The position numbers were made by a program, and so were the translations under genes. A DNA stretch of 64,000 bases. It comes from Bacteroidota bacterium. Lineage in GTDB: Bacteria > Bacteroidota > Bacteroidia > 2-12-FULL-35-15. Shown here in pieces: positions 1 through 64,000 of the stretch. The notes beneath the pieces are model-generated. The model did no database searches. It saw nothing but the letters and a program-made list of their open reading frames with translations, and was not told where the DNA came from. The stretch is taken from contig CANFRC010000002.1 of NCBI GenBank assembly GCA_947449315.1, positions 186,001 through 250,000 of the forward strand, in the 5' to 3' direction. How positions within the stretch are numbered: the first letter of the stretch is position 1; every line of letters starts with the position of its first letter.

Positions 1-1
1 T

Positions 2-193
2 GAAGCAAATATTGTATTGAAAATAAAAGATAAAGCGATTCTCATTCCACGTTCTTTTTTGTTGAATGATTCTATTGTAGTAAAAAGTAATGGTGATAAA
101 GTGATTGTTAAAACCGGTTTAAAAGATTACCAGAAAGTTGAGATTATTTCCGGGATTAGTGCCGATGATGAATTGATAAAACCTACCGAATGA
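2..193 (+). CDS. MacA/HlyD-like efflux adaptor protein, C-terminal end (partial)
   Basis: The frame that starts at base 2 is open to TGA at 191-193 and encodes the last 63 residues of a protein whose start lies outside the window. The tail has the look of a periplasmic adaptor of the HlyD/MacA family: the stretch IPRSFLL, then KVIVKTGLKDYQKVEI and a closing SGISADDELIKP, which is the usual membrane-proximal domain ending. Its stop overlaps the start of the next gene (ATGA at 190-193), so it is translationally coupled to the permease and ATPase that follow. Together they form a MacAB-type or lipoprotein-type ABC exporter. The exact substrate cannot be told. Confidence 0.75.
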   Translation, partial: EANIVLKIKDKAILIPRSFLLNDSIVVKSNGDKVIVKTGLKDYQKVEIISGISADDELIKPTE

Positions 194-1449
194 ATTTCAA
201 ACTGATCATTGATGTATCCGTTTCATTATTGCTTGCGCGCTGGAAACAAACACTAGTTGCTGCAATCGGTGTAACATTCAGTATAACTATGTTCATTGCT
301 TTGTTGGGTTTTATGTCGGGTTTAAACGATCTGCTTGATGGGTTAGTTGTTAATAGAACTCCGCACGTTCGATTATACAACGAAATAGAACCTACAAAGG
401 ATCAACCAATTTCCCTTTCCAGAAAATATAGTAAAGATTATAATTTTATCAGTTCTGTAAAGCCAAAAAATGAACGATTGGAGATATACAATAACGGAGC
501 AATAATGAATGCTTTGAAAAAAGATGATAGAGTGTTGGGTTTTGCTCCTAAAATTACAGCTCAGGTTTTTTATAATGTCGGCGCTATTGATCTCACGGGT
601 GTAATTAATGGTGTTGATGTTGAGGCGGAAAATAAATTGTTTTTTTTTAAAGATTATGTTACAACAGGTAATTACATTGATCTGAAAAATATTCCTAATA
701 GTATTATATTAGGAAAAGGAGCTGCGCAAAAAATGATGGCAAATTTAGGTGATGTTATTCAAGTGACTACAACAAAAGGTGAGCGGATGCAATTGAAGGT
801 TGTTGGTTATTTTGAATCAGGTTTGCAGGATATTGATAAAGTTCAAAGTTATGCATCAATAGGAACTGCTCAAAAATTATTGGGTGAATCAAATAGTTAT
901 ATAACGGATATTCAAATTAAATTGAAAGATATACTAATGGCTCCTTCAGTTGCTAAAGAATACGCACATTTATTTGATCTAGAAGCTGTGGATATTCAAA
1001 CTGCGAATTCTCAATTTGAAACGGGTAGTTCGGTTAGGACTTTGATCTCCTATGCTGTTGGTATTACATTGTTGATAGTAGCTGGTTTTGGTATTTACAA
1101 CATACTAAACATGATGATATACGAAAAAATGGATTCTATTGCGATTTTGAAGGCTACAGGGTTTTCGGGTGCTGATGTAAATCGCATATTCATTACTATT
1201 GCACTAACAATTGGTGTCTTTGGTGGTCTGTTAGGATTGATTTTTGGTTTCGGATTGTCTGCCTTAATTGATCAGATACCTTTTAATACGGCCGCATTGC
1301 CAACTATTAAAACGTATCCTATTAATTATAATCCAAAGTTTTATATGATAGGTAGTATTTTTTCTATCGTTACAACTTATTTAGCAGGTTATTTTCCTTC
1401 GCGCAAAGCAAGTAAAATTGATCCAGTAATTATTATTAGAGGGAAATAA
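190..1449 (+). CDS. MacB/FtsX-family ABC transporter permease
   Basis: This 419-aa protein has the MacB/LolE topology: one N-terminal membrane helix (about residues 16-40), a large periplasmic MacB_PCD-type domain (about 45-275) and three C-terminal helices (about 283-307, 335-360, 380-400). The last loop contains the typical KATGFSGADV stretch. In this family the permease does not form a classical channel; it passes ATP-driven motion to the periplasmic part. It overlaps the adaptor gene by 4 bp and the ATPase gene starts one base after its stop, so the three are one operon. The substrate (a peptide, lipid or small molecule) is unknown. Confidence 0.88.
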   Translation: MNFKLIIDVSVSLLLARWKQTLVAAIGVTFSITMFIALLGFMSGLNDLLDGLVVNRTPHVRLYNEIEPTKDQPISLSRKYSKDYNFISSVKPKNERLEIYNNGAIMNALKKDDRVLGFAPKITAQVFYNVGAIDLTGVINGVDVEAENKLFFFKDYVTTGNYIDLKNIPNSIILGKGAAQKMMANLGDVIQVTTTKGERMQLKVVGYFESGLQDIDKVQSYASIGTAQKLLGESNSYITDIQIKLKDILMAPSVAKEYAHLFDLEAVDIQTANSQFETGSSVRTLISYAVGITLLIVAGFGIYNILNMMIYEKMDSIAILKATGFSGADVNRIFITIALTIGVFGGLLGLIFGFGLSALIDQIPFNTAALPTIKTYPINYNPKFYMIGSIFSIVTTYLAGYFPSRKASKIDPVIIIRGK

Positions 1450-1450
1450 G

Positions 1451-2146
1451 ATGAATAATAAAATTCTGGAATCAATTCAAGTGTCGAAATTTTTTCATGA
1501 TCCTGTTGATATACAAGTATTAAAGGACATCAATTTTTCACTCGAGAAAGGTGAGTTTGTTTCTGTTATAGGAAAATCGGGTTGTGGGAAATCAACTTTG
1601 CTATATATACTATCTACTATGGATACGGATTATACTGGTAATGTTTTGATTGATGGTATAGCCATGCGCGGAAAAAAAGAAGCAGATCTTGCAAAAATTA
1701 GAAATCAAAAAATAGGATTTGTTTTTCAATTTCATTATTTATTAAATGAATTTTCAGTTCTTAAAAATGTGATGTTGCCTGGATTAAAATGGGGTAATTA
1801 TTCTGAAAAGGAAGTGGAGCATAGGGCCTATGAAAAATTGAAAATATTGGGTATTGAAAATGAAGCATTCAAAAAACCAAATCAATTGTCTGGTGGCCAA
1901 AAACAACGCGTTGCAATAGCAAGAGCGCTAATTAACGATCCACTTATTATAATGGGTGATGAGCCGACAGGGAATTTGGATAAGAAAAATAGTGAGATTG
2001 TGTTTGAGATCTTTAAGGAATTAGCCGAAGAATTCAATCAAACTTTGCTGATCGTAACTCACGATAATGAATTTGCTGAAAGAACCCATCGGATCATAGA
2101 AATGCAAGATGGTATGATCATTAAGGATCAAAAAATAAAAAAATAG
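1451..2146 (+). CDS. ABC transporter ATP-binding protein (MacB/LolD type)
   Basis: This 231-aa ATPase belongs to the ABC family that energises MacB/LolCDE-type systems. Visible motifs are Walker A GKSGCGKST near residue 42, the Q-loop FVFQFHYLLNEF, the signature LSGGQKQR near residue 143, Walker B LIIMGDEPTGNLD near residue 162 and the H-loop THD near residue 197. The EPTGNLD form is typical of the LolD/MacB subgroup. It follows the permease by one base and is the last gene of the operon. No hairpin terminator is obvious before the convergent hemN. Confidence 0.92.
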   Translation: MNNKILESIQVSKFFHDPVDIQVLKDINFSLEKGEFVSVIGKSGCGKSTLLYILSTMDTDYTGNVLIDGIAMRGKKEADLAKIRNQKIGFVFQFHYLLNEFSVLKNVMLPGLKWGNYSEKEVEHRAYEKLKILGIENEAFKKPNQLSGGQKQRVAIARALINDPLIIMGDEPTGNLDKKNSEIVFEIFKELAEEFNQTLLIVTHDNEFAERTHRIIEMQDGMIIKDQKIKK

Positions 2147-2181
2147 AATTATTCTAACTGGAATGATTTTTTTATTTTTCT

Positions 2182-3537
2182 TTAAACAATCGAACTGAAT
2201 AATTGTGAAGTTGGAGCATTTCGCCAAAGTCTTGCATCAAAGGCCATACAAATATTTCTTATAAAAGGTCGGGCTGATTTTTTCACAATTAAATGAAAAG
2301 GGTGCAGTTCTATTAAATGATCCTTTTCCATTTCCGATAAATGTGTAACTGCTTCATAAAGCCATTCGCATTGTTCCTCAGGCTTTTCCCAACTAGTTTC
2401 GTATTTACACATAATATTTAAAATATGTTTTCGTATGATAAGATCTTCTGTGTTCAGAAGATGTCCTTTGAATATTGGAAATTCATTATTATTTATAAGG
2501 TCGTAGTACTCTTCCACCTTTTTAACATTTTGCCCGTATCCATACCATGTGTCACTGATAGAGGAAATACCTAGTCCAACCATCAGTTGAGTATATGAAT
2601 GGGTATAGCCCATAAAATTGCGATGTAATTTACCTTTTTCTACCGCTTTAAATAGTGTGTCTGTTTTTAATGCAAAATGATCCATTCCAATTTCTGAATA
2701 ACCATTTTCTGAAAATTTTTCTTTTCCTATTTCATAAAGAGCTCTTTTTTCTTCATCAACAGGAAGATCAGCTTCTGTAAATTTGCGCTGTCCCGGTTTT
2801 ACCCAAGGCACATGTGCATAACTGTAAAAAGCGATCCTGTTAGGCTTTAGGATATTTACTTTATTGATCGTATCAATTACACTTTTTCTGGTTTGTAGTG
2901 GAAGACCATAGATTAGGTCGAAGTTAATGGAGGTGTAACCAATATTTCTTGCTTGATTAACCACTTTTTCTACGTTTTCAAAAGATTGTATACGATTAAC
3001 AATAGCTTGAACTTTTGGATCGAAATCCTGAATGCCTAAACTTAAACGTTTAAAACCTAATTTGTAAAGTGTTTGCAAATGTTCGAAAGTAGTATTGTTA
3101 GGATGTGCTTCGAAACTAAATTCGGCATCAGAACAGATAATTGAAGCAGACAAAATCTCTCCGATCAACTGATTTAAATGTTCAGGTGAAAAAAAAGTTG
3201 GTGTTCCTCCCCCAAGATGGATCTCTTTTATACGTGGTGTTTCTTCAAAGATGTTTAAATACATTTTCCATTCTTTCAAAAGAGCAGTAATGTATGGCAT
3301 TTCTACCGTATGGTTAACAGTTATTCTTGTGTTACAACCGCAATAGGTGCATAAACTTTCGCAAAATGGTAAATGAATGTATATTGAAATTCCGTCCGAC
3401 GCATTTGTTTCTATGAAAGATCTTTTTACGCTTGATTTCCATTGTTCAATGGTAGGTGGAGTTGCATCCCAATAGGGTACTGTTGGATAGCTTGTATATC
3501 TTGGGCCGGGAATATTATATTTTTTTATTAAATTCAT
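2182..3537 (-). CDS. hemN: Oxygen-independent coproporphyrinogen III oxidase
   Basis: This radical SAM enzyme oxidatively decarboxylates coproporphyrinogen III to protoporphyrinogen IX without oxygen, supplying heme under microaerobic or anaerobic conditions. The N-terminus has the HemN hallmark YNIPGPRYTSYPT, and the cluster motif C-x3-C-x2-C is seen in FCESLCTYCGCN. I chose the ATG at 3537 (451 aa) because it puts the family N-terminus at residue 1; the open frame extends to 3579 but would then overlap queD. It is the last gene of the minus-strand run that begins with ccoS. Heme supply fits a cbb3 oxidase operon, and hemN is often controlled together with cbb3 genes in other bacteria. Confidence 0.93.
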   Translation of the reverse strand: MNLIKKYNIPGPRYTSYPTVPYWDATPPTIEQWKSSVKRSFIETNASDGISIYIHLPFCESLCTYCGCNTRITVNHTVEMPYITALLKEWKMYLNIFEETPRIKEIHLGGGTPTFFSPEHLNQLIGEILSASIICSDAEFSFEAHPNNTTFEHLQTLYKLGFKRLSLGIQDFDPKVQAIVNRIQSFENVEKVVNQARNIGYTSINFDLIYGLPLQTRKSVIDTINKVNILKPNRIAFYSYAHVPWVKPGQRKFTEADLPVDEEKRALYEIGKEKFSENGYSEIGMDHFALKTDTLFKAVEKGKLHRNFMGYTHSYTQLMVGLGISSISDTWYGYGQNVKKVEEYYDLINNNEFPIFKGHLLNTEDLIIRKHILNIMCKYETSWEKPEEQCEWLYEAVTHLSEMEKDHLIELHPFHLIVKKSARPFIRNICMAFDARLWRNAPTSQLFSSIV

Positions 3538-3556
3538 TGAATCATTTAGTGTTATT

Positions 3557-4006
3557 TTATATTGTATTATCCTCGGCAAACCATTCAGCGAAAGAGGTTG
3601 GGGTTTCCCTCAATTTTAAATGGTGTAAACTTATTTCTTCTTTTAATTGTGATTTTATTTTTGTTGCAATATCGATCAACATATTTTCGCATGTAGGCTG
3701 GTAATCAACTAAAACTAATTTCTCGAATAAAATTTTTTCCTCTGCAAGCTTCTTATGAGGGCTTCCTCCATTTAGAATGGTCGCATGATCTAGTTTATCA
3801 ACTATAGGTTTAACAATAGCTTTCAGTTCCGAAAAATCAAGTATCATTCCTTTTTTAGGGTTGTTTTTGTCTTTTATTGGAATACCTTTTACTGTAACAG
3901 AAAGATGGTAGGAATGTCCATGAATATTTTTACATGGTCCGTCATATCCGAATAAAGCGTGCGCCATTTCAAAACTAAATTCTTTTGTTATTCTGATGAC
4001 ATTCAT
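3557..4006 (-). CDS. queD: 6-carboxytetrahydropterin synthase / PTPS family protein
   Basis: A 149-aa protein of the 6-pyruvoyl-tetrahydropterin synthase family. Zinc-binding histidines are visible in EMAHALFG and NIHGHSYH, with the catalytic cysteine just before them in GPCKNIHGH. The later blocks ILDFSELK, LDHATILN and PTCENML are also family features. QueD converts dihydroneopterin triphosphate to 6-carboxytetrahydropterin in queuosine synthesis. No other que genes are nearby, so a related pterin role remains possible. The gene is one base from the PLP enzyme upstream and close to hemN downstream. Confidence 0.85.
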   Translation of the reverse strand: MNVIRITKEFSFEMAHALFGYDGPCKNIHGHSYHLSVTVKGIPIKDKNNPKKGMILDFSELKAIVKPIVDKLDHATILNGGSPHKKLAEEKILFEKLVLVDYQPTCENMLIDIATKIKSQLKEEISLHHLKLRETPTSFAEWFAEDNTI

Positions 4007-5242
4007 TTAATTTACTTTTTTTAGATCGTTAATAAAAGTGTCTAACGTCCCTTTTTTTACATGGGGCATCATAACAATTTTGTACCACTTAGGTTCCTGC
4101 TCATAAGAGTCGGCTACAAGATGGTATTTGTTTGCGATTTCTGTTGTGATGTATTTACTTTTTATAGCAATAATATTAACGTATGGATTGTGGAAATATT
4201 CAATTTTTAATTCATTTAGTTTCGTGCATAACCGTGATGTTTGATCTACTAGACTTAACATTTTCACTTTCCAACCATTATACCCATGGATACGCAGTAT
4301 CATCCATACGGATACAGCATTTGCTCCTGAACGGCTTCCGCATAGCGTATAATCTTTTCCCGGAATATATTGCGCCTCTTCCGTACACACATAATGCATA
4401 TACTTTTTTCGGATTAGGAATATGCCTGTTCCATAAGGAGATTGGAGCATTTTGTGTCCGTCAATAGTAATGGAGGTAATGTTGGGGTTTTTAAAAGTGA
4501 ACTCGTTGTTTGGATTTGTGAATGGGTAGATGAATCCGCCAAATGCTGCATCAATGTGCAATTTGAATAATGTGTTGTGAGCGTTTAGGAATTTTGTGAT
4601 CGGTTCAATTTTATCTACCGAACCAAACATAGTGGTTGAAAGATTTAGAATAACGATGAAATAGTTTACGCCATTCTCCTTTGCTTTAGTTATTCTATTT
4701 TCAAATTCTGTTTGAATAATATTTCGTTTTTTTTCGTCAACTTTTAAAACAATTGATGGAAGGTTTAATAGGTTTGTTGCTTTGGGCATCGAGTAGTGGC
4801 TATCTTCCGAATAAACGACTGCTATTTCATCTGTTCGTGCATGGTATTCTTTTATAAAAAAATTTCTATAGATCCATAGTGCCTCAATGTTTGCTTCTGT
4901 TCCCCCAGATGCTACATAACCGTCTTGCCCATCAGTGTTCCCTCCGAATATCTGTTCAGCACAGATTTTAATAAGATCTACTTCAAGTTCTTGTGTCCCT
5001 TTAAAGACATCTAATGATTCTGATTTTATTAAGGTGTGGCAGCCAATGTGATTTGGGTTTGTTATTAATGTTGATAAAAATGGCGCATCATTTAAAAATG
5101 GCGCATCATCATAAAATGTTTCTTTATCTAGGTATGTGCCAGGTAATCCTAATATTGCCTCAGAATTATAATTTGCATTTTTTTTCAAAGCATCAAAAAC
5201 AATGCTTCTGATCTCATCATGTGTGTATTTATCCCAGTACAT
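4007..5242 (-). CDS. PLP-dependent group II decarboxylase-like enzyme
   Basis: This 411-aa protein belongs to the pyridoxal-phosphate group II decarboxylase superfamily (aspartate, tyrosine, glutamate and histidine decarboxylases). Visible motifs are the cofactor pocket SGGTEANIEALW, the DAAFGG block whose aspartate pairs with the pyridine nitrogen, and the Schiff-base lysine in IDGHKMLQSPYG. The substrate cannot be read from sequence. The N-terminal part carries an in-frame hexapeptide duplication, DAPFLN-DAPFLS, caused by an 18-bp tandem repeat at 5076-5111. The gene abuts the queD-like gene and lies 2 bp from the SafE-like gene, which puts it inside the cbb3 run, an unexpected place for a decarboxylase. 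Confidence 0.8.
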   Translation of the reverse strand: MYWDKYTHDEIRSIVFDALKKNANYNSEAILGLPGTYLDKETFYDDAPFLNDAPFLSTLITNPNHIGCHTLIKSESLDVFKGTQELEVDLIKICAEQIFGGNTDGQDGYVASGGTEANIEALWIYRNFFIKEYHARTDEIAVVYSEDSHYSMPKATNLLNLPSIVLKVDEKKRNIIQTEFENRITKAKENGVNYFIVILNLSTTMFGSVDKIEPITKFLNAHNTLFKLHIDAAFGGFIYPFTNPNNEFTFKNPNITSITIDGHKMLQSPYGTGIFLIRKKYMHYVCTEEAQYIPGKDYTLCGSRSGANAVSVWMILRIHGYNGWKVKMLSLVDQTSRLCTKLNELKIEYFHNPYVNIIAIKSKYITTEIANKYHLVADSYEQEPKWYKIVMMPHVKKGTLDTFINDLKKVN

Positions 5243-5243
5243 T

Positions 5244-5954
5244 TTATTTATGACAACATTTATGACAAACAGGTTTGGTGGTAGACATTTCAGGGCTTAC
5301 ATAAGGTATCCCTAAGTTCAATCCTCTTAAAATTAGAAGTAATGCCATAGCAACAATAAATATTGGAACAGCTTTATTTATCTTATTTCTGATATTCACA
5401 CTCATACTATTTCCTAGTAAGGATAAAGTAAGCATTGCAGGAAATGTTCCCACCCCAAAAGATGCCATAAATAAGCTTCCTTGAATGATTGAACCCGATG
5501 CAATTGCTCCTGCAACGCCTAGGTAAACTAAGCCACATGGTAGCAGGCCATTTAATGTTCCTATAAAAAATAGTGATGAATTACTTTTCTTTTTAAAAAG
5601 TAAACCGAGTTGTTGTTTCAATTTCCCAATGTACGAATAGATGAAAGCCGTAATCTTGTATCGGCTGTAGGTTTGGTTCGGTAACATTACCAATATCAAG
5701 ATGAGTATACCAAGCGTTATTGATACTCCTTGTTGATATCCGGCAATTACCAAAGATTGCCCCAAGATTCCAAATGCTCCTCCCAACATCGCATAGGTGA
5801 ACATTCTTCCTGAATTATAAATCAAGGATCCCGAAATTTTAGAAATCCAGGAGTGGTGATTCAATGGCAATGCTAATGCAATAGGACCACACATTCCTAC
5901 ACAATGGAAACTACCTAAAAACCCTAGTGCAAGAGCCGTCAGAACTAAATTCAT
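5244..5954 (-). CDS. SafE/DsbD-type membrane protein of the cbb3 cluster
   Basis: A 236-aa polytopic membrane protein with about six helices. It belongs to the sulfite exporter TauE/SafE or DsbD_2 group that usually follows ccoGH in Bacteroidota. The first helix carries the paired cysteines CVGMCGP, as in proteins that move reducing power or copper across the membrane. The C-terminus is cysteine- and histidine-rich (CHKCCHK), a possible metal-binding tail. It starts 4 bp after ccoH. A role in oxidase maturation, copper handling or thiol chemistry is likely from context, but the transported species is not known. Confidence 0.8.
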   Translation of the reverse strand: MNLVLTALALGFLGSFHCVGMCGPIALALPLNHHSWISKISGSLIYNSGRMFTYAMLGGAFGILGQSLVIAGYQQGVSITLGILILILVMLPNQTYSRYKITAFIYSYIGKLKQQLGLLFKKKSNSSLFFIGTLNGLLPCGLVYLGVAGAIASGSIIQGSLFMASFGVGTFPAMLTLSLLGNSMSVNIRNKINKAVPIFIVAMALLLILRGLNLGIPYVSPEMSTTKPVCHKCCHK

Positions 5955-5958
5955 TGTT

Positions 5959-6405
5959 TTAGGGTATTACAATTGTTTCTTCAATAAAATAGTTTTCTCC
6001 TTCCGCTACCCAGTTTATTTGCATTTTATACATTCCTTTGGAAAGGTTATTTCTATTTATGAATAATTGGTTGTTGCTATTTAATTTGATCTTCGACTTG
6101 TAATCTTTTGTGTTATCGGAAGGCCTGAAAAAAAGAATTTCTCCTGATATCTGATCATTCGTAAATTGTTTTGGAAAATTCATTTGAACCCCATTTCCAT
6201 CGATGTGGTGAGTTACATTTTCGGATAGCGCATTGGAGTTGTTCATTTGATTTATTTTATTCTGAAATACCAATTCTTTATCATAATAGTCATCACTTAC
6301 AAGATCAATTTTTTGATTCATGCACATAACAACCATGGTTCCAATCAATAGGACGAAGCCTACATATAGAATCGCAATTCTTGTTCCCCAGCCAATTTTT
6401 AACAT
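5959..6405 (-). CDS. ccoH: FixH/CcoH family cbb3 oxidase assembly protein
   Basis: This 148-aa protein has one N-terminal membrane helix (about residues 8-30) and a periplasmic beta-rich domain of the FixH family. It begins WGTRIAILYVGFVL and contains the DDYYDKELVFQ block that is a good marker of FixH in this phylum. FixH/CcoH interacts with the cbb3 oxidase and its assembly factors. It sits directly after ccoG with a one-base gap, the usual ccoG-ccoH order. Confidence 0.88.
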   Translation of the reverse strand: MLKIGWGTRIAILYVGFVLLIGTMVVMCMNQKIDLVSDDYYDKELVFQNKINQMNNSNALSENVTHHIDGNGVQMNFPKQFTNDQISGEILFFRPSDNTKDYKSKIKLNSNNQLFINRNNLSKGMYKMQINWVAEGENYFIEETIVIP

Positions 6406-6406
6406 G

Positions 6407-7813
6407 TTATTTTGTTTTAGTTAATGGTCCTAAAAAATTTGTGTTAACTGTTTCAATTTGCTTACCATTTGTATATATGCCAATAGTAAGTTTTGTTTTT
6501 CTACTTGTTAGTTGGTTGCGGTTGAGTATTACAAAAAACTCACTGCTAGCCATATTTTCCTTTTCAACATCAATAACATTGCTACCTACCATTTTTATTT
6601 GTCCGCTATCCGATTCAATCTTTAAAACAATAGGCAACTCGTTTCGTGTCTTGTTTACCAATTTAATATTGTAAAGATTACTCACACAATTGTTCGGTTG
6701 TTCTTGATATAGTAACCCGGGAGTTCTTAAAATACTTGTTTCTACATCTGATCGGCTAGCTAATAGCGTTACAAGAATTCCAATAAGTATGCATAATACA
6801 ATGGAGTATGCGATGATCCTGCCTGTGATCTTTAATTTTTGTTTGTTTGCAATTCCATTTTCTGAATCATATCGTATCAATCCTTTTTCCAGCCCAACAC
6901 TTTCCATCATGTGATCACAAACATCAATACAGGCAGAGCAATTCACACATTCTAATTGAGTTCCATTTCTGATATCGATTCCTGTTGGACAAACATTGAC
7001 ACATTGATGGCAGTCGATACAATCACCAGCAGTTCTCGCATCATTTTTTCGGATCTTTGCTCTTGGTTCGCCTTTGATATAATCATAAGCCACTAAGATT
7101 GAGTTTTTATCAAGCAAAACTCCTTGTAAGCGACCATACGGACAAACAACGATACAAACTTGTTCTCGGAACCATAAGTATACACCAAAGAAAATTGTTG
7201 TGAAGATCAATAATGACACCAAGGTTCCAATATTGTTGGAGATGTCGTATGCTATTTTTTTTAGTTCATCTATGCCAATAATGTATGATAAAAATGTATT
7301 TGCAATCAGGAATGAAACAAAAAAGAAGGCAATGATTTTTACTGTTTTTTTTCGAATTTTTTCCGCATTCCAAACCTGTTTGTTTAACACTTTTTGATGG
7401 CTTGCATCTCCTTCGATCCAATATTCTATCTTACGGAAAACCATTTCTAGGAAAATAGTTTGTGGGCAAGCCCATCCGCAAAATACTCTGCCAAACACTA
7501 CTGTAAAAAGAACAATGAATACTACAAAGGTTAGCATTCCAAGTACAAATAAAAACAAATCTTGTGGCCAAAAGATAACACCAAACAAGATGAATTTTCT
7601 TTCAAGAATATTTATTAAAAAAAGTGGTTCCCCATTCACTTTAATAAATGGTAATGAAAAAAAAGCAATCAGATAAACTATACTGAGTAAGGTTCTTTTA
7701 GTATATAGTTTCCCTTTCGGTTTTTGTGCATAGATCCACGCTCTTTTTCCATCCTTAATTGTAGCAATAGAATCACGAAAAGACTCATCCAACATTATAT
7801 CTTCGTTCACCAT
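6407..7813 (-). CDS. ccoG: Cytochrome c oxidase accessory protein CcoG (FixG/RdxA)
   Basis: A 468-aa membrane-bound iron-sulfur protein. Several helices occupy the N-terminal half, with the CcoG marker VFCGWACPQTIF in a loop. Two 4Fe-4S ferredoxin motifs follow (CIDCHQCVNVCP and CVNCSACIDVC, about residues 262-305), then another helix and a C-terminal periplasmic Ig-like domain. CcoG is the cupric reductase or electron carrier needed to load copper into the cbb3 CuB site. It lies 3 bp after ccoP and is co-transcribed. Confidence 0.95.
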   Translation of the reverse strand: MVNEDIMLDESFRDSIATIKDGKRAWIYAQKPKGKLYTKRTLLSIVYLIAFFSLPFIKVNGEPLFLINILERKFILFGVIFWPQDLFLFVLGMLTFVVFIVLFTVVFGRVFCGWACPQTIFLEMVFRKIEYWIEGDASHQKVLNKQVWNAEKIRKKTVKIIAFFFVSFLIANTFLSYIIGIDELKKIAYDISNNIGTLVSLLIFTTIFFGVYLWFREQVCIVVCPYGRLQGVLLDKNSILVAYDYIKGEPRAKIRKNDARTAGDCIDCHQCVNVCPTGIDIRNGTQLECVNCSACIDVCDHMMESVGLEKGLIRYDSENGIANKQKLKITGRIIAYSIVLCILIGILVTLLASRSDVETSILRTPGLLYQEQPNNCVSNLYNIKLVNKTRNELPIVLKIESDSGQIKMVGSNVIDVEKENMASSEFFVILNRNQLTSRKTKLTIGIYTNGKQIETVNTNFLGPLTKTK

Positions 7814-7816
7814 AAT

Positions 7817-8986
7817 TTATTTAGTCATCACCTTCACGCTATCTACTTTTTGTATTACCGTTGTACTATCTGATTTTATAGAGTCAGATTTAATAATTCC
7901 ACCCTCAACAAACAGCTCGCCTTGAGGTGCTTTTGGGTTCGCCGGGTTAGATCCACTTAATGTTTTGATGTAACTGGCAATTTCATTTATTTTTAGAGGA
8001 GATAATTCGGCTTGCCATGATTTCATTCCTTTGTCTTCGTAACCGTATTTTATGGTTGTAAAAATATCTTTAATTGTACCTCCGTGTATCCAGTAGTTGT
8101 CGGTCAGATTTGGTCCAATATTCCCTTCCGCCGATTTACCATGACAAACCGCACAATTTTCTTTAAACGAGTTTGCTGCTTCATCCAACTCATGTTTGTC
8201 TGTGATCATTTTAACGGTGTTTTCATTTACATTTTCTGCATTTGCCTTTTGATAGGCTTCTTTTGTTTCGTGAGCTAACTTCATCGTTTTGTTATACTCA
8301 GCAACTTGCAGATCACCTGTTTGTGTCACATGGAAATGAATAAGGTAGATGAACGCAAACACAATCGTAACATAAAAGCCATACTTCCACCATGGAGGAA
8401 GATCATTGTCTAATTCTTTAATTCCATCATAATCATGGTCCATTAAAATGCTTTCCTCGTCATCAATAGCAACTGCAGCAGTTATTATTTCAAAGAAAGT
8501 TGGTTCAACTTTTTCTACTATTTTCTGAGCTTTTTCAACCCTTACAAATATTTGTATACTGTTTAAAAGCACAGAAATAATAAGCACTTCAAGAGTAATA
8601 AGCGTTAGCATAACAAAAAAAACGTCAGGGCTTAAACCCATATATCCCGATGAAATAGTTGTTGAAGCCTGAGTTTGAGCGAATGTTGCTTGAGTCGAAG
8701 AAAGGAATAATAATAGTGCTGTTATGCTCAAGATCTTTCCATTGTTGTTTGATCTTTTTTCTTTTGTCGCTTCGGCAACATTTTTTAATACATTACCAAG
8801 TACAGCAATAATAATTATTAGCAGAATAATGATTCCTAATAATACATTGAATAATGTATTAGAAAAAATGGATAAACTATCCTGTTCTATTGCAGCAGAG
8901 GTTTGAGCAATTGCATTCGCTCCGCTTAATAAAGCTATACCTATAAGTATACACTTTGCATATAATTTCGATAAACTTTTTTTCAT
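7817..8986 (-). CDS. ccoP: cbb3 oxidase subunit CcoP, mono-heme cytochrome c
   Basis: With the ATG at 8986 the protein has 389 aa. It begins with a signal-like segment ending ANAIAQ, has four hydrophobic helices in the first half including the WWKYGFYVTIVFAFIYLIHF anchor, and ends with one cytochrome c domain (heme motif CAVCH, distal methionine near KGMKSW). The open frame extends upstream to 9070, but that would overlap ccoQ by 62 bp, so I take the internal start. Proteobacterial CcoP has two hemes; only one CxxCH is present here. Two of the early helices form an N-terminal extension. The gene feeds electrons to the CcoN-CcoO fusion encoded upstream. Confidence 0.9.
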   Translation of the reverse strand: MKKSLSKLYAKCILIGIALLSGANAIAQTSAAIEQDSLSIFSNTLFNVLLGIIILLIIIIAVLGNVLKNVAEATKEKRSNNNGKILSITALLLFLSSTQATFAQTQASTTISSGYMGLSPDVFFVMLTLITLEVLIISVLLNSIQIFVRVEKAQKIVEKVEPTFFEIITAAVAIDDEESILMDHDYDGIKELDNDLPPWWKYGFYVTIVFAFIYLIHFHVTQTGDLQVAEYNKTMKLAHETKEAYQKANAENVNENTVKMITDKHELDEAANSFKENCAVCHGKSAEGNIGPNLTDNYWIHGGTIKDIFTTIKYGYEDKGMKSWQAELSPLKINEIASYIKTLSGSNPANPKAPQGELFVEGGIIKSDSIKSDSTTVIQKVDSVKVMTK

Positions 8987-9008
8987 AGTATTTATAAATA
9001 GTGACTTT

Positions 9009-9221
9009 TTAAGAGTTTTGAATTTCAGCCAACGGCGTTCGGTTATTTTCTTTTTGATCAGTATCTTCAAAGGGTATGTTTTTCATTACAACGATATAAT
9101 CTTTTTTAACTCTGAATGCCCAAACAATAAGCAATAGAAAGAAAATAAAAAATATGAAGAGCGATATCAATGGAAATATTCCAACTCCTGCTATTGATTC
9201 TAGATAATTTATAAATTTCAT
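9009..9221 (-). CDS. ccoQ: CcoQ-like small cbb3 oxidase subunit
   Basis: A 70-aa protein with one membrane helix (about residues 15-37), a basic boundary FRVKKDY and a hydrophilic tail. The size, topology and position between ccoNO and ccoP match CcoQ/FixQ, which stabilises the oxidase complex. The sequence is too short for firm assignment by motif, so the call rests on gene order. Confidence 0.8.
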   Translation of the reverse strand: MKFINYLESIAGVGIFPLISLFIFFIFFLLLIVWAFRVKKDYIVVMKNIPFEDTDQKENNRTPLAEIQNS

Positions 9222-9302
9222 TTGTTTATAGTTTAATGGTTATGTCTTATGCTTTTTGCCATTCTGCTTTTTCCGATTTCATTAGGAATGGCTTTATTAT
9301 TT

Positions 9303-11432
9303 CTATTGTTTTTGCGTTGTTTGTTTATTCACTTTAATATCTTTTCCTAAACGTTGTAGGTAGGAAATAACTGCAATAATTTCTCTATCGCTTAAGGTTT
9401 CAATTCCGTCTACTTTTAAATTTGCTGCAATTGAATCAGCTTGAATCATTAGCTCTTTGTTAGCAATTTTATCGTAACCAGCAGGATATGGAACTCCTAA
9501 CGTCATCATTGCTCTGATCTTACTTGGCGTTGTTGTTGTATCCAAAATGTTGTCCAACATTGCTGCATATGACGGCATGATAGAACCGGGAGAGATATTT
9601 TGTGGATCTAACATATGGTTGTAATGCCATGAGTCAGATTTTTTTCCGCTTTCACGCGCTAAGTCTGGACCAGTTCTTTTTGAACCCCATTGGAATGGAT
9701 GGTCATACACAAATTCTCCGGCTTTCGAATATTCTCCATAACGTTCTGTTTCAAAGCGAAGTGGTCTAACCATTTGTGAATGGCAGGTATAGCAACCTTC
9801 TCGAATATAAATGTCTCTCCCTTGTAATTCTAATGGTGTATAAGGTTTTACACTTTCAATTGTTGGAATATTTGATTTAATGAGGAAGGTTGGAACCATT
9901 TCAATTACTCCCCCTATTAAAATAACAACTAAACTAATAACCATTAATTGAATTGGTCTTCTTTCAATCCAACGATGCCAGTGTTCTCCAGGGTGTCCGC
10001 CTTCTGTATTTGCTAATGCAGGAGCTTCTGCTTCTTCATTTGCAAGGAATGAACCTGCTTTCACTGTTTTAATAATATTGTAGGTCATGATAATAAAACC
10101 AGTCAGATACATGGTTCCTCCTATGGAACGCATCATATACATGGGTCTTAATTGTGTTACCGTTAATAAGAAGTTCGGGTATTTTAAGAATCCTTCTGGT
10201 GTGAATTCCTGCCACATTAAATATTGTGTGAAACCGGCCCAATACATTGGAATAGCATAAAATAAGATCCCTAGCGATCCTAACCAGAAATGCCAGTTTG
10301 CTAATTTGATTGAGTATAAATTTGTGCGGAACATTTTTGGGATTAGCCAATATAGAATACCGAAGGTTAAGAAGCCGTTCCATCCCAGAGCACCAACGTG
10401 GACGTGAGCAATAATCCAATCCGTAAAGTGAGCAATTGAATTGACTTTTTTCAGAGAAAGCATGGGTCCTTCAAATGTTGCCATACCATAAGCTGTAATT
10501 GCAACCACCATAAATTTTAATACAACACTTTCTCTTACTTTATCCCATGCACCTCTCAGTGTTAATAATCCATTGATCATTCCACCCCAAGATGGAGCGA
10601 TTAGCATGACAGAAAAAGCAACGCCTAACGATTGAGCCCAATCTGGTAAAGCGGTATATAATAAGTGGTGAGGGCCAGCCCAGATGTAAAGAAAGATCAA
10701 CGCCCAAAAGTGGATAATAGATAAACGGTAAGAATAGACAGGGCGTTCAGCAGCTTTAGGGATGAAATAGTACATTAATCCTAGGTAGGGAGTAGTAAGA
10801 AAAAAGGCAACAGCATTATGCCCATACCACCATTGTACCAAAGCATCCTGAACACCTGCATACCAGGAGTAACTTTTCAAAAATGAAACAGGTAGTTCGA
10901 AAGAGTTGACGATATGTAATACAGCCACTGTTACAAATGTTGCTATGTAAAACCAGATAGCTACATATAAGTGGCGTTCTCTTCGCTTTAAAATTGTTCC
11001 GAACATATTCCATCCAAACACAACCCATATCAGGGCGATGGCTATGTCAATCGGCCATTCAAGTTCCGCATATTCTTTTCCTGTGGTAATACCAAGAGGT
11101 AATGTTAATGCAGCTGCAACAATAATTAATTGCCATCCCCAGAAATGGATCTTGCTTAATTTGTCGCTGAACATCCTTGCTTTACAAAGGCGTTGTAAAG
11201 AATAATAAACGCCCATAAAAATACCATTACCGACAAAAGCAAAGATCACCGCATTGGTGTGTAATGGTCTTAATCTTCCGAATGTAGTTTGAGGTATAAG
11301 GTTCAAGGAAGGGTATATCAATTCCAATGCTACCCATAAACCAACTAGCATACCAACTAGCCCCCATAAAATAGTTGCGAAGGCAAATTGTTTCACAATT
11401 TTATTGTCGTAAGAAAACTTTTCTAATTCCAT
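9303..11432 (-). CDS. ccoNO: cbb3 oxidase subunits I and II fused (CcoN-CcoO)
   Basis: A 709-aa fusion of the catalytic and the mono-heme subunits of the high-affinity cbb3 terminal oxidase. The first 470 residues or so are CcoN with about 12 helices; family blocks include LHTNAVIFAFVGNG, VQWWYGHNAVAFFL (CuB/high-spin heme histidines) and IAHVHVGALGWNG. A linker and helix lead to the CcoO cytochrome c domain with CYTCHSQMVRPLR near residue 545. The fused form is common in Bacteroidota. The enzyme reduces oxygen to water at low oxygen pressure and pumps protons. Confidence 0.97.
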   Translation of the reverse strand: MELEKFSYDNKIVKQFAFATILWGLVGMLVGLWVALELIYPSLNLIPQTTFGRLRPLHTNAVIFAFVGNGIFMGVYYSLQRLCKARMFSDKLSKIHFWGWQLIIVAAALTLPLGITTGKEYAELEWPIDIAIALIWVVFGWNMFGTILKRRERHLYVAIWFYIATFVTVAVLHIVNSFELPVSFLKSYSWYAGVQDALVQWWYGHNAVAFFLTTPYLGLMYYFIPKAAERPVYSYRLSIIHFWALIFLYIWAGPHHLLYTALPDWAQSLGVAFSVMLIAPSWGGMINGLLTLRGAWDKVRESVVLKFMVVAITAYGMATFEGPMLSLKKVNSIAHFTDWIIAHVHVGALGWNGFLTFGILYWLIPKMFRTNLYSIKLANWHFWLGSLGILFYAIPMYWAGFTQYLMWQEFTPEGFLKYPNFLLTVTQLRPMYMMRSIGGTMYLTGFIIMTYNIIKTVKAGSFLANEEAEAPALANTEGGHPGEHWHRWIERRPIQLMVISLVVILIGGVIEMVPTFLIKSNIPTIESVKPYTPLELQGRDIYIREGCYTCHSQMVRPLRFETERYGEYSKAGEFVYDHPFQWGSKRTGPDLARESGKKSDSWHYNHMLDPQNISPGSIMPSYAAMLDNILDTTTTPSKIRAMMTLGVPYPAGYDKIANKELMIQADSIAANLKVDGIETLSDREIIAVISYLQRLGKDIKVNKQTTQKQ

Positions 11433-11470
11433 AAATAATTATTGTTTTTAGTTTTAACCGATACTGATTT

Positions 11471-11656
11471 TTATAATCTATTTTTTTTATTTGAATCAAC
11501 TTTATTTTTTGCAACTAATTCATCATCAAATAACATTCTAACCGAAGGAGTATAATCATCATCATACTGGCCTGTTTTTACGCTCCAAAGAAAAGCGACT
11601 AAAAAGCCAATAGCTACTACGATGCTTGTTCCTATAAGTATGAATAATACACTCAT
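11471..11656 (-). CDS. ccoS: cbb3 oxidase assembly protein CcoS
   Basis: A 61-aa protein with one N-terminal membrane helix followed by W-S-x-K-T-GQYDD, the usual CcoS ending region. CcoS is needed for insertion of heme b and CuB into CcoN. It is the first gene of the oxidase operon, and its start lies 19 bp after the start point predicted from the paired-palindrome promoter at 11679-11743. Confidence 0.88.
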   Translation of the reverse strand: MSVLFILIGTSIVVAIGFLVAFLWSVKTGQYDDDYTPSVRMLFDDELVAKNKVDSNKKNRL

Positions 11657-11678
11657 TTAATAGATGTTATTTATGCCC

Positions 11679-11743
11679 CAAAATTAACTTTGGGTCCTCC
11701 ATCTGTTTATGATGCGCATCATTTTGAAATATGATTTAAATCA
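11679..11743 (-). promoter_or_regulatory. Promoter of the cbb3 operon with two Crp/Fnr-like sites
   Basis: Read on the minus strand: TGATTTAAATCA (11743-11732), 10 bp, TGATGCGCATCA (11721-11710), 23 bp, then TAATTTTG (11686-11679), a full match to the Bacteroidota -7 box TAnnTTTG. No TTTG is seen at -33, as expected for an activator-dependent promoter. Counting from a start near 11675, the palindromes are centred near -41 and -63. The same geometry recurs at 17022-17086, 18487-18552 and 49860-49924. Confidence 0.8.
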
Positions 11744-11880
11744 TTTTTTTTGTAACCCTTTGTTTTTCTGTTTTCAAGGCTTTTTTTATTTTAAAAACCT
11801 GTATTTTTTTGAAAAGGCTATTTATGCTGCGTAAATAATAGAATCGTTTCATTGTTTTTTCTACCTTAAAAATGGGAGTA

Positions 11881-11922
11881 TGATATTAATCATATAGGAA
11901 TTCCCTTTTTTATAATACTTTG
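11881..11922 (+). promoter_or_regulatory. Single Crp/Fnr-like site before the PAS kinase operon
   Basis: TGATATTAATCA at 11881-11892 is a perfect 12-bp palindrome. After 23 bp comes TACTTTG (11916-11922), an imperfect TAnnTTTG box at the same distance as in the paired-site promoters. A start near 11926 would give a leader of about 65 nt to the ATG at 11991. This suggests that the kinase/receiver-Crp operon is under the same regulator, possibly itself. No second palindrome is found 22 bp upstream. Confidence 0.55.
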
Positions 11923-11990
11923 GCTAGCATTTTATAAATCTAAAATCATTCACTAACTTGGCAGCTCATAATATAAAAACATTTATAAAA

Positions 11991-13175
11991 ATGGATGGCA
12001 GTGAGGGATTAGATGCATTATTTAAACATGCTACTGAGGGAATATTGATTACAAATAATCAGGGCGAGATCGTAAAGATCAATCCAAGTGCAGAAAGCCT
12101 TTTTGGGTACGATTCAGGTGAATTAGTAGGGAAAGGCATTGAATTGTTGATTCCGTCACATTTGAAGGATAAACATGTTCATCATCGAGAATCCTATAAT
12201 AAAAGTCCTCGCCCTCGCTCAATGGGAAAAGGCTTTGATCTATTCGGTTTAAAGAAAAACGGTTCTGAAATTCCAGTAGAAATAAGTTTAAGTAATTATA
12301 CTTCAAAAAATGGAGTATATGTTATTGCTTTTATAATAGATATTACAGAACGTAAGATCGCGGAAGAGAAATTAAGGTCATATTCTACCGAACTTGAAAC
12401 GAAAGTAGAAGACAGAACATTGATGCTTCGCGAAGCTATTAATGAATTGGAAAAAACAAAGGAAGAGATCAACTCCGCTTTGGCAAAAGAAAAGGAGCTG
12501 AATGATTTAAAATCGCGATTTGTTTCTATGGCTTCTCATGAGTTCAGAACGCCTTTAAGTACAATCCTTTCTTCTGTTTCATTGATCTCTAAATATAATA
12601 CGTTAGAAACGGAAGAAAAAAGAGTGAAGCATATTAATAGAATAAAATCTTCTGTAGGTCATTTAACTGATCTTTTGAATGATTTTTTGTCGTTAGGTAA
12701 ACTGGAAGAAGGGATGATTCATAGCAATCCCGACCTCTTTGATATTGTGGATTTTTGTGACGAGATTATACAGGAAATGCAAGTGGTAGCTAAAGAAGGG
12801 CAAGTGGTATCCTATAATAATTTTGGAGAAAAAAATATCGTTAATCTGGATGTTAAGTTAGTAAGAAATATACTGATAAATTTATTGTCAAATGCGATTA
12901 AATTTTCGCCGGAAGACAAAGAGATACAATTACAAACTTTTGTTGGTGAAAAGGAAATTAAAATTACTGTGAAAGACTCCGGAATTGGAATAGCAAAAGA
13001 AGATCAATTGCATTTGTTCGAACGTTTTTTTCGTGGACAAAATGCTACCAACATACAAGGTACTGGCTTAGGATTAAACATCGTTACAAAATATGTTGAA
13101 TTGATGAATGGAACAATAAAATTTGAAACCGAATTAAATAAAGGGACTACGTTTATTATTAACCTTCCAATATAA
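11991..13175 (+). CDS. Soluble PAS-domain sensor histidine kinase
   Basis: A 394-aa kinase without membrane helices. A PAS domain (about residues 8-120) is followed by a coiled-coil linker (about 120-175), the HisKA block SMASHEFRTPLS with phospho-acceptor His near residue 183, and a HATPase domain (N box NLLSNAIKFS, G boxes DSGIGI and GTGLGLNI). I use the ATG at 11991; the frame also has an upstream TTG at 11958. The PAS domain has a histidine (near residue 62) in the place of the FixL heme ligand, but lacks the FixL distal arginine, so heme binding is uncertain. Stop and next start overlap (TAATG), so the receiver-Crp protein is its probable partner. The kinase half is paralogous to the protein at 56825, the PAS half to that at 55612. 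Confidence 0.92.
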   Translation: MDGSEGLDALFKHATEGILITNNQGEIVKINPSAESLFGYDSGELVGKGIELLIPSHLKDKHVHHRESYNKSPRPRSMGKGFDLFGLKKNGSEIPVEISLSNYTSKNGVYVIAFIIDITERKIAEEKLRSYSTELETKVEDRTLMLREAINELEKTKEEINSALAKEKELNDLKSRFVSMASHEFRTPLSTILSSVSLISKYNTLETEEKRVKHINRIKSSVGHLTDLLNDFLSLGKLEEGMIHSNPDLFDIVDFCDEIIQEMQVVAKEGQVVSYNNFGEKNIVNLDVKLVRNILINLLSNAIKFSPEDKEIQLQTFVGEKEIKITVKDSGIGIAKEDQLHLFERFFRGQNATNIQGTGLGLNIVTKYVELMNGTIKFETELNKGTTFIINLPI

Positions 13176-14233
13176 TGAAAACAATACTACTGATTGAGGA
13201 CAATGAAGAAATGCGTGAGAATACGACTGAGATTCTTGAGTTGGATAAGTACAATGTTCTGACCGCAAAAAATGGAAAATTAGGTGTGGAGTTGGCGCAA
13301 AACAATAAAATAGATCTCATAATTTGTGATGTGATGATGCCGGTTCTTGATGGCTATGGCGTCCTTCATTTGTTAAGTAAAAATCCCGAAACAGCAAGTA
13401 TTCCTTTTATTTTTCTTACAGCGAAAGCGGAACGAACTGATTTTAGAAAGGGAATGGAGATGGGTGCCGATGATTATATAACTAAACCTTTTGATGATAT
13501 TGAATTACTTAAAGCTGTTGCCAGCCGATTAAAGAAAAATGAAATATTGCGCTCGGAATTCTCAAAAAACATTGATGGTCTGAATAGTTTTTTTAGTGAA
13601 GTGAAGAACATTGAAGACCTTTCAAAGTTATCAGATGACAGAAAGGTTAAAACAATCAAAAAGAAGGAGCATATCTTTGCAGAAGGCAATTATCCGAACG
13701 GATTGTATTTTATTAATAAGGGCAAAGTAAAAACATTTAAGACCAACTCGGACGGAAAAGAATTTATTACTGGCTTATTTAAGGAGGGAGATTTTATAGG
13801 GTATACAGCTTTGCTTGAAGACGGAAAATATAACGAATCGGCGACAACGTTAGAAGATTCTGAGATCTGTTTAGTTCCAAAGGAAGATTTTTTTGAGCTT
13901 ATTTATAAAAATGCTGAAGTATCCAAGAAGTTTATAAAAATGCTTGCAGACAATTTGACTGAGAAAGAAAACGCATTATTGAAATTGGCTTACAATTCTG
14001 TTCGTAAAAGGATAGCTGAAGCGCTTATAGAATTAAAGAACAGATACCAAAAAGATGAAGCTAAAAAATTCAGCATGTCTGTTTTAAGAGAAGATCTTGC
14101 GAATATGGCAGGGACTACATCTGAATCAACCATTAGAACGTTAAGCGACTTCAAAGAAGAGAAGTTGATAGAGATCAACGGTGGTACGATTACCATTATC
14201 AATAGTGAGAAGCTTGAGAATATGAAAAATTAA
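13175..14233 (+). CDS. Response regulator with receiver domain fused to Crp/Fnr module
   Basis: A 352-aa protein. Residues 1-120 form a CheY-like receiver with phospho-acceptor Asp52 (IICDVMMP) and the LTAKAE and KPF blocks. Residues about 150-265 are a cyclic-nucleotide-binding-type beta barrel (IFAEGNYPNGLYFINKG). Residues about 270-350 are a Crp-type winged helix, with the predicted recognition helix TSESTIRTLSDF. That helix keeps the E-x3-R spacing by which Crp and FNR read TGA half-sites. The protein lacks the N-terminal cysteine cluster of FNR, so its input is probably phosphorylation by the kinase it overlaps. A close paralogue is at 58029. It is a strong candidate for the activator of the TGA-N6-TCA promoters. 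Confidence 0.92.
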   Translation: MKTILLIEDNEEMRENTTEILELDKYNVLTAKNGKLGVELAQNNKIDLIICDVMMPVLDGYGVLHLLSKNPETASIPFIFLTAKAERTDFRKGMEMGADDYITKPFDDIELLKAVASRLKKNEILRSEFSKNIDGLNSFFSEVKNIEDLSKLSDDRKVKTIKKKEHIFAEGNYPNGLYFINKGKVKTFKTNSDGKEFITGLFKEGDFIGYTALLEDGKYNESATTLEDSEICLVPKEDFFELIYKNAEVSKKFIKMLADNLTEKENALLKLAYNSVRKRIAEALIELKNRYQKDEAKKFSMSVLREDLANMAGTTSESTIRTLSDFKEEKLIEINGGTITIINSEKLENMKN

Positions 14234-14241
14234 AAAAAGGA

Positions 14242-16653
14242 TTACATTCCTTTTCTTTTTGCAGCGATTGTACTTGTTAATGTTGTGAATAAAACTATTG
14301 AAATGGAACTTATAGGCATTAAAATAGCCGCAATTACTGGTGACAATTTTCCATTGATCGCAAAACCTACTCCAACAATATTATAAAGCAGGGAAATTAT
14401 AAAGCTTCCTATAATAATTTTTTTTCCTGTTTTAGCAAAATCAATGAATTTTTTCAGCTTTATAAATTGTGTGCCATCTAAAATGGCATCACAAGCAGGT
14501 GAGAAGTTGTTGATGTCATCCGATACTGCAATACCAACATTGCTTTGTTTTAAAGCACCTGCATCATTTAATCCATCACCTATCATGGCTACCTTATTAT
14601 TCTTTGTTTGAAGATACCTTATGTATTCTAATTTGTTTGAGGGTGACTGATTGAATTTTAATTCTGAATGATCCGAGAAAATACGTTGGAGTTCATTTCT
14701 CTCTGAGTCATTGTCTCCGGATAAGAGAGCTAGCGTATTGTTCTTTTTTAATGCGACCACTAATTCTTTTAGCCCGGAACGATAATGGTTTTTTATAAGA
14801 AATCGCCCAATTACAATGTTATTGATCATTACATATACTTTGCTCGTTTTAGAATTCGTATCTACTTTTTTTTCATTAGATACAAATTCCTGCGATCCTA
14901 ATTTTATGAAATTGTTATTTATCAAAGCTTCTATTCCTTTACCAGGATATTCAGAAAATGAGGTGACAGGGGTTGATGTTGTCTGTGGTAAAAAAAGCTC
15001 TATTTTTTTGCTGAATGGATGCGACGATTCTGAAACCAAAGTGCGAATCAAAGTTTCTTCTTCATTCGTTAGTTCTTTCCCTTCATATAGGATACTTGAT
15101 TCATTATTGTGTGTGATTGTTCCTGTTTTATCAAAAACAATCGTGTCAATATTACCAAGTCTTTCTATCACATTTGCATTTTTTAGATAGAATTTATTTT
15201 TACCAAAGATTCGTAATATATTTCCGTTTGTGAATGTAGCCGATAGCAACAGAGCACATGGACAGGCAACAATTAGTACGGCTGTTAAAGCATTTAATGC
15301 ACGGTGAAAATCTGATTGCGCCCAGAACATAAAACCACCGGCTGCAAGCGCTAATAGAACAAAGGAGAAATATTTACTTACTGTATGAATAAAAGATTTT
15401 GTAGTATCCTCCTTTTGGCTGAATGCTTCATTGTTCCAAAGTTGCGTAAGATAGCTTTGCGAGATTTCTTTTATAACCTCCATTTCAATAGCGCTTCCAA
15501 TTTGTTTACCTCCCGCATAAATTATTTCCCCTATTACTTTTTCTTCTGGTAGCGATTCACCAGTAACAAAACTGTAATCAATATTTGCAATGCCTCTGAA
15601 TAAAATAGCATCAGTCGGTATCAATTCATTATTTCGGATGATGATTCTATCACCCACCTTTATATTTGAAACAGGAATTGCTGTTTCTTTTCCATCCTTT
15701 ATTAGAGTCACTGCTATTGGAAAATATGATTTGTAATCTCTCTCAAATGAAATTGTATCATAAGTGCGGTTTTGAAAGAATCTTCCTAATAGCATAAAAA
15801 AAACGATACCACTCATGGAATCCATATATCCTGAGCCAGTCCCGCTAATAATCTCGTAAATGCTTCTCGTAAATGTGATTAATATTGCCAATGCAATGGG
15901 CGCATCTATATTTAAAAATTTTTGTTTTAGCCCTTTCCATGCAGAAATGAAAAATTCATTAGCACTAAAAAAAAATACAGGAAGAGATAGCATTAAATTC
16001 AAATAGCTAAAAAAATGTTTTAGCCCTACTTCAGTAATTTTTCCAACAGCAAAATATTCCGGGAAACTCAACATCATAATATTCCCAAAGCAAAATCCTG
16101 CCACTCCAATTTTAAATAATTGTTTCCGGTTATATTTTGTTGGCTTTTTATCTTCTAAATCACTTAGATGAATATGTGGCCCGTAGCCTATAAATACAAG
16201 TAATTCAGCAACCTTTCGTAAGGTTGTTTCTTTTTCATTGTAGGAAATAGTCACTTGCTTTAAAGGGAAATTTACTTGTGATCTTTCAATAGCAGGGTTT
16301 ATTCGGTGTAGGTTTTCGAGCAACCATATGCATGAACTGCAATGCATTTGAGGTAAGTAAAACGTGATGTTCGTTTTTTTTCCATCAGTAAAAGAAATGA
16401 GTTTTTGTTTTACTTTTAAATCATCCAGATAGGAGTATTTTTCTGAAATAAATTTCCCCTTTACACTTATGCCTGGCGTTTTGGTAATGTCATAATATTT
16501 ACAGAGATCGTTCTCATTAAGAATTTCGTAAACTAATTTACAACCATCGCAACAAAATATTTTCTCATCGATGTGAATTGATTTTTTATTGCAATGTTCA
16601 CCGCAATGAAAACATGGTGTATCGGCAGTTTCTTTGTAAATGAATGATTTCAT
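14242..16653 (-). CDS. ccoI: Copper-translocating P-type ATPase of the CcoI/FixI type
   Basis: An 803-aa P1B ATPase. The N-terminus has a cysteine-rich metal-binding zone (CFHCGEHC, CCDGCK), followed by a heavy-metal-associated domain with MHCSSCIW. The membrane part contains the CPCALLLSA ion site (about residue 466), and the catalytic loop has DKTGT (about residue 508) and MIGDGLNDAGAL. In the CcoI/FixI group the pump delivers copper for assembly of cbb3 oxidase rather than for detoxification, which fits the neighbouring cco operon. It ends 8 bp from the convergent receiver-Crp gene and follows the 73-aa membrane protein gene. Confidence 0.93.
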   Translation of the reverse strand: MKSFIYKETADTPCFHCGEHCNKKSIHIDEKIFCCDGCKLVYEILNENDLCKYYDITKTPGISVKGKFISEKYSYLDDLKVKQKLISFTDGKKTNITFYLPQMHCSSCIWLLENLHRINPAIERSQVNFPLKQVTISYNEKETTLRKVAELLVFIGYGPHIHLSDLEDKKPTKYNRKQLFKIGVAGFCFGNIMMLSFPEYFAVGKITEVGLKHFFSYLNLMLSLPVFFFSANEFFISAWKGLKQKFLNIDAPIALAILITFTRSIYEIISGTGSGYMDSMSGIVFFMLLGRFFQNRTYDTISFERDYKSYFPIAVTLIKDGKETAIPVSNIKVGDRIIIRNNELIPTDAILFRGIANIDYSFVTGESLPEEKVIGEIIYAGGKQIGSAIEMEVIKEISQSYLTQLWNNEAFSQKEDTTKSFIHTVSKYFSFVLLALAAGGFMFWAQSDFHRALNALTAVLIVACPCALLLSATFTNGNILRIFGKNKFYLKNANVIERLGNIDTIVFDKTGTITHNNESSILYEGKELTNEEETLIRTLVSESSHPFSKKIELFLPQTTSTPVTSFSEYPGKGIEALINNNFIKLGSQEFVSNEKKVDTNSKTSKVYVMINNIVIGRFLIKNHYRSGLKELVVALKKNNTLALLSGDNDSERNELQRIFSDHSELKFNQSPSNKLEYIRYLQTKNNKVAMIGDGLNDAGALKQSNVGIAVSDDINNFSPACDAILDGTQFIKLKKFIDFAKTGKKIIIGSFIISLLYNIVGVGFAINGKLSPVIAAILMPISSISIVLFTTLTSTIAAKRKGM

Positions 16654-16662
16654 ATTAATATA

Positions 16663-16728
16663 AATTGGAAGCTTGAATAAAAACCAAGATGCTATGGAAC
16701 AATCGTCTTCAATTCAAACTTTCCAATT
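16663..16728. repeat. Imperfect inverted repeat between two operon genes
   Basis: AATTGGAA-GC-TTGAA at 16663-16677 pairs with TTCAAACTTTCCAATT at 16713-16728 with one bulge, forming a stem of about 15 bp with a loop of about 35 nt. It lies between the 73-aa gene and ccoI within the minus-strand run. No T-tract follows, so it is more likely an mRNA processing or stability element than a terminator. The function is not known. Confidence 0.5.
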
Positions 16729-16764
16729 CAAAAAACTTTAGTTGGAAGGAGGTGTAGTGTTTGA

Positions 16765-16986
16765 CTATTTGTTTGCATGGTGTCCTTTACCCTCAGTAAC
16801 AGCCATGATAAAAAATGTCAGAAATCCTATAATAGTCAGTAAAAAATAAAATGTGTATGTCATACGGCCAGAATCAACCATCGTATTTCCAACCTTAATT
16901 GGTAATGGGTACTCTAAAAATGCCCATCGGAATGGGAACAAAAATACTAACGTAATAATTGCAAGGGCGATAGCTTTCCTTTTCAT
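16765..16986 (-). CDS. Small two-helix membrane protein upstream of ccoI
   Basis: A 73-aa protein with two membrane helices (about residues 6-22 and 42-62) joined by a loop containing EYPLPIKVGNT and ending in a histidine-containing tail (GKGHHANK). I choose the ATG at 16986 rather than 17019 because the predicted transcription start near 17018 excludes the longer form. I do not recognise the family. It is the first gene after a promoter of the cbb3 type and precedes ccoI, so a role in oxidase or copper assembly is a reasonable guess. Confidence 0.65.
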   Translation of the reverse strand: MKRKAIALAIITLVFLFPFRWAFLEYPLPIKVGNTMVDSGRMTYTFYFLLTIIGFLTFFIMAVTEGKGHHANK

Positions 16987-17021
16987 AGTCTTAAATATTA
17001 AATTATTAAATGATTTCAAGA

Positions 17022-17086
17022 CAAAAATAATTAGTCATGTTTTTATTGCATATGATTTACATCAGTATGAATAATGATTTAAATCA
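17022..17086 (-). promoter_or_regulatory. Promoter of the 73-aa protein-ccoI operon with two Crp/Fnr-like sites
   Basis: On the minus strand: TGATTTAAATCA (17086-17075), 10 bp, TGATGTAAATCA (17064-17053), 23 bp, TATTTTTG (17029-17022), a full TAnnTTTG match. The upstream palindrome is identical in sequence to the upstream one of the cbb3 promoter. The distal site overlaps the last codons of the gene at 17079-17468, so this is an internal promoter of the usp-to-ccoI run. Confidence 0.8.
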
Positions 17087-17468
17087 GGTTGCGGTCTTTT
17101 AACTTAAATGCGACCAATTCTTTTGCTTCATTATTTTGTTTTGCCAAGGTCCAGTTATCAGTTGAAGTAGTTTCAAGCCATACTTTTCCTGATTTTCGAA
17201 AGACTTGAACCGATAAGCCATAAACACTTTGGAATAAAGATTCCAATTCAGATACCTTTTGTTTTTCGGAAATAATGATATCTCCATTTTTGCTTATTGT
17301 ACGGCACTCTCCAATCTTTTTATTTTTATTCCGTAGTAATTTCTTGGCTGTTGCTTCACCCTCTTTATGAGACCTGCTAAAAAATTCAATTTTTAAAAAT
17401 GGGAATAGCTTGTTAAACTCATCTTGTAATTCGTGGATTATTCTGTTGTCATTAATATGTATTTCCAT
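17079..17468 (-). CDS. Conserved protein of unknown function, next to usp
   Basis: A 129-aa soluble protein. It opens MEIHINDNRIIHELQDEFN, has a basic middle (KKLLRNKNKK), a GECRTI block and ends with the pattern SVQVFRKSGKVWLETT and DNWTLAKQN. From memory, proteins like this accompany universal stress proteins in Bacteroidota, but I know no assigned function. It starts 10 bp after the usp stop and is likely co-transcribed. The strongly conserved C-terminal half suggests a binding surface rather than a membrane or signal segment. Confidence 0.75.
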   Translation of the reverse strand: MEIHINDNRIIHELQDEFNKLFPFLKIEFFSRSHKEGEATAKKLLRNKNKKIGECRTISKNGDIIISEKQKVSELESLFQSVYGLSVQVFRKSGKVWLETTSTDNWTLAKQNNEAKELVAFKLKDRNLI

Positions 17469-17478
17469 TTTTTAAAAA

Positions 17479-18300
17479 TTATTCGTGAATAGCTAATAGA
17501 GGAATGTGTGAATGAAATGCCATTTGTTTTGTATTGCTTTTGTGAAATAAGCTACCAATAAATGAATGTTTTCTAGGTAACATGATCAGAAGGTCGATTG
17601 AATGTTTATCAATAAATTCGTTAATGGCAAAAATGACATCGCTCTCTTCTGTAAAGTATAGCGTATGATCTAGGTCTTGAAGTATACGTTCTATATTAAG
17701 GCCTGAAAATGCTTCTTTATTGTTTGGTTTGGTGGAAGGATCAACAACGTTTATTACACTTAATTTTGCTTTAAAAAGTCCTACAATTGTTTTAAGCTGT
17801 TCAAATGTGCTGTTTTTCGTTTTTTCAAGATCACACGCAAAAGCAATATTCTGGATTGTTTTGAAATTTGAATTGTTAGGAATTGCAAGTGTTGGGCAAT
17901 CAATATTTTTCATCACTGCATTAGTATTGCTGCCGATTAATACCTGATTTAGTTTGCTTGTCCCAGTTATTCCCATCACAATCAGGTCTATGTTTTCTTC
18001 CTCTACAATGTCTTGTATTACATCCGTTACAAAACCTGGCCTAACAATGAACTTTATTTCATTCTCCTCTTTTACTTTTGCTCTTAATTTTAATTCGAAC
18101 GATTTCATTGATTCTATATTGTCTTTTTCCAATTCATCATAGGTAACAATTATTACCGGTGTCTCACTTGGAACAATAGGTATATGGAATGCATGAAAAA
18201 GGATTGCTTTAGCATTTAATTGTTTTGCTAGCTTTATAGCATAACATGCTGCATTCATTGACGTGTCTGAATAATCAGTAGGAATTAATATTTTTTTCAT
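17479..18300 (-). CDS. Universal stress protein, tandem UspA domains
   Basis: A 273-aa protein with two UspA folds in tandem. The first starts MKKILIPTDYSDTSMNAACYA and has the nucleotide-binding MGITGTSKLNQVLIGSNTNAVM loop near residues 130-152. The second (about 150-273) is more degenerate and ends with FHSHIPLLAIHE after a shortened loop. Such proteins bind ATP or AMP and help cells survive respiratory and redox stress. The gene is preceded by a paired-palindrome promoter about 190-250 bp upstream and is followed by the 129-aa unknown gene. Confidence 0.92.
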   Translation of the reverse strand: MKKILIPTDYSDTSMNAACYAIKLAKQLNAKAILFHAFHIPIVPSETPVIIVTYDELEKDNIESMKSFELKLRAKVKEENEIKFIVRPGFVTDVIQDIVEEENIDLIVMGITGTSKLNQVLIGSNTNAVMKNIDCPTLAIPNNSNFKTIQNIAFACDLEKTKNSTFEQLKTIVGLFKAKLSVINVVDPSTKPNNKEAFSGLNIERILQDLDHTLYFTEESDVIFAINEFIDKHSIDLLIMLPRKHSFIGSLFHKSNTKQMAFHSHIPLLAIHE

Positions 18301-18486
18301 TTTTTTATTTATTTTGAGATCAGTTGCTTAAAAAAATAATATTAATTGTTTCGTTTTAAGTTTTTCTAATTGAGAGAATTCAAATCAAGATCATTGATTT
18401 TACGTTCTCATGTACTCTATTTTTAAGAGGTATATGTTTCATATTATTGAATTCATTTTTCGTATCTTTTGATTTTTTATCTGAAG

Positions 18487-18552
18487 TAAAATTATACCTA
18501 TCTTTTTTTCTTTCGTATGATTTAGGTCAATGATAATTTATGATTTAGGTCA
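18487..18552 (-). promoter_or_regulatory. Promoter of usp with two identical Crp/Fnr-like sites
   Basis: On the minus strand: TGACCTAAATCA (18552-18541), 11 bp, TGACCTAAATCA (18529-18518), 23 bp, TAATTTTA (18494-18487), which misses TAnnTTTG by one base. The two sites lie in an exact 14-bp direct repeat with a 23-bp period. In the plus direction no -7 box occurs at the matching distance, so the sites point to usp and not to HU. The leader to the usp ATG would be about 180 nt. The rest of the 515-bp gap holds AT-rich sequence and the HU promoter. Confidence 0.72.
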
Positions 18553-18744
18553 TTTTTTAATTTTTATTTACAGTCTGTACATCTTTATTTTCAATACAAG
18601 AGGTCTAGATTTTTACTGATTTATAGTCTTTGTGATATCTGTGTGACATTGAATTAATAAAACGTACTAATACCTATCAATTCAGGGGTAGTTATTAACA
18701 AAATGGTTACTTACAAACAATTCTATGATTTTTATGCTTTGAAA

Positions 18745-18775
18745 CTTGCATTTTAAGTGAAGAGCAGTAAATTTG
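18745..18775 (+). promoter_or_regulatory. Promoter of the HU gene
   Basis: CTTG at 18745-18748, a 19-bp spacer, then TAAATTTG at 18768-18775, a full TAnnTTTG box. A start near 18780 leaves a leader of about 36 nt before the HU ATG at 18816. This is a standard housekeeping-sigma arrangement for the phylum and has no palindrome at -41. Confidence 0.6.
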
Positions 18776-18815
18776 TTTAATAAATAAATGTTAAACCCTT
18801 AAAAAACTTAATCAC

Positions 18816-19091
18816 ATGAACAAAGCTGAATTAATTGATGCTATTGCATCTGAGTCTAAATTGACAAAAGCAGATGCTGGTAGAGCATTAGATGCATTCG
18901 TTAACGCAACAACAAAAGCACTTAAAAAAGGTGACAGAGTTGCATTAGTAGGTTTCGGATCTTTCTCTGTTGCAAAGAGAGCAGCTAGAACAGGTCGTAA
19001 CCCACAAACAGGAAAAGCTATTAAAATTGCAGCTAAGAAAGTTGCTAAATTTAAAGCTGGTGCTGAATTGAAAAAAGCAGTAAACAAATAA
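18816..19091 (+). CDS. hup: HU-family DNA-binding protein
   Basis: A 91-aa nucleoid protein. It starts [21 protein letters not shown], has the [12 protein letters not shown] core and the DNA-binding beta arm with [14 protein letters not shown]. The length equals that of ordinary HU. It bends and compacts DNA without strong sequence preference. It is a single-gene unit with its own promoter and a strong terminator. A complete antisense open frame exists, but it is a composition artefact. Confidence 0.97.
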
Positions 19092-19103
19092 TATTTGTTA
19101 GCT

Positions 19104-19146
19104 AAAAAAAAGCGCTTTTCGCAACTGCGAATGGCGCTTTTTTATT
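19104..19146 (+). terminator. Rho-independent terminator after HU
   Basis: An A-tract and AGCGC (to 19115) pair with GCGCTTTTTT (from 19134). The inner part TTCGCA-AC-TGCGAA extends the stem, and a run of T follows. The inner loop is shared with the terminator after tRNA-Lys. Confidence 0.9.
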
Positions 19147-19322
19147 TAGATGAACTCGATGTATTGTTTTCGGATTTTTGCCTCTTAATTTCTTGAATTA
19201 TTTATTTCTCTTGCCTATTACTATGGAATCCTGTTCATCCGAAGTTTTGAAGCCTTTTTTTTATGTGAAATTGGCTGAAAATCAGGCATAAAGAAAATAA
19301 ATTAGATTTTCTTTAAAAAGGC

Positions 19323-19353
19323 TTTGCAAAATTAAATAATGCATCTATATTTG
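19323..19353 (+). promoter_or_regulatory. Promoter of tRNA-Lys
   Basis: TTTG at 19323-19326, a 19-bp spacer and TATATTTG at 19346-19353 make a perfect match to the Bacteroidota promoter consensus. The start would be near 19358, about 40 nt before the mature tRNA. Confidence 0.82.
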
Positions 19354-19398
19354 CACTCCCAAAATCAATTATAGGGACTGCAATAATAGTGTAGATTA

Positions 19399-19471
19399 GA
19401 TTCCGTAGCTCAGCTGGTAGAGCATTACACTTTTAATGTAGGGGTCCTGGGTTCGAATCCCAGCGGGATCA
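19399..19471 (+). tRNA. tRNA-Lys (anticodon TTT)
   Basis: A 73-nt cloverleaf. The acceptor stem GATTCCG pairs with CGGGATC (one G-T pair), the D arm is GCTCAGCTGGTAGAGC, the anticodon arm is TTACA-CTTTTAA-TGTAG with anticodon TTT, and the T arm is CTGGGTTCGAATCCCAG. The discriminator base is A and CCA is not encoded. Confidence 0.97.
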
Positions 19472-19483
19472 CGTTAGTGTCCT

Positions 19484-19517
19484 AAGCCTCTTCGCAACTG
19501 CGGAGAGGCTTTTTTGT
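19484..19517 (+). terminator. Rho-independent terminator after tRNA-Lys
   Basis: AAGCCTCT at 19484-19491 pairs with AGAGGCTT near 19504-19511. TCGCA-AC-TGCG lies inside the stem and a T-run follows. The 11-nt core TCGCAACTGCG is identical to that in the HU terminator 370 bp upstream. Confidence 0.88.
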
Positions 19518-19647
19518 TTTTATCGGTTAAGCAAATGCTTCAATTATGTTTTCTTCCTTTTTTTGATTGTTTAATGTACTTGCTTGCTTTCGATTGCCTA
19601 TTTCATAAAAAAGAGCTATCATTGTCTGTAATCTTAATAAACAGACT

Positions 19648-20106
19648 TTGACCATTCCATTGGAAATAAAACCCGTTTTAGGTCTCTCTAGCCTGTTGTT
19701 TGGTACAACCATGGCAGAGACTGAATTGGTATTCGGTAGAGCGGAAGAAACAGAGCTTCTGGATGATATTGAAGATTCTCAATCTACTGTCTGGCATTAT
19801 TGGGAGAGTGGTTTTTCTCTCTTTTTTGACGAATCCAATAATCAGCTTTTTTGTTGTGTTGAAATTGATAATAAAGACGCAGTTTTGTGGGGTCAAAAGG
19901 TTTTTTCAATGTCAGAGAATCAGATCATCGAGTTGTTCAAAAAAAAAGGCGTCACAAACTTTGAAACAGAGGTTCACGAATGGGGCGAAAAGCGATTAAG
20001 CTTTGATGAACTTAATATTGATTTTTATTTTGAAAAAAACAGCTTGAGTTCTATCAATTATGGTAAACCGGAAAATGAGTCTACTTTTTTAATACTTCCA
20101 AACTAA
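19648..20106 (+). CDS. Hypothetical protein upstream of shikimate kinase
   Basis: An open frame of up to 152 aa with ordinary codon use. The start is uncertain: TTG codons at 19648 and 19660 or ATG at 19711. The stretch KPVLGLSSLLFGTTMAETELVFGRAEETE looks like a complete repeat of the kind seen in small bacterial proteins that recognise a divergence point (FGxxxxxxxxxFGxPxE), which favours an upstream start. The C-terminus is acidic and aromatic, without a signal peptide or membrane helix. Its stop overlaps the kinase ATG (TAATG at 20104-20108), so the two are coupled. I do not recognise a function. Confidence 0.65.
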   Translation: MTIPLEIKPVLGLSSLLFGTTMAETELVFGRAEETELLDDIEDSQSTVWHYWESGFSLFFDESNNQLFCCVEIDNKDAVLWGQKVFSMSENQIIELFKKKGVTNFETEVHEWGEKRLSFDELNIDFYFEKNSLSSINYGKPENESTFLILPN

Positions 20107-20624
20107 TGGCAAAAATATTTTTGATCGGCTACATGGGTAGCGGAAAATCCTCTTCTGGAACGGTGCTGGCAGAACAATTAGGTTTTGGTTTCATTGATCT
20201 TGATAAGCTCATTGAAAAGGAATATCAAATGACCATTCCTCAGATTTTTTCAACAAAAGGGGAAAAAGAATTTAGAGCAATGGAGCACAATACGCTTAAA
20301 AAAGTTATTGAAAAGGATAATATAGTTGTTGCTTGTGGTGGCGGAACTCCTTGTTACTATGGTAACATGGAATTGATGAATAACAATGGTAATACCGTTT
20401 ATATTAAAATGAGTGCCGAATCGCTCGTGAAACGATTACTTGCTGCTAAAGAAAAACGACCATTGATTGAAAATAAAACAGAACCTGAGTTGAAAGCTTT
20501 TGTAAATCGTCAATTAGAAAAGCGGGAAGATACTTACCATCAAGCTCAATATATAGTTAAAGGCAAAGATCTCAACATTCATGAGCTTGCCGATTTTATT
20601 AAGAAGGTAGTGGTAGTCGCTTAG
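20106..20624 (+). CDS. aroK: Shikimate kinase
   Basis: A 172-aa kinase that phosphorylates shikimate at O3 in the chorismate pathway. The P-loop GYMGSGKSS is at residues 7-15, followed by the shikimate-binding FIDLDKLIE, FSTKGEKEFRAME and the CGGGTP block. The lid contains KEKRPLI with the catalytic arginine. The length is standard. It is translationally coupled to the hypothetical gene before it and is convergent with the phosphoribosyltransferase gene 4 bp away. Confidence 0.93.
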   Translation: MAKIFLIGYMGSGKSSSGTVLAEQLGFGFIDLDKLIEKEYQMTIPQIFSTKGEKEFRAMEHNTLKKVIEKDNIVVACGGGTPCYYGNMELMNNNGNTVYIKMSAESLVKRLLAAKEKRPLIENKTEPELKAFVNRQLEKREDTYHQAQYIVKGKDLNIHELADFIKKVVVVA

Positions 20625-20627
20625 TTT

Positions 20628-21131
20628 CTAACTTAAATAGGCAGCTTCTTTCCCTTTTTTATTCAATTCTATAGAAATGTGCTCTTGTAGTGTAGTAGAA
20701 AGTGAAAGCCCTACAACATCAGCTTTTATTGGGTAACGATTATGTCCTCTGTCCACTAAAACTGCTGTGGTCAAGCGTTTTATAGGAGAACTTAAAAAAG
20801 GTTTTGCTCCGAAAATTAAGGTCTTTCCTGAATTTAATACATCGTCAACCAAAATGATGACTTTGTTCTTCATTTCTTTATCACTCAAAGAAATTTCTAT
20901 TTCCGAAGCAACAGGATTTTCTTTGTTGATCTTTATTTCAATCAGTTTTGTTTTTATAGGAGAAATTTTTTGAAGTACATCGGCAATGCGTTTTGCAAGT
21001 AAATAGCCATTGTCAGAAATGCCAGCTACAATGATCTCTTTTTCATCATAGTTGTTTTCGTATATCTCATAAGCAATTCGATTGATCTTTTGCTCTATTT
21101 GCTTGCTGTTCAGGATTAATGTCTTTGCCAT
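20628..21131 (-). CDS. Phosphoribosyltransferase family protein (PyrR/Hpt-like)
   Basis: A 167-aa type I phosphoribosyltransferase when started at the ATG at 21131; the longer frame to 21164 would begin inside the intergenic region next to the NlpC/P60 gene. The PRPP-binding motif is VILVDDVLNSGKT, and a PyrR-like C-terminal LVDRGHNRYPIKADVVG follows. The latter resembles PyrR, which acts in pyrimidine regulation and has weak uracil phosphoribosyltransferase activity. No pyr genes or attenuator are seen here, so I leave the substrate open. Confidence 0.82.
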   Translation of the reverse strand: MAKTLILNSKQIEQKINRIAYEIYENNYDEKEIIVAGISDNGYLLAKRIADVLQKISPIKTKLIEIKINKENPVASEIEISLSDKEMKNKVIILVDDVLNSGKTLIFGAKPFLSSPIKRLTTAVLVDRGHNRYPIKADVVGLSLSTTLQEHISIELNKKGKEAAYLS

Positions 21132-21165
21132 AATTTTATTTTTAGTAGATGTAATCATTTTCAAA

Positions 21166-21681
21166 CTAATAAATTACTCTTCCGCCTTTGTAAAAATATT
21201 TTGTATAATAGTCTTCGTTCAGATCACTTAAAATAACACCGGAGTGTACCGATGCATGCGCAAATTTATTATTTCCTAGGTAAATTCCAACATGAGATAT
21301 TTGGCCTTTTTTTATTTTAAAAAATAAAATATCACCTTCTTGAAGATCACATTTTTCAACAGGTTTCACTGTTTGCCAGATATCGCGTGAACCACCTGTA
21401 AGGTTGATGCAGTATGTGTTTTTGTACATTTCGCTCACGAATCCAGAGCAATCGATTCCGCTTTTTGAAGATCCTGAATATTTATAACGTGTTCCTATCC
21501 AGTCGTACACCTGATAATATAGGTGCGGACTGCAAGCAGCGTCTGGTGCAAGCTCATTCAATGCAAAAAACTTTTCAAGGCTTTGCTTTTGGACTTTCGG
21601 TTTTGAATGGCGCTTCGTTTTTGCCTGAGCGTTTATCATCAAGGGAAAGAATAAAAGGAAGAGGATGATTTTAATTTTCAT
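21166..21681 (-). CDS. NlpC/P60-family cell-wall hydrolase
   Basis: A 171-aa exported protein. A signal peptide (about residues 1-19, ending INAQA) precedes a basic linker and a C40 peptidase domain. Catalytic residues are visible: Cys in SGIDCSGFV and His in SHVGIYLGNNKF. These enzymes cleave D-Glu-diaminopimelate bonds in peptidoglycan stem peptides. The order signal-linker-catalytic domain and the small size match an endopeptidase without additional SH3 domains. Confidence 0.88.
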   Translation of the reverse strand: MKIKIILFLLFFPLMINAQAKTKRHSKPKVQKQSLEKFFALNELAPDAACSPHLYYQVYDWIGTRYKYSGSSKSGIDCSGFVSEMYKNTYCINLTGGSRDIWQTVKPVEKCDLQEGDILFFKIKKGQISHVGIYLGNNKFAHASVHSGVILSDLNEDYYTKYFYKGGRVIY

Positions 21682-21751
21682 TTACAAACAAAGATACAAA
21701 ATAAAAAAATGAAGCGGAAAGGTGTTCCGTTTCAATCAGTGAGTTAATTCA

Positions 21752-22351
21752 TTATTTTTTTATCAGGTCAATGAATAATTCTCTTCCCTCTCTAGGTTTG
21801 ATTGAATTGTTGCACACTTCAAATGTTTTGAATTTGAAATAGGGTTCAAATAATGCGGTGTATTCTTCTTTTGTTGCACCAAATGGAGGCTTAGTAGCAT
21901 TTAAAGGATCTGTAAACAAAACGCCCACTAGTTTTCCATTTGACTTTAATAATTCAGCTATGTGCTTCACATAGTTGGATCTTAATGAAGGGTTTAAAGC
22001 ACAAAAAAATGTTTGTTCAATGATCAGATCATACGTCCCCTTGTGTTCAAAAAAGTCACCTTGAATCAAATGCTCTGTTGGGAACTCTGGTAATCTTTCC
22101 TGAATGTTTTTTAAAGGTTCAGGAGATATATCGATAACAGTTACATTTTTAAACTTCTTGTCAAACAAGTATTCTGCTTCGTATGCATTTCCTGCTCCGG
22201 GAATTAAAATGGCTAGACTTTTATTAGATAGTTGATCAATATATTCTTTCAATGGAGTGGAAGGTGCGCCTAAATCCCATGCATCATCACTGTTTTGATA
22301 ACGGAGGGTCCAGTACTCTTCGGTGAATTCGTTGTTATGCATGTTTTCCAT
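21752..22351 (-). CDS. SAM-dependent methyltransferase, TPMT family
   Basis: A 199-aa class I methyltransferase. The N-terminal block YWTLRYQNSDDAWDLGAPS is typical of the thiopurine S-methyltransferase family, and the SAM motif appears as ILIPGAGNAYEAEYL with the acidic VIDISPEPL strand. In bacteria such proteins detoxify thiols, selenium or tellurium species. The real substrate is unknown. The start could also be the ATG three codons downstream. Confidence 0.85.
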   Translation of the reverse strand: MENMHNNEFTEEYWTLRYQNSDDAWDLGAPSTPLKEYIDQLSNKSLAILIPGAGNAYEAEYLFDKKFKNVTVIDISPEPLKNIQERLPEFPTEHLIQGDFFEHKGTYDLIIEQTFFCALNPSLRSNYVKHIAELLKSNGKLVGVLFTDPLNATKPPFGATKEEYTALFEPYFKFKTFEVCNNSIKPREGRELFIDLIKK

Positions 22352-22362
22352 TTTTTTATTTT

Positions 22363-24885
22363 TTAGAAAGAGAACTGAAATCCTATTTTTACTCCCCAGT
22401 TGCTGATTTTATTACCAGGGTTGGCTTTCTCATAATCTCTTTTGTAAAAATCATCGTTGTATGTTAAACGATAAAGGTAATCGATTCTGATGATGTTGAA
22501 AATATTTTCAATAGCGATATCAGATTCGAAATAGGGGACATCTTCCATTATGGTGAAGTTGTTTTTGCTGTTAAAGCTTAAGTTTTTTGAACTAAGTGTT
22601 CCATAAGCCATGTTTAATCCTATAACTTCTCTCCAATTTAGTTTTTTCATTAAAGGCACTCTGTTAAAAAACAATCCGTTGAAATGATGTTGCCAATAGG
22701 CTTCAACAAATTGATCAGCAACGAACTCGAAATTGTTCATGATATTAAACGTATTGTTTGCATAAAAATTTGTTTGATTACCTCTTGGTATTTCTAATAG
22801 GGTGTAAGGGATCTCAGAAAAAACTTTTCCTAGTTTTACATACACCAATGAGGAACCTAAACCGGAAAACTTGAAGCGATTAGAATACGAAATACTTAAT
22901 TTACTGTAATTGAAATCACTACCTAATAAATTTTTGATGCCTTGTGTATAGAGCAGATCTAAAACTAAGGCTTTTCTGTTACCAAGATTGATGCGTTCAT
23001 TTCCATTCTGAATGTATCGTTCGTTTGCTGCATAACGAAGATTCAACAGTACTTCCGTTCGGGAATACTTTCTCTCTTCGAAAATGTGAAATTGGTCACC
23101 ATAGTATACCGGGAAAAGCGGATTTGATGTTATGTTTTGAAGTGTTACGGTTGAAGTAACACCAATGTTGAATGAATTCACATACCAGATTCTGTATTCC
23201 TGCTGCTTTACTAGTTTTGATATGTTACCAATATTAGAAAATGTATTGAAGATACTGTTTGATGATTGTCCCAAATTCATATTGCGTGAATAATTATAGG
23301 ATGAACCGATCCAATCAATATCGTCCCTGTATTGCGCACCAATTAATCTCCAAGGATAACGTGAAAGGATACGTTCCACTTGTAAACTGTATTTGAAATT
23401 TTTATCCTTGAATCCGTATGCACCATATCCTCTTATTATCCAGTCTTTACTGAACTTTACATTTGTTCTGAATCCCAGACTTGCTCTGTTCCCTTCATAC
23501 AGATTGTATGCGTATGATTGCAAATAAGGTCCAAGATCAACAGGTCCGATATCTTTATATCCTGAAAAAAGAAAATACATTAGGTTGACACCTTTTTTAA
23601 TGACCGGAATATTTCTTACCGTATCGATCATGTCATATGATTTTGCTTCGAGAGGATTCAGTCGTTCATGACGTTTGCTTCTCCACCAAGCTGTATCTTT
23701 TGTTAATGCATCTTCTGCATAATTGATACGCGTTTCATAAAACTTACTTTCTTTGGGTTTGTTTACAACAAAGTACTTATTGGAGTTGTAGGTTCGGATA
23801 ACCAAACTAACAAATTTTGTGGTCACCGTTGAATAATCTATCATTGTTCTGGTTTGGGAAGGTACCCAAGCATCTGCTTCTGTGGGTATCATTATTTGCT
23901 GAATCCTTGCTCTTTCTATCCAATCAATATTTACTTCGGGACTCAACTCTACGTCCAGCTGTTTAACGGCAAAGGTAGTGTCCGTGATCCACAGAGTACC
24001 AGTAAAAGCCAGATCTTTTTTGTTCTTTGGTCGACAATCAATTCTGAAACATTTTTTTTGATCGATGGTGACACTATCTATCAAATAATAATTGTAAAAT
24101 AATAATGCGTTTTCTGCAATTGGACAAAGAATATCTTTTCCTTGAAGTGAAACATTGTCGTTACAGAAATTATAACTCTGAAAGTCTGTGCCTGTTAGTT
24201 GCGATACTGCGCTGCCATCTTTCATTCCAACAAATTTTATTTTGATGGCTTCTACATCTTCGTGTCTTTTATCTGCTTCTTTTTGAGAATAAATATCTGA
24301 AATGACTTCACTCATCATAACGGGTAGATTCGCTTTGCTGTCTTCTCCTGCAAGTATATCCAAGCTATCCCACATTTTGGTAAATCCTTTAAACAGACGC
24401 CACTTTCTCATTTTGTCTGTTACATTATCAACATCTGCTTCCTGTTTGGTGTAACTCGTATATTGAACAGATTTTAGCTTATCACGATTGTATTTGTCTT
24501 TATTTTTCTGAGCATTTTTAATGATCCGAATGGCGGGATTGATTCCTGGGCGAACTTCGACGGTTGTTAAATTTAATGCTTCCGGACTAAGTTGAAAATT
24601 GATAGCCTGAGTTTGTCCTTTTTTTACTGGCTTTGCTTTCGATTTATATCCGATCAAGGAAACATAAATGGAGTCTTTGGGAGAAGTGGTAATGATGGAG
24701 TAGTTGCCTTCAAAGTCGGTGACTGTTCCGATAAACGAACCTTTGAAATAGATATTTACAAAAGGGATTCCGCTGTTTGCACCTTTTTCAGTCACACGTC
24801 CTGTTATTACAGTTTCCTTCTGAGCTTGTGTTAACAAACTAAGCAGCAAAAATAATAAAAAGAAAAGTGTTTTTTTTAAAGACAT
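22363..24885 (-). CDS. DUF5686 outer-membrane protein with carboxypeptidase-like N-terminal domain
   Basis: An 840-aa exported protein. It has a signal peptide (LFFLLFLLLSLLTQAQ), then a carboxypeptidase D regulatory-like domain (about residues 22-105; VITGRVTEKGANSGIPFVNIYFKG is its first strand). A long DUF5686 region rich in aromatic beta strands follows, ending in a terminal Phe (GFQFSF), as in outer-membrane barrels. I choose the ATG at 24885, which starts directly before the signal peptide. Proteins of this type are widespread in Bacteroidota and poorly understood. It is probably inserted in the outer membrane. Confidence 0.85.
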   Translation of the reverse strand: MSLKKTLFFLLFLLLSLLTQAQKETVITGRVTEKGANSGIPFVNIYFKGSFIGTVTDFEGNYSIITTSPKDSIYVSLIGYKSKAKPVKKGQTQAINFQLSPEALNLTTVEVRPGINPAIRIIKNAQKNKDKYNRDKLKSVQYTSYTKQEADVDNVTDKMRKWRLFKGFTKMWDSLDILAGEDSKANLPVMMSEVISDIYSQKEADKRHEDVEAIKIKFVGMKDGSAVSQLTGTDFQSYNFCNDNVSLQGKDILCPIAENALLFYNYYLIDSVTIDQKKCFRIDCRPKNKKDLAFTGTLWITDTTFAVKQLDVELSPEVNIDWIERARIQQIMIPTEADAWVPSQTRTMIDYSTVTTKFVSLVIRTYNSNKYFVVNKPKESKFYETRINYAEDALTKDTAWWRSKRHERLNPLEAKSYDMIDTVRNIPVIKKGVNLMYFLFSGYKDIGPVDLGPYLQSYAYNLYEGNRASLGFRTNVKFSKDWIIRGYGAYGFKDKNFKYSLQVERILSRYPWRLIGAQYRDDIDWIGSSYNYSRNMNLGQSSNSIFNTFSNIGNISKLVKQQEYRIWYVNSFNIGVTSTVTLQNITSNPLFPVYYGDQFHIFEERKYSRTEVLLNLRYAANERYIQNGNERINLGNRKALVLDLLYTQGIKNLLGSDFNYSKLSISYSNRFKFSGLGSSLVYVKLGKVFSEIPYTLLEIPRGNQTNFYANNTFNIMNNFEFVADQFVEAYWQHHFNGLFFNRVPLMKKLNWREVIGLNMAYGTLSSKNLSFNSKNNFTIMEDVPYFESDIAIENIFNIIRIDYLYRLTYNDDFYKRDYEKANPGNKISNWGVKIGFQFSF

Positions 24886-25012
24886 AATTGCTTTATGCGT
24901 ATGGGGAATCAATTATTAATAAGGTGTTTGTTTTATCTTTTTAATTCGACTAAATCGTTTAATATTAAAATTAGTTTCTTCAGTTCTAATGTGTTCACTT
25001 CGCACGAATAAT

Positions 25013-26449
25013 TTATTTTTTTAATTCTAATAACACTACATTTTCAACATGATGTGTTTGCGGAAACATATCCACAGGCTGAACCTTTGTCACCTTGTAT
25101 TTTGTATCCAGCATTTGTAAATCTCTTGCTTGAGTTGCTGGATTACAGCTTACATAAACAATCCGATTAGGTTCAATCTCTAATATTTTTTTTGTTACAT
25201 CGTCATGCATTCCTGCCCTCGGAGGATCTGTGATGATCACATCAGGTTTGCCATTTTCATTGATGAAAGCGTCATTCAAAACATCTTTCATATCGCCTGC
25301 ATAAAAAACGGTATTCGTTATTTTGTTCAGTTCAGAATTGATTTTTGCATCTTCAATAGCTGCCGGTACATATTCAACACCTACCACCTTTTTAGCTTGA
25401 TGAGCAACAAAATTTGCGATGGTACCTGTTCCGGTATAGAGATCATATACAACATCTGTATTTTTTATAGCCGCAAATTCACGTGTTATTTTATATAACT
25501 CGTATGCCTGATCAGAATTTGTCTGATAAAAACTTTTTGGACCTATCTTGAATTTAAGGCCTTCCATGTTTTCATATATGCTGTCATTTCCCTTAAATAG
25601 AATGATGTCCAGGTCACCAATCGTATCGTTCCTTTTAGCATTGATGACATATTGTAAGGAAGTGATCTGAGGAAATTTATCCGCAATATGGTTCAATAAT
25701 TTTTCGATTACCGGTTTGTCATCATAGTGAAAAGCCACGATTAGCATCCATTCACCTGTTGATGTACTTCGTATGATAATATTACGAAGTAAACCGATCT
25801 GTTCGCGAAGATCAAAAAAAGGTAAACTGTTTTTTAAAGCGTATGCTCGTATCTCATTTCTGATTGCATTGGAAGGTTCTTCTTGTAAATGACATGTATC
25901 GATGTCCAAAATTTTATCGAACATACCAGGGATGTGAAAGCCCAACGCATTTCGTGAAACCTCAGTTAAGCCTTCTCCAAAGGAGAGGGTTTTATCTTCA
26001 ATTTGCTCTTTAGTCAACCATTTTTTATTGGAGAAAGTAAACTCTAATTTATTCCTATACTGATAGATCTTTTTTGATGGTAGAATTTTTTGTATTTCTG
26101 GGAGTTCAATTTTTGCAAGGCGTGTAAGTGCGTCACTTACTTGTTTTTGTTTGTAAAATAATTGCCAGTCGTAATGCATGTTCTGCCATTTGCAGCCACC
26201 ACATACCCCGAAGTGAGTGCATACAGGTTCTGTTCGTTTGTCCGATCTTTCTTTTACTTCAATAACATTCGCTTCCCGGTATTTACTTTTTTTACGAGTG
26301 ATTTGAAGGTCGACAAGGTCGCCGGGTACCGCACCTTTTATGAAAATAACATATTCATCTGTTTTGGCAACAGACTGTCCGTCAGAGCTGGCATCCATTA
26401 CCCTAATATTTTCAAGGATTGGCAAGGGTTTTTTATTCGGGTTTCTCAT
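25013..26449 (-). CDS. rlmD: 23S rRNA (uracil-C5)-methyltransferase RlmD
   Basis: A 478-aa RNA methyltransferase of the RumA/TrmA family. It has an N-terminal TRAM domain (about residues 10-70), an iron-sulfur motif (CTHFGVCGGCKW) and a methyltransferase domain with VYDLYTGTGTIANF. The catalytic cysteine is in YVSCNPATQARDL. The enzyme methylates a conserved uridine of 23S rRNA (U1939 in E. coli). RlmD and related enzymes are not separable by motif alone. Confidence 0.92.
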   Translation of the reverse strand: MRNPNKKPLPILENIRVMDASSDGQSVAKTDEYVIFIKGAVPGDLVDLQITRKKSKYREANVIEVKERSDKRTEPVCTHFGVCGGCKWQNMHYDWQLFYKQKQVSDALTRLAKIELPEIQKILPSKKIYQYRNKLEFTFSNKKWLTKEQIEDKTLSFGEGLTEVSRNALGFHIPGMFDKILDIDTCHLQEEPSNAIRNEIRAYALKNSLPFFDLREQIGLLRNIIIRSTSTGEWMLIVAFHYDDKPVIEKLLNHIADKFPQITSLQYVINAKRNDTIGDLDIILFKGNDSIYENMEGLKFKIGPKSFYQTNSDQAYELYKITREFAAIKNTDVVYDLYTGTGTIANFVAHQAKKVVGVEYVPAAIEDAKINSELNKITNTVFYAGDMKDVLNDAFINENGKPDVIITDPPRAGMHDDVTKKILEIEPNRIVYVSCNPATQARDLQMLDTKYKVTKVQPVDMFPQTHHVENVVLLELKK

Positions 26450-26530
26450 AGCTACGAAGGTACAAAAAAGGTGGCGAATATCTGAGATGAAATCGGACCT
26501 AAAAATAAGATGAAATAGTAACTAAATTAA

Positions 26531-27316
26531 TTACTCCGTAGTAGGGTGATTCCGTCTTTGAGTGAGTTTTGAGTTTTCAGCGTGAGTTGGATAAAGATTA
26601 TCTAATGGAGTTATGAAATAGGCGGAGTTAAATTTTTTATAAAATTTTGTAACAGCCTTGTTACAATATCCGCTTGCCCAGTTTACATCAACGTAATACC
26701 AAACACCGTTTATTTTCACTTTATTCCACATGTGATTGGTGCTGAAACTTTTTCTGTTCCGTAATTTTTTTATTAGACCTCTATTTTCACTTGCTCTTCC
26801 GTCTACTAGCTCGCAACTGATTCCAGCGGCTTTGCACATTTCCCAGAACAGAACGGAATATCCTTCACATACGGCTCTTCTGTTTCTTAATGTAAGCGCA
26901 CAAACATTTGTATAATATTTATCAAGTTTTGTCACTAACTCTGCTTCTGTTTTAAAGTTGAAGTCTCCTTTGGGAGGGTGTTTGTCGTGGTAGGCAGAAC
27001 AATCGTAAGCAATATTGTTGGTGATCCAGATAAAAATAGCTCTAACTTTTTCTTCTTCGGATGTAAATGGCGCTGTAATTTCTTTTGCAAGAATCGGAGC
27101 TTTTTTATTTCTCCTTTTCATGGCCAGCACGAATTTATCTACTTTTTTATATTTCGCTGCATTAACAGAATCAAAAATGTCTGCAGGATTAGTGTTGACA
27201 GCCGCAGGTACAATTTTGTCTGCAATCGTGTCGTTTTCTTGAGCAGATGAGATGTGCGAGAAGACAATAAATGCAGACAAATAAAAAATTTTCCTTAAAT
27301 GACGTTGGTGTATCAT
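26531..27316 (-). CDS. Transglutaminase-like domain exported protein
   Basis: A 261-aa protein starting at the ATG at 27316. A signal peptide (FYLSAFIVFSHISSAQ) is followed by a transglutaminase-core fold. The triad is visible: Cys in RRAVCEGYSVLF, His in TNHMWNKVKINGVWYYVD and Asp in the following VDVNWA. These proteins act as proteases, cyclases or cross-linkers in the periplasm; the activity here is unknown. The upstream Met at 27343 would spoil the signal peptide. Confidence 0.85.
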   Translation of the reverse strand: MIHQRHLRKIFYLSAFIVFSHISSAQENDTIADKIVPAAVNTNPADIFDSVNAAKYKKVDKFVLAMKRRNKKAPILAKEITAPFTSEEEKVRAIFIWITNNIAYDCSAYHDKHPPKGDFNFKTEAELVTKLDKYYTNVCALTLRNRRAVCEGYSVLFWEMCKAAGISCELVDGRASENRGLIKKLRNRKSFSTNHMWNKVKINGVWYYVDVNWASGYCNKAVTKFYKKFNSAYFITPLDNLYPTHAENSKLTQRRNHPTTE

Positions 27317-27395
27317 GAGTAGCAAAATTGGAGATGAATACAATTACAAGTTTACGTTTTTTTTCGTTATTTTTGTAAAATAAATACGCATTCTT

Positions 27396-28637
27396 ATGGA
27401 AACTAGTATGGTAAATAAAATCAGCGCTCAAAAAGCAATTGAATTAGAAGATAAATATGGAGCGCATAATTACCATCCCTTACCAGTAGTTTTGGAGCGA
27501 GGAGAAGGAGTGTATGTTTGGGATGTGGAAGGAAAACAATATTTTGATTTTTTGTCTGCATACAGTGCGGTGAATCAAGGACATTGTCATCCAAAAATAG
27601 TTTCAGCTTTGGTTGAGCAAGCTCAGAGATTAACTTTGACATCTCGTGCTTTTTATAATGATTCATTAGGAGAATATGAAAAATTCATCACTTCTTATTT
27701 TGGATTCGATAAAGTATTACCAATGAATACTGGTGCTGAAGGTGTAGAGACAGCTTTGAAGTTAGCGCGTAAATGGGCGTACGAGAAAAAAGGAGTTGCT
27801 GCAGAACAGGCTAAGATCATTGTTTGTAAAAACAATTTTCATGGCAGAACCATTTCTATTGTATCTGCAAGTAATGATCCGGATGCACGTATAAATTTTG
27901 GTCCGTTTACACCGGGAATTATTTCTGTTGAATATAACAATGCTGCTGCCTTAGAAGAATTATTGAAAGATAAAACAGTGGCAGGCTTTTTAATTGAGCC
28001 GGTGCAAGGTGAAGCAGGTGTTGTTGTTCCGGATGCCGGTTATCTAAAAAAATGTTACGACTTATGTAAAGCAAACAATGTTTTGTTTATAGCTGATGAA
28101 ATACAATCGGGTTTAGGACGTACAGGAAAGATCTTAGCATGCGATCATGATGGTGTTCATCCCGATATTTTGATTTTAGGAAAAGCCTTGTCGGGTGGAA
28201 CATACCCTGTTTCTGCAGTTTTGGCAAACGATGATATTATGCTTTGTATAAAACCAGGTCAACACGGTTCTACCTATGGAGGAAATCCATTGGCTTGTAA
28301 GGTAGGCATAGCTGCGTTGACAGTTTTGAAAGAAGAAAAATTAGCAGAAAATTCAGAACGTTTGGGTAAAATATTGTTGAATGAGTTGAAAGCAATTCAA
28401 GCTTCATTTCCTGAATTAGTAAAAGAAGTTCGCGGTAAAGGATTGTTTTGTGCCATGGTAATTGCTGAACGCAATGGAAAAGATGCTTGGGATGTTTGTG
28501 TTGAATTGATGAAAAACGGATTGTTAGCAAAACCTACCCATGGCGATATCATTCGTTTTGCACCTCCATTAGTAATAAATGAAGAACAATTGATGGAATG
28601 TGTGGCGATTATCCGTAAGGTGGTGAAGATGTTTTAA
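27396..28637 (+). CDS. rocD: Ornithine aminotransferase
   Basis: A 413-aa class III PLP aminotransferase that converts ornithine and 2-oxoglutarate to glutamate semialdehyde and glutamate. RocD blocks are visible: [23 protein letters not shown] at the N-terminus, [26 protein letters not shown] and the PLP lysine in [18 protein letters not shown] box lies 20 bp upstream of the ATG at 27396. It ends before a strong terminator. Confidence 0.96.
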
Positions 28638-28660
28638 GAGAAAGAAAAATATTTAATGAA

Positions 28661-28692
28661 AAGCCTTCAGGATAATCTGAAGGCTTTTTTTA
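28661..28692 (+). terminator. Rho-independent terminator after rocD
   Basis: AAGCCTTCAG at 28661-28670 and CTGAAGGCTT (28677-28686) form a perfect 10-bp stem with a 6-nt loop, followed by T6. The T-run overlaps the stop region of the convergent DUF1456 gene. Confidence 0.93.
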
Positions 28693-28944
28693 TTTCTTCT
28701 CCTGAGGTTTACCCTCTTTCGGAGGCATAGGTCCGCGTTTGAAGATGATTAATCCATTTAAAAAGTTACGTAGCAATTGATCGCCACATGGTTTGAAATT
28801 CTGATGGTCGGGAGTTCTGTAAAGTGCATTTACTTCACTCTTCGTAATTTCGAAATCCACCAGTTTTAATATTTTAATTACGTCATCATCTTTTAATTCA
28901 AGAGCTACACGTAATTTTTTTAGTATGTCGTTATTGCTTAGCAT
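28690..28944 (-). CDS. DUF1456 family protein
   Basis: An 84-aa protein starting MLSNNDILKKLRVALELKDDD, with two copies of a helical unit related by the pattern I-L-K-L and FEITKSEVNALYR. This is the DUF1456 (YehS-like) fold, which occurs in many bacteria without a known role. The C-terminus has a proline-rich tail. It converges on the rocD terminator. Confidence 0.85.
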   Translation of the reverse strand: MLSNNDILKKLRVALELKDDDVIKILKLVDFEITKSEVNALYRTPDHQNFKPCGDQLLRNFLNGLIIFKRGPMPPKEGKPQEKK

Positions 28945-29004
28945 AGATTATTTTTTTCTTTTGAAATGGAGAAGCTCGGTCACTATCTTTTATGGTTGTA
29001 TTTA

Positions 29005-31092
29005 TTAATAATTTAATAATTCACTTATCGCTTTCGCAACTTTACTTGCATTTGGTAACATGGTTGCTTCTAAAGTAGAATTTAATGGAATAGCCGGTAA
29101 ATTTTCAGATCCAATAATTTCAACAGGCGCATCTAAAAATTCGAAACATTTTTTAGAAATTCTTCCTGCCAATGCTTGCGGAAATCCATTGTTATAAGGC
29201 TCTTCGGTAAGCACCATACATTTACCATGTTTTTTTACAGAAGCCAATATTGTTTCTTCATCCAAAGGATTTAAAGAACGTAAATCAACAATCTCTACTT
29301 GCTCAGGAAAATCCTTGCTTGCATTTTTTGCCCAATACACGCCCATTCCGTAGGTGATAATGGTTAAGGTTTGTTTTTCTGATGAAGCTTCAACTTGCTG
29401 AACCATTCTCGCTTTTCCAATAGGAATGATATACTCCTCATCCGGTTCAATCGTTTTTGCATCTTCTGTTCCTTTTATTTTACTCCAATATAATCCTTTG
29501 TGTTCAAGCATAATCACTGGATTGGGATCATAATAAGCCGCTTTCATTAATCCTTTTAGATCTGCACCAGTAGATGGGTAACACACTTTTATACCGCGTA
29601 TATTTGTTAAAATACTTTCAACACTGGAAGAGTGATACGGCCCGCCACTTCCATAAGCACCAATAGGAACACGGATAATAGCACTTACCGGCCATTTGCC
29701 ATTGGATAAATAACACGAGCGACTTACTTCTGTAAATAATTGATTTAAGCCCGGCCAGATATAATCTGCAAATTGAACCTCTACAATTGGTTTACAACCA
29801 ACTGCACTCATACCAACAGTACTACCAATAATAAAGGCTTCCTGAATAGGTGTATTAAAAACGCGGTGATCACCAAATGTTTGTGCCAATGTCGCTGCTT
29901 CGCGGAACACGCCACCCAAGCGGCCTCCAACATCTTGTCCGTACAATAAACATTCAGGATGTTTTTCCATCAATTCACGGATTGCGAATAATGCAGAATC
30001 TACCATCACTGTTTTTTCTTTTCCTTTAGGTTCACGCTCTCCTTTTTCTTCCGTAATAGGAGTAGGAGCGTAGTCGTGATCAAATAAGTCTTCGGGACGG
30101 GGATCTTCTGCTAATAAAGCTCTTTGGTAATCAGTTTCTACTTTTTCTTTTGCAGCAAGTTCTATTTTATTTAATTCGGAGGTTAAAAATCCGGCAACGA
30201 TCAATTGATTTCTAAATTTCGGAAATGGATCACGTTTTTGTGCTTCCTCCAAATCATCACGGTACCATTCTTTACGAACACCCGATGTATGATGATTTAA
30301 TAAAGGAACTTTTGCATGGATCAAAAATGGCCTGCGTTCTTTGCGGATGATTGCAATAACTTCTTTTACGGTGTTGTACGATTTTTCAAAATCAGTTCCA
30401 TCAATGGTTCGTGTTTCAAGCCCTTTAAACCCCTTAGCATATTCTGTTGCATCTTGTGCACGAATCTCTTTAGCGTTGGCAGAAATGTCCCATTCATTAT
30501 CTTGAACGACATAAAGTATCGGCATTTTTTTTAACACAGCCATCTGAAATGCTTCTGCTACTTCACCTTCCGTAATACACGCATCGCCCAAAGAGCAAAC
30601 GGCAATCGGTTTATCATCACCGTAATCAGGTAATAAATTTTGTTTTTCTAAATATTGAATTCCCATAGCAACGCCAGTTGTTGGTATAGCTTGCATTCCA
30701 GTAGCAGAGGATTGCATTGGTATCTTTGGCATGTCATCACGATTTAAACTCGGGTGACAATAATAGGTTCTTCCACCGGAAAAAGGATCATCACGTTTTG
30801 CTAACAGTTGCAACATTAAATCGTAGGGCTGCATTCCTATTCCTAGCATCATGCTGTCGTCGCGGTAATAGGCAGAAAGAAAATCCTGTGCTTTTAATTG
30901 TAAACTCACAGCAAGCTGAATGGCTTCGTGTCCGCGGGATGTAGCGTGAACATATTTTGCTGTTACTTCTTTATTCGTTTCATAAAGTTCAGCCATTGCT
31001 TTTGCTGTACACATCAATTCAAAACCTTTTAGCAAAGTTTCTTCAGCGATTGATGAATCTATTTTTCGTGTTTTATCCGACATTGGCGACAT
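29005..31092 (-). CDS. Branched-chain 2-oxoacid dehydrogenase E1, alpha and beta fused
   Basis: A 695-aa fusion of E1 alpha (about residues 1-340) and E1 beta (about 360-695). The alpha part has the thiamine-binding motif SLGDACITEGEVAEAFQ and the phosphorylation-loop type block YHTSGVRKEW; the beta part has LYGQDVGGRLGGVFREA and FADYIWPGLNQLFTE. The complex makes acyl-CoA from oxoacids and feeds branched fatty acids, as expected in Bacteroidota. The start could also be the next Met at 31083. No E2 gene is nearby. Confidence 0.92.
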   Translation of the reverse strand: MSPMSDKTRKIDSSIAEETLLKGFELMCTAKAMAELYETNKEVTAKYVHATSRGHEAIQLAVSLQLKAQDFLSAYYRDDSMMLGIGMQPYDLMLQLLAKRDDPFSGGRTYYCHPSLNRDDMPKIPMQSSATGMQAIPTTGVAMGIQYLEKQNLLPDYGDDKPIAVCSLGDACITEGEVAEAFQMAVLKKMPILYVVQDNEWDISANAKEIRAQDATEYAKGFKGLETRTIDGTDFEKSYNTVKEVIAIIRKERRPFLIHAKVPLLNHHTSGVRKEWYRDDLEEAQKRDPFPKFRNQLIVAGFLTSELNKIELAAKEKVETDYQRALLAEDPRPEDLFDHDYAPTPITEEKGEREPKGKEKTVMVDSALFAIRELMEKHPECLLYGQDVGGRLGGVFREAATLAQTFGDHRVFNTPIQEAFIIGSTVGMSAVGCKPIVEVQFADYIWPGLNQLFTEVSRSCYLSNGKWPVSAIIRVPIGAYGSGGPYHSSSVESILTNIRGIKVCYPSTGADLKGLMKAAYYDPNPVIMLEHKGLYWSKIKGTEDAKTIEPDEEYIIPIGKARMVQQVEASSEKQTLTIITYGMGVYWAKNASKDFPEQVEIVDLRSLNPLDEETILASVKKHGKCMVLTEEPYNNGFPQALAGRISKKCFEFLDAPVEIIGSENLPAIPLNSTLEATMLPNASKVAKAISELLNY

Positions 31093-31475
31093 AAATTTTT
31101 ATGCTTTACTCGTGTATCAATATTTGGTTGAAGAAGTCTGTATTTTATTGTCAATAAGACCACCCCACTATTAGTATAGCTAAATGTAAATTTATTTACT
31201 TTAAATTCCAAGTATATTAACGATTGCCAAATATAATATTTAAAATGTTGTGTTTTGAAGAATTTAAAATTGAATTAAGTGGCTAAATTGTGAATAGAAA
31301 ATTTTTAAAACACAGTCACTTTCATTCGACTTGACTTTATGACGTTGTTATAAGACATCTTATTTTAATTTTCTATTTTTCGGAGTTTCCCAAGAGCGTA
31401 GTCGAAGGGCGTTAAAATTTGTCACATGATGAGTAAGGCTAATTTGAGTACCTTCGCAGTCTTATAACATAACCG
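31093..31475. other. Intergenic region between divergent E1 and helicase genes
   Basis: A 383-bp AT-rich gap with no convincing gene. It holds the two divergent starts. The part near 31391-31412 contains GAGCGTAGTCGAAGG, a word common in dispersed palindromic repeats of Bacteroidota genomes, without a complete partner arm. No TGA-N6-TCA site at the promoter distance was found. Confidence 0.5.
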
Positions 31476-32786
31476 ATGATACAAAAAGTGCTGGAGAATC
31501 TGAAGATAGCTTCCTTAAACGAAATGCAATTGGCTTCGCTTGAAGCAGCTAAAAAAAGCAATGATGTGGTATTGCTTTCGCCGACAGGTTCGGGGAAGAC
31601 ATTGGGTTTTTTATTACCATTATTAAATCAATTAGACAAAGATAAACCTGGAATACAAGCAATGGTATTGGTTCCTTCCCGTGAGTTAGGTTTGCAGATT
31701 GAGCAAGTATTTAAACAAATGCAAACAGGCCTAAAAGTGAATTGCTGTTATGGCGGGCATTCTACACGAACTGAAAAACATAATTTGGAACAAGCTCCTG
31801 CATTGCTGATTGGTACGCCTGGCAGAATTGCTTTTCACATTCGGAATAAAAATATAGATACCACAACGATTCGCCTTCTGGTATTGGATGAATTTGATAA
31901 AGCCTTGGAATTCGGATTTCAGGAAGACATGTCATTCATAATTTCACATTTAAAAAATTTAAAAAAGAGGATGCTGACATCTGCTACAAAGATGAAAGAA
32001 ATTCCTTCTTTTACGGGTGTGACAGATCCTATCGAGATTAATTTTTTAAGTAAAACGCCAGTAAAAGCAGAAGGTTTAAAATTGAAGTTGGTAAGAGCTG
32101 AAACTAAAGATAAGTTAGATTTATTATTTTCATTGATCTGCAAATTAGGAAATACTGCTACGTTGGTTTTTTGCAATCACCGCGATGCTGTTGATAGAAT
32201 AAGTGATCTGCTTGCAGAAAAAGGATTGGTGCATGGAACTTTTCATGGAAAGATGGAGCAAGAGGACAGAGAACGCGCATTGATAAAATTCAGGAATGGA
32301 AGTTTTAGAATATTAATTACGACAGACCTCGCTTCCCGCGGATTGGATATTCCTGAGATAGAAAATGTCATTCATTACCAGTTACCACATACCGAAGATG
32401 TTTTTATTCACAGGAATGGACGCACAGCACGCATGAATGCGAAAGGGACATCTTATTTATTATTGGGTGAAGAAGAACATGTTCCGACTTTTATAAAAGA
32501 TACTCCTCCGGAAGAAAAAATAGCCATCGGAGGGAAGATCCCTGAGAATACACCATGGTGCACGTTATACATCGCTGCAGGTAAAAAGGATAAGATCAAT
32601 AAAATGGATATTGTGGGAATGCTTTTACAAAAAGGTAAACTGCAAAAAGAGGAATTGGGTTTAATTGAAGTACTTGATTTCTCTTCTTATGCTGCTGTTA
32701 AAAGCAATAAAATAGATGCTGTTCTTAACTTGATTAAGAACGAAAAAATAAAGAATAAAAAAGTAAAGATGGAAGTATCTGTGTAA
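31476..32786 (+). CDS. DEAD-box-type RNA helicase with DbpA-like C-terminal domain
   Basis: A 436-aa ATP-dependent RNA helicase. Motif I is SPTGSGKT, Ia is VPSRELGLQ, Ib is TPGRI, motif II is DEFD instead of DEAD, motif III is TSAT, and VI is HRNGRTARMN. The tail (about residues 360-436) resembles the DbpA RNA-binding domain (CTLYIAAGKKDKINK), which targets 23S rRNA in ribosome assembly. The DEFD motif keeps the catalytic Asp-Glu pair and should not abolish function. Confidence 0.9.
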   Translation: MIQKVLENLKIASLNEMQLASLEAAKKSNDVVLLSPTGSGKTLGFLLPLLNQLDKDKPGIQAMVLVPSRELGLQIEQVFKQMQTGLKVNCCYGGHSTRTEKHNLEQAPALLIGTPGRIAFHIRNKNIDTTTIRLLVLDEFDKALEFGFQEDMSFIISHLKNLKKRMLTSATKMKEIPSFTGVTDPIEINFLSKTPVKAEGLKLKLVRAETKDKLDLLFSLICKLGNTATLVFCNHRDAVDRISDLLAEKGLVHGTFHGKMEQEDRERALIKFRNGSFRILITTDLASRGLDIPEIENVIHYQLPHTEDVFIHRNGRTARMNAKGTSYLLLGEEEHVPTFIKDTPPEEKIAIGGKIPENTPWCTLYIAAGKKDKINKMDIVGMLLQKGKLQKEELGLIEVLDFSSYAAVKSNKIDAVLNLIKNEKIKNKKVKMEVSV

Positions 32787-32889
32787 AACTTCTAGCTACT
32801 TTCTTCGCCAATTAGTTGCGAACAGGGAATGGCGATCTTATCAGTTCGAGTACTTGTTTTGACTGCAAGGAAAAGAAATGCATCGAGAA

Positions 32890-33186
32890 CTACAGCTCTT
32901 TCTTCAACGTCTTATCCAAAAAGAATGTTCCGAAAGGCAAGAAGGACAATAGAAATCCGATTGTTGCTTTTTTTATACTCCAATTGTATTCCAATTTTGC
33001 TTGTAATAAAGCAATCGAAAACCAAACAAAAAATACTCCGTGAATCATTCCCATAACCCTTACCGGAGTAGGCATGTGTGCGATGTATTTTAATGGCATT
33101 GCGATTCCTAATAATATCAGGAATGAAACACCTTCTGCGAAACCTACTTTTAATAGCATGTTCAATGCTTTTTTATCTGTGTTCAT
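32890..33186 (-). CDS. DUF3817 membrane protein
   Basis: A 98-aa protein with three membrane helices. The blocks FAEGVSFLILLGIAMPLKY and GMIHGVFFVWF with the paired Gly-His are the DUF3817 signature; the function is unknown. The C-terminal segment FLPFGTFFLDKTLKKEL is also typical. It is a single gene on the minus strand between the helicase and rluF. Confidence 0.85.
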   Translation of the reverse strand: MNTDKKALNMLLKVGFAEGVSFLILLGIAMPLKYIAHMPTPVRVMGMIHGVFFVWFSIALLQAKLEYNWSIKKATIGFLLSFLPFGTFFLDKTLKKEL

Positions 33187-33317
33187 CTTGTCTTTTTTTT
33201 AATGTATATTATAAACATCATTGCCAGTCACGCTTTCGCGAGATTTCGCAATCTCATTCAAGTAGAGTATAAGCTTGCTTCGTTTCACTTGCAACGACGT
33301 TCCGAAATTATCGTTAT
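33187..33317. repeat. REP-like dispersed-repeat remnant
   Basis: A short non-coding block contains the sequence GCGAGATTTCGCAATCTC (stem GAGATT/AATCTC) followed by GCTTGCTTCG and TTGCAACGACG. These words resemble palindromic repeats of the form TTGCGA...GAAGCAATCTC often scattered between genes in this phylum. A related block is near 32812-32852. The assignment needs a genome-wide comparison. Confidence 0.35.
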
Positions 33318-34061
33318 CTAATTGTCCAAATCATTTATAACAGAAGCTTCTTCCGTTTTACTGGACGTTGCAACTAAATTATTGATTGTATTCATCTCAT
33401 CAGTTGTTAAATATCTCCATCCACCAGAATTTATTCCACTCAATGTTATATTCATTATTCTGACACGTTGTAATTTGTATACTTTGTAATCCAAGGCGTC
33501 ACACATTCTGCGAATCTGTCTGTTTAATCCTTGTGTTAAAATGATTCTGAATTTATCAGGTCCTTCTTTTTTTACAAAACATTTCCGAGTAACAGCATCT
33601 CCGATATCAACCCCATTTCCCATTTTTTCGATAAAGTCTGCAGTAATTGGTTTGTCGACCATCACGAAATATTCTTTTTCATGATTGTTTCCTGCACGTA
33701 AAATTTTATTGACGATATCACCATCATTTGTTAAGAAAATTAAACCTTCAGAAGGCTTGTCTAATCTGCCGATAGGGAAAATTCGTTTTGGGTAACGAAT
33801 GAAATCGATGATGTTATCTTTGTCTTTTAAATCGGTAGTGCATGTTATTCCTGCAGGTTTATTGAAGGCAAGGTAAATGAGTTTTTCTTTTGGCTTCAAT
33901 GGTTTTAAGTCGATCGTAATTTCATCGTCATCAGAAACTTTCGTTCCGAGCTCCGGTATTTTCCCATTTACCATTACCCGACCTTGTTCAATCAGCTTAT
34001 CAGCTTCCCGTCTAGAGCAGGTTCCTGTTTCACTGATGTATTTATTTAGGCGAGTTTGCAT
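33318..34061 (-). CDS. rluF: 23S rRNA pseudouridine synthase RluF
   Basis: A 247-aa pseudouridine synthase of the RsuA/RluB/E/F group. The N-terminal S4 domain ([20 protein letters not shown]) precedes the catalytic domain with Asp in [12 protein letters not shown], followed by [13 protein letters not shown]. RluF modifies U2604 of 23S rRNA; the RluF-specific form is inferred from the KPSEGL and GINSGGWR regions. Its start overlaps the stop of the upstream enoyl-CoA hydratase gene (TAATG), so the two are coupled. Confidence 0.9.
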
Positions 34062-34819
34062 TAAGCTTTTGCTTTGAATTTATTGATGGCATTGATCGTA
34101 AATTCAGAAAGTACCAGCCGTCCGCTCATTTCTGCACGTTCAATTAAGAGTGTATCCCAATCATCGGTACCTCTCCAAAATACTTTTTTTAGCATTGACA
34201 TCGCTTCCGGATTAGATTTTGAAAGTTTATCTGTGAGAACATGTATAGCATCATCCATTTCTTCCACCGTTTTAAATATGTCAACATATAATCCTTTTTC
34301 TTTCGCCCATTGAGCCGTTTGCCATTCAGTAGCATTGATGGATAAAGAAGTAAAGGCAGAAGTTCCAATTTTTCTTTCTACTGCAGGTCCAACAACAAAA
34401 GGTCCGATTCCAACAGCAAGCTCACTAAGTTTAACAGATGCTGAGTCAATTGCTAATGTATAGTCAGCAGCAGATGCAATTCCAACACCACCCCCAACAG
34501 CTTTTCCTTGAACACGAGCAATTACAAATTTAGGAGCTGTTCGAATAGCGTTGATCACCATAGCAAAACCAGAAAAGAATTTTTTTCCGGTATCCAAATC
34601 TTTGATCGATATTAACTCATCAAAAGAAGCACCGGCACAAAAAGCTTTGTCACCTTCACTTTGTAATACAATTACTTTTGCTGTTGAATCTTTTCCTGCT
34701 TTCGAAATTTCTTCTGCCAGTTGACGTAATAATGCTCCGGGCATTGAATTGCTTTGCGGGTGAAAAAATGTAATAGTTGCAATTCCGTTTACTGTATTTG
34801 ACTTGATATGACCTTCCAT
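34061..34819 (-). CDS. Enoyl-CoA hydratase/isomerase family protein
   Basis: A 252-aa crotonase-fold protein. Features are the oxyanion-hole block [11 protein letters not shown] and the [21 protein letters not shown] segment. A typical hydratase has a Glu pair; one Glu in [10 protein letters not shown] is present. It may act in beta-oxidation or in phenylacetate breakdown, since paaZ is 1.7 kb upstream, but the gap and the intervening unknown gene make co-function an inference. Confidence 0.85.
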
Positions 34820-34870
34820 ATTTCGTGTTTATTAGATGTTCTTAAATGTTTTTTGATGTTGTAAATATAT

Positions 34871-34902
34871 AAAATAAAAAAGTCCCACATTTCTGCAGGA
34901 CT
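34871..34902 (-). terminator. Probable terminator of the 150-aa gene
   Basis: On the minus strand AGTCCTGCAG and GTGGGACT make a stem of 5 bp or more with an interrupted extension, followed by T6. It sits directly downstream of the gene ending at 34939 and before the enoyl-CoA hydratase gene. Confidence 0.55.
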
Positions 34903-34938
34903 CTAATAAACTAATGTTTAACCCTTATATTCATTCAA

Positions 34939-35391
34939 TTAGTTCTCGCAATAAGCTGGCAATTTACCTTCTTTGATTAATTGCAAGCTTTTTTGTTTGT
35001 GCTCTTCAAAGTTACCGAAGCATAATGCATCCAATAGATCTTCTTTACTCATTTGTGGACTATTCAATTGTGATTTTATTTCTTTCTCACAACGATCCAC
35101 ATATTTTTGAAAGCGTTCAGGAGCCCAAATGTATTGTGTCTTATGCCAATCTGGTTGCGTACGATCAACTTTAAATTCTGTTGGCATATCATCATTCAGT
35201 TTGATATTTGTTTTGATATCCAAGCCTTCGAATTTCTTTGGTAAAAGACGATTATCGAAAATCAACGGACGGCTGATCTTGATAACATGTTTCTTTTTTT
35301 TGATATCAACCATAGCTAATCCTTCAATAGTTAATCCTTTTTTCTTCAGGTAACCATACTTTGTTTCAAAACTCTTCAAAATTTCAAACAT
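34939..35391 (-). CDS. Conserved hypothetical protein
   Basis: A 150-aa soluble protein with no signal or membrane helix. It is rich in Lys and aromatic residues, with blocks YIWAPERFQKYVDRCEKEI and LDALCFGNFEEHKQKSL. I do not recognise the family. The C-terminal CEN ending and basic middle give no clear clue. It has its own promoter (35422-35454), a strong -7 box and a terminator-like hairpin, so it is transcribed alone. Confidence 0.7.
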   Translation of the reverse strand: MFEILKSFETKYGYLKKKGLTIEGLAMVDIKKKKHVIKISRPLIFDNRLLPKKFEGLDIKTNIKLNDDMPTEFKVDRTQPDWHKTQYIWAPERFQKYVDRCEKEIKSQLNSPQMSKEDLLDALCFGNFEEHKQKSLQLIKEGKLPAYCEN

Positions 35392-35421
35392 GATATTTAT
35401 AGTTTAGTAATGATGGTAGGG

Positions 35422-35454
35422 CAAAGATAGGTATAAAAGTTACTAACAAACAAA
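35422..35454 (-). promoter_or_regulatory. Promoter of the 150-aa conserved gene
   Basis: On the minus strand TTTG (35454-35451), 21 bp, TATCTTTG (35429-35422). Both boxes match the Bacteroidota consensus. The start would lie about 27 bp before the ATG at 35391. The rest of the gap up to paaZ (about 35455-35767) is AT-rich and I see nothing else in it. Confidence 0.68.
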
Positions 35455-35767
35455 TATTTAGACTGCTGATTTTCAATTAACTACGACTGTTGAAAAAATG
35501 TAGACGAAATTGATTTTTTAACTACTAGCGGATTCAAGAGTTGGATTTGCGACTCGTTCTGTATTAATATATTGTTAATCAGGTAGTTGTGTTATTTATT
35601 TTATGTTAGAATTTGCTCGGTTTGTGTAAATTATTGGAAAATAAGGGTCTATTTTTTAATAAAAAATAGATAAAATTAGATTCATCTATTTTAATTTAAG
35701 GGCAGCCAATTTTATTAAAAATGGATATGTAAATAGAAAAATGCTGCAGAAGTCAGTTGGATTTTTT

Positions 35768-37813
35768 TCAATCCTGGTTCTTCTTTTTAACCATGGTCAA
35801 TATTGTAGCAATTGCGACAGTCTCTCCAGTTTCATCATACACATCTACTAACCATTTTACAATTCCTTTGGCGATATCGTTTTCGTCTTTTTTCTCCTGA
35901 TCTATTTTTTCTTTGCAAGTAAAACGAACTCCAATTTCAGCCCCAGGGTATACAGGTTTTGTGAACCTGCATTCATCGATCCCGTAATTCAATAATACTG
36001 GACCTTTTGGAGCATCAACAAACAAGCCCGCTGCGCGAGATAAGATGTAATATCCATGAGCAACACGTCCGGTGAATATTGTTCCGTCTAAAGAGTTTGC
36101 ATCCATGTGAGCATAAAACTTATCACCACTTAATTCAGCAAAAGCTTCAATGTTTTCTAAAGTAACTTTATGTTTTGCGGTGATCAGTGTTTCTCCGATT
36201 TCCAATTCTTCAAAATAACGTTTAAAAGGGTGTACATCAGTTAAAAAATATTTTCCACCGTATTGGTAGTTATTCGTGATATTGCTGATGGTAGTTGGTG
36301 AACCTTGAATTGCAGTGCGTTGCAGGTAATGGAATACACCACGTTTTCCACCCATTTCCTCACCACCGCCGGCACGTCCGGGACCACCGTGGGTTAATAA
36401 TGGCATTGGAGAACCGTGACCTGTACTTTCTTTCGCGCAATCAGCATTCAAAACCAAAATTCTACCATGCATGCATGCAGCGCCGATCACAAATTCCTTT
36501 GCAATTTTATCATCAGCAGTAATGATGGAGCAAACCAATGAACCTTTACCCATCTTCGCTAATTCAATTGCATCATCAATTGTTTTATAAGGCATAATGG
36601 TACTTACAGGGCCAAATGCTTCTAGGTTATGGCAATCCTGATATTTAAAAGGGTCTTTATTTAGGAATAATATTGGAGACATAAACGCTCCTTTATTTTT
36701 GTCGGCTCCAGTCACTTCAAATTTAGTCATGTCGCCAAAAACAATTTCTTGTGTTTTTGATAACTGCATCACTTTTTCAGCCACTTCTTTTAATTGTGTT
36801 TTTCCTGCTAATGAACCCATTCTTACACCTTCTACATTTGGGTCGCCAATAGTGGTTGTTGCCAAACGTTTGCCCAATGCAATTTGTACGTCTTCCACTA
36901 ATTTTTCAGGAACAATTATTCTGCGTATGGCAGTACATTTTTGTCCTGCTTTTGTGGTCATTTCACGTTGAACTTCTTTGATAAAAATATCAAACTCAGC
37001 GGTTCCTGGAACAGCGTCAGAGCCAAGAACGCAGCAATTCAGAGAATCAGCCTCCATATTAAATGGAACAGCTTCTTGTATCAATTTTGGGTGCGCTTTT
37101 AACATCATACCAGTACTAGCCGAGCCTGTGAATGTTACAATGTCTTGTGATTGAACGTGATCTAATATCCCATTGGCGCTTCCGCAAATTAATTGTAAAG
37201 CACCTTCAGGTAGTATTTTAGAAGCTGCAATTTCTTTTACTACCGCTTCCGTTAAAAATGAGGTAACTGTTGCAGGCTTAACAATTGCTGGAACACCTGC
37301 TAATAAATTGACAGCTATTTTTTCTAACATTCCCCATACAGGAAAATTGAATGCATTGATATGAATAGCCACTCCTTCCTTCGGAACACAAATGTGATGT
37401 CCTATGAACGTGCCGTTTTTACTAAGCTTTGCAGCATCACCATCTAGACAAAAAGTTTCATCCGGAAATTGTCTTCGAAGACTAGCGTATGTAAATAAAT
37501 TTCCGATACCCCCTTCAATATCAACCCAACTATCGGATCTTGTAGCACCTGTTGCCCAACTTACTGTATAAAAATTTTCTTTTTTTGATTGCAAATGAAT
37601 TGCGAGCGCTTTTAACATTCTTCCACGTTCTTGAAATGTCATTTTACGCAGTGCTGGTCCGCCCACTTTACGAGCGTAATGCATCATGTCGCCAAAATCT
37701 AGCCCTTTGCTACTAGCGGTTGTAATTTGTTCCCCGGTTATTGCATTAAATAATGCTTGTCCATCACCTTCTCCTGCAACCCATTTCCCTGAAGCGTAGT
37801 TTTGTAATTTCAT
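35768..37813 (-). CDS. paaZ: PaaZ: bifunctional aldehyde dehydrogenase / oxepin-CoA hydrolase
   Basis: A 681-aa fusion protein. Residues about 1-515 form an aldehyde dehydrogenase (VGGPALRK, TFTGSASTG, catalytic Cys in AGQKCTAIRR, GRAGGGEEMGGKRG). Residues about 525-681 form a MaoC-type hydratase (LSGDKFYAHMDANSLDGTIFTGRVAHGYYILS with the Asp-His pair). In phenylacetate degradation PaaZ opens the oxepin ring and oxidises the semialdehyde. The other paa genes are not in the window. Confidence 0.95.
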   Translation of the reverse strand: MKLQNYASGKWVAGEGDGQALFNAITGEQITTASSKGLDFGDMMHYARKVGGPALRKMTFQERGRMLKALAIHLQSKKENFYTVSWATGATRSDSWVDIEGGIGNLFTYASLRRQFPDETFCLDGDAAKLSKNGTFIGHHICVPKEGVAIHINAFNFPVWGMLEKIAVNLLAGVPAIVKPATVTSFLTEAVVKEIAASKILPEGALQLICGSANGILDHVQSQDIVTFTGSASTGMMLKAHPKLIQEAVPFNMEADSLNCCVLGSDAVPGTAEFDIFIKEVQREMTTKAGQKCTAIRRIIVPEKLVEDVQIALGKRLATTTIGDPNVEGVRMGSLAGKTQLKEVAEKVMQLSKTQEIVFGDMTKFEVTGADKNKGAFMSPILFLNKDPFKYQDCHNLEAFGPVSTIMPYKTIDDAIELAKMGKGSLVCSIITADDKIAKEFVIGAACMHGRILVLNADCAKESTGHGSPMPLLTHGGPGRAGGGEEMGGKRGVFHYLQRTAIQGSPTTISNITNNYQYGGKYFLTDVHPFKRYFEELEIGETLITAKHKVTLENIEAFAELSGDKFYAHMDANSLDGTIFTGRVAHGYYILSRAAGLFVDAPKGPVLLNYGIDECRFTKPVYPGAEIGVRFTCKEKIDQEKKDENDIAKGIVKWLVDVYDETGETVAIATILTMVKKKNQD

Positions 37814-38005
37814 AAAAATTGTTTTTATTTTTTACGTTTTTGAATGAACTAAAATTACTAATTTTTGCTTAGAAAAAGAGAAAAATTATTAATCTTAATG
37901 GCCTTACTAACAGCTGATTATTATAAGCTGTAAATATTATTACCTTTGCTTTATTATTAAATGTAGTGAAACGTAAGTGGCGTTTTTCGGACAAGAAATT
38001 AAATA

Positions 38006-38380
38006 ATGATTATAGGTATAGGAACAGATATAGCTGAGGTTGCACGTATTGCTAATAGCATTGAAAATAATAGCTTTAAAGAGAAAGTGTTTTCAAAAGC
38101 TGAAATAGTATATTGTGAAGGCAAGGTAAATAAGGCAGAAAGTTATGCTGCGCGTTTTGCTGCCAAAGAAGCTTTTTTTAAAGCTCTAGGTACAGGGTGG
38201 AGAGGGGGAGTTGCTTTTAATGAGGTAGAGGTTGTAAATGACGAACTGGGCAAACCTAGTATCAACGTAATTGGAACAACAGCCGATTTAATTAAAGATA
38301 GAAACATAAAAAATATTCACGTATCGCTCTCTCACATCAAAGAGATTGCAATGGCTACTATTATTTTAGAAGGAAGTTAG
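38006..38380 (+). CDS. acpS: Holo-[acyl-carrier-protein] synthase
   Basis: A 124-aa phosphopantetheinyl transferase that activates ACP for fatty-acid synthesis. Conserved blocks are GIGTDIAEVARI with the metal-binding Asp, RFAAKEAFFKALGTG with Lys-Glu and the C-terminal HVSLSHIKEIAMATIIL. The length is normal. A TACCTTTG box lies at 37941-37948, upstream of the ATG at 38006. Confidence 0.95.
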   Translation: MIIGIGTDIAEVARIANSIENNSFKEKVFSKAEIVYCEGKVNKAESYAARFAAKEAFFKALGTGWRGGVAFNEVEVVNDELGKPSINVIGTTADLIKDRNIKNIHVSLSHIKEIAMATIILEGS

Positions 38381-38389
38381 CTGCTTCAA

Positions 38390-39595
38390 TTAATAGGCGT
38401 AATCTTTTAGGTAATCAAAACCTGTTGTCAGTTTTCCTTCTTTGCAAATACTTGCACGTTCAATAATGCCATCCGTATCATTCAGAATGATACTTGGCAA
38501 TACACGTTCCATCAGATCTTTTCCAAAATCATCACTTGCGTCACGAGGTAACTCACACGGCAAATTATCTACAGCCATAATGCAAACGGTATCTTTATTG
38601 AAAGGAAGATCTTCTTTATCCTCTTTGATATTGTATCCGTAAAATGGTTTATCAATAGAAGTCGATCGAATTGTTGTTGGCACAGAACCATCAATATCGC
38701 ATGTGATATCAGCAATTACACTGATATGGAAATCAGGTTCCTTCATATCAGAAAGTTCAAACATTTTAGGCGCGCGAGGGTCCCAATAGTGTGCTGAGAT
38801 ATAAATATCTGTCGCCTTTGCATATTTTGCAAAAGTAGATTCAAAATGTTCAGGGTGGCTGAAAAAATCCTGAAGGTCAAAATTGTGATCACCTTTTCTT
38901 TCAACATAATCACGAGGATTTAATTGACAATAAACAGGTTCACGGAAGGATGCCATTAAAAATTCATCGGGAGTTACTTTACGAATACGCAATGCACTTA
39001 ATGTTTCGATGACACCATTTGCAACACGTCCGCCACCGGTCAATACGATCTTAATATTCGGAAGTTTAACACGTTTTAGTTCCTCTTCCATTTCTGCTCT
39101 GTCTCTACAAATGTTTGCAGGTTTTAGTTGAAACAAATCATATTTTTTTCCGTACCCTAAGATGCCATTGTAAGCTCCTACAATTCCTGCAAAGCGGCCA
39201 AAACCAATGATACGGTTATGATTCTTATCGGTTAAGGTCTCATAATCGATCATTTGAATTTTCTTTTCAATCAATGCTTTCATCAATTTTTGATTGTGTG
39301 GTTGCTTTTTGATGGTATGAGAAAAGAAGAAGTATTTTTTATTGGGAAGAAGCAAATCTTTAGGAACTTCTTTTACACCCATTAATATATCGCAATCACT
39401 TAAATCTTCTTTCAACGGAACTCCGAAAGCAGTATATTCAGCATCTTCATAACAACGCACTTTGCTGGGTTGAACAACAATCTCTATGTGAGGATATTTT
39501 CTTATTAAGTCGGCACAAATTAATGGTGTTAATGGTACTCTTTTATCTATAGGACTTTTTTCTTCGCGAAGAACGCCAATCTTTAATTTTGCCAT
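38390..39595 (-). CDS. NAD(P)-dependent oxidoreductase, alanine/saccharopine dehydrogenase family
   Basis: A protein of about 401 aa with the N-terminal alanine-dehydrogenase/transhydrogenase fold: KIGVLREEKSPIDKRVPLTP and CDILMGVKEVP. The nucleotide-binding motif is VLTGGGRVANGVIE. Later blocks include SVIADITCDIDGSVP and YNIKEDKEDLPFNKDT. The family includes saccharopine dehydrogenases acting in lysine metabolism. The actual substrate is not resolvable. A Met two codons upstream (39601) is an alternative start. Confidence 0.82.
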   Translation of the reverse strand: MAKLKIGVLREEKSPIDKRVPLTPLICADLIRKYPHIEIVVQPSKVRCYEDAEYTAFGVPLKEDLSDCDILMGVKEVPKDLLLPNKKYFFFSHTIKKQPHNQKLMKALIEKKIQMIDYETLTDKNHNRIIGFGRFAGIVGAYNGILGYGKKYDLFQLKPANICRDRAEMEEELKRVKLPNIKIVLTGGGRVANGVIETLSALRIRKVTPDEFLMASFREPVYCQLNPRDYVERKGDHNFDLQDFFSHPEHFESTFAKYAKATDIYISAHYWDPRAPKMFELSDMKEPDFHISVIADITCDIDGSVPTTIRSTSIDKPFYGYNIKEDKEDLPFNKDTVCIMAVDNLPCELPRDASDDFGKDLMERVLPSIILNDTDGIIERASICKEGKLTTGFDYLKDYAY

Positions 39596-39706
39596 ATTCA
39601 TAAATATTGATCGGTAAAGATACTAATTATAAGCTATTAATATGAATACGATGGGATAGGAATACTTGTTTCAATATTAAATCTTGAAATTTATACTACA
39701 TATAAA

Positions 39707-39738
39707 ATTGACAAGCGGGTTTTGTTTTTGTATCTTTG
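39707..39738 (+). promoter_or_regulatory. Promoter of tmRNA
   Basis: ATTG at 39707-39710, 20 bp, TATCTTTG at 39731-39738. Transcription would start near 39743, about 18 nt before the mature 5' end. Confidence 0.68.
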
Positions 39739-39760
39739 TAATTATAAAGTTCTTTAAAAT

Positions 39761-40123
39761 GGGGTCGTACGGTATTGACAGCGTTGCGATTTTTTTGTAA
39801 GCATGTCGTGTGTTGTGAATATGGCACGTAAATCCTAATTCTCAAAATTCTATCTGGCGAGTCTAACTTGTCTATGGCTGCTTAATACCAAGTATTAAGT
39901 GCCGTTGTTTCCGGAGAAGCTTTGATCTTCAGCGTTTCCTGTGAAGCATTACAAATGAAGAAATAGTTGCGGAGCGCTTTGATCCGTGGCGAGATACAGA
40001 AGCTAAGTATATTTTGTGGCCTGCAGGTTTGCCTGAAATATATCGAAAATTAAATATCTGATACACATGTAGAAAGCATCTTAATACGATGTTTGGACGA
40101 GAGTTCGAATCTCTCCGACTCCA
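39761..40123 (+). ncRNA. ssrA: tmRNA (transfer-messenger RNA)
   Basis: The 5' end GGGGTCG pairs with CGACTCC at 40116-40122 (one G-T pair), giving a 7-bp acceptor stem; the discriminator A is at 40123 and CCA is not encoded. The T arm GAGAGTTCGAATCTCTC is complete. The tag reading frame begins at GGC 39856 and ends at TAA 39883-39885, giving the peptide GESNLSMAA. The tag ending MAA is a variant of the usual ALAA. Together with SmpB this RNA rescues stalled ribosomes. Confidence 0.93.
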
Positions 40124-40127
40124 CTCG

Positions 40128-40170
40128 GAGGGAAGATTCTGAAAATTCAGATTTCTTCCCTTCTTTTTTT
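40128..40170 (+). terminator. Rho-independent terminator after tmRNA
   Basis: GGGAAGA (40130-40136) pairs with TCTTCCC (40154-40160), with TCTGAA/TTCAGA extending the stem, followed by TTCTTTTTTT. A strong hairpin lies directly after the tmRNA 3' end. Confidence 0.9.
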
Positions 40171-40354
40171 GCCTCATCCTTTGTTTTTATTGCTTGATCA
40201 CTTTCCTTTTAGCTCCTATGATGCATTCATTTTATTGATGCCAATCAACACCTCTGTTTTTCTTCATTTTCAATAAAAGATAATTTTAAAATGGTAAACA
40301 AATGTTTCACTATTTTGTTTGACTATAAGATTATTATGTCAAATAAAAATTAAA

Positions 40355-40822
40355 ATGTTACATACTCTAAAAACGACTCAAATTTTAAAAAGTGACATGG
40401 ATACTGTTTGGGAGTTCATGAGTTCTCCAAAGAATCTTGCGCGTATAACGCCCGATTACATGGGGTTTCAGATACTTTCAGATGAAGAAGATTTAAAGGA
40501 AATGTATTCGGGGCAACTAATTGAGTATTATGTTACGCCAGTAATGGGCATTAAAATGCACTGGGTTACCGAAATCACGCATGTGCAAGACAAACATTAT
40601 TTTGTAGATGAACAACGCTTTGGTCCTTATGCTTTGTGGCATCACAAGCATTTTTTGAAAGAAGTGCCCGAGGGCATTGAGATGACAGATATTATTCATT
40701 ATAAAATTCCCTTTGGATTTATTGGTAGAATAGCCAACACGTTGTTCATTAAAAAGAAAGTGAAAGAAATCTTTGATCACAGATATTCAATTTTAGAAGA
40801 ACTTTTTAATCATGGAAAATAA
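40355..40822 (+). CDS. SRPBCC family (START-like) protein
   Basis: A 155-aa protein when started at the ATG at 40355; an upstream Met at 40319 exists but lies in a poor context. It opens with the family pattern TTQILKSDMDTVWEFMSSPKNLARITPDYMGF and contains KMHWVTEITHVQDKHYFVDEQRFGPYALWHH and the final IANTLFIKKKVKEIFDHR. The fold is a hydrophobic ligand-binding cavity. The function is unknown. It overlaps the next gene by 11 bp and starts a tight operon of four. Confidence 0.82.
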   Translation: MLHTLKTTQILKSDMDTVWEFMSSPKNLARITPDYMGFQILSDEEDLKEMYSGQLIEYYVTPVMGIKMHWVTEITHVQDKHYFVDEQRFGPYALWHHKHFLKEVPEGIEMTDIIHYKIPFGFIGRIANTLFIKKKVKEIFDHRYSILEELFNHGK

Positions 40823-41165
40823 CGATATAAATTTCTGTTACTACAGCGGATTGCCTTCTCCTATGGCTTATCAAGAGATCTCAGAGGGGGAGAAAGAATT
40901 AAGTCTGTTGGAAGTAGATCGTGTTATTGAAATGGCTTGGGAAGACCGAACGCCTTTTGAAGCAATTGAATATCAATTTGGGTTGAAAGAATCGGATGTA
41001 AAAGCATTGATGAAAAGTAATTTAACATTTAAAAGCTATAAGCTATGGCGAAATCGTGTTCAAAGCTGTAATACCAAGCATGTACAAAAACGAAACAACC
41101 ATATAAACAGGTTTAAAAGTAATTTGCAGCGCATTATTACTGGTAATAAAATTTCTAAACGATGA
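40812..41165 (+). CDS. DUF2805 / TIGR03643 family protein
   Basis: A 117-aa protein whose core LSLLEVDRVIEMAWEDRTPFEAIEYQFGLKESDV, helix-turn-helix-like in pattern, and SYKLWRNRVQ are the family signature. The C-terminal half is basic with KHVQKRNNH. The role is unknown. It overlaps both neighbours (11 bp and 4 bp). Confidence 0.85.
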   Translation: MENNDINFCYYSGLPSPMAYQEISEGEKELSLLEVDRVIEMAWEDRTPFEAIEYQFGLKESDVKALMKSNLTFKSYKLWRNRVQSCNTKHVQKRNNHINRFKSNLQRIITGNKISKR

Positions 41166-41863
41166 GTGATTCGACAAAAACTTATTTATTTGCTGGGGCT
41201 TCAAGCGCTATTGCTCTTGAAACGGCTAAACTCCTTCAGCTAAAAGGGGCAAAGATTATTGGTTTAAGTACAAAAATAATCGAAGGTACCTATGATGCCT
41301 TTTTTCAGGTTGAAAAATATGATTTCAATAAATTTCCTGCTATAAATGAAACGATAGATGGTCTTGTCTATTTTCCGGGCACCATTAATCTAAAACCATT
41401 TGCTAGACTTACATCAGCCGATTTTTTAGCTGATCTCGAGATCAATGCATTGGGCGCTGCTGCCTTTGTTCAAGCCTATTTAACTAATTTAAAGAACTCG
41501 GAAAATGCTTCTGTCGTATTTATTAGCTCAGTTGCAGCGGGTATAGGCATGCCCTTTCATTCATCAGTGTCCTTATCAAAAGGAGCAATTGAAGGATTAA
41601 CAAAGGCGCTAGCCGCCGAGCTCGCGCCACGCATTCGTGTAAATTGTGTAGCACCTTCACTCGTGAATACTCCATTAGCCACTAAATTTATTAATACTCC
41701 AGAGAAAGTTGAATTGATGGAAAAGAAAAATCCGCTTCGTAAAGTAGGCGCAGCAAAAGATGTTGCACATGCCATCACTTTTTTATTGTCGGAAGAATCG
41801 GCTTGGGTAAGCGGACAAGTGTTTGCTGTTGATGGGGGAATGAGCACCTTAAAAAATACATAA
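41162..41863 (+). CDS. Short-chain dehydrogenase/reductase
   Basis: A 233-aa SDR oxidoreductase. The cofactor loop is LFAGASSAIALE, the catalytic region shows VVFISSVAAG, then Ser and Lys in SVSLSKGAIEGLTKAL. The expected catalytic Tyr (Y-x3-K) is replaced by S-L-S-K, so activity is uncertain. The C-terminus SAWVSGQVFAVDGGM is standard. It starts within the DUF2805 gene by an ATGA overlap. Confidence 0.87.
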   Translation: MSDSTKTYLFAGASSAIALETAKLLQLKGAKIIGLSTKIIEGTYDAFFQVEKYDFNKFPAINETIDGLVYFPGTINLKPFARLTSADFLADLEINALGAAAFVQAYLTNLKNSENASVVFISSVAAGIGMPFHSSVSLSKGAIEGLTKALAAELAPRIRVNCVAPSLVNTPLATKFINTPEKVELMEKKNPLRKVGAAKDVAHAITFLLSEESAWVSGQVFAVDGGMSTLKNT

Positions 41864-41865
41864 AA

Positions 41866-42504
41866 ATGATTTCTACACATTTAACCTTCGATGATCTGAT
41901 GCAATGGGAACATCGAAAACGAGCTAATTTTGTTAATGCTATTGGCGGTTTTAAAAGCGTATGTTTGATAGGAACAAAAAATAAAGTAAGACAAACGAAT
42001 CTGGCCATTTTTAATTCGATTGTGCATATCGGTGCAAACCCTCCTTTAATCGGATTCTTCATAAGACCCGATTCTGTTGAGCGTCACACTTTGGAAAATA
42101 TTGTTGAAACAGGTGTTTATACCATCAACCATATTCATCCAAACATATATGTTCAAGCACATCAAACATCTGCTAGATATCCTCGAAATGTATCAGAATT
42201 TACGAAGGCAAATTTAACGGAGGAATATTTGAATGATTTTTTTGCTCCATTCGTTCAAGAATCAACTTTAAAAATAGGCGTTAAGTTTAAAGAAAAAATA
42301 GATATTTCTCTCAATGGCACATGCCTATTAATAGGTGAAATAAAAAGCGCTCATATCCCCAAAGAGAGTTTAACAGATGATGGTTTTATTGATCTCGAAG
42401 CATCAGGTACAATTACCTGTAGTGGATTAGATTCCTATCATACTACCCACAAACTCGCCAGGTTATCCTATGCAAAACCGGATCAATGGCCCTCTCATAT
42501 CTAA
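41866..42504 (+). CDS. Flavin reductase-like domain protein
   Basis: A 212-aa FMN-binding protein of the flavin reductase/DIM6-NTAB family. Typical blocks are QTNLAIFNSIVHIGANPPLIGFFIRP and TGVYTINHIHPN. It ends the operon started by the SRPBCC gene, 2 bp after the SDR stop. The group may supply reduced flavin to a partner enzyme, but no photolyase or monooxygenase is encoded here. Confidence 0.85.
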   Translation: MISTHLTFDDLMQWEHRKRANFVNAIGGFKSVCLIGTKNKVRQTNLAIFNSIVHIGANPPLIGFFIRPDSVERHTLENIVETGVYTINHIHPNIYVQAHQTSARYPRNVSEFTKANLTEEYLNDFFAPFVQESTLKIGVKFKEKIDISLNGTCLLIGEIKSAHIPKESLTDDGFIDLEASGTITCSGLDSYHTTHKLARLSYAKPDQWPSHI

Positions 42505-42565
42505 AAAGGTTATGCAATAAGTTAAAGTGCTTTTTCATGTTTTCCTAATCGCTGAGCATGGTTCT

Positions 42566-43717
42566 TTATTTTATCAGCTTGTTGATTGTTGAGGTTATAA
42601 ATGCTGATTTTGAGACCGAATTCATTATTCCCAAGTCTTCTACCAAAGTAGTTTCTTCATTTAAAAAAGTTAATAAATTTTCGATCTTATTCTTTTCAAA
42701 TAAAGAGGTAAATAATTCATCTGCAGGAATTTTATTTCGATTCATAACATCCAGCAGTACTCGATCAAATAACTTAAACTTGGAATTCCTGGAATATGAA
42801 TTTAATTTTTTGTTTTGCTCTAATTGATGTATGATTTTGGAAACATGTTTTTGAATGAAGTAGAAAGTGTATCCAGTACTTGGTTTACTGCTGCCTCCCG
42901 CTATCCCTATGTTTATTACTTTGTCTCCATATGGATTTGTGAATTCACTTTCCATCATAGGTATCGTACCCGATTCAGTTTCAAGAAGACTATAATCTTG
43001 AATTTTTAATTTATTTGTAATGTATTCTTTTAACTTTTGATCATACGCCTCTTCTTTTAAAGCGGTAGGCGAAAATCCGGTGTATTCAATTAATGCTTTA
43101 TTTTTAGAGAACGGAAGGATATAGAAAAATCTGCAATCGTTGTGTTGTTCTGTTCTGAAATCCATAAATACAGGACATCTTTCATCGAACAGTTCTTCTT
43201 TTGTTTCTATGAGTAAGCCTTTGAAATGCTGAACAAAATTTACATGTTTAGCTTTAGTATTTGGATTTCTGAAAGCGCTATTGAAAATATAATTTGATTG
43301 GTATAGGCAGTTTTCCGTTTTTAAGAATCCCTTTGATTGTTCTGTTCCTATTTCTTTGATCGTATCCGTAATGATATCAAATCGACTATCGTTTTTGATT
43401 TCATTTAGGCAGTAGTTGTAAAAATCCAGACCTCTGATCATTACATACGTATATGGTTTTAAGAGGATTTTTTTTTGGAAGGTAGTGCTTTTGAATTCAA
43501 ATTGATTCCATTTTTTGAAAATAATTTCTTCAAACCAGGTATGGTTTTCCTTCGTCCAGAAACACCACGTACGGTCATTTTTATTTTTAAGATCTTTATC
43601 AATTAACAAGATTTTTTCAAACTTTACACTTGACCTTTTTAATTGCATCGCCAAGGAAAGACCTGCTGCTCCTGTTCCTGCAATTATAAAGTCGTATGTT
43701 TTTGTCTTGTTTGTCAA
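42566..43717 (-). CDS. crtY: Lycopene beta-cyclase
   Basis: A 383-aa flavoprotein-fold cyclase of the CrtY/CrtL type. The dinucleotide motif is IIAGTGAAGLSLAMQL; DRTWCFWT and FMDFRT are family blocks, and GIAGGSSKPSTGYTF is the C-terminal motif. It cyclises the ends of lycopene to beta-ionone rings. It is the last gene of the minus-strand carotenoid arm (crtD, cruF-like, crtZ, crtY). Confidence 0.92.
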   Translation of the reverse strand: MTNKTKTYDFIIAGTGAAGLSLAMQLKRSSVKFEKILLIDKDLKNKNDRTWCFWTKENHTWFEEIIFKKWNQFEFKSTTFQKKILLKPYTYVMIRGLDFYNYCLNEIKNDSRFDIITDTIKEIGTEQSKGFLKTENCLYQSNYIFNSAFRNPNTKAKHVNFVQHFKGLLIETKEELFDERCPVFMDFRTEQHNDCRFFYILPFSKNKALIEYTGFSPTALKEEAYDQKLKEYITNKLKIQDYSLLETESGTIPMMESEFTNPYGDKVINIGIAGGSSKPSTGYTFYFIQKHVSKIIHQLEQNKKLNSYSRNSKFKLFDRVLLDVMNRNKIPADELFTSLFEKNKIENLLTFLNEETTLVEDLGIMNSVSKSAFITSTINKLIK

Positions 43718-43725
43718 GGATGATT

Positions 43726-44208
43726 TTATTTTTGTGTTGCTTTTAGTTTACGAGCTTCTCCAAAATATTTTGGATGAATAAAAAGCATTCCGAAACTCTC
43801 CCCGTCTTCTTTTCCGATATGTTTGTGATGCATTTTGTGCGCTCTTCTTAAAGCAAGCACATAAAGGTTAGTCGATTTTGTTAGAATTTTGAATCGTTGA
43901 TGAATGATTATATCATGAACAAAAAAATAGGCTAGGCCATATAGGGCAATTCCAAAACCAACCCAGGTATACCACTTGTAATTGTTCATCATCCCGAACA
44001 TAATACAAAGCCAGCTTGGAACAGCATAGACTAGAAAAAAGACATCATTTCTCTCGAACCAACTTTTGTGGTCTTTTTTGTGGTGATCGGCATGAAAATA
44101 CCACATCAGTCCATGCATGATGAATTTATGATTGGCCCAAGCAGAAAACTCTGTAAGAACAAATGTGAATAGTACAATCCCTAAATTTATTAAATGTTGA
44201 TTTTCCAT
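43726..44208 (-). CDS. crtZ: Beta-carotene hydroxylase
   Basis: A 160-aa membrane di-iron hydroxylase of the CrtZ type. The histidine clusters are HKFIMHG, HADHHKKDH and HDIIIHQRF plus HKMHHKH. Helices of about 20 residues alternate with these. The enzyme adds the 3-hydroxyl to beta-ionone rings. It lies 8 bp upstream of crtY and 4 bp from the cruF-like gene. Confidence 0.93.
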   Translation of the reverse strand: MENQHLINLGIVLFTFVLTEFSAWANHKFIMHGLMWYFHADHHKKDHKSWFERNDVFFLVYAVPSWLCIMFGMMNNYKWYTWVGFGIALYGLAYFFVHDIIIHQRFKILTKSTNLYVLALRRAHKMHHKHIGKEDGESFGMLFIHPKYFGEARKLKATQK

Positions 44209-44212
44209 GGGA

Positions 44213-44836
44213 TTAAATTAATGTGTATATCGTTCCAAAAAAAAGTATTTGTAAGGTCAAAACAATAATGGATGCTTTGTAGTTCCCATTTTTTAGGGCG
44301 TTTGAAAACAGTAAGCTGGTGCAAAATGAGATAAAGAACCACGCTAAATAATTTTGAACACCCGCTTTACCACCGCTAAAATACCAGAAATCTAATTTCC
44401 CAGCAAGTTGTTCCATGATGAAGTCGATACCTGTAACAACTGTTGCGCAAATGAAGGCTGAATAATATTTTTTATCCGTAATACGTTGCGCAACTATTGA
44501 CCCAGAACTTATTAGTAGTGCCCAATTTACAGCTATAATAAGAGGTACATTCATTAGTTTTATTCCCAATATATTTCCATAATAATATGCTCCGAATAGA
44601 TATCCGGTTTTAACTCCCACCGCTTCAACCATAAATCCTATCAAGGAAATGATACAAAATGCAATGTAAAATTTCTTTTCTTTAAGTGGTTGGTTGAGAA
44701 GGAATACGACAGACGTTAGTAGTAATGAATAGGGCGTTAGTGGCATGAAAAAGTTAGGTTTCATAACAAAGCCAATTGCTCCTGAAACGTAAACAAGAAT
44801 TAAAAAATACAATCCTGATATTTTTATTCGTTCCAT
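44213..44836 (-). CDS. CruF-like carotenoid 1,2-hydratase (carotenoid biosynthesis protein)
   Basis: A 207-aa protein with about six membrane helices of the PF04240-type family, which includes CruF and bisanhydrobacterioruberin hydratase. The blocks GVKTGYLFGAYYYG and IDFIMEQLAGKLDFWYF are characteristic. CruF adds water to the psi-end of gamma-carotene. It lies between crtD and crtZ, as in saproxanthin or myxol clusters. Confidence 0.85.
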   Translation of the reverse strand: MERIKISGLYFLILVYVSGAIGFVMKPNFFMPLTPYSLLLTSVVFLLNQPLKEKKFYIAFCIISLIGFMVEAVGVKTGYLFGAYYYGNILGIKLMNVPLIIAVNWALLISSGSIVAQRITDKKYYSAFICATVVTGIDFIMEQLAGKLDFWYFSGGKAGVQNYLAWFFISFCTSLLFSNALKNGNYKASIIVLTLQILFFGTIYTLI

Positions 44837-44837
44837 T

Positions 44838-46328
44838 TTAGTATTCTCTTTTTGAGATCAATTCACTAGTAATTTTTGCGCTTAACAAACATAAAGGAAT
44901 TCCTCCGCCGGGATGCACACTTCCTCCAACAAAATATAAACTTTTTATTTTGCTACTGAAATTAGCATGCCTTAAGAATGCGGAAAATTTGTTGTTGCTG
45001 GAATTCCCGTAAAGTGAACCACCATATGACGATGTTTGTTGCTCAATTGAAATGGGATCTAAGGTTTGCTCTTCAATAATAAAGTCTTGAATTTTTGTTT
45101 TTAGTATCCTGTTGATTTTCGTTATTACATTTTTTCGGATAGTATCTTTATAAGGGATCTCTGCGTTTTCATTGTGTGGAACATTCACCATGACAAACCA
45201 GTTTTCGGATCCTTCTGGAGCGTCCTCTTTACAATGCTTTGACGTAATATTTATATATATGGTGGGGTCATCGTATGGCGCGTCTTTACCGAATAATATC
45301 TCAAATTCTTTTTTGTAGTTATCACTGAATAAGATATTATGTAATCCGAGTTCTTTAAATTCTTTTTTTATTCCCCAGTAAAATACGTAGGCGCTACTTG
45401 ATTTTTCTTGATTCAAAAGTTTTTTAGGATAATACTTCTGTGGTAATAGCTTTTTATAGACGGTATGAATGTCTGCATCGCTAATGACTACATCGCAAAA
45501 ATAGTTTGTGCCATTACTTTTTATACCAATTGCTTTTTCATTTTTAAGTAGAATGGTTTCTACTTGTTCATTAAATCTGAATTGAACGCCAGTGTTTTCG
45601 CAAAGTTTTACCAGGTGCTCCGTAATTTGGTGCATTCCTTTTTCAGGAATATATGCACCTTGACCAAATTCCAAATGAGGAATGATGTTTAATAGTGCAG
45701 GTGCCTTGTATGGGTCTGACCCATTGTAGGTAGCGTATCGGTTAAATAGCTGTATTGTTTTTTGATTCTTAAATGTTTTGGAATTTTGTTGGTGCATTGT
45801 TCTGAAAATTCCGAGTTGAGGTAACTTAAAAATTCCTTTTAATGTTTTGGTGTTGATGAAATTTTTTATGAGATGTAGTGATTGATGCAAGAATAAGTCA
45901 GCTGTCGACTCGAAGTAAAATTTACTTTTTTTCAAATGCTTAACAACTGCAGATTCCTCTTCATTCAAATGAATACTTACTTCTTTTGCAAAAGCATTAA
46001 TGTCCGCGAAAGCTTTTAAATTTGTTCCATCTTCGTAAAAGTAATGCGTAATGGTTTCCAGTTTTTTATATTTGAATTCAGTTTCGATGGGTGATAATTT
46101 CGATAATTCAGTTATTAGTTCAGGCATGGTGAGAAGCGAAGGTCCTTTATCAAAACGGAATTCGCCAAGATGCATTTCACTCAATTTGCCTCCTGGATAG
46201 TTGTTTTTTTCAAAGATAGTCACTTCGTAGCCTTTGGAAGCTAAACGAATGGCACTACTTAAACCACCAATTCCGGAGCCTATTATATTTACTTTTTGTC
46301 TGATTTGAATGTATTTACTGTTAAACAA
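44838..46328 (-). CDS. crtD: Carotenoid 3,4-desaturase CrtD-like
   Basis: A 496-aa CrtI-family flavoprotein. The dinucleotide motif is IIGSGIGGLSSAIRLA and the substrate region has GEFRFDKGPSLLTMP, the DKGPSLLT form that distinguishes CrtD-type desaturases from phytoene desaturases in Bacteroidota clusters. The C-terminal GGSVHPGGGIPLCLLSAK motif is complete. It probably desaturates the C3-C4 bond of the 1-hydroxy carotenoid made by the CruF-like enzyme. The start at 46328 is only 35 bp from the crtI ATG on the other strand. Confidence 0.85.
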   Translation of the reverse strand: MFNSKYIQIRQKVNIIGSGIGGLSSAIRLASKGYEVTIFEKNNYPGGKLSEMHLGEFRFDKGPSLLTMPELITELSKLSPIETEFKYKKLETITHYFYEDGTNLKAFADINAFAKEVSIHLNEEESAVVKHLKKSKFYFESTADLFLHQSLHLIKNFINTKTLKGIFKLPQLGIFRTMHQQNSKTFKNQKTIQLFNRYATYNGSDPYKAPALLNIIPHLEFGQGAYIPEKGMHQITEHLVKLCENTGVQFRFNEQVETILLKNEKAIGIKSNGTNYFCDVVISDADIHTVYKKLLPQKYYPKKLLNQEKSSSAYVFYWGIKKEFKELGLHNILFSDNYKKEFEILFGKDAPYDDPTIYINITSKHCKEDAPEGSENWFVMVNVPHNENAEIPYKDTIRKNVITKINRILKTKIQDFIIEEQTLDPISIEQQTSSYGGSLYGNSSNNKFSAFLRHANFSSKIKSLYFVGGSVHPGGGIPLCLLSAKITSELISKREY

Positions 46329-46363
46329 AAGTCTAACTTTTTTGTTTATATTTGATAGAAACT

Positions 46364-47839
46364 ATGAATAAAAATAAAATAGCAATAATTGGAGCTGGCT
46401 TTAGTGGTATTTCAGCAGCTTGTTATCTAGCAAAAAGTGGGTACGAAGTGACTGTTTTTGAAAAACATGAAACACTTGGTGGTCGCTGTAGAAGCTATAC
46501 AGAAGATGGTTTTGTATTCGATATGGGACCAAGTTGGTATTGGATGCCCGATGTTTTTGAAAAATTCTTCGCTGATTTTGGAAAAAAGGTATCTGATTTT
46601 TACGAGTTGATAAGATTATCCCCCAGTTATAGAGTTTTTTTTAGTGAGGATCATTTTGATATTCCAGCTTCTATACAAGAGTTGTATGTGTTGTTCGAGA
46701 AATATGAGCCGGGTAGTAGCGCAAATCTATCTAAATTTTTAAAAGAAGCAGCGTATAAATACAAGGTAGGAATTCATGAATTGGTTTACAAGCCGGGAGT
46801 AAATATCTCTGAATTGATGGATGCTCGCTTGATATTAGGTGTTTTTAGATTAGATGTTTTGAAAAGCATGAGCAGCCATATTCGAAAGCTGTTTAAGAAT
46901 GAAAAATTAATCCAACTACTTGAATTTCCTGTTTTGTTTTTGGGTGCTTTGCCTGAAAACACTCCTGCTTTGTATAGCTTAATGAATTATGCCGATCTGG
47001 TGCTGGGAACGTGGTATCCCAAAGGAGGAATGTTTAAAATCATAGAAGGGATGCATCGGTTGGCTTTAGAGCTGGGTGTTAAATTTGAAATGGGTACAGA
47101 TATTAATTCCATTCAGGTTGAAAATAAAATTGCAAATTGTATTTCTGCTCAAAAAAAGTATACTGATTTTGATGCCTTGATATCATCTGCTGATTATCAT
47201 TTTACAGAGCAGAAGTTGCTCTCTGCTGAGAATCGGCAATACAGTGAAAAATATTGGGAGTCAAGAAAAATGGCACCTAGTTGTTTGATTTATTACATAG
47301 GTGTAAAAGGTAAAATAGACAATATATTGCATCATAATTTGTTTTTCGATGAAGACTTCGGCAAACATGCTCAAGAAATTTATACAACACCACAATGGCC
47401 CGAGAAGCCACTTTTTTATGTTTGTTGTCCAAGTAAAACCGATGATTCAGTTGCACCTGAGGGGCATGAGAATCTTTTTATATTAATTCCAGTAGCTCCT
47501 GGAATATCAGATACTCAGGAGATCAGGGATCGTTATTTTGAGTTGGTTTGCAACCGTATTGAAAACAAAACCGGTTACAAGATCAAACAGAATATGGTGC
47601 ATTATAAAAGTTATGCTCATAGCAATTTTATTAATGATTACAATGCTTTTAAAGGAAATGCGTATGGATTGGCAAATACACTGAGCCAAACAGCACACTT
47701 AAAGCCTAGTATCAAGAGTAAAAAGGTTAAGAATCTTTTTTATACTGGTCAATTGACTGTTCCAGGGCCGGGTGTTCCGCCTTCATTAATTTCTGGAAAG
47801 CTGGTTTCAGAACAAATTTTAAACTTTTTTAAAAGTTAA
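46364..47839 (+). CDS. crtI: Phytoene desaturase
   Basis: A 491-aa flavoprotein that converts phytoene to lycopene. The N-terminal motif is IIGAGFSGISAACYLA; the substrate block is FDMGPSWYWMPDVFE, and the C-terminal signature is TGQLTVPGPGVPPSLISG. I use the ATG at 46364; a TTG at 46352 is in frame but less likely. A TATATTTG box at 46347-46354 is only 9 bp before the ATG, so transcription may start with almost no leader. Confidence 0.93.
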   Translation: MNKNKIAIIGAGFSGISAACYLAKSGYEVTVFEKHETLGGRCRSYTEDGFVFDMGPSWYWMPDVFEKFFADFGKKVSDFYELIRLSPSYRVFFSEDHFDIPASIQELYVLFEKYEPGSSANLSKFLKEAAYKYKVGIHELVYKPGVNISELMDARLILGVFRLDVLKSMSSHIRKLFKNEKLIQLLEFPVLFLGALPENTPALYSLMNYADLVLGTWYPKGGMFKIIEGMHRLALELGVKFEMGTDINSIQVENKIANCISAQKKYTDFDALISSADYHFTEQKLLSAENRQYSEKYWESRKMAPSCLIYYIGVKGKIDNILHHNLFFDEDFGKHAQEIYTTPQWPEKPLFYVCCPSKTDDSVAPEGHENLFILIPVAPGISDTQEIRDRYFELVCNRIENKTGYKIKQNMVHYKSYAHSNFINDYNAFKGNAYGLANTLSQTAHLKPSIKSKKVKNLFYTGQLTVPGPGVPPSLISGKLVSEQILNFFKS

Positions 47840-47880
47840 TTGTGTAATATCTTTACTAAGAAATAAAATAAAAAAGTAGT

Positions 47881-48717
47881 ATGAAATCAATATTTGACTC
47901 CGTCAGTAAAAAAACCAGTAAAATGGTTACCGGTCAATATAGCACTTCCTTTAGTCTAGGAATTCATTTTTTAAGCAGAGATTTCCATGAGCCCATTCAT
48001 GGTATTTATGGTTTCGTGCGTTTTGCTGATGAAATTGTGGATTCGTTTCATGATTATAATAAAAAAGAATTGTTGGCTGAATTCAGAAGAGATACTTTTT
48101 TAAGTATAGAGCGAGGAATTAGTTTAAATCCGATATTGAATAGTTTTCAGAAGGTTGTCAATACCTATAAAATTGAGCGTGAATTAATAGATACATTTTT
48201 GGATAGTATGGAAATGGATCTAGAAAAGAAGGAGTATAGCGATGAAGGATATAAGAAATATATTTTAGGAAGTGCAGAAGTTGTTGGTTTGATGTGCTTG
48301 CGTGTTTTTATGGAAGGTGATGATACGTTTTATTATGAGTTGAAACCATATGCAATGGGTCTTGGCTCTGCCTTTCAGAAGATAAATTTTTTAAGGGATC
48401 TGAATGCAGATTATTTGGGCATGGGACGCATCTATTTTCCTAAAGTAAATGTTTTAGAATTAAATGAGGAAACGAAGTTTGAGATTGAAAAAGATATAGA
48501 AGCAGATTTTGATTTGGGTTTCTCAGGAATAAAAAAGCTCCCTAAAAAAGCGCGATTGGGAGTTTATGTTGCGTATATATATTACCGATCACTTTTCAAT
48601 AAGATAAAAAAAATAGAGGCAGAACAACTACTTGCAGAGCGAATTCGCATTGCAAATTCTCATAAATTGGTTCTTCTTGCCGGAAGTTATGTTAGAAACA
48701 GCTTAAATATTTTGTAA
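47881..48717 (+). CDS. crtB: Phytoene synthase
   Basis: A 278-aa squalene/phytoene synthase. The first aspartate-rich motif is VRFADEIVD, and the second region is AFQKINFLRDLNADYLGMGRIYFP. The enzyme joins two geranylgeranyl diphosphates. No crtE is visible in the window, so the substrate must come from elsewhere. The stop overlaps the next ATG (TAATG). Confidence 0.95.
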   Translation: MKSIFDSVSKKTSKMVTGQYSTSFSLGIHFLSRDFHEPIHGIYGFVRFADEIVDSFHDYNKKELLAEFRRDTFLSIERGISLNPILNSFQKVVNTYKIERELIDTFLDSMEMDLEKKEYSDEGYKKYILGSAEVVGLMCLRVFMEGDDTFYYELKPYAMGLGSAFQKINFLRDLNADYLGMGRIYFPKVNVLELNEETKFEIEKDIEADFDLGFSGIKKLPKKARLGVYVAYIYYRSLFNKIKKIEAEQLLAERIRIANSHKLVLLAGSYVRNSLNIL

Positions 48718-49211
48718 TGATAAAGCTAGTTTTTTTTTTAACATTTCTTATTTCAAACAATGAAGATTTGAAAATTATTCGTGAGCATTTTACGCTCCTT
48801 AATAAATCAGAAGCATCTGTTTTGATTATTAAAAATATCACTGAACATTCTGTCACGCTTCCTGTTTCTCTCAAAAAGGCTTATTCAGCTATTGCTGAAA
48901 TGGCTTCTGCTCAATATGAAATTAATCCAATAAATAAATTGGCTTCTTTTAATTCGGGGAAAATACTGCTTGAGAATGCTATTAAATTAGATTCCTTAAA
49001 TATTGAATTGCGCTATTTGAGAATGTGTATTCAAGACAATGCTCCTTTTTTTCTTGGATACAATAAGAATTTAAAAGCGGATACAAATTATCTGATCAGC
49101 AATTTAAAATCAATTAAACGATCTGATGTAGATTTATATGCAAGGATTTATTCTTATTTGTTGATTCATTTTAATTTAAACGCTCAGGAAAAAAAAATGC
49201 TTCATGAATAA
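48717..49211 (+). CDS. Hypothetical protein between crtB and idi
   Basis: A 164-aa protein starting with a hydrophobic segment (MIKLVFFLTFLIS) that may be a signal peptide. The rest is helical (IKNITEHSVTLPVSLKKAYSAIAEMASAQYEINPINKLASFNSGK). It overlaps crtB by 1 bp and idi by 8 bp, so it is firmly in the carotenoid operon. I know similar genes at this position in other Bacteroidota but no function. No catalytic motif is visible. Confidence 0.75.
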   Translation: MIKLVFFLTFLISNNEDLKIIREHFTLLNKSEASVLIIKNITEHSVTLPVSLKKAYSAIAEMASAQYEINPINKLASFNSGKILLENAIKLDSLNIELRYLRMCIQDNAPFFLGYNKNLKADTNYLISNLKSIKRSDVDLYARIYSYLLIHFNLNAQEKKMLHE

Positions 49212-49710
49212 AGGACTGGTGGTATTAGTTGATGAGTTTGATAATGAAACAGGAGTTATTGATAAATTAGAAGCTCATGAAAAAGGTTTGCTACATCGCG
49301 CTTTTTCTGTTCTAATTTTCAATGATAAAAATGAGCTACTTCTACAAAAAAGAGCATCTTGTAAATACCATAGTGCTGGATTGTGGACTAATACCTGTTG
49401 CTCGCATCCTGCGCCAGGAGAATTGACTCTAGATGCAGCTAACAGAAGGTTGTTTGAAGAAATGGGCTTAAAAACGTTGTTATACCATAAGCATAGTTTT
49501 ATTTATAAAACAAAATTTGACAACAATCTTACGGAGTATGAATTAGATCATGTATACTTTGGTTATAGTAATGAAGAACCTAGTATTGATTTAGATGAAG
49601 TAGAAACATTTAAATGGCTTTCCATTGATAAGTTAAATGATCTTATAAGAATTCATCCAGATGAATTTACATCGTGGTTTAAAATTATCATGTCCGAATT
49701 ATTCAAATAG
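49204..49710 (+). CDS. idi: Isopentenyl-diphosphate delta-isomerase, type 1
   Basis: A 168-aa Nudix-fold isomerase that interconverts IPP and DMAPP. It has the active-site Cys in WTNTCCSHPAPGE and the metal-binding Glu in the Nudix-like RRLFEEMG block. The later WLSIDKL and WFKIIM blocks are typical. It overlaps the unknown gene before it by 8 bp and ends the plus-strand carotenoid operon. Confidence 0.94.
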   Translation: MNKGLVVLVDEFDNETGVIDKLEAHEKGLLHRAFSVLIFNDKNELLLQKRASCKYHSAGLWTNTCCSHPAPGELTLDAANRRLFEEMGLKTLLYHKHSFIYKTKFDNNLTEYELDHVYFGYSNEEPSIDLDEVETFKWLSIDKLNDLIRIHPDEFTSWFKIIMSELFK

Positions 49711-49859
49711 AATCTCCGCTTTGTTTTTTTGTAAAACTAGTTCTCCTTCATAATTTAGTTTATTTCGCTTGTATGTGAGCTTTATCACGCGCAATACAAT
49801 AGTTTGCGGATATTTCTATTTTATACTTTCATTTCTATAGTAACTATCATCGCCCCTTG

Positions 49860-49924
49860 TGATTCAAATCACGCATGTTTTTGACTCAAGTCATTATTAA
49901 CCAGATGCCCCTGTAATAGCTTTG
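49860..49924 (+). promoter_or_regulatory. Promoter of the SprB-repeat protein with two Crp/Fnr-like sites
   Basis: TGATTCAAATCA (49860-49871), 10 bp, TGACTCAAGTCA (49882-49893), 23 bp, TAGCTTTG (49917-49924), a full TAnnTTTG match. All spacings equal those of the cbb3 promoter on the other strand. With a start near 49928 the sites are centred near -41 and -63. The leader to the ATG at 49962 is about 34 nt. The rest of the 251-bp gap has nothing else obvious. Confidence 0.8.
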
Positions 49925-49961
49925 TTCCGTAAATATTAGTATTAACTTAAACTAAACGAAA

Positions 49962-52900
49962 ATGAAAAAGATTACAGTCATCGCGATGGCCTTCTTTCTG
50001 GGCCTTATGGGATTGGAAGCGCAAACGACTTCATGCGTAGACATGAACGCTTACGTCAACTCAAAAAATACAGGAGGTACGGGTTCATACACCCTTAATA
50101 ATGGTTATGAAGAAAAAGCTGCTCAAACGTATCACTATTCCGGACCAGGAAAAGTAAGTCAAGTGAAAGTGTTTGGAAATTACTCAGATTTTGGCGGTGT
50201 ACCACTTCGTATATCAGTTTACAATGTTGATGCTGCTGGAAGACCAACTTCCACTTTATCGTATGTAGATGATATTTTTTGGAGCGGAGCAAGTTCTATT
50301 ACTGTAAGTCTTCCAGGTGGAGGAACAGCAGTTAGTGCAAATTTCGCAATTGGAATTGCTATTAGAAATGTATGGCCTTGGGGTAATACCTTTCAGTTGC
50401 AATACACAGGAAATGGCGAAGGTTTAGGTGCTGATCTTGCATCATTAGCTGGTACTTCTACCGGTGGAAATTGGGCAAGTGCTATGACAAGTTTCAGTAA
50501 GGATGGAGATTTTTATCTTGTTCCAAAGATGACAAACTACATTACTTCTGATTTCACAGCAAGTACACAATGTGCTGCTACTTCAGCATTGATTTCTTTC
50601 ACTAACTCATCTGCAATGTCAAAAGATGGTATGTTCAATAAAATTGGATTGCCAGGATATGCAGGAGCTAATTATTTTTACACTTGGAATTTTGGTGATG
50701 CAACTCCGGTTTCTCACTTAACTAGTCCAACACACACATACGCCGCTGCAGGTTCTTATACCGTTTCATTAACTTCTACATTAGAAGGATGGGGTGGAAC
50801 ATGTACTATCGTAAAATCTATGGTTATTTCTGTTGGACTAAGTGTTAGTTCTTCTGCAATTACAAATGTTTCTTGTAATGGTGGAAATAATGGAAGTGTT
50901 ACTGCTGTTAGTAATGGTGGTACGTCTCCTTTTACTTATAGTTTAACTGGAACAACGTATCAAGCATCTGCTACTTTTGGTAGTTTGATTGCTGGTAATT
51001 ATACATTATATATTAAAGATGCAGTAGGTTGTACAAATACAACAACTTTTACGATCACTCAACCAATTGCTATTACATTTAATACAGCTTCATCCTCTGC
51101 AGCATCATGTGGAAATAGTGATGGATCTATTTTAGTTGCAGCTACTGGTGGAACAGGTGCTATCCAATATCAGTTAAATGCTGGAACTTTCCAAAGCAGC
51201 GGATCTTTTACAGGTCTTTCTTCTGGTTCTTATACCTTAACTGCAAAAGATGGTAACGGTTGTACTAAAGCGACTACTGTAATTGTTAATAATTTAGGAG
51301 CTCCGATCTTAACAGTTTCTAGCACAACAAACGTAAGTTGTCACGGAGGAAATGATGGTACTATTATTTTATCTGCAACAGGTGGAGTAGGAACTCACCT
51401 TTTCAGTATCAATGGTGGTGCTACTTTTCAAACGAGTGGTTCTTTCACAGGATTACCAGCAGGAACATATCCTGTATTAGTTAAAGATGCTTCAGGTTGT
51501 ACGCAAGGTGTAACTTTGATTATCTCTGAACCATCATTAGTTGTTTTCACTGCTTCAACAATTGCTACATCTTGTCATGGAGCAAGTGATGGACAGATCA
51601 ATGTGACTTCTGCTATTGGTGGAATAGGAACATTATCATACAGTGTAAATGGTACAAGCTACCAATCAAGTACAAACTTTTCAGGGTTACCTTCAGGAAC
51701 TTATACTGTTTATGTAAAAGATGCTGCTTCATGTGTGGCTACATCAACTGTAGTTATTAATCAACCGGTTGGTGTTGTGGCTACATTTGCAACAACTGCT
51801 GTTGGTTGTAATGGTTCTGACAACGGTTCAATAATCGTATCCGCAACTGGAGGAACTCTTCCTTACTCATATTCAATTGATGAAAATGATCCTCAACCAA
51901 CGGATGCATTTTATGATTTAACTGCTGGTACGTATACTATCACTATCACAGATGCTCACGGTTGTTCTTATTCATCAAACGTTACAATTACGCAACCGAG
52001 CGCTATTACTGCTACATCTACAATTACAAATTCAACTTGTACTTTTAGTAATGGTGGAATTTTAGTTGTTGCTGCTGGTGGTTCTGGATCAGGATACCAA
52101 TACAGTATCGATGGAGGAGTAACTTTCAATGCTACAGGTTCATTCTCATCTTTACCTGCAGGTACATATTATATTGTTGTTAAAGATGGTACTGGATGTC
52201 AAACTGTTATTTCTTCAATTGTTTTTGACTCAAACGGTCCAGTAATTTCATCCTCAAGTCATACCAACGTAGGTTGTCATGGCGGATCTGATGGAAGTAT
52301 TACAATTAATACTGTAACAGGTGGAACAGGTGCTTTATCTTATAGTGTGAATGCTCTATTATGGCAACCAACAACAACTTTTACAGGTCTTACTGCTGGT
52401 GTTTATACAGTATATGTAAAAGATATCAATGGTTGTATCGGTACAGTTACTGTTACAATAACTGAACCTGCTTCTTTTGTTATCACTAAAACAATTGTAA
52501 ACGCAACTTGTAATGCAAGTAACACAGGATCTGTATCAATTTTTGCTGCAGGTGGTGCTGGAACTTTAGCTTACAGTATCGATAACGGTGTTACATACCA
52601 ATCAAGTAATACATTTACAAACTTATATGCTGGTCCGTATAAAGTAATTGTACGTGATATCGCAGGATGTACAGGTTATATCTTATTTGATATTAATGAG
52701 CCTACTGCAATTACTTTCTTTACAGGTGTATTAAATGTAACTTGTCATGGAAATAATAATGGAGCTATAACTGTTTTTGCTGCTGGCGGAACAGGTACAC
52801 TTCAATACAGTTTAACTGGTGGAACCTACCAATCTTCCAATCTTTTCACAGGATTAGCTGGTGGTACTTACATGGTTTATGTTAACGATGCAAATGGTTG

Positions 52901-53642
52901 TGTTGAAACTCAATCAGTTGTTGTTGTTGAACCAGCTGCATTAACACTTTCTACTTCAGTTTCAAATGTTACTTGTGCTGGTGGAAATAATGGTGTGGTA
53001 GATTTGACAATTAATGGTGGTGTAGGTCATAACATCATTTCATGGTCAAATAGTGCAGTAACGGAAGATGTTTTTGGTCTGGTGGCTGGAACTTATTCAG
53101 TGGTTGTTACTGATGGAAATGGATGTAATGTTTCAGGTTCTTATCTCATTACACAACCATCATCTCCAATTGTTATCAATGCAGTTGTTGTTGGAACTAC
53201 TGGTTCTGCTGGTGCAATTGATGCTACAATTACAGGAGGAACTTCTCCATATTCTTATAGCTGGTCAAATGCTGCAACTACTGAAGATATCACTGGTGTT
53301 ACTCCGGGTGTGTATACACTTACTGTAACAGATGCTTTAGGTTGTATCACTTCTGGAGTATTCATTGTACAAAATACAACTGGAATTGCTGATTTAGGAG
53401 TAATCATTCAAGGATTACAAGTTTTCCCAAATCCAACTCATGATGTTGCTACAGTAGAAATTGATGGTTTCATTATACAAGATATCAAAGTAGTAAATGT
53501 ACTTGGACAAATTGTATATAGTGTTGAACCAAAAGCTTCTAAAATTGATATTAGCACAGCAAATCTTGAACAAGGTGTTTATTTTATTCAAGTTCTTGTT
53601 GATGGTAATATAGTAACTAAGAAATTAAAAGTGATTAAATAG
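49962..53642 (+). CDS. SprB-repeat surface protein with type IX secretion signal
   Basis: A 1226-aa exported protein. Signal peptide (about residues 1-20, ending LEAQ), an N-terminal region of about 180 residues, a PKD domain (about 195-295; FYTWNFGDATPVSHLTSPTHTYAAAGSYTV), then ten SprB-type repeats of about 80-85 residues (about 300-1090) each opening with a Cys (for example NVSCHGGNDGTI), and an eleventh degenerate copy without Cys. The end (about 1145-1226) is a type IX secretion sorting domain (VFPNPTHDVATVEI, LGQIVYS, LEQGVYFIQV, KKLKVIK). SprB is a gliding adhesin in Flavobacterium. This protein is probably a secreted or cell-surface adhesin. It is followed by a strong terminator and preceded by a promoter of the cbb3 type. 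Confidence 0.93.
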   Translation: MKKITVIAMAFFLGLMGLEAQTTSCVDMNAYVNSKNTGGTGSYTLNNGYEEKAAQTYHYSGPGKVSQVKVFGNYSDFGGVPLRISVYNVDAAGRPTSTLSYVDDIFWSGASSITVSLPGGGTAVSANFAIGIAIRNVWPWGNTFQLQYTGNGEGLGADLASLAGTSTGGNWASAMTSFSKDGDFYLVPKMTNYITSDFTASTQCAATSALISFTNSSAMSKDGMFNKIGLPGYAGANYFYTWNFGDATPVSHLTSPTHTYAAAGSYTVSLTSTLEGWGGTCTIVKSMVISVGLSVSSSAITNVSCNGGNNGSVTAVSNGGTSPFTYSLTGTTYQASATFGSLIAGNYTLYIKDAVGCTNTTTFTITQPIAITFNTASSSAASCGNSDGSILVAATGGTGAIQYQLNAGTFQSSGSFTGLSSGSYTLTAKDGNGCTKATTVIVNNLGAPILTVSSTTNVSCHGGNDGTIILSATGGVGTHLFSINGGATFQTSGSFTGLPAGTYPVLVKDASGCTQGVTLIISEPSLVVFTASTIATSCHGASDGQINVTSAIGGIGTLSYSVNGTSYQSSTNFSGLPSGTYTVYVKDAASCVATSTVVINQPVGVVATFATTAVGCNGSDNGSIIVSATGGTLPYSYSIDENDPQPTDAFYDLTAGTYTITITDAHGCSYSSNVTITQPSAITATSTITNSTCTFSNGGILVVAAGGSGSGYQYSIDGGVTFNATGSFSSLPAGTYYIVVKDGTGCQTVISSIVFDSNGPVISSSSHTNVGCHGGSDGSITINTVTGGTGALSYSVNALLWQPTTTFTGLTAGVYTVYVKDINGCIGTVTVTITEPASFVITKTIVNATCNASNTGSVSIFAAGGAGTLAYSIDNGVTYQSSNTFTNLYAGPYKVIVRDIAGCTGYILFDINEPTAITFFTGVLNVTCHGNNNGAITVFAAGGTGTLQYSLTGGTYQSSNLFTGLAGGTYMVYVNDANGCVETQSVVVVEPAALTLSTSVSNVTCAGGNNGVVDLTINGGVGHNIISWSNSAVTEDVFGLVAGTYSVVVTDGNGCNVSGSYLITQPSSPIVINAVVVGTTGSAGAIDATITGGTSPYSYSWSNAATTEDITGVTPGVYTLTVTDALGCITSGVFIVQNTTGIADLGVIIQGLQVFPNPTHDVATVEIDGFIIQDIKVVNVLGQIVYSVEPKASKIDISTANLEQGVYFIQVLVDGNIVTKKLKVIK

Positions 53643-53661
53643 GGATCACCTTTAATAATTG

Positions 53662-53698
53662 AAAAGCACCTCACGTAATTGTGAGGTGCTTTTTTTTA
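53662..53698 (+). terminator. Rho-independent terminator after the SprB-repeat gene
   Basis: AAAAGCACCTCAC (53662-53674) pairs with GTGAGGTGCTTTT (53681-53693), with a 6-nt loop and a T8 run. Perfect stem. Confidence 0.95.
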
Positions 53699-53803
53699 AA
53701 AATAATAGTGCAATTAATTGTTGGTAGTGACCTCTGTCATTTCTTATATCTTATTTGATTGAGAACTTTGTACCATCTTTTACTTACTTATAATCTTTAA
53801 TAT

Positions 53804-53902
53804 ATGAAAATTCTCAGTTATATTTTCCCTGTTTTTATCGCATTTTTACTAACTGCCACAATCATCTTTATTTCTTATGTTGCTTTCTGTGCAAAGGTAT
53901 AG
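53804..53902 (+). CDS. Possible 32-aa membrane peptide
   Basis: An ATG at 53804 opens a 32-codon frame of almost pure hydrophobic residues (KILSYIFPVFIAFLLTATI and on), enough for one membrane helix, and ends at TAG 53900-53902. The gap 53699-54097 has no other candidate gene. Small membrane peptides of this kind occur in bacteria, but AT-rich sequence can also produce such frames by chance. No promoter or start signal supports it strongly. Confidence 0.25.
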   Translation: MKILSYIFPVFIAFLLTATIIFISYVAFCAKV

Positions 53903-54050
53903 TCGCCAATAGGGTTCATATTTGCGGTCATTATCAATCTTTATTTCTTTAGTTCAAAATAATTTTGTCAGAGATTATTATTAAGTTAACTGTTCATATT
54001 TATTGCTAAAAATGGTATTCCATTTGAGTGAGAAGAATCAATCATTGTAA

Positions 54051-54068
54051 TGAGAATTGTCATTCTCA
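54051..54068 (+). promoter_or_regulatory. Operator-like palindrome before the Crp/Fnr gene
   Basis: TGAGAATTGTCATTCTCA is a 7-bp inverted repeat with a 4-bp centre. It contains a TGA-N6-TCA core at its left side and covers an ATTG (54056-54059) that is 18 bp before TATTTTG (54078-54084). It could be an operator for autoregulation, or a Fur/PerR-like site. It is 30 bp before the ATG. Confidence 0.5.
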
Positions 54069-54097
54069 ATTCTATTCTATTTTGTTTCCTTTGAAAG

Positions 54098-54787
54098 ATG
54101 AAAGAGGATGTTTTGTTTGAATACGAAAATTTTAACTCTATAGAAGGGAAGGTTAAACGTGCCATTCAAAATTTTCTTCCTATAGAAGAATTTGAATTGA
54201 TTTCTGTAAAAAGTAAAGAAGTTATTTTTCAAAAAGGAAGTTCACCTGAAGGATTATATCTGATCTCTTCAGGAAAGATTAAGATTAGTACCAATGGATG
54301 TGATAACAGAGAACATATTACTAGGATTGCTGTTCAAGCCGAATCTTTTGGTTATGAGAGTCTGTTAAATAAGTCCAAACACATTGTTACCGCTGTAGCA
54401 ATAACAGACGCAAAGGTTGCTATTGTTCCCAAAAAAATATTTTATTATTTGCTAGAAAGTAATTTAGAATTTTCCAAAACATTTGCCGAGATTTTGAGTT
54501 TGGATGGAGCATTTAAAGATCTTAAATTCCATGACATTCTCTATAAACCTATTAGAGGTAGGTTGGCTGATGCTTTACTTCTTTTGGAACGTAAATTCAT
54601 TCTAGATGGTAATGGTAAAATTGTCATCTCAAGAAGTGATCTTGCCAGTTATGTTGGAAGTGTTAGAGAAACAGTTTCAAGATTGATATCTGAATTTAAA
54701 GAAGATAAAATGATTGAAACCGAGGATGATTTCTTAAAAATAATAAACAGGGATAAACTCATATCAGTAAGTAACCTATACAGATAG
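54098..54787 (+). CDS. Crp/Fnr-family transcription regulator
   Basis: A 229-aa regulator. A cNMP-type barrel (about residues 35-150; VIFQKGSSPEGLYLISSGK) is followed by a C-terminal winged helix (about 155-229). The recognition helix VRETVSRLISEF reproduces the E-x2-S-R pattern of FNR, which reads TTGAT half-sites. It has just one cysteine, so it cannot bind an FNR-type 4Fe-4S cluster. It is paralogous to the Crp parts of the receiver fusions at 13175 and 58029. It converges with the DUF6629 gene (12-bp overlap). Confidence 0.9.
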   Translation: MKEDVLFEYENFNSIEGKVKRAIQNFLPIEEFELISVKSKEVIFQKGSSPEGLYLISSGKIKISTNGCDNREHITRIAVQAESFGYESLLNKSKHIVTAVAITDAKVAIVPKKIFYYLLESNLEFSKTFAEILSLDGAFKDLKFHDILYKPIRGRLADALLLLERKFILDGNGKIVISRSDLASYVGSVRETVSRLISEFKEDKMIETEDDFLKIINRDKLISVSNLYR

Positions 54788-55441
54788 TAATTCTTTTGGC
54801 TCTTTTCTGTTGAGTTCTTTTATAATTTTCCAAACTACCACACTTATTATTGCTGCAAAAAAACACCAAACTGATATGACATAGTGTGAATAGAAAATTA
54901 GTGTAATCACAAAAGATATAAATATCATAATTCCTAGTCCGGACATCTTTTTTATACTTGAGAAGAATGGTGGAACTATGGTGACTATAAAATAAAAAAT
55001 CCCACTGAAAAGAATATTATTATGAGGAAAATCAATATAATATTGGATGTGATGCGATACAATTGTTGCAGTTGTAATATGAGTAAAAATCCGAAAACCA
55101 AGGTAACTAGCTAAAAGGAATCCGATTCCAGAAAAAATGCTTAATATTTTTATCCGCGCGTGTTTTTTTTCTAACAATAGAATGGATGTTGGAACCCAAA
55201 GTGGCCAAATTATTTGAGCGAATATTAGAAATATTTGAGTTCCTAAGTTTTGCCATTGCTGATATTCCTGATTCTTTAGTGCAAGCCATAAGAGGCCTTC
55301 AAAAAATTGTTGTATTGAAAAAATAAATGGAATTGTTGCGAATGGCAATTGCCGAATTTCCTTAACTCTTGAGATAGTTAAGCATCCTACACCAAATAAT
55401 ACAGCACTTGCGCCAAAACTGGCTTCTGCTGAAAAACACAT
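54776..55441 (-). CDS. DUF6629 membrane protein
   Basis: A 221-aa polytopic protein (about seven helices). I choose the ATG at 55441 because the family starts MCFSAEASFGASA, while the frame extends to 55543. The core has FATIPFIFSIQQFFEGLLWLALK and repeated aromatic helices. The function is unknown. It converges on the Crp/Fnr gene with 12 bp of overlap at the stops. Confidence 0.78.
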   Translation of the reverse strand: MCFSAEASFGASAVLFGVGCLTISRVKEIRQLPFATIPFIFSIQQFFEGLLWLALKNQEYQQWQNLGTQIFLIFAQIIWPLWVPTSILLLEKKHARIKILSIFSGIGFLLASYLGFRIFTHITTATIVSHHIQYYIDFPHNNILFSGIFYFIVTIVPPFFSSIKKMSGLGIMIFISFVITLIFYSHYVISVWCFFAAIISVVVWKIIKELNRKEPKELLSV

Positions 55442-55611
55442 TGGAATAGAATATAGATTTAGTAAAAACTCTTTTAGCAATGTTACATTTGTTTTTATAC
55501 CCAGATGATGATAATCCTCATTTGAGACTATGATATTTATCATCTATTAATAAAAATGTTAGTTCTAATTTCGATGTTGAAAATAAAAGTATTAATTGTA
55601 GTTTTTTCGAA

Positions 55612-56766
55612 ATGGATCGATTTTTAGTAAATGATATTTATAGTCCTTTAAGCCGTGAATCTGTTTTTGAATGTTCAGCAGAAGGGATTGTTGTGGTGGA
55701 TGATTCAGGTGCGATTGTTAAGGTTAACAATTCAGCAAATGGCATGTTTTCTTATGATTCGGGCGAGCTGCTAGGAAAAAAAATCGAAGATTTAATACCT
55801 ACTCGCTTTTTGTCAAATCACAGAAGTTTGCGTGAAGAATATAAAAATTCTCTTCATCCACGAACTATTGGTGTTGGCAAAGATTTATTTGCCAAGAGAA
55901 AGGATGGTTCAGAATTTCCGGTTGAAATTAGCTTAAGTCCAATCCAAAATTCAAGCGGATTTCAATTTGTGATGGCATATATTATCGATATATCCCTTCG
56001 TAAAAGAAAAGATGAAGAATTGGTTAAAGCACATAATGACTTGTTAAATTATTCAGAAGCCCTTAAAAAATCAAATGCTGAATTGGAGAATTTTGCGAAT
56101 ATCGCATCACACGATCTTCAGGAACCATTAAGGAAGATAATTTCTTTCGGTGAAAGGCTTCAAATTAGTGAAATGCAAAACCTTTCGGAAGGAGGGAAAA
56201 ATTATTTAATACGCATGCAGAGCGCTGCTGCTAGGATGCAGGAGCTAATTGGTAGTCTGCTACATTTTTCGAGATTATCTTCAGAAAATGAAAAATTTCA
56301 GCCAGTTAATCTTACTAATACATTATTCAAAGTATTGGATGATTTGGAAGTTGCAATTGAGAATTCAAAAGCGCAATTTGAAATTGATGAACTGCCGGTT
56401 ATTGACGGATCCTCTTATCAGATAGCGCAACTTTTTCAAAATCTGATCGGTAATGCAATTAAATTTAGAAAAAAGGATGTTTCGCCACTTATTAAAATAT
56501 CGTGTCAGAAAAAAATGGGGCTAACTGTATTTGAAGAAATGGTTGAGATTCAAATAGAGGATAACGGGATTGGTTTTAATGAAAAACATTCAGATAAGAT
56601 ATTTGATCTTTTTCAGCAAATTGAAGGAAAGAAGTATGGAGGAAGTGGTATTGGACTTGCTACATGTAAAAAAATTACTTTGAAGCATGGTGGTGATATT
56701 GTTGTTAAAAGTGAGGAAGGTAAAGGTTCCAGTTTTTTCATTACTTTAAAAACAAAACATCATTGA
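55612..56766 (+). CDS. Soluble PAS-domain histidine kinase (second copy)
   Basis: A 384-aa cytoplasmic kinase. The PAS domain (about residues 15-128) has the same layout as that at 11991, with a His at residue 70 in the FixL ligand place and Lys at the place of the FixL arginine. The dimerisation domain has NIASHDLQEPLRK with phospho-acceptor His167, the HisKA type found in FixL- and phytochrome-related kinases, and a complete HATPase domain (NLIGNAIKF, DNGIGF, GSGIGLATCKK). It precedes the receiver-kinase and receiver-Crp genes, so a phosphorelay is likely. Confidence 0.92.
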   Translation: MDRFLVNDIYSPLSRESVFECSAEGIVVVDDSGAIVKVNNSANGMFSYDSGELLGKKIEDLIPTRFLSNHRSLREEYKNSLHPRTIGVGKDLFAKRKDGSEFPVEISLSPIQNSSGFQFVMAYIIDISLRKRKDEELVKAHNDLLNYSEALKKSNAELENFANIASHDLQEPLRKIISFGERLQISEMQNLSEGGKNYLIRMQSAAARMQELIGSLLHFSRLSSENEKFQPVNLTNTLFKVLDDLEVAIENSKAQFEIDELPVIDGSSYQIAQLFQNLIGNAIKFRKKDVSPLIKISCQKKMGLTVFEEMVEIQIEDNGIGFNEKHSDKIFDLFQQIEGKKYGGSGIGLATCKKITLKHGGDIVVKSEEGKGSSFFITLKTKHH

Positions 56767-56824
56767 GTAAGATTATAATTTATAGTGTTTAGATGGAATT
56801 TTTATTATTAAGTAATTAGGTTTT

Positions 56825-58054
56825 ATGTTTAAGGAAATTAAAGTGTTGATGATTGATGATGATAAGGATGATTTTATTCTTATCCGTGAGATGTTAGCAG
56901 AAATCAAATATCATACATATACCATTAATTGGATTGATAATTATCAAGAAGGATTGGCAATGGTAATCAGCAATGAGTATGATGTTTATCTAGTGGATTA
57001 TAACTTGGGAGTGAATTCAGGTTTAGATTTAGTTCTTGAAGCGAATCGGTTGGGCTGTGTTTCGCCCTTTATTATTCATACTGGGCAAAATGATATTGGT
57101 ATAGATGCTAAAGTTATGGCTGCTGGTGCTGTAGATTTTTTAGTAAAAGGTGCTTTTTCAGCAGCCGTTTTAGATCGGTCACTTCGATATGCTTTTTCTA
57201 ATTTTCGCCAGTTGAAGGAAATTATAAGACTTAATGCAGATCTTGAGAAACGTGTAAGTGACCGAACTATTATATTGGAGGAAGCGATTAAGGAGTTGAA
57301 TATTGCGAAAGATGAAGTGGCAGTATCCTTGAAAAAAGAGAAAGAATTAAGCGAATTAAAGTCGCGATTTGTATCGATGGCTTCGCATGAATTTAGAACT
57401 CCGCTAGCAACAATATTATCCTCACTATCACTGATTGAATCATATTCTGCAAATAATAATAGGGAAATGCAGGCAAAGCATGTGGTTCGAATTAAAAGAA
57501 CAATTATGAATTTAACAGATATTCTGAATGATGTTTTGTCAATATCTAAATTAGAAGATGGAGGGTTTGTTTCTTGTATCGAGAATATCAATGTTAAATT
57601 ACTTTTATCAGATATTGTAAAAGATTTCAGTCAGATTTTAAAGAAAGGTCAATCCATCGTTCATAATCACAGTGGGAGCGATGTAAGTGTTACAGATAAG
57701 AAGTTTTTGCGTCAGATAATCGTTAATTTAATATCGAATGCTGTGAAATTCTCTCTAGAAGAGGGAATTGTAGAATTAAGTTCTTATATTTCTACTTCTA
57801 GAATCGAAATAAGAATAAAAGATCATGGAATAGGAATTTCAAAAGAGGATAAGATACATTTATTTGAACCTTTTTTTCGAGGATCCAATGCAACGAATAT
57901 TGAAGGTACAGGTCTCGGACTCAGTATTGTTTTAAAATATGTTGAAATGTTGAATGGATCTATAGAATTTGAAAGTGAACTTGATAAAGGAACTCAATTT
58001 AGTATTAATCTACCAAATCATTTAAATTATGAACAAGAAAATATTATTAATTGA
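56825..58054 (+). CDS. Hybrid receiver-histidine kinase
   Basis: A 409-aa protein with the domains in reverse of the usual hybrid kinase: an N-terminal receiver (about residues 1-125, phospho-acceptor Asp58 in LVDYNLG), a coiled-coil linker, HisKA (SMASHEFRTPLATIL, His near residue 196) and a HATPase domain (DHGIGI, GTGLGLSIV). The kinase half is a close paralogue of that at 11991. A receiver at the N-terminus means it can itself be controlled by phosphorylation from the PAS kinase 58 bp upstream. It overlaps the next gene by 26 bp. Confidence 0.92.
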   Translation: MFKEIKVLMIDDDKDDFILIREMLAEIKYHTYTINWIDNYQEGLAMVISNEYDVYLVDYNLGVNSGLDLVLEANRLGCVSPFIIHTGQNDIGIDAKVMAAGAVDFLVKGAFSAAVLDRSLRYAFSNFRQLKEIIRLNADLEKRVSDRTIILEEAIKELNIAKDEVAVSLKKEKELSELKSRFVSMASHEFRTPLATILSSLSLIESYSANNNREMQAKHVVRIKRTIMNLTDILNDVLSISKLEDGGFVSCIENINVKLLLSDIVKDFSQILKKGQSIVHNHSGSDVSVTDKKFLRQIIVNLISNAVKFSLEEGIVELSSYISTSRIEIRIKDHGIGISKEDKIHLFEPFFRGSNATNIEGTGLGLSIVLKYVEMLNGSIEFESELDKGTQFSINLPNHLNYEQENIIN

Positions 58055-59090
58055 AGACAACCTAGAGATGCGAGAAAACATTTCTGAAATTCTTGAACTT
58101 TCTAAGTATGATGTTGTATCTGCTAAAAATGGTAAAGAAGGAGTAGAATATGCTGAAAAAAGCAACCCCGATTTAATAATATGTGACATTATGATGCCCG
58201 TGCTTGATGGCTATGGCGTTTTACATATGTTATCAAAAAATGAGGATACTGCAAATATTCCATTTATTTTTCTAACAGCAAAAGCTGAGCGAAGCGACTT
58301 CCGAAAAGGTATGGAGATGGGGGCGGATGATTATATTACGAAACCTTTTGAAAAGTTAGACTTGCTAAAAGCTATTGAAAGCCGTTTGAAAAAGTCGGAG
58401 AGCATGAAAAATAATTTTTCTAAAAATATAGAGGGGTTGAACGAATTTTTGGAAAACGCAAAAAGTTTTGATGATATTCGTAAGCTTTCTGAAGAAAAGG
58501 AATTAAGAATGTATAAAAAGAAAGAGTCGGTCTATCTAGAAGGAAATCAATCCAAAGGTATTTATTTCGTGAATAAAGGAAAGGTGAAAACATACCATGC
58601 GAATGATGATGGAAAGGAATTTATAACAGGCCTATACAAAGAAGGCGATTTTTTTGGTTATCTGACTTTACTTGAGGAGAATAAGTACGTAGATTCAGCA
58701 ATGACTTTAGATGATTCTGAATTATACCTATTGCCCAAGGAAGATTTCTTTTCTCTTGTTTATAAAAATGCTGAAGTCTCTCGTAAATTTATTAATATGC
58801 TCGCCGATAATCTGAAAGAAAAAGAACTACAGTTGATAAAACTTGCTTACAATTCTGTTCGAAAACGTGTTGCCGAAGCATTAGTGACTTTGTCGAGCCG
58901 ATATAAAAAAGACAATAATACTCCTTTTAGTATGAATATTTCCAGAGAGGATCTTTCGAATATTTCTGGTACTGCAAAAGAGAGTGCTATCAGGTCCTTA
59001 AGCGAGTTTAAAGATGACGGTCTTATTGAAATAAATAATGGAACCATAACGATTCTTCAATTTGATAAACTTTCTAACTTAAGAAATTGA
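58029..59090 (+). CDS. Response regulator with receiver domain fused to Crp/Fnr module (second copy)
   Basis: A 353-aa protein with the same plan as that at 13175: receiver (about residues 1-120, Asp53 in IICDIMMP), cNMP-type barrel (about 150-268; VYLEGNQSKGIYFVNKGKVK) and Crp-type DNA-binding domain with recognition helix AKESAIRSLSEF. The E-x3-R spacing is retained. It starts 26 bp inside the receiver-kinase gene, so the two are tightly coupled. Pairing between the two islands could cross-talk. Confidence 0.92.
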   Translation: MNKKILLIEDNLEMRENISEILELSKYDVVSAKNGKEGVEYAEKSNPDLIICDIMMPVLDGYGVLHMLSKNEDTANIPFIFLTAKAERSDFRKGMEMGADDYITKPFEKLDLLKAIESRLKKSESMKNNFSKNIEGLNEFLENAKSFDDIRKLSEEKELRMYKKKESVYLEGNQSKGIYFVNKGKVKTYHANDDGKEFITGLYKEGDFFGYLTLLEENKYVDSAMTLDDSELYLLPKEDFFSLVYKNAEVSRKFINMLADNLKEKELQLIKLAYNSVRKRVAEALVTLSSRYKKDNNTPFSMNISREDLSNISGTAKESAIRSLSEFKDDGLIEINNGTITILQFDKLSNLRN

Positions 59091-59562
59091 TTAGTTTCTT
59101 TCATAAATCAATGCTTGTATTGATTTTACGCGCCCATTTTTTCTCGCCTGTAAAAATGAGGATTCAGTCATTATTCTGAAGGCAGAAAAGTGATTAATTG
59201 CTAATTTTAAAATCAATTTGAATGCATTACCTTAATTTTTTTTAAAAGGAATTGATAGGATGGGTTTTTTTTAAGAGGTTGTTAAAATTAGTTAATTCAA
59301 AAAAACTCCAAATTTGAACGGTATTCTTGCACCGTTTAGTTGAATAAAATAAGTGTCAGATTCAACGAACAAAAAATATTTTTTTTGAATCAATTCAACT
59401 TTCAGAAAAAGTTTACGGTAGTAGAAAAAATAGTTTCTTGATCTAATTGTCTTTGAAACGCTATGTTGTCTTTATATCAATAAATTCATGACCTCTTAGT
59501 CGTTAGAACGATTAGCTTTATTTGTCAGCTTTTTGATACCTTTATATTGCTTATTATTTAAA
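59091..59562. other. Intergenic region before the OmpR-type system
   Basis: A 472-bp gap without a convincing gene. It contains inverted repeats: AACGGT (59317-59322) with ACCGTT (59331-59336) and GTTGAAT (59339-59345) with ATTCAAC (59360-59366). They are in AT-rich DNA 200 bp before the response regulator and may bind a regulator. No strong promoter boxes were seen. Confidence 0.45.
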
Positions 59563-60234
59563 ATGAAAATATTATTAATAGAGGACGAACAAGAATTCAG
59601 AACAGCTGTTGCTGAATATTTGAAAAGCAATGATTATGATTGCACATCGGTTGGGACATTGAAAAAGGGGCTTGAAAAAAGCATGAACTATGTTTATGAT
59701 TGTGTTCTGGTAGATGTTGGTTTGCCTGATGGTAGCGGAATAGATATTATTAATTCAATCAAAAAAAATAATCCCGATACAGGAATAATAATTATTTCAG
59801 CAAAAAATTCGTTAGAAGATAAGATCGAAGGATTACATATCGGAGCAGACGATTATTTGTCTAAACCATTTCATCTTTCTGAGCTGAATGCCCGTATAAG
59901 TTCTCTTTTAAGGAGAAGAACTTTTGGAGGTAAAAATCATCTTTCCTTCGATAATCTGTTAATTAAAACGAATGAAAAGCAAGTTCTAGTCAGTGATAAA
60001 TTGGTTCAACTCACGCGTAAAGAGTATGATATTTTAATTTATTTGGCTAGTAATCCTTCACATTTGATTACGAAAGAAGCTCTAGCTGATAATATATGGG
60101 GGGATAAAGCCGAAATGGCAACATCCTTCGACTTTGTATACAGCCAAATTAAAAATTTGAAAAAGAAATTACATGATGCAGGTGCAAAAGATTTTATTAA
60201 AGTAGTTTATGGTATGGGTTATAAATTTATTTAG
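59563..60234 (+). CDS. OmpR/PhoB-type response regulator
   Basis: A 223-aa regulator starting at the ATG at 59563. The receiver (about residues 1-115) has phospho-acceptor Asp51 (LVDVGLPDGSG) and KPF. A winged-helix DNA-binding domain follows (LTRKEYDILIYLASNP, KVVYGMGYKF). The frame opens upstream at 59533, but the ATG at 59563 gives the family N-terminus MKILLIEDE. It is followed 8 bp later by its probable kinase. Confidence 0.93.
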   Translation: MKILLIEDEQEFRTAVAEYLKSNDYDCTSVGTLKKGLEKSMNYVYDCVLVDVGLPDGSGIDIINSIKKNNPDTGIIIISAKNSLEDKIEGLHIGADDYLSKPFHLSELNARISSLLRRRTFGGKNHLSFDNLLIKTNEKQVLVSDKLVQLTRKEYDILIYLASNPSHLITKEALADNIWGDKAEMATSFDFVYSQIKNLKKKLHDAGAKDFIKVVYGMGYKFI

Positions 60235-60242
60235 TTAGTCTA

Positions 60243-61517
60243 ATGAAACTGCTATCCAAAACCAATATTTTCACATCCATTGTGACCCTTGCTTTATTTA
60301 CATTAGGCATATTGATCATATACAATGTAATTATTCAGAAATTTGATTCTGAATTGGATGAACATCTTTTGATCAATAAAGCCCAGGTAATTGACGGATT
60401 GAGAAAAGGTAAACCAATGGTCTATTTCTATTCCAATATTGGTGAAAAAATAGAAATTAAAAAGATTCCCAAAATAACATCTACTAATAATGTATTTGTA
60501 AATTATACCAAAAATGAGGTGGATGGTGAGGAAGGGGAGGAGGAATTAAATTTTAGAAAAATTATTTTCCAAACAATTGTATTCAATGAAGCAATTGAAG
60601 TTTCAATTACAAGCTCCTTGTCTGAACGAAGAGAAATTGGAGAATATATTTCTGGTGTAATTATCCTTTTCTTGTTCTTTTCGCTCATTATTCTTTTTCT
60701 TCTGAATTCATTCATCTCAAAATATATATGGTCTCCTTTCTATTCAACATTGTCAAAAATAAAGAATTGGAAAGTAGAAAATAAATCTATTGTTTTGGAA
60801 AAGACGAATATTCTTGAATTTTCTGAGTTGAATGCCACATTAAATAACTTCATCCGGAAAATTGAAGAGGATTATACAAATCTCAAAGATTTCACGGAGA
60901 ACATCTCTCATGAAACGCAAACGCCAGTTGCCATTATTTCTGCTAAAATAGAGATGCTTATGCAAGAAAAGAATTATTCGTCTAAACAACAGGAAATGCT
61001 CGCTGAGACGTATAAAGCTGTTCAACGTCTAAAAAGGTTGAATGAAACAATTGTAATGCTTACCCGAATTGATAATAGTAATTACCTTGGTTCTGAAAAA
61101 ATAAATTTATCTCATGCAATCCATGAAAAATTGCTGGAGCTAGATGATTTTATTAAGGCAAAAAATATATCAATTATTGAAGAAGGTTTTCATTCAGTAG
61201 AGAAGGAAATTAATCCATTGTTGCTTAATGTTTTATTGAACAATTTGCTTATTAATGCCATTAAACATAATCTTTCCGAAAATGGCTATTTAAAAATTCT
61301 GCTCAATGAAAACGGAATGGTAATAGAAAATAGTGGAGTTCCAAGTAAGATAGATAAAGAAAATGTTTTTGAAAAATTCAAACGATACACAACCATCGAA
61401 GATTCTATAGGTCTTGGATTATCAATCATTAAAAAGGTTTTGGATTCTTTAAAATGGACCATTACCTATGAGTATAAAAATGGGGCTCATATTTTTGAAA
61501 TTAATTGGCCAAAATAA
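60243..61517 (+). CDS. Membrane sensor histidine kinase
   Basis: A 424-aa kinase with two membrane helices (about residues 8-30 and 135-157) around a periplasmic domain of about 100 residues, a cytoplasmic linker, HisKA (ISHETQTPVAIISAK, His near residue 224) and a HATPase (LLINAIKHN, GLGLSIIKK). It forms a pair with the OmpR regulator before it. The signal is not known. Confidence 0.92.
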   Translation: MKLLSKTNIFTSIVTLALFTLGILIIYNVIIQKFDSELDEHLLINKAQVIDGLRKGKPMVYFYSNIGEKIEIKKIPKITSTNNVFVNYTKNEVDGEEGEEELNFRKIIFQTIVFNEAIEVSITSSLSERREIGEYISGVIILFLFFSLIILFLLNSFISKYIWSPFYSTLSKIKNWKVENKSIVLEKTNILEFSELNATLNNFIRKIEEDYTNLKDFTENISHETQTPVAIISAKIEMLMQEKNYSSKQQEMLAETYKAVQRLKRLNETIVMLTRIDNSNYLGSEKINLSHAIHEKLLELDDFIKAKNISIIEEGFHSVEKEINPLLLNVLLNNLLINAIKHNLSENGYLKILLNENGMVIENSGVPSKIDKENVFEKFKRYTTIEDSIGLGLSIIKKVLDSLKWTITYEYKNGAHIFEINWPK

Positions 61518-61607
61518 AAATGTCTTTCTTATTCTTTGTTATCAGGAGATAGATAATAGTAAAATTTGATTTTTTTAAAGAACTTTGTATCACTTTATAT
61601 TTTCCAT

Positions 61608-62243
61608 ATGAAAAAATTATTTTTCGCAGTTTTAATAGTGTTTACATTCTCGCTTTCAACATGTACGAGCGATTTGTATAATCCAGATGTTTGTTTTCAG
61701 GAAAATGTATTGCCCATTTTTGTCTCGAAATGCAGTATGGCTGGATGCCACAATTCCTCCAATCATGAGGCGCATTATGATCTTACAAATTATGATGGAA
61801 TTATGAAAGGGATTGTTCCTAAACATCCTTTGCAAAGTGAATTGTATAATTCTATGAGGGGCCCCAACGCTTCCATGCCGCCATTGAATTACCCTCAATT
61901 AACTGGTAAAGAACTTTCATACATTAAGATATGGATAAAAATGGGCGCAAAAAACTCTTCCAATTGTTCTGGTTGCGATACAACACAATTTGCATTTAAC
62001 AGTAGAGTAAAACCTATTATTGATACTTGGTGTGTTGGTTGTCATAATGCCGGTAGTGCGGGTGGAGGTTATGATTTGTCTTCTTATACCGGAATTGTTA
62101 CGTCAATCACAGATGGCAGATTGTTGGGTACACTTCAACAAACTGCAGGGTTTTCTCCTATGCCGAAAAACACCAGTGCCCTTTCTTCTTGCGACTTAAC
62201 AGCCGTTGAAAAATGGATCGCAGCTGGATATCCTAATAATTGA
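61608..62243 (+). CDS. Lipoprotein with two cytochrome c-like heme motifs
   Basis: A 211-aa exported lipoprotein starting at the ATG at 61608. The signal ends at the lipobox SLSTC. Two related domains follow: one with CSMAGCH (spacing C-x4-C-H), the other with CVGCH (C-x2-C-H), each followed by a YDL-T-Y/S-Y-T-G motif and a Met-Pro (MPPLN, MPKN) that could supply a distal ligand. The protein resembles planctomycete-type cytochrome domains. The first motif is atypical for c-type heme attachment. The function is unknown. Confidence 0.78.
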   Translation: MKKLFFAVLIVFTFSLSTCTSDLYNPDVCFQENVLPIFVSKCSMAGCHNSSNHEAHYDLTNYDGIMKGIVPKHPLQSELYNSMRGPNASMPPLNYPQLTGKELSYIKIWIKMGAKNSSNCSGCDTTQFAFNSRVKPIIDTWCVGCHNAGSAGGGYDLSSYTGIVTSITDGRLLGTLQQTAGFSPMPKNTSALSSCDLTAVEKWIAAGYPNN

Positions 62244-62390
62244 TCTGTTATACTTTTCCTTTCTATTCTCATTTCCTTTTTCATTCAAGCCTTCCAAATT
62301 TGATTGATTATGGAAAACTGCTACCTTTGACATTATCTTGGTTCATTTTTATGATCTTAATTTTGACGAATTCATTTTAATAAAGCTCGA

Positions 62391-63422
62391 ATGGAATTTA
62401 CTGCAAAACAAATAGCTGGATTACTGAACGGAACAGTTGACGGAGACGAAAATGTTTCTGTTTCCAATTTATCTAAGATAGAGGAGGGCAAAGCCGGAAC
62501 ATTGTCTTTTCTTTCTAACCCTATCTATACAAATTTTGTTTATGAAACCGATGCATCAATTGTTATCGTAAATAATTCATTTGTTTCGGAAAAACCAAGA
62601 AAATCAACTTGTACACTTATTCGTGTAGAAGATGCTTACGGAAGTTTTGCTAAGTTGCTGGAAATGTATTATCAGACACAACAAAATAAAACAGGCATCG
62701 AGCAGCCAAGTTTTATTTCCCCTTCAGCGAAATATGGGGAAAATTGTTATGTAGCAGCTTTTGCTTATATCAGCGATAATGTGAAGATTGGAAATAACGT
62801 TAAAATATATCCCCACGTTTTTATTGGTGAAAACACTACAATAGGTGATAATACAGTTCTGTTTTCAGGCGTAAAAGTCTATCACGATTGTATCATCGGA
62901 AAAGATTGTACCGTGCACGCTAGCACTGTAATTGGTAGTGATGGTTTTGGTTTCGCTCCTAATTCAGAAAATAATTATAAGAAAGTTCCTCAAGTAGGAA
63001 ATGTGATCATAGAGGACCATGTTGAAATTGGATCGAATACATCTATCGACAGAGCAACAATGGGATCAACCATAATTAGAAAAGGTGCCAAATTGGATAA
63101 CCTTATTCAGATAGCGCACAATGTTGAAATTGGTGAGAATACAGTATTGGCAGGCGGAGCATTTGTTGCCGGCTCAAGCAAAATTGGAAAAAATGTGATG
63201 ATGGGAGGACAGGCAGGAGTTGTTGGTCATGTGAAAGTAGCCGATGGTGTTAAGATTGCTGGGCAATCAGGTGTAGGATCAACTATTGAAAAAGAAAATG
63301 AAATTGTTCAAGGTTCTCCAGCATTTCCTATTGGTGATTATAAACGAAGTTATGTTCTCTTCAGAGGTCTTCAGAAACTTAACGATAGGATTCGAACACT
63401 GGAGCAGAGTTTGAAAAAATAG
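62391..63422 (+). CDS. lpxD: UDP-3-O-acylglucosamine N-acyltransferase LpxD
   Basis: A 343-aa acyltransferase of lipid A synthesis. The N-terminal uridine-binding domain (about residues 1-105; [18 protein letters not shown]) leads to a left-handed beta helix made of hexapeptide repeats ([19 protein letters not shown]). The catalytic His is in [11 protein letters not shown]. The length is standard. It is probably the start of an operon with the acyltransferase after it. Confidence 0.95.
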
Positions 63423-63558
63423 GAATTCCTACATCCTTTTCTTGTGCTTGGACGAAGTATCTTCTCTTTAAGCTATATTCTTCCCCTTTTTTTATTATTT
63501 TTGTGCGAAATTTTCTGAGTAAAATAGAAAATAAGTTAGGCGTTATTCACACTGGTTT

Positions 63559-64000
63559 ATGACAGAAAAGAAATTTATAGATGTTGATAAGGTTTTGGCT
63601 GAAAAAGCACCATCATTAAAAAAATGGATGCCTAAATTCGTCCTTAACTGGCTTAAACGTAAACTTCATGAAGACGATATTAATGATATCATGATTGATC
63701 TAAAGGATCTTTATGGTGTTGAATTTAATAACAAAGGCTTAGAGAAATTAGGTGCACATATCGTATCAGTAAATAATCATCATATTCCCCAACAAGGCGG
63801 TATTATTCTTGCTGCCAATCACCCGCTGGGTGGACTGGATGGAATGGCATTCGTAAAGGCCATTGCGGAGGTTCGTCCGGATATCCATTTTGTAGTAAAT
63901 GATGTATTAAAAAATTTAAAAAATTATGGCGATGTTTTTATCGGCATCAATAAAATAAAAACCACTTCAGCTACTTCTTTGCGTACAATTGAAAGTGTAT
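63559..64000 (+). CDS. Lysophospholipid acyltransferase family protein, N-terminal part (partial)
   Basis: A frame opens at the ATG at 63559 and runs to the end of the window (147 codons). The first 60 residues are basic and helical, then come GIILAANHPLGGLDGMAF, the family block with a histidine and aspartate five residues apart as in glycerolipid acyltransferases, and FVVNDVLKNLKN. The rest lies outside the window. It is 136 bp from lpxD, so it may also act in lipid or lipid A metabolism. Confidence 0.82.
   Translation, partial: MTEKKFIDVDKVLAEKAPSLKKWMPKFVLNWLKRKLHEDDINDIMIDLKDLYGVEFNNKGLEKLGAHIVSVNNHHIPQQGGIILAANHPLGGLDGMAFVKAIAEVRPDIHFVVNDVLKNLKNYGDVFIGINKIKTTSATSLRTIESV

Follow-up and report, generated by a model that had tools for sequence, protein, structure and literature searches.

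Introduction

In rhizobia, the fixNOQP and fixGHIS genes are controlled by the FixL-FixJ-FixK and hFixL-FxkR-FixK systems. The kinase possesses a haem PAS domain, and the phosphorylated receiver protein and the Crp/Fnr-type activator FixK are separate proteins acting in series. In Escherichia coli, class III promoters carry two CRP or FNR dimers, and the positions of the dimers differ between promoters. FNR promoters of E. coli contain TTGAT-N4-ATCAA-like dyads, with the class II centre at -41.5 (PMC4886647). In Flavobacterium psychrophilum, oxygen limitation induces the cbb3 oxidase (PMC9723704). For the Crp/Fnr homologues of Flavobacteriales and Saprospiraceae MAGs, MalR-like carbon sensing has been proposed (PMC8510549). 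In the open-access papers that we searched, we found no account of how Bacteroidota induce the cbb3 oxidase at low oxygen, and nothing on a Bacteroidota FNR motif, receiver-Crp fusions or tandem FNR promoters that describes the system presented here.

Paired sites at a fixed distance from the -7 box

The whole stretch of DNA analyzed, 64 kb in length (the window), contains six pairs of TGA-N6-TCA palindromes, 10-11 bp apart. In all six, a TAnnTTTG box with 0-1 mismatch is located exactly 23 bp away. Four of these promoters had been described in an earlier note on this DNA, and their sites, gaps and boxes are exactly as stated there; two more pairs (54029-54062 and 55509-55542) had been missed.

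11679-11743, minus strand: tandem promoter of ccoS-ccoNO (cbb3); sites 11743-11732 and 11721-11710, gap 10 bp, then 23 bp, -7 box TAATTTTG at 11686-11679
17022-17086, minus strand: tandem promoter of the 73-aa protein-ccoI operon; sites 17086-17075 and 17064-17053, gap 10 bp, then 23 bp, -7 box TATTTTTG at 17029-17022
18487-18552, minus strand: tandem promoter before usp (then the 129-aa gene); sites 18552-18541 and 18529-18518, gap 11 bp, then 23 bp, box TAATTTTA at 18494-18487
49860-49924, plus strand: tandem promoter of the SprB/PKD-repeat protein (T9SS-secreted); sites 49860-49871 and 49882-49893, gap 10 bp, then 23 bp, box TAGCTTTG at 49917-49924
54029-54093, plus strand: tandem pair 54029-54062 before the stand-alone Crp/Fnr gene; -7-like box TTCCTTTG (one mismatch) at 23 bp, 54086-54093
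55478-55573, both strands: two-sided tandem pair 55509-55542; one-mismatch boxes at 23 bp, TAATTTCG at 55566-55573 (plus, towards a kinase gene) and TAACATTG at 55485-55478 (minus, towards a DUF6629 gene)
11881-11923, plus strand: single site TGATATTAATCA, then 23 bp and TACTTTGG (one mismatch), before the kinase-REC-Crp operon

The idea that the 54029 and 55509 pairs are exceptions lacking a box was dropped, since their one-mismatch boxes were found at exactly 23 bp. To judge from the sequence, the stand-alone Crp/Fnr gene is probably autoregulated via the 54029 pair.

If the -7 box spans -12 to -5, its position in another Bacteroidota species (PMC9723704), the site centres fall at -41.5 and -63.5. 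They would thus be close to the class II and class I positions to which the earlier note assigned them, but the distal one is 2 bp off the canonical -61.5, so that "class I" is an analogy for the distal site. The tandem promoters have an only weakly T-rich -33 region, which fits promoters that depend on an activator. The TAnnTTTG box is common to these promoters and the described Bacteroidota sigma-A promoters (PMC9723704), whereas the weak -33 region and the fixed pair of activator sites upstream distinguish the present ones.

Chance controls and spread of the pattern

In 200 order-2 Markov versions of the window, the mean was 0.02 pairs and none had a box, against six pairs observed, four of them with the box. 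Genome-wide tests were performed as pattern searches with the reversed pattern as a control. The whole 2.6 Mb genome contains seven pairs and no match to the reversed pattern, which confirms the view of the earlier note that the spacing is unlikely by chance. Six of the seven lie inside the window; the seventh, also with a box, is on another contig. Thus, the regulon is local for the most part, as had been claimed, but not entirely. With the spacing fixed and up to three mismatches allowed, seven matches had 0-1 mismatch and one had two (the reverse side of the cco pair), followed by scattered three-mismatch ones.

The 35 other genomes of the genus gave 155 further matches, versus zero for the reversed pattern. 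When the site-to-box distance was left free (8-38 bp), it was 23 bp in 99 of 121 cases. Among the pairs on 80 named contigs of Bacteroidota, the two sites were 10 bp apart in 126 and 11 bp apart in seven, with at most three for any other value; the distance to TAnnTTTG was 23 bp in 72 cases, 22 bp in three and 24 bp in four. These site counts are not independent, because relatives share ancestry. An exact box was present on at least one side in 76 of the 133 pairs (background, 0.0017 per side). Only 12 of the 133 were inside ORFs, while 83% of that DNA is coding; the pattern is therefore not as frequent in coding DNA or in the Markov sequences as in promoters, in agreement with the earlier note. 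The spacer sequences of the pairs are dissimilar to one another. The geometry recurs in several Bacteroidota families, so that the fixed two-site arrangement put forward for the phylum extends beyond this genome. Two genomes (G136 and G310) gave weak matches that seem fortuitous.

A single strict site at 23 bp was found in 22 promoters of the contigs, part of which have a degenerate partner 22 bp upstream. The second site is therefore the norm but is not always present. Single TGA-N6-TCA sites are common in AT-rich DNA, the motif being short.

Genes behind the promoters

The genes of the window located behind the tandem promoters are as follows.

11471-11656, minus strand: ccoS, first gene after the cbb3 promoter (TIGR00847)
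9303-11432, minus strand: ccoNO, fused cbb3 oxidase subunits I/II (PRK14485)
16765-16986, minus strand: 73-aa membrane protein, conserved before ccoI
14242-16653, minus strand: ccoI-type heavy-metal P-type ATPase
17479-18300, minus strand: universal stress protein (usp)
17079-17468, minus strand: 129-aa protein of an unnamed family, a recurrent tandem-promoter target
49962-53642, plus strand: SprB/PKD-repeat protein with a T9SS sorting tail

The same types of genes were found elsewhere. A tandem promoter also precedes the 73-aa gene at two other loci and usp at five, and another locus encodes a 50% identical SprB/PKD-repeat protein with a promoter of the same type. Across genomes, the recurrent downstream genes are ccoS-ccoNO, ccoI, usp, hemN, Hsp20 and DoxX. 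Among the first genes after the pairs (n = 83), COX1/FixO was counted 21 times, PAS kinase and DoxX nine times each, Usp six, E1-E2 ATPase three and Hsp20 twice. Other targets include genes for a truncated haemoglobin, a hemerythrin-like protein and a NorC-like cytochrome.

Candidate sensors and activators

The window encodes two receiver-Crp/Fnr fusion proteins, each beside a PAS histidine kinase, and one stand-alone Crp/Fnr protein.

11991-13175, plus strand: PAS histidine kinase with a FixL/DosP-like PAS domain and conserved His (ORF from TTG 11958, ATG 11991)
13175-14233, plus strand: receiver-cNMP fold-HTH_Crp fusion regulator, 352 aa, predicted to be the likely binder of the tandem sites
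54098-54787, plus strand: stand-alone Crp/Fnr-type regulator, 229 aa
55612-56766, plus strand: another PAS histidine kinase of this type, with the His at the equivalent position
56825-58054, plus strand: receiver-histidine kinase upstream of the second fusion regulator
58029-59090, plus strand: second receiver-Crp/Fnr fusion, 66% identical to 13175-14233

PAS domain of the kinases: All PDB sequence matches down to an E-value of 1e-7 were DosP, FixL or the haem PAS FG214. The same three made up the first 30 structure matches, and LOV domains came next. Of 69 kinases, 68 have the proximal F-helix His (His73), which aligns with that of DosP. Arg220, the distal residue with which FixL holds oxygen, is mostly not conserved (aligned by eye): the window protein has Phe, and most of the others have Met, Ile, Leu, Arg or Lys. 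The nearest matches and the conserved His suggest that the kinase PAS is probably a haem oxygen sensor like that of FixL; the distal position and the LOV matches speak against it.

Fusion proteins: PF00027 and PF13545 scored above cut-off in 13175-14233 and in the stand-alone protein, and PF13545 did so in 58029-59090. Over 82 fusion proteins, the response-regulator residues Asp52 (82/82), Thr82 (80/82, Ser in two) and Lys104 (82/82) are conserved. Glu317 and Arg321, the residues with which FNR and CRP read GA, are also found in 82/82. Ile320 occupies the place of FNR Ser212, which fits the scarcity of T just outside the first TGA of the sites. The CRP contacts to cAMP, Glu72 and Arg82 (CRP aligned by eye), are not conserved in the fusion proteins, where Tyr/Phe and Glu/Asp/Ser dominate.

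The earlier note had assigned the sites to Crp/Fnr activators. The shared two-site Crp/Fnr-type geometry and the microaerobic genes bear this out, but two of the three Crp/Fnr proteins of the window are receiver fusions, and a classical Fe-S FNR is rejected since all three lack the Fe-S cysteines. Over the 82 fusion proteins, no N-terminal cysteine cluster is present and the sole invariant Cys is Cys51, in the receiver; the cluster is likewise absent from the stand-alone protein. The NCBIfam Fnr and FixK models gave 99.2 and 67.8 bits, below their curated cut-offs of 228 and 300.

We compared the occurrence of the pattern with that of the fusion protein in 296 genomes. Matches were found in 21 of 43 genomes with the fusion and in 7 of 253 without it (Fisher p ~1e-14); within the class, the values were 21/43 and 3/30 (p = 8e-4). 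Several genomes have a pair no more than ~25 bp downstream of the fusion gene. Among cultured bacteria, the fusion gene is present in Persicitalea jodogahamensis, Terrimonas sp. NS-102 and Lacihabitans sp. CS3-21, among others. Against the fusion as the binder, 22 of the 43 fusion-bearing genomes have no strict match, and one genome of another class has six matches, one of them at ccoI, without a close fusion homologue. On balance, the binder is probably the receiver-Crp/Fnr fusion and not an iron-sulfur FNR.

Proposed mechanism and alternatives

The mechanism that we favor, and regard as reasonably likely, is activation of the cbb3 regulon by two Crp/Fnr-type dimers. At low oxygen, the PAS histidine kinase would phosphorylate the neighboring fusion regulator, a response regulator whose receiver domain is joined to a Crp/Fnr fold and which would be the main activator. 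The phosphorylated protein would occupy both palindromes, perhaps cooperatively, with one dimer centred at -41.5, in the class II position adjoining the weak -33 region, and the other at -63.5, on the same DNA face two helical turns upstream. The bound protein would then recruit sigma-A RNA polymerase and so switch on the genes for the cbb3 oxidase, for its assembly and copper pump and for haem synthesis, as well as those for Usp, Hsp20 and further proteins, among them the activator's own regulators.

Binding mainly by the stand-alone protein, or by all three Crp/Fnr proteins so that one pair may hold different proteins, is rather unlikely. A pair sits directly before the stand-alone gene, its recognition helix RETVSR retains the Glu, Ser and Arg of FNR, and in its relatives within the genus the genes are preceded by TTGA-type pairs of identical spacing. 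Thus, this geometry is not confined to the fusion protein. However, the outer base next to TGA is T in the pairs at stand-alone crp genes and mostly C or A in the core regulon sites; moreover, the genomes with matches are those with the fusion protein, whose gene is often directly followed by a pair. Somewhat less likely still is that architecture and regulator are as proposed, with nitric oxide or redox state as the signal in place of oxygen. Haem PAS domains can bind NO, and the truncated haemoglobin, hemerythrin-like and NorC-like cytochrome genes among the targets would suit such a signal. The core targets, cbb3, the copper pump and hemN, are instead the classical microaerobic set, and the induction of cbb3 by oxygen limitation in F. 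psychrophilum (PMC9723704) also argues for oxygen.

The sites might repress, the proximal one blocking polymerase. Crp/Fnr proteins can act as repressors, and neighboring FNR sites can lower activation in E. coli. Repression is nevertheless improbable here: the predicted proximal centre, -41.5, is where class II activators bind and does not cover the -7 box, and an only weakly T-rich -33 region is expected with activator-dependent promoters. As for chance matches or an AT-rich repeat family, the shortness of TGA-N6-TCA and the frequency of single sites in AT-rich DNA would be in favor; the Markov and reversed-pattern controls, the dissimilar spacers and the avoidance of ORFs refute this explanation for practical purposes.

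Comparison with described systems

The two-dimer system proposed above is similar to FixL-FixJ-FixK, except that FixJ and FixK form a single protein and that each promoter has two sites. It shares with the rhizobial systems a haem-PAS-like kinase, a phosphorylated receiver and a Crp/Fnr-type activator, and with FixK the TGA-N6-TCA half-sites (anaerobox TTGAT-N4-ATCAA) and the targets cbb3 and its copper pump. It differs in the fusion of receiver and activator, and in the two sites predicted at -41.5 and -63.5, where each rhizobial fix promoter relies on one anaerobox at -32 to -34 (as numbered in PMC7888657). The dyads and the predicted -41.5 centre are like those of E. coli FNR promoters; in contrast, the Fe-S cysteines are absent, the outer T of TTGAT is dispensable, there is normally a second dyad 22 bp further upstream, and the sigma factor reads TAnnTTTG. 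Two activator dimers per promoter recall E. coli class III, but here a single spacing is conserved between families of the phylum.

A broader proposal, for which we see the arguments as evenly balanced, is that many Bacteroidota control microaerobic respiration through a phosphorylation-switched FixJ-FixK fusion, with two obligatory dimers on a rigid -41.5/-63.5 double site, and that more than one Crp/Fnr subfamily uses this geometry, partly for divergent transcription from one pair. Why the RNA polymerase of this phylum wants two dimers at one exact spacing is the mechanistic question raised. Such a rigid, easily scanned promoter grammar can serve as a regulon predictor for uncultured members of the Bacteroidota. 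It names a candidate sensor and a candidate activator, and the layout gives a testable map of the oxygen response in these bacteria.

Tandem dyads in the window and the genome

All four promoters described in the earlier note, in which a pair of TGA-N6-TCA dyads precedes a TAnnTTTG -7 box, were present at their coordinates, with 10-11 bp between the dyads and the box exactly 23 bp away. A scan for all pairs detected two further ones in the window:

54029-54062: pair before the stand-alone crp gene (54098-54787, +), with a one-mismatch -7-like box, TTCCTTTG, at exactly 23 bp
55509-55542: pair with one-mismatch -7-like boxes TAATTTCG and TAACATTG, one per side, each at exactly 23 bp

None of the seven boxes in the window lay at 22 or 24 bp. 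As a chance control, 200 order-2 Markov versions of the window were scanned. The mean was 0.02 pairs per version versus 6 in the window, and pairs with a box occurred in 0/200 versions versus 4 in the real window. Thus, the comparison with shuffled sequence proposed in the earlier note favoured the pattern.

The source genome (2,613,225 bp) contained seven pairs and no reversed (control) pattern. Since six of the seven lie in the window (2.4% of the genome) and one lies outside, the regulon claimed as local is largely but not entirely so. With the box required, five matches were found in the whole genome. At fixed spacing with up to three mismatches, seven matches had 0-1, one had 2 and five had 3, and the reversed control gave one match; the sole 2-mismatch match was the reverse side of the pair before ccoS-ccoNO (11743-11710, -). 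All three Crp-type HTH genes of the genome are inside the window.

The DUF6629 ORF, called on the minus strand from 55543, runs over the 55509 pair. Since the DUF6629 domain begins at residue 35, translation probably starts near 55444 instead.

Conservation of the geometry

The genus sample comprised 36 genomes, from the sole genus of its family in the sampled set. A pair with a box was detected in 30 of them (160 matches; reversed control, 0). With the box distance left free (8-38 bp), 99 of 121 matches were at 23 bp, 8 at 24 and 3 at 22, the remaining 11 being scattered across the other 28 values.

We also scanned, without preset spacing, 80 named contigs, each with an orthologue (58-71% identity) of the receiver-Crp/Fnr fusion regulator. 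Their titles include Chitinophagaceae, Sphingobacteriaceae, Crocinitomicaceae/Fluviicola, Persicobacter, Persicitalea, Spirosoma, Flexithrix and many further Bacteroidota; some contigs belong to genomes of the genus set, so the samples overlap slightly. The two dyads were 10 bp apart in 126 pairs and 11 bp apart in 7, and no other gap between 0 and 40 bp occurred more than 3 times. The distance from paired dyad to TAnnTTTG was 23 bp in 72 cases, 24 in 4 and 22 in 3. An exact box was present on at least one side of 76/133 pairs (background 0.0017 per side) and on both sides of 3. Only 12/133 pairs lay within ORFs of at least 120 aa, though such ORFs make up 83% of the DNA; thus, in keeping with the claim of a promoter element, the pattern is not as common in coding sequence. 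At 22 boxes only one dyad matched strictly, and some of these boxes had a degenerate second dyad.

In the phylum sample, a strict hit (pair with box at the fixed spacing) was detected in 28/296 genomes (reversed control, 0/296), and was absent in about half of the genomes carrying the fusion protein. G306, a genome of another class, possesses six such promoters, one at ccoI; no close fusion-regulator homologue was found in it.

Some genus members (contigs L154-L157; genomes G001 and G033) have 16-23 tandem hits and 11-13 Crp/Fnr genes. Many of these hits are concentrated within 20-50 kb, close to genes of the Hsp20, hemerythrin, DUF892 and DUF2267 type, in what is an expanded stress island.

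Site sequence and promoter position

In 67 distinct promoters, both dyads were TGA(T/C)-N4-RTCA or near it. The base ahead of the first TGA was C in 40/67 and T in only 6/67. The stretch between site and box showed little besides a weak T run right behind the proximal dyad, a poor -33 element.

In Flavobacterium psychrophilum, TAnnTTTG is at -12 to -5 (PMC9723704). When this position is applied, the proximal dyad would span -47 to -36 and the distal one -69 to -58, with predicted centres at -41.5 and -63.5, respectively. In E. coli, most FNR sites are centred either at -41.5 (class II) or at -61.5 (class I) (PMC4886647). The predicted centres are close to the class II and class I positions assigned in the earlier note, the distal one being 2 bp from -61.5.

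Target genes

The first genes behind the pairs were classed by Pfam (n = 83). They were ccoNO, reached via a short ccoS (21), regulator-operon PAS kinases (9), DoxX (9), Usp (6), CcoI (3) and Hsp20 (2), with single cases including BON, CBS and ChaN domains. The targets also included a hemN gene and a 125-aa family that no Pfam or NCBIfam model covers. Two targets in the window are:

17079-17468, -: 129-aa protein of a family without Pfam or NCBIfam model, often the first gene behind tandem promoters
49962-53642, +: T9SS-sorted SprB/PKD-repeat protein (1226 aa) with a low-oxygen type promoter

For each target of the source genome that was checked, a relative preceded by a pair of this kind was found elsewhere: ccoS-ccoNO and usp in other contigs, the operon of the 73-aa protein and ccoI (48% identity across 69 aa), the secreted SprB/PKD-repeat protein (50% across 1235 columns) and a 131-aa protein of another contig of the genome (40%). 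In 16 members of the 129-aa family, F18, P23, L25, G94, W97, L108, Q111 and N112 are invariant. Within the genus, the SprB/PKD-repeat protein and its promoter are conserved together; one would not expect a respiratory regulon to include a large surface protein.

In the window (18301-18487) and in contigs L060, L069 and L079, usp and its tandem promoter are some 145-245 nt apart. This leader may encode a small ORF or contain an RNA element.

A candidate activator

Of the three Crp/Fnr genes, two (13175-14233 and 58029-59090, both +) code for a fusion of a receiver with a Crp/Fnr fold, the second one with PF13545. Receiver residues Asp52, Thr/Ser82 and Lys104 and recognition-helix residues Glu317 and Arg321 were kept in 82 fusion proteins. 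We take the latter two to be equivalent to FNR Glu209 and Arg213, readers of the half-site GA. In FNR, Ser212 reads the outer T, whereas Ile320 occupies that place in 82/82 fusion proteins, in agreement with the outer T being mostly absent in the sites. Neither an Fe-S FNR nor CRP-like cAMP binding fits the 82 proteins, which lack the Fe-S cysteine set and do not conserve the cAMP-holding residues of CRP.

Strict hits were detected in 21/43 genomes with the fusion protein versus 7/253 without (Fisher p 1e-14), in 21/43 versus 3/30 within the class (p 8e-4) and in 27/28 versus 3/8 within the genus (p 8e-4), shared ancestry being ignored throughout. In several genomes a pair starts at most about 25 bp past the fusion gene end. 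From these sequence data, the fusion regulator is the probable activator acting at the pairs.

A candidate sensor

The fusion gene is immediately preceded by the gene of a histidine kinase with one PAS domain. In a PDB sequence search, the kinase PAS domain matched the haem PAS of FG214 (5e-16), DosP (4e-13) and FixL (5e-11), and no other PAS at E below 0.004. With its AlphaFold model (mean pLDDT 84), the first 30 structural matches were DosP, FixL and FG214, with LOV domains next. The haem-binding His was kept in 68/69 kinases, and FixL distal Arg220 was mostly not. Because of the matches in sequence and modelled structure and the conserved His, the kinase PAS is likely a haem binder despite the mostly missing Arg.

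Proposed cascade

The simplest reading is a cascade of the FixL-FixJ-FixK type (described in PMC7888657), except that receiver and Crp/Fnr activator are one protein here. At low oxygen, the fusion protein would be phosphorylated and two dimers would bind two turns apart. The -41.5 dimer would activate, and the -63.5 dimer would give cooperativity or contact the alpha subunit. The pair at 55509 before the second kinase operon and a single site (11881) before the first suggest positive feedback on the kinase operons, and the position of the 54029 pair points to regulation of the stand-alone crp gene.

In relatives, stand-alone Crp/Fnr genes have TTGA-type pairs with this geometry, and boxes at 23 bp flank some of these pairs on both sides. 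Because of these and the G306 promoters, the geometry may be imposed by the phylum's polymerase and be common to more than one Crp/Fnr subfamily.

In contigs L021, L027 and L029, a stand-alone Crp/Fnr gene and a divergent 115-138-aa gene share a TTGA-type tandem pair with -7 boxes on either side at 22-24 bp; one pair may drive two promoters there. Two other pairs were also flanked on either side by boxes at 22-24 bp:

L163:4205-4238: between ccoS-ccoNO and a divergent truncated haemoglobin-like gene
L165:3299-3333: between ccoS-ccoNO and a divergent PAS kinase

Follow-up and report, generated by a model that had tools for sequence, protein, structure and literature searches.

A PAS kinase and a receiver-Crp fusion protein as a candidate two-component regulatory system at cbb3 oxidase loci of Bacteroidia

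Which regulator controls the cbb3 oxidase genes of a bacterium in whose genome no classical FNR is found? This question is raised by a locus of a Bacteroidota bacterium (GCA_947449315.1) that we analyzed within a window of 64,000 nt (CANFRC010000002.1, positions 186,001-250,000; coordinates below are those of the window). In this window, the gene for a PAS histidine kinase, here termed HK (11991-13175, + strand), is followed by that for a response regulator, here termed RC (13175-14233, + strand), in which a CheY-like receiver precedes a cNMP-binding fold and a Crp-type helix-turn-helix. As the initial annotation had stated, the pair lies between the cbb3 operon and ccoI. The operon, on the - strand, starts with ccoS (11471-11656), homologous small ORFs of which stand before ccoN in relatives, and proceeds through ccoNO (9303-11432), which encodes fused cbb3 subunits and has 70-90% identical homologues in relatives, and ccoP and ccoG (6407-9070), which co-occur in relatives, to ccoH (5959-6405) at its end; a gene for a DsbD/SulE-like membrane protein (5244-5954) comes after ccoH. 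On the other side of the pair, also on the - strand, are the gene for a ccoI-type copper P-type ATPase (14242-16653), identified by Pfam and NCBIfam, a small membrane ORF before it (16765-16986) that is kept in the congeneric locus L213, a gene for a conserved 129-aa protein of unknown family (orf129; 17079-17468), and usp (17479-18300). Both orf129 and usp are recurrent targets of the operator described below, and orf129, for which no Pfam or NCBIfam match was obtained, has receiver-Crp genes nearby in 53 of 80 loci.

HK (394 aa) is composed of PAS_9 (residues 16-120), HisKA (174-241), and HATPase_c (287-393) domains as defined by Pfam. Because no 19-residue window exceeds a KD value of 0.97, HK has no recognizable membrane segment and is considered soluble; together with the single base shared by the two ORFs (TAATG), this upholds the earlier description of a soluble PAS kinase overlapping a regulator gene. 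The phospho-acceptor His183 in the motif SHEFRTPL and the ATPase motifs are invariant among relatives, and HK thus has both the H-box His and the ATPase domain of HisKA/HATPase_c sensor kinases. Among PDB entries, the PAS domain matched best to 10jx, for which we know of no ligand, and then to the heme PAS domains of DosP (3.9e-13) and FixL (2e-11). In HMMER alignments, H62 coincides with the proximal heme-ligating His of DosP and FixL; the equivalent residue is His in 76 of 77 HK relatives, and in the AlphaFold model of HK (pLDDT 85) H62 is inside helix 56-71 (F-alpha). HK, therefore, has a His at the proximal heme-ligand position on F-alpha as in FixL, and heme binding is predicted. In FixL, R220 contacts oxygen and is involved in O2 discrimination, and Arg97 is its counterpart in DosP. 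This distal Arg is absent from HK, in which the position is occupied by F82, and relatives have M, L, I, R, or F. Because the PAS domain matches heme PAS domains, and because His62 is conserved and located in the F-alpha helix, oxygen is the likeliest signal of HK, with redox state or NO also possible. Of note, the FixL/DosP-type PAS fold alone is no proof of heme, because approximately 40% of the corresponding PAS cluster is without the His (PMC10468136).

RC (352 aa) consists of Response_reg (4-115), cNMP_binding (159-244), and HTH_Crp_2 (278-349) domains, all scoring far above the Pfam cut-offs, confirming that a CheY-like receiver and a Crp/Fnr DNA-binding module are joined in one chain. 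Fold searches with the models of HK and RC returned matches to generic kinases and Crp, and the best sequence match of the C-terminal 200 residues of RC is PgCRP (PDB 2gau, 1.1e-25). Asp52, which the initial annotation had singled out as the phospho-acceptor, is invariant in 82 of 82 relatives, and the conservation of E8/D9, T82, and K104 completes the PF00072 set of acidic pair, Asp, Thr/Ser, and Lys. In the helix-turn-helix, E317, I320, and R321 are invariant in the 82 sequences such that the recognition helix has E-x-x-I-R throughout instead of the FNR-type E-x-x-S-R. Because C51 and C232 are the only cysteines and there is no CxxC, RC is devoid of the FNR [4Fe-4S] cysteine cluster, as had been pointed out. 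C232 is at the position of the fourth FNR-type cysteine, which is Cys in 28 of 82 RC proteins, while the other three positions are lost. Equivalents of the cAMP-binding residues Glu72 and Arg82 are absent (Y210 in 77 of 82 proteins, and E, D, or S at 221), and with these pocket residues missing cAMP was ruled out as the effector. Because RC has neither a cAMP pocket nor Fe-S ligands, its sequence suggests that the input most likely comes through the receiver. The pair encodes neither an intermediate receiver nor an HPt domain by Pfam; therefore, a true phosphorelay can be dismissed for HK-RC, and the term phosphorelay used earlier is wrong for what is a simple two-component pair.

Is this pair peculiar to one genome? 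A scan of public genomes returned at least 565 relatives. The best 80 of these are nearly full-length with 58-71% identity, a kinase is encoded directly upstream of RC in approximately 75 of them, and cco genes, arranged in several ways, are no more than 10 kb away in more than a third of the 80 loci. The receiver-Crp fusion is, thus, not specific to this genome but represents a widespread Bacteroidia family. In the closest relatives (L213-L216; 76-84% identity), HK-RC is likewise located next to ccoS and/or ccoI. Three loci (L039, L024, and L033) come from public MAGs the record titles of which read Bifidobacterium breve, Chryseobacterium gleum, and Chitinophaga pinensis; the bin behind at least the first of these titles seems to be mislabelled. 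When 296 genomes of the phylum were sampled independently, RC was present in 43, all from one class (Bacteroidia), and 38 of these 43 have ccoNO. A search for the receiver-Crp order near cco genes in other Bacteroidota had been suggested at the outset, and in this sample RC is located within 12 kb of ccoNO in 15 genomes from seven families as compared with 0.2 expected by chance, ruling out chance co-location. Kinship is ignored in this and all other statistics on the genome sample. RC is also present in five genomes of the class without detectable cco genes and co-exists with FNR, away from cco, in 13 genomes, arguing that the RC family has other uses as well.

To define an operator, we searched for any dyad upstream of the HK gene with no motif preset. 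The top dyad family had ATGAC, ATGAT, or CTGA with the matching TCA six bases on, and the pattern MTGAYN4RTCAK has 210 sites in 1.33 Mb of RC loci as compared with 14 for the reversed pattern; 190 of the 210 sites are intergenic. In relatives' loci, the box precedes HK in 45 of 70 cases, mostly ~95 bp upstream, and is found before ccoNO (17/25), ccoI (14/23), orf129 (32/57), and usp (12/45) in RC loci, but in none of 68 cases before the internal cco operon genes ccoG, ccoP, ccoH, and sulfE. Further recurrent targets, with names read from the sequences, are genes for a DoxX-like protein, ccoS, a TerB-like protein, a 131-aa protein, and hemN (twice). The window contains seven boxes (at 11709, 11731, 11880, 17052, 17074, 18540, and 55530) as compared with 1.4 expected, a number reached in 0 of 100 shuffles. 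Specifically, ATGATGCGCATCAT (11709-11722) and ATGATTTAAATCAT (11731-11744) are the first and second box of a tandem before the ccoS-ccoNO-ccoP-ccoG-ccoH operon, and L213 has a pair at the corresponding place; ATGATATTAATCAT (11880-11893) is located ~100 bp before the HK start, where it would allow autoregulation; a second tandem (17052-17065 and 17074-17087, 22 bp apart) is at the same place in L213; a pair with 23 bp spacing (18517, with one mismatch, and 18540; 18517-18553) precedes usp and is a tandem in L213; and a box with one mismatch at 55508 and a perfect one at 55530, 22 bp apart (55508-55543), precede a paralogous system. Altogether, boxes in L213 are at the same genes as in the window. 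Window shuffles and the reversed-pattern counts in relatives' loci rule out chance palindromes, and those that had been reported before the cbb3 operon and ccoI are real; those assigned to ccoI are present, although they stand before the small ORF that precedes ccoI rather than directly before ccoI itself. Like FNR, RC combines a Crp fold with TGA-N6-TCA operators before cbb3 genes, here ccoS/ccoN and ccoI, to which it is predicted to bind. In this genome as a whole, exact matches to the single box numbered 30 as compared with 14 for the reversed pattern, and the list is mixed with many matches in coding regions; a scan for double boxes was far cleaner.

The spacing of the boxes is itself a conserved feature. 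For 134 of the 210 sites in RC loci, a second box with at most two mismatches is exactly 22 bp away, while no other offset accounts for more than eight; in the window, the pairs 11709/11731, 17052/17074, and 55508/55530 have this spacing. Because 22 bp correspond to two turns of DNA, a pair of dimers would be neighbors on the same face of the helix, and they possibly bind in a cooperative manner. To our knowledge, cooperative side-by-side binding of two dimers at 22 bp has not been described for the Crp/Fnr family. A strict double box (TGAYN4RTCA-N10-TGAYN4RTCA) is present in 38 of the 296 genomes, and the reversed control in 0. Of the 43 genomes with RC, 28 have the double box vs 10 of the 253 others (p ~3e-20, ignoring kinship); within the class, the numbers are 28 of 43 with RC vs 4 of 30 without (p ~1e-5, likewise ignoring kinship). 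Eight genomes have it 130-350 bp upstream of ccoNO. Some genomes with an FNR-type protein and without RC (G273 and G271) also carry double boxes, suggesting that the tandem does not strictly need the receiver. The genome studied here has four double boxes, i.e. before ccoS, the ccoI unit, a gene for a large secreted protein, and a gene for a 131-aa protein. The third, TGATTCAAATCA-N10-TGACTCAAGTCA (49860-49893), is upstream of a 1226-aa secreted repeat protein (49962-53642) that resembles type IX secretion cargo and is possibly a surface protein under low-oxygen control. The 131-aa protein (L121:1591-1986; contig C9, ~7,000) has no Pfam match; because homologues are encoded behind boxes in six other loci (L016, L017, L030, L037, L038, and L049), it is likely a further member of the regulon.

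Using E. coli FNR as a query over the same 296 genomes, we found an FNR-like Crp-family gene within 12 kb, and usually at ~2.9 kb, of ccoNO in 36 genomes; RC is near cco in 15 genomes, and both are near cco in none. By a profile search, RC, a four-cysteine FNR type, or an f4 type was detected in every one of the 63 cco-bearing genomes of the class. The four-cysteine FNR is present anywhere in the genome in 0 of 15 genomes with RC near cco vs 33 of 48 others (p 1.3e-6, ignoring kinship). Families f3, f5, and f9 each contain both genomes with RC near cco and genomes with FNR near cco, and therefore more than one exchange is likely. Most FNR-like proteins near cco have invariant C11, C14, C60, and C113 (alignment A3), while the cluster cysteines of E. 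coli FNR are C20, C23, C29, and C122. The four-cysteine proteins beside cco (L138-L153 and L158-L164), thus, differ from E. coli FNR in the third ligand position, and their sequences suggest a differently wired Fe-S cluster; f4-family Crp proteins beside cco (L154-L157) have lost all four cysteines and kept the same recognition helix. The helix TE[ST]xIR is common to RC and the FNR-type proteins near cco, and the four-cysteine type mostly has IR as RC does. We observed that TESLIR goes with CTGA and TETVIR with ATGA, a weak covariation of the helix with the base before TGA that is tied to kinship, and we did not use it. The same box is also found in FNR-type loci, i.e. before ccoNO in 15 of 20 and ccoI in 13 of 20. 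Finally, RC proteins form a monophyletic clade inside the Crp family (support 99) that groups, less firmly (support 88), with a set including the cco-adjacent FNR-type protein of G273, the locus of which carries double boxes itself. Mutual exclusivity, the shared helix and operator, the RC clade, and the residual fourth cysteine support a scenario in which the sensing part was exchanged while the operator was conserved, and the proposal that RC replaces FNR, thus, has strong comparative support. We tentatively raise the further possibility that the oxygen input to cbb3 was exchanged several times within one class while the operator stayed, with a Fe-S FNR giving way to a heme-PAS kinase and a receiver-bearing FNR-like protein, and that the 22-bp double box results from two dimers binding cooperatively, with phosphorylated receivers possibly forming a bridge between them.

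In this genome (2.61 Mb, 99.8% complete), only three HTH_Crp_2 genes were found, all in the window. A profile of the four-cysteine FNR that included the N-terminus had no match in the genome, and a classical FNR elsewhere can be set aside. Besides RC, the three comprise a stand-alone Crp-family regulator without the FNR cysteine cluster (54098-54787, + strand), the recognition helix of which reads RETVSR, and a second receiver-Crp protein, RC2 (58029-59090), which is 66% identical to RC and also lacks the FNR cluster. RC2 belongs to the paralogous system (55612-59090, + strand), which has a PAS kinase (55612-56766) and, unlike the HK-RC pair, an extra receiver-kinase (56825-58054); this three-gene order recurs in L021, L042, L059, and L079. 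The initial annotation had overlooked this second system, which together with the stand-alone Crp spans 54098-59090. These other two Crp-family proteins could bind the boxes as well.

Taken together, we consider it probable, at roughly 70%, that HK and RC form a cytoplasmic two-component system with the role in Bacteroidia that FNR or FixL-FixJ-FixK has in other bacteria. HK would most likely bind heme via His62 of the PAS domain, and falling oxygen would change its autophosphorylation at His183. As the active sites of both proteins are intact and the two genes are conserved as a pair, the phosphate would then be expected to pass to Asp52 of RC. In place of the Fe-S-binding N-terminus of FNR, the phosphorylated receiver would let the Crp part bind to MTGAYN4RTCAK, typically as two adjacent dimers on boxes spaced by 22 bp; here, the operator comes from genome comparison and we infer that RC is its ligand. 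Bound RC would control the cbb3 operon, ccoI, usp, and its own gene pair, presumably by activating cco in the phosphorylated form. In this lineage, HK-RC would have replaced, at the cco locus, an FNR-type regulator that uses the same operator in other Bacteroidia. The designation microaerobic master switch, given in the initial annotation, overstates the case, given the small number of operators and a paralogous system that shares them.

In one alternative, HK-RC would still control cco and the same set of genes, but the PAS domain would respond to redox state, NO, CO, or a non-heme ligand rather than directly to O2. The lack of conservation at the FixL Arg220/DosP Arg97 position, the match to 10jx, an entry with no ligand known to us, and the ~40% of the FixL/DosP PAS cluster without the His (PMC10468136) fit this explanation; nevertheless, we regard it as unlikely because 76 of 77 kinases retain the His, and because cbb3, ccoI, usp, and hemN together make up a regulon typical of low-oxygen control by FNR, FixK, and NmpR. 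With respect to the sign of regulation, RC might also be a repressor or brake: phosphorylated RC would shut off cco in air, and dephosphorylation at low oxygen would relieve this. Boxes centred ~60-100 bp before the start codon fit activation, however, and in classical systems FNR-type regulators activate cco genes from comparable operators, making a repressor decidedly improbable.

That all three Crp-family genes of the genome are in the window, and that a tandem box also precedes the RC2 system, leaves room for the stand-alone Crp or RC2 as the main occupant of the boxes, with the link of RC to cco being historical and RC acting on few or other sites. This we judge to be very unlikely, since the box precedes the HK-RC pair itself in 45 of 70 loci, double boxes track RC across genomes (28/43 vs 10/253), and RC shares TE[ST]xIR with the FNR-type proteins while the stand-alone Crp has RETVSR. 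Lastly, single boxes are short and about half of their exact genome-wide matches are background (30 vs 14), so that the neighborhood of RC and cco and the palindromes might be thought coincidental; the linkage (15 vs 0.2 expected), the site counts (210 vs 14), and the 22-bp pairing refute this, and we give coincidence practically no weight.

Full-text searches of the open-access literature returned no account of the HK-RC system. Low-oxygen sensing in Bacteroidia, a major class that lives in water, soil, guts, and wastewater, is largely undescribed, and HK-RC would, if our interpretation is correct, explain how their high-affinity oxidase is controlled. It would also provide a clear case of sensor replacement over a conserved operator, in which one DNA-binding module is run by a Fe-S cluster or by phosphorylation depending on lineage. 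The operator MTGAYN4RTCAK can be scanned in any Bacteroidia genome.

Among known systems, CRP and PgCRP (2gau), along with other Crp-family structures, share the fold of the C-terminal 200 residues of RC, but RC lacks the cAMP-binding Glu72/Arg82 equivalents and has an N-terminal receiver. In Myxococcus xanthus, NmpRSTU comprises a globin-coupled kinase, a true multi-step relay, and an NtrC-type regulator (PMC11841059); it resembles HK-RC in using a heme-based kinase, as predicted for HK, and in having a two-component regulon with a USP, a P-type ATPase, cbb3, and hemN, whereas its proteins and operator are unrelated. The rhizobial FixL-FixJ-FixK cascade, and also hFixL-FxkR-FixK, is similar in that a PAS kinase with the heme-type F-alpha His provides two-component input to a Crp/Fnr-type output on cbb3 genes at TGA-N6-TCA boxes. 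In that cascade, FixJ (a receiver with a LuxR-type helix-turn-helix) and FixK (a Crp protein) are separate steps. By contrast, RC has no LuxR/NarL-type helix-turn-helix driving a separate fixK; the receiver is fused to cNMP_binding and HTH_Crp_2 in one chain, there is no FixJ, the kinase is without the distal Arg, and the boxes are in 22-bp tandems. With FNR, including the four-cysteine type of Bacteroidota, RC shares the Crp fold, the operator, and the cco neighborhood, and its recognition helix is that of the Bacteroidota type; it differs in that a receiver replaces the CxxC-containing N-terminus, and with it a predicted phosphorylation input takes the place of the Fe-S cluster.

Follow-up and report, generated by a model that had tools for sequence, protein, structure and literature searches.

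At 49962 in the 64,000-nucleotide stretch of DNA that we analysed (the window) begins a gene for a secreted adhesin, and some 38 kb away, on the opposite strand, lies a cbb3 oxidase operon that opens with ccoS (Table 1). The promoter of the adhesin gene, at 49860-49924, reads TGATTCAAATCA-N10-TGACTCAAGTCA-N23-TAGCTTTG, with the ATG 37 nt past TAGCTTTG; that of the cbb3 operon, on the minus strand from 11743 to 11679, reads TGATTTAAATCA-N10-TGATGCGCATCA-N23-TAATTTTG, and ccoS begins 22 nt past its -7 box. The initial annotation had described two palindromes and a 23-bp spacer with equal distances at both genes, and the sequence bears this out, the spacings being identical; it had also given the two promoters one common box, but TAGCTTTG occurs at the adhesin only, and the cbb3 box TAATTTTG differs from it in the middle bases. 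Both boxes fit TAnnTTTG. No RNA-family element was found near the adhesin, and the matches in the window, a tmRNA and a tRNA gene, lie elsewhere.

Table 1. Features of the window, in order of position.
Feature	Position	Strand	Remarks
Fused ccoN-ccoO, cbb3 oxidase	9303-11432	-	behind ccoS in the operon
ccoS, 61 aa	11471-11656	-	first gene of the cbb3 operon; TIGR00847
cbb3 -7 box TAATTTTG	11679-11686	-	
cbb3 downstream operator TGATGCGCATCA	11710-11721	-	
cbb3 upstream operator TGATTTAAATCA	11732-11743	-	
PAS histidine kinase, FixL/DosP-like PAS	11958-13175	+	divergent from the cbb3 operon
Receiver-Crp fusion	13175-14233	+	next to the cbb3 operon
Heavy-metal P-type ATPase	14242-16653		downstream of the 73-aa protein gene
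73-aa membrane protein	16765-16986	-	under a tandem element; upstream of the P-type ATPase
Tandem element TGATTTAAATCA-N10-TGATGTAAATCA-N23-TATTTTTG	17022-17086	-	
Universal stress protein	17479-18300		downstream of the 18487-18552 element
Tandem element with 11-bp gap, TGACCTAAATCA twice, N23, TAATTTTA	18487-18552	-	
tRNA gene	19399-19471	+	
tmRNA	39761-40126	+	
Adhesin upstream operator TGATTCAAATCA	49860-49871	+	predicted centre -63.5
Adhesin downstream operator TGACTCAAGTCA	49882-49893	+	predicted centre -41.5 (class II)
Adhesin -7 box TAGCTTTG	49917-49924	+	Bacteroidota sigma-A type, TAnnTTTG
Secreted adhesin, 1226 aa	49962-53642	+	PKD domain, 9 SprB repeats, T9SS type A sorting domain
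Tandem element TGAGAAGAATCA-N10-TGAGAATTGTCA-N23-TTCCTTTG	54029-54093	+	4 nt before the Crp-family gene
Stand-alone Crp-family regulator	54098-54787	+	
Tandem element TGATAATCCTCA-N10-TGATATTTATCA-N23-TAATTTCG	55509-55573	+	before the kinase operon
PAS histidine kinase, FixL/DosP-like PAS	55612-56766	+	heme-ligand His aligned
Receiver-histidine kinase hybrid	56825-58054	+	
Receiver-Crp fusion	58029-59090	+	about 4.4 kb downstream of the adhesin end

When TAnnTTTG is placed where it was mapped in F. psychrophilum, at -12 to -5 (PMC9723704), transcription of the adhesin gene is predicted to start near 49929 and the operators are predicted to be centred at -41.5 and -63.5. The operators, which carry the TGA-N6-TCA core of Crp/Fnr-type sites, stand 22 bp apart centre to centre, i.e., two helical turns. 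The position -41.5 is that of a class II activator, and among Crp/Fnr-type promoters the predicted architecture forms a sharply delimited variant. Averaged over 132 elements, the two operators are not alike: the upstream one resembles TGATAATAATCA and the downstream one TGAY....VTCAT, with weaker inner bases in the latter. An ordinary E. coli-type sigma-70 promoter at the adhesin locus was rejected, matches to it being no more than in shuffled sequences.

Since isolated TGAN6TCA sites are frequent, with about 50 in the window, one could suppose that AT-rich palindromes resemble the element by chance. However, pattern searches of the 2.61-Mb genome recovered six tandem pairs with a 10-bp gap, against none for the reversed pattern, and four full elements (pair plus box), against none in the control. 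The spacings were examined in 423 kb of adhesin-linked DNA, comprising the window and 22 adhesin-ortholog loci, that had not been selected by the pattern: among pairs with gaps of 0-40 bp, 29 of 34 had a gap of exactly 10 bp, and the distance from pair to TAnnTTTG was 23 bp in 20 of 24. The element is not there by chance; with zero matches in the reversed controls, and zero in shuffles at the scores observed for real upstream regions, we rejected chance palindromes, an explanation whose probability we consider negligible.

Five of the six 10-bp-gap pairs lie inside the window, preceding ccoS, the gene for a 73-aa membrane protein, the adhesin, a Crp-family gene and a PAS-kinase operon. The earlier two-gene picture holds in that the adhesin and cbb3 do share the arrangement, but the arrangement is not limited to them, three further pairs occurring at 17053, 54029 and 55509. 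The sixth exact pair is on contig C9, and the element there (G000:C9:7066-7130), the only full one in the genome outside the window's contig, precedes the gene for a 131-aa protein that also stands under the element in relatives. A seventh pair, at 18518 and with an 11-bp gap, precedes a universal stress protein gene; its two operators are identical and may show a tolerance in spacing. Every one of the seven pairs has TAnnTTTG, or a version with one mismatch, 23 bp on.

Several of these neighbouring sites have features of their own. A family search gave no match for the 73-aa membrane protein, homologs of which stand under the same element in other genomes, and the heavy-metal P-type ATPase downstream of it is probably ccoI. 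The operators before the Crp-family gene (TGAGAA.../TGAGAA...) do not conform to the common TGAY half site. The transcription start predicted for this gene coincides with its ATG, which suggests that it is leaderless and perhaps self-regulated. Between the adhesin and the Crp gene, within 53728-53899, a single operator TGACCTCTGTCA followed by N23 and GAACTTTG precedes a 32-aa membrane ORF (at about 53804).

The element is widespread among relatives, 39 of 59 of which carry it complete, with up to 15 copies per genome, while the reversed pattern found nothing in any of the 59. A phylum-wide search with a slightly narrower pattern was positive in 15 of 198 genomes, with a single one of these outside the window's own class. 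In a census of the genes downstream of 119 elements, ccoS was the commonest target (19 cases; the element precedes it in about 18 genomes), followed by genes for DoxX-like proteins (9), universal stress proteins (7), Hsp20 (4), hemerythrin-like proteins (4), the 73-aa protein (4), FixL-like PAS kinases (3), cytochromes and others; DUF892 genes also occur under the element. Apart from ccoS, the PAS kinases and the universal stress proteins, these names were assigned by reading the sequences, and because the census takes in loci fetched for the adhesin, its adhesin count is inflated whereas its ccoS count is unaffected. In several genomes (G010:C7:1686244, G009:C5:19148, G028:C49:1931, G023:C765:1237 and G002:C27:132756), two of which lack the receiver-Crp fusion, a single tandem element is shared by another Crp gene and the gene that diverges from it.

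Conservation before the adhesin gene itself was assessed in 22 orthologs from MAGs labelled Bacteroidetes, Bacteroidia, Flavobacteriia or Flavobacteriales, whose upstream regions were scored over the 18 constrained bases, with 1,320 dinucleotide shuffles as the control. Sixteen of the 22 scored at least 16 and 20 scored at least 14, whereas none of the shuffles exceeded 14 and 1.6% reached it; the element was missing from two upstream regions and partial in four. The spacers between the constrained bases have wholly diverged among these orthologs, which, together with the retention of the operators, is as expected under selection on the operators. In one ortholog (G014) the 5' coding region is broken and the element is kept with one mismatch.

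Given a strict promoter before most adhesin orthologs and before ccoS, within a block of stress genes of low-oxygen type, the sequence comparisons support well the view that the adhesin and the cbb3 oxidase are under shared control, as had been proposed at the outset; the accompanying suggestion of a gliding-type protein is not supported. The protein has a signal peptide (predicted by inspection), nine stretches of SprB repeats (PF13573) and a C-terminal sorting domain of type A (PF18962/TIGR04183); no type B domain was found in it, and no PorP/SprF-like gene is apparent among its neighbours. Because the genome encodes SprA (C4:117063) and GldH, export of the adhesin, a protein with a T9SS sorting domain, by a type IX system is plausible. 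Although SprA and GldH are present, the sorting domain does not support a SprB-type gliding adhesin, being of type A and not of the type B expected with SprF.

The gene order around the adhesin raises the question of whether it merely inherited a neighbouring promoter, oxygen being irrelevant to its function. Element-bearing genes often surround the adhesin; the block in relatives includes genes for universal stress proteins, Hsp20 and a BON-like protein, DUF892-like and PHB-type genes (names that come from inspection unless a family search was made), as well as PAS kinases and the fusion regulator. But the element stands directly before the adhesin, is conserved there despite the diverged spacers, and persists where the gene order differs. 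It also recurs in a second adhesin family: an operon in G016 (L090:9808-19359) encodes a 2178-aa type B adhesin, a PorP/SprF and an OmpA-like protein behind an exact tandem element, and the element is present again in G021; a relative in G002, 57% identical, matches it at 16 of 18 bases. The scores of these three (18, 18 and 16) set them apart from more distant paralogs, which score 9-13, and we regard passive inheritance as quite improbable. Putative control by the element belongs to certain adhesins and does not extend to adhesins at large. A generic adhesin promoter was itself rejected: the six pairs genome-wide compare with 11 adhesin-like matches, other SprB-repeat proteins of this genome have no element, and the distant paralogs of the second family also contradict it.

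As for the protein that reads the operators, the window encodes two receiver-Crp fusions, each of which combines Response_reg, cNMP_binding and HTH_Crp_2 domains in one polypeptide. The receiver keeps the phospho-acceptor Asp (in a CDxxMP motif). The Glu and Arg by which Crp/Fnr-family proteins contact the TGA core are retained in the recognition helix. The element is present in 35 of 42 genomes with a full-length fusion and in 4 of 17 without one (Fisher p = 2.4e-5 over 59 genomes, a value that ignores shared ancestry), and several ortholog loci have the fusion gene no more than about 10 kb from the adhesin. The fusion at 13175-14233, next to the cbb3 operon, is the most likely binder of the tandem operators. 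The discordant genomes, i.e., the four with an element but no full fusion and the seven with a fusion but no exact element, imply that another Crp-family protein can probably read the element.

It could be a stand-alone Crp/Fnr-type protein, such as that at 54098-54787, that reads the operators, with the fusions acting elsewhere or higher in a cascade, an alternative that we consider unlikely but give real weight. This Crp gene, 0.5 kb beyond the adhesin, is preceded by a tandem element of its own, its recognition helix (RETVSR) is canonical for the family, one genome (G037) has the ccoS tandem element but no full fusion, and the sharing of an element by the other Crp gene and its divergent neighbour in several relatives points the same way. 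Against it stand the co-occurrence of element and fusion across genomes, the deviant TGAGAA operators at 54029 and, by inspection, the lack of an evident Fnr-type Cys cluster or cAMP-contact Arg in the 54098 protein. We retain as the likeliest regulator, judged by co-occurrence, a receiver-Crp fusion with a heme-PAS-like kinase as its partner.

It is because of the companion genes and the heme-PAS-like kinases that we infer a link to oxygen. The PAS domains of both window kinases match the structures of FixL and DosP, and a proximal heme-ligand His aligns with that of DosP in one comparison and with that of FixL in the other. The distal Arg of FixL is absent, with Phe and Lys at the aligned positions (DosP is also without it), which leaves heme binding and the ligand uncertain; oxygen sensing by these kinases is nonetheless likely. 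The signal could instead be nitric oxide, redox state or general stress, with cbb3 as one target only, and such a reading would draw on the universal stress protein, Hsp20 and DUF892 genes that share the promoter and on a distal heme-pocket residue unlike that of FixL. We hold it to be improbable in that ccoS is the commonest target, kinases of the FixL/DosP type are encoded both beside and under the promoter, and oxygen limitation strongly induces cbb3 in F. psychrophilum (PMC9723704).

The mechanism we favor, to which we assign a probability of about 0.7, is low-oxygen activation of the adhesin through the receiver-Crp fusion; within it, we infer the identity of the binder, the oxygen signal, the direction of activation and the role in attachment. 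The element would act as a sigma-A promoter that depends on an activator and carries two Crp/Fnr-type operators, at about -41.5 and -63.5. The activator would be one or both of the fusions, phosphorylated by a PAS kinase resembling the heme oxygen sensors FixL and DosP, and would join FixJ-like input to FixK-like output in a single polypeptide. As oxygen falls, two dimers would occupy the adjacent operators, and the downstream dimer would contact RNA polymerase in the manner of a class II activator. The adhesin would be transcribed along with the cbb3 oxidase, the universal stress proteins and the other genes of the low-oxygen set. After export through the type IX system it would be displayed on the surface, where it could promote attachment or aggregation; the model predicts that cells are sticky when oxygen is low. 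A FixLJ-FixK-like pathway whose FixJ and FixK parts are joined in one protein appears to be the simplest reading of these genes. We lean, with some caution, toward the broader proposition that Bacteroidia possess a dedicated class of low-oxygen promoters (two adjacent Crp-type operators fixed at -63.5/-41.5, read by a one-protein FixJ-FixK-like regulator) whose conserved regulon includes type IX adhesins, so that a fall in oxygen would lead directly to attachment.

The N10/N23 arrangement offers a precise, searchable signature for a predicted low-oxygen regulon in Bacteroidia, and it ties a T9SS surface adhesin to that regulon in a manner conserved across many species. The literature we searched held no description of an Fnr-type promoter of this form in Bacteroidia and no paper linking a T9SS adhesin to low oxygen, which is weak evidence of absence given that subscription journals lay mostly outside the search.

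The closest analogues are the FixLJ-FixK system and the Burkholderia lxa locus. With the rhizobial FixL-FixJ-FixK cascade the present system shares a heme-PAS-like kinase, a receiver, a Crp-family output, which here is predicted to control cbb3, and the TGA-N6-TCA core; it differs in that one protein unites the receiver with the Crp output, the operators form pairs with a constant 22-bp spacing before a Bacteroidota sigma-A promoter, and an adhesin belongs to the predicted regulon. Class II/class III promoters of E. coli for Crp and Fnr have an activator at -41.5 and a second dimer upstream, as is predicted for the present promoter, but here the two sites are adjacent (22 bp) and the promoter is of the TAnnTTTG type. 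The remFG-sprCDBF locus of F. psychrophilum likewise encodes a SprB-repeat surface adhesin exported by the T9SS, but its SprB is a gliding adhesin with SprF and is driven by sigma-54 and SM5 promoters with no Crp-type tandem (PMC9723704). The DosR dormancy regulon of Mycobacterium tuberculosis is a hypoxia regulon rich in universal stress proteins (PMC6127331), as is proposed for the genes considered here, although its regulator is from another family. The low-oxygen-activated (lxa) locus of Burkholderia cenocepacia resembles the adhesin block in its universal stress proteins, linked BON-domain protein and FixK-like regulator, but it belongs to a different phylum and is without a T9SS adhesin; its deletion reduced attachment to epithelial cells 12-fold (PMC6127331). 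Through the adhesin, environmental Bacteroidia might have a direct molecular means of attaching or aggregating in hypoxic niches, which would parallel the attachment role of the Burkholderia locus.
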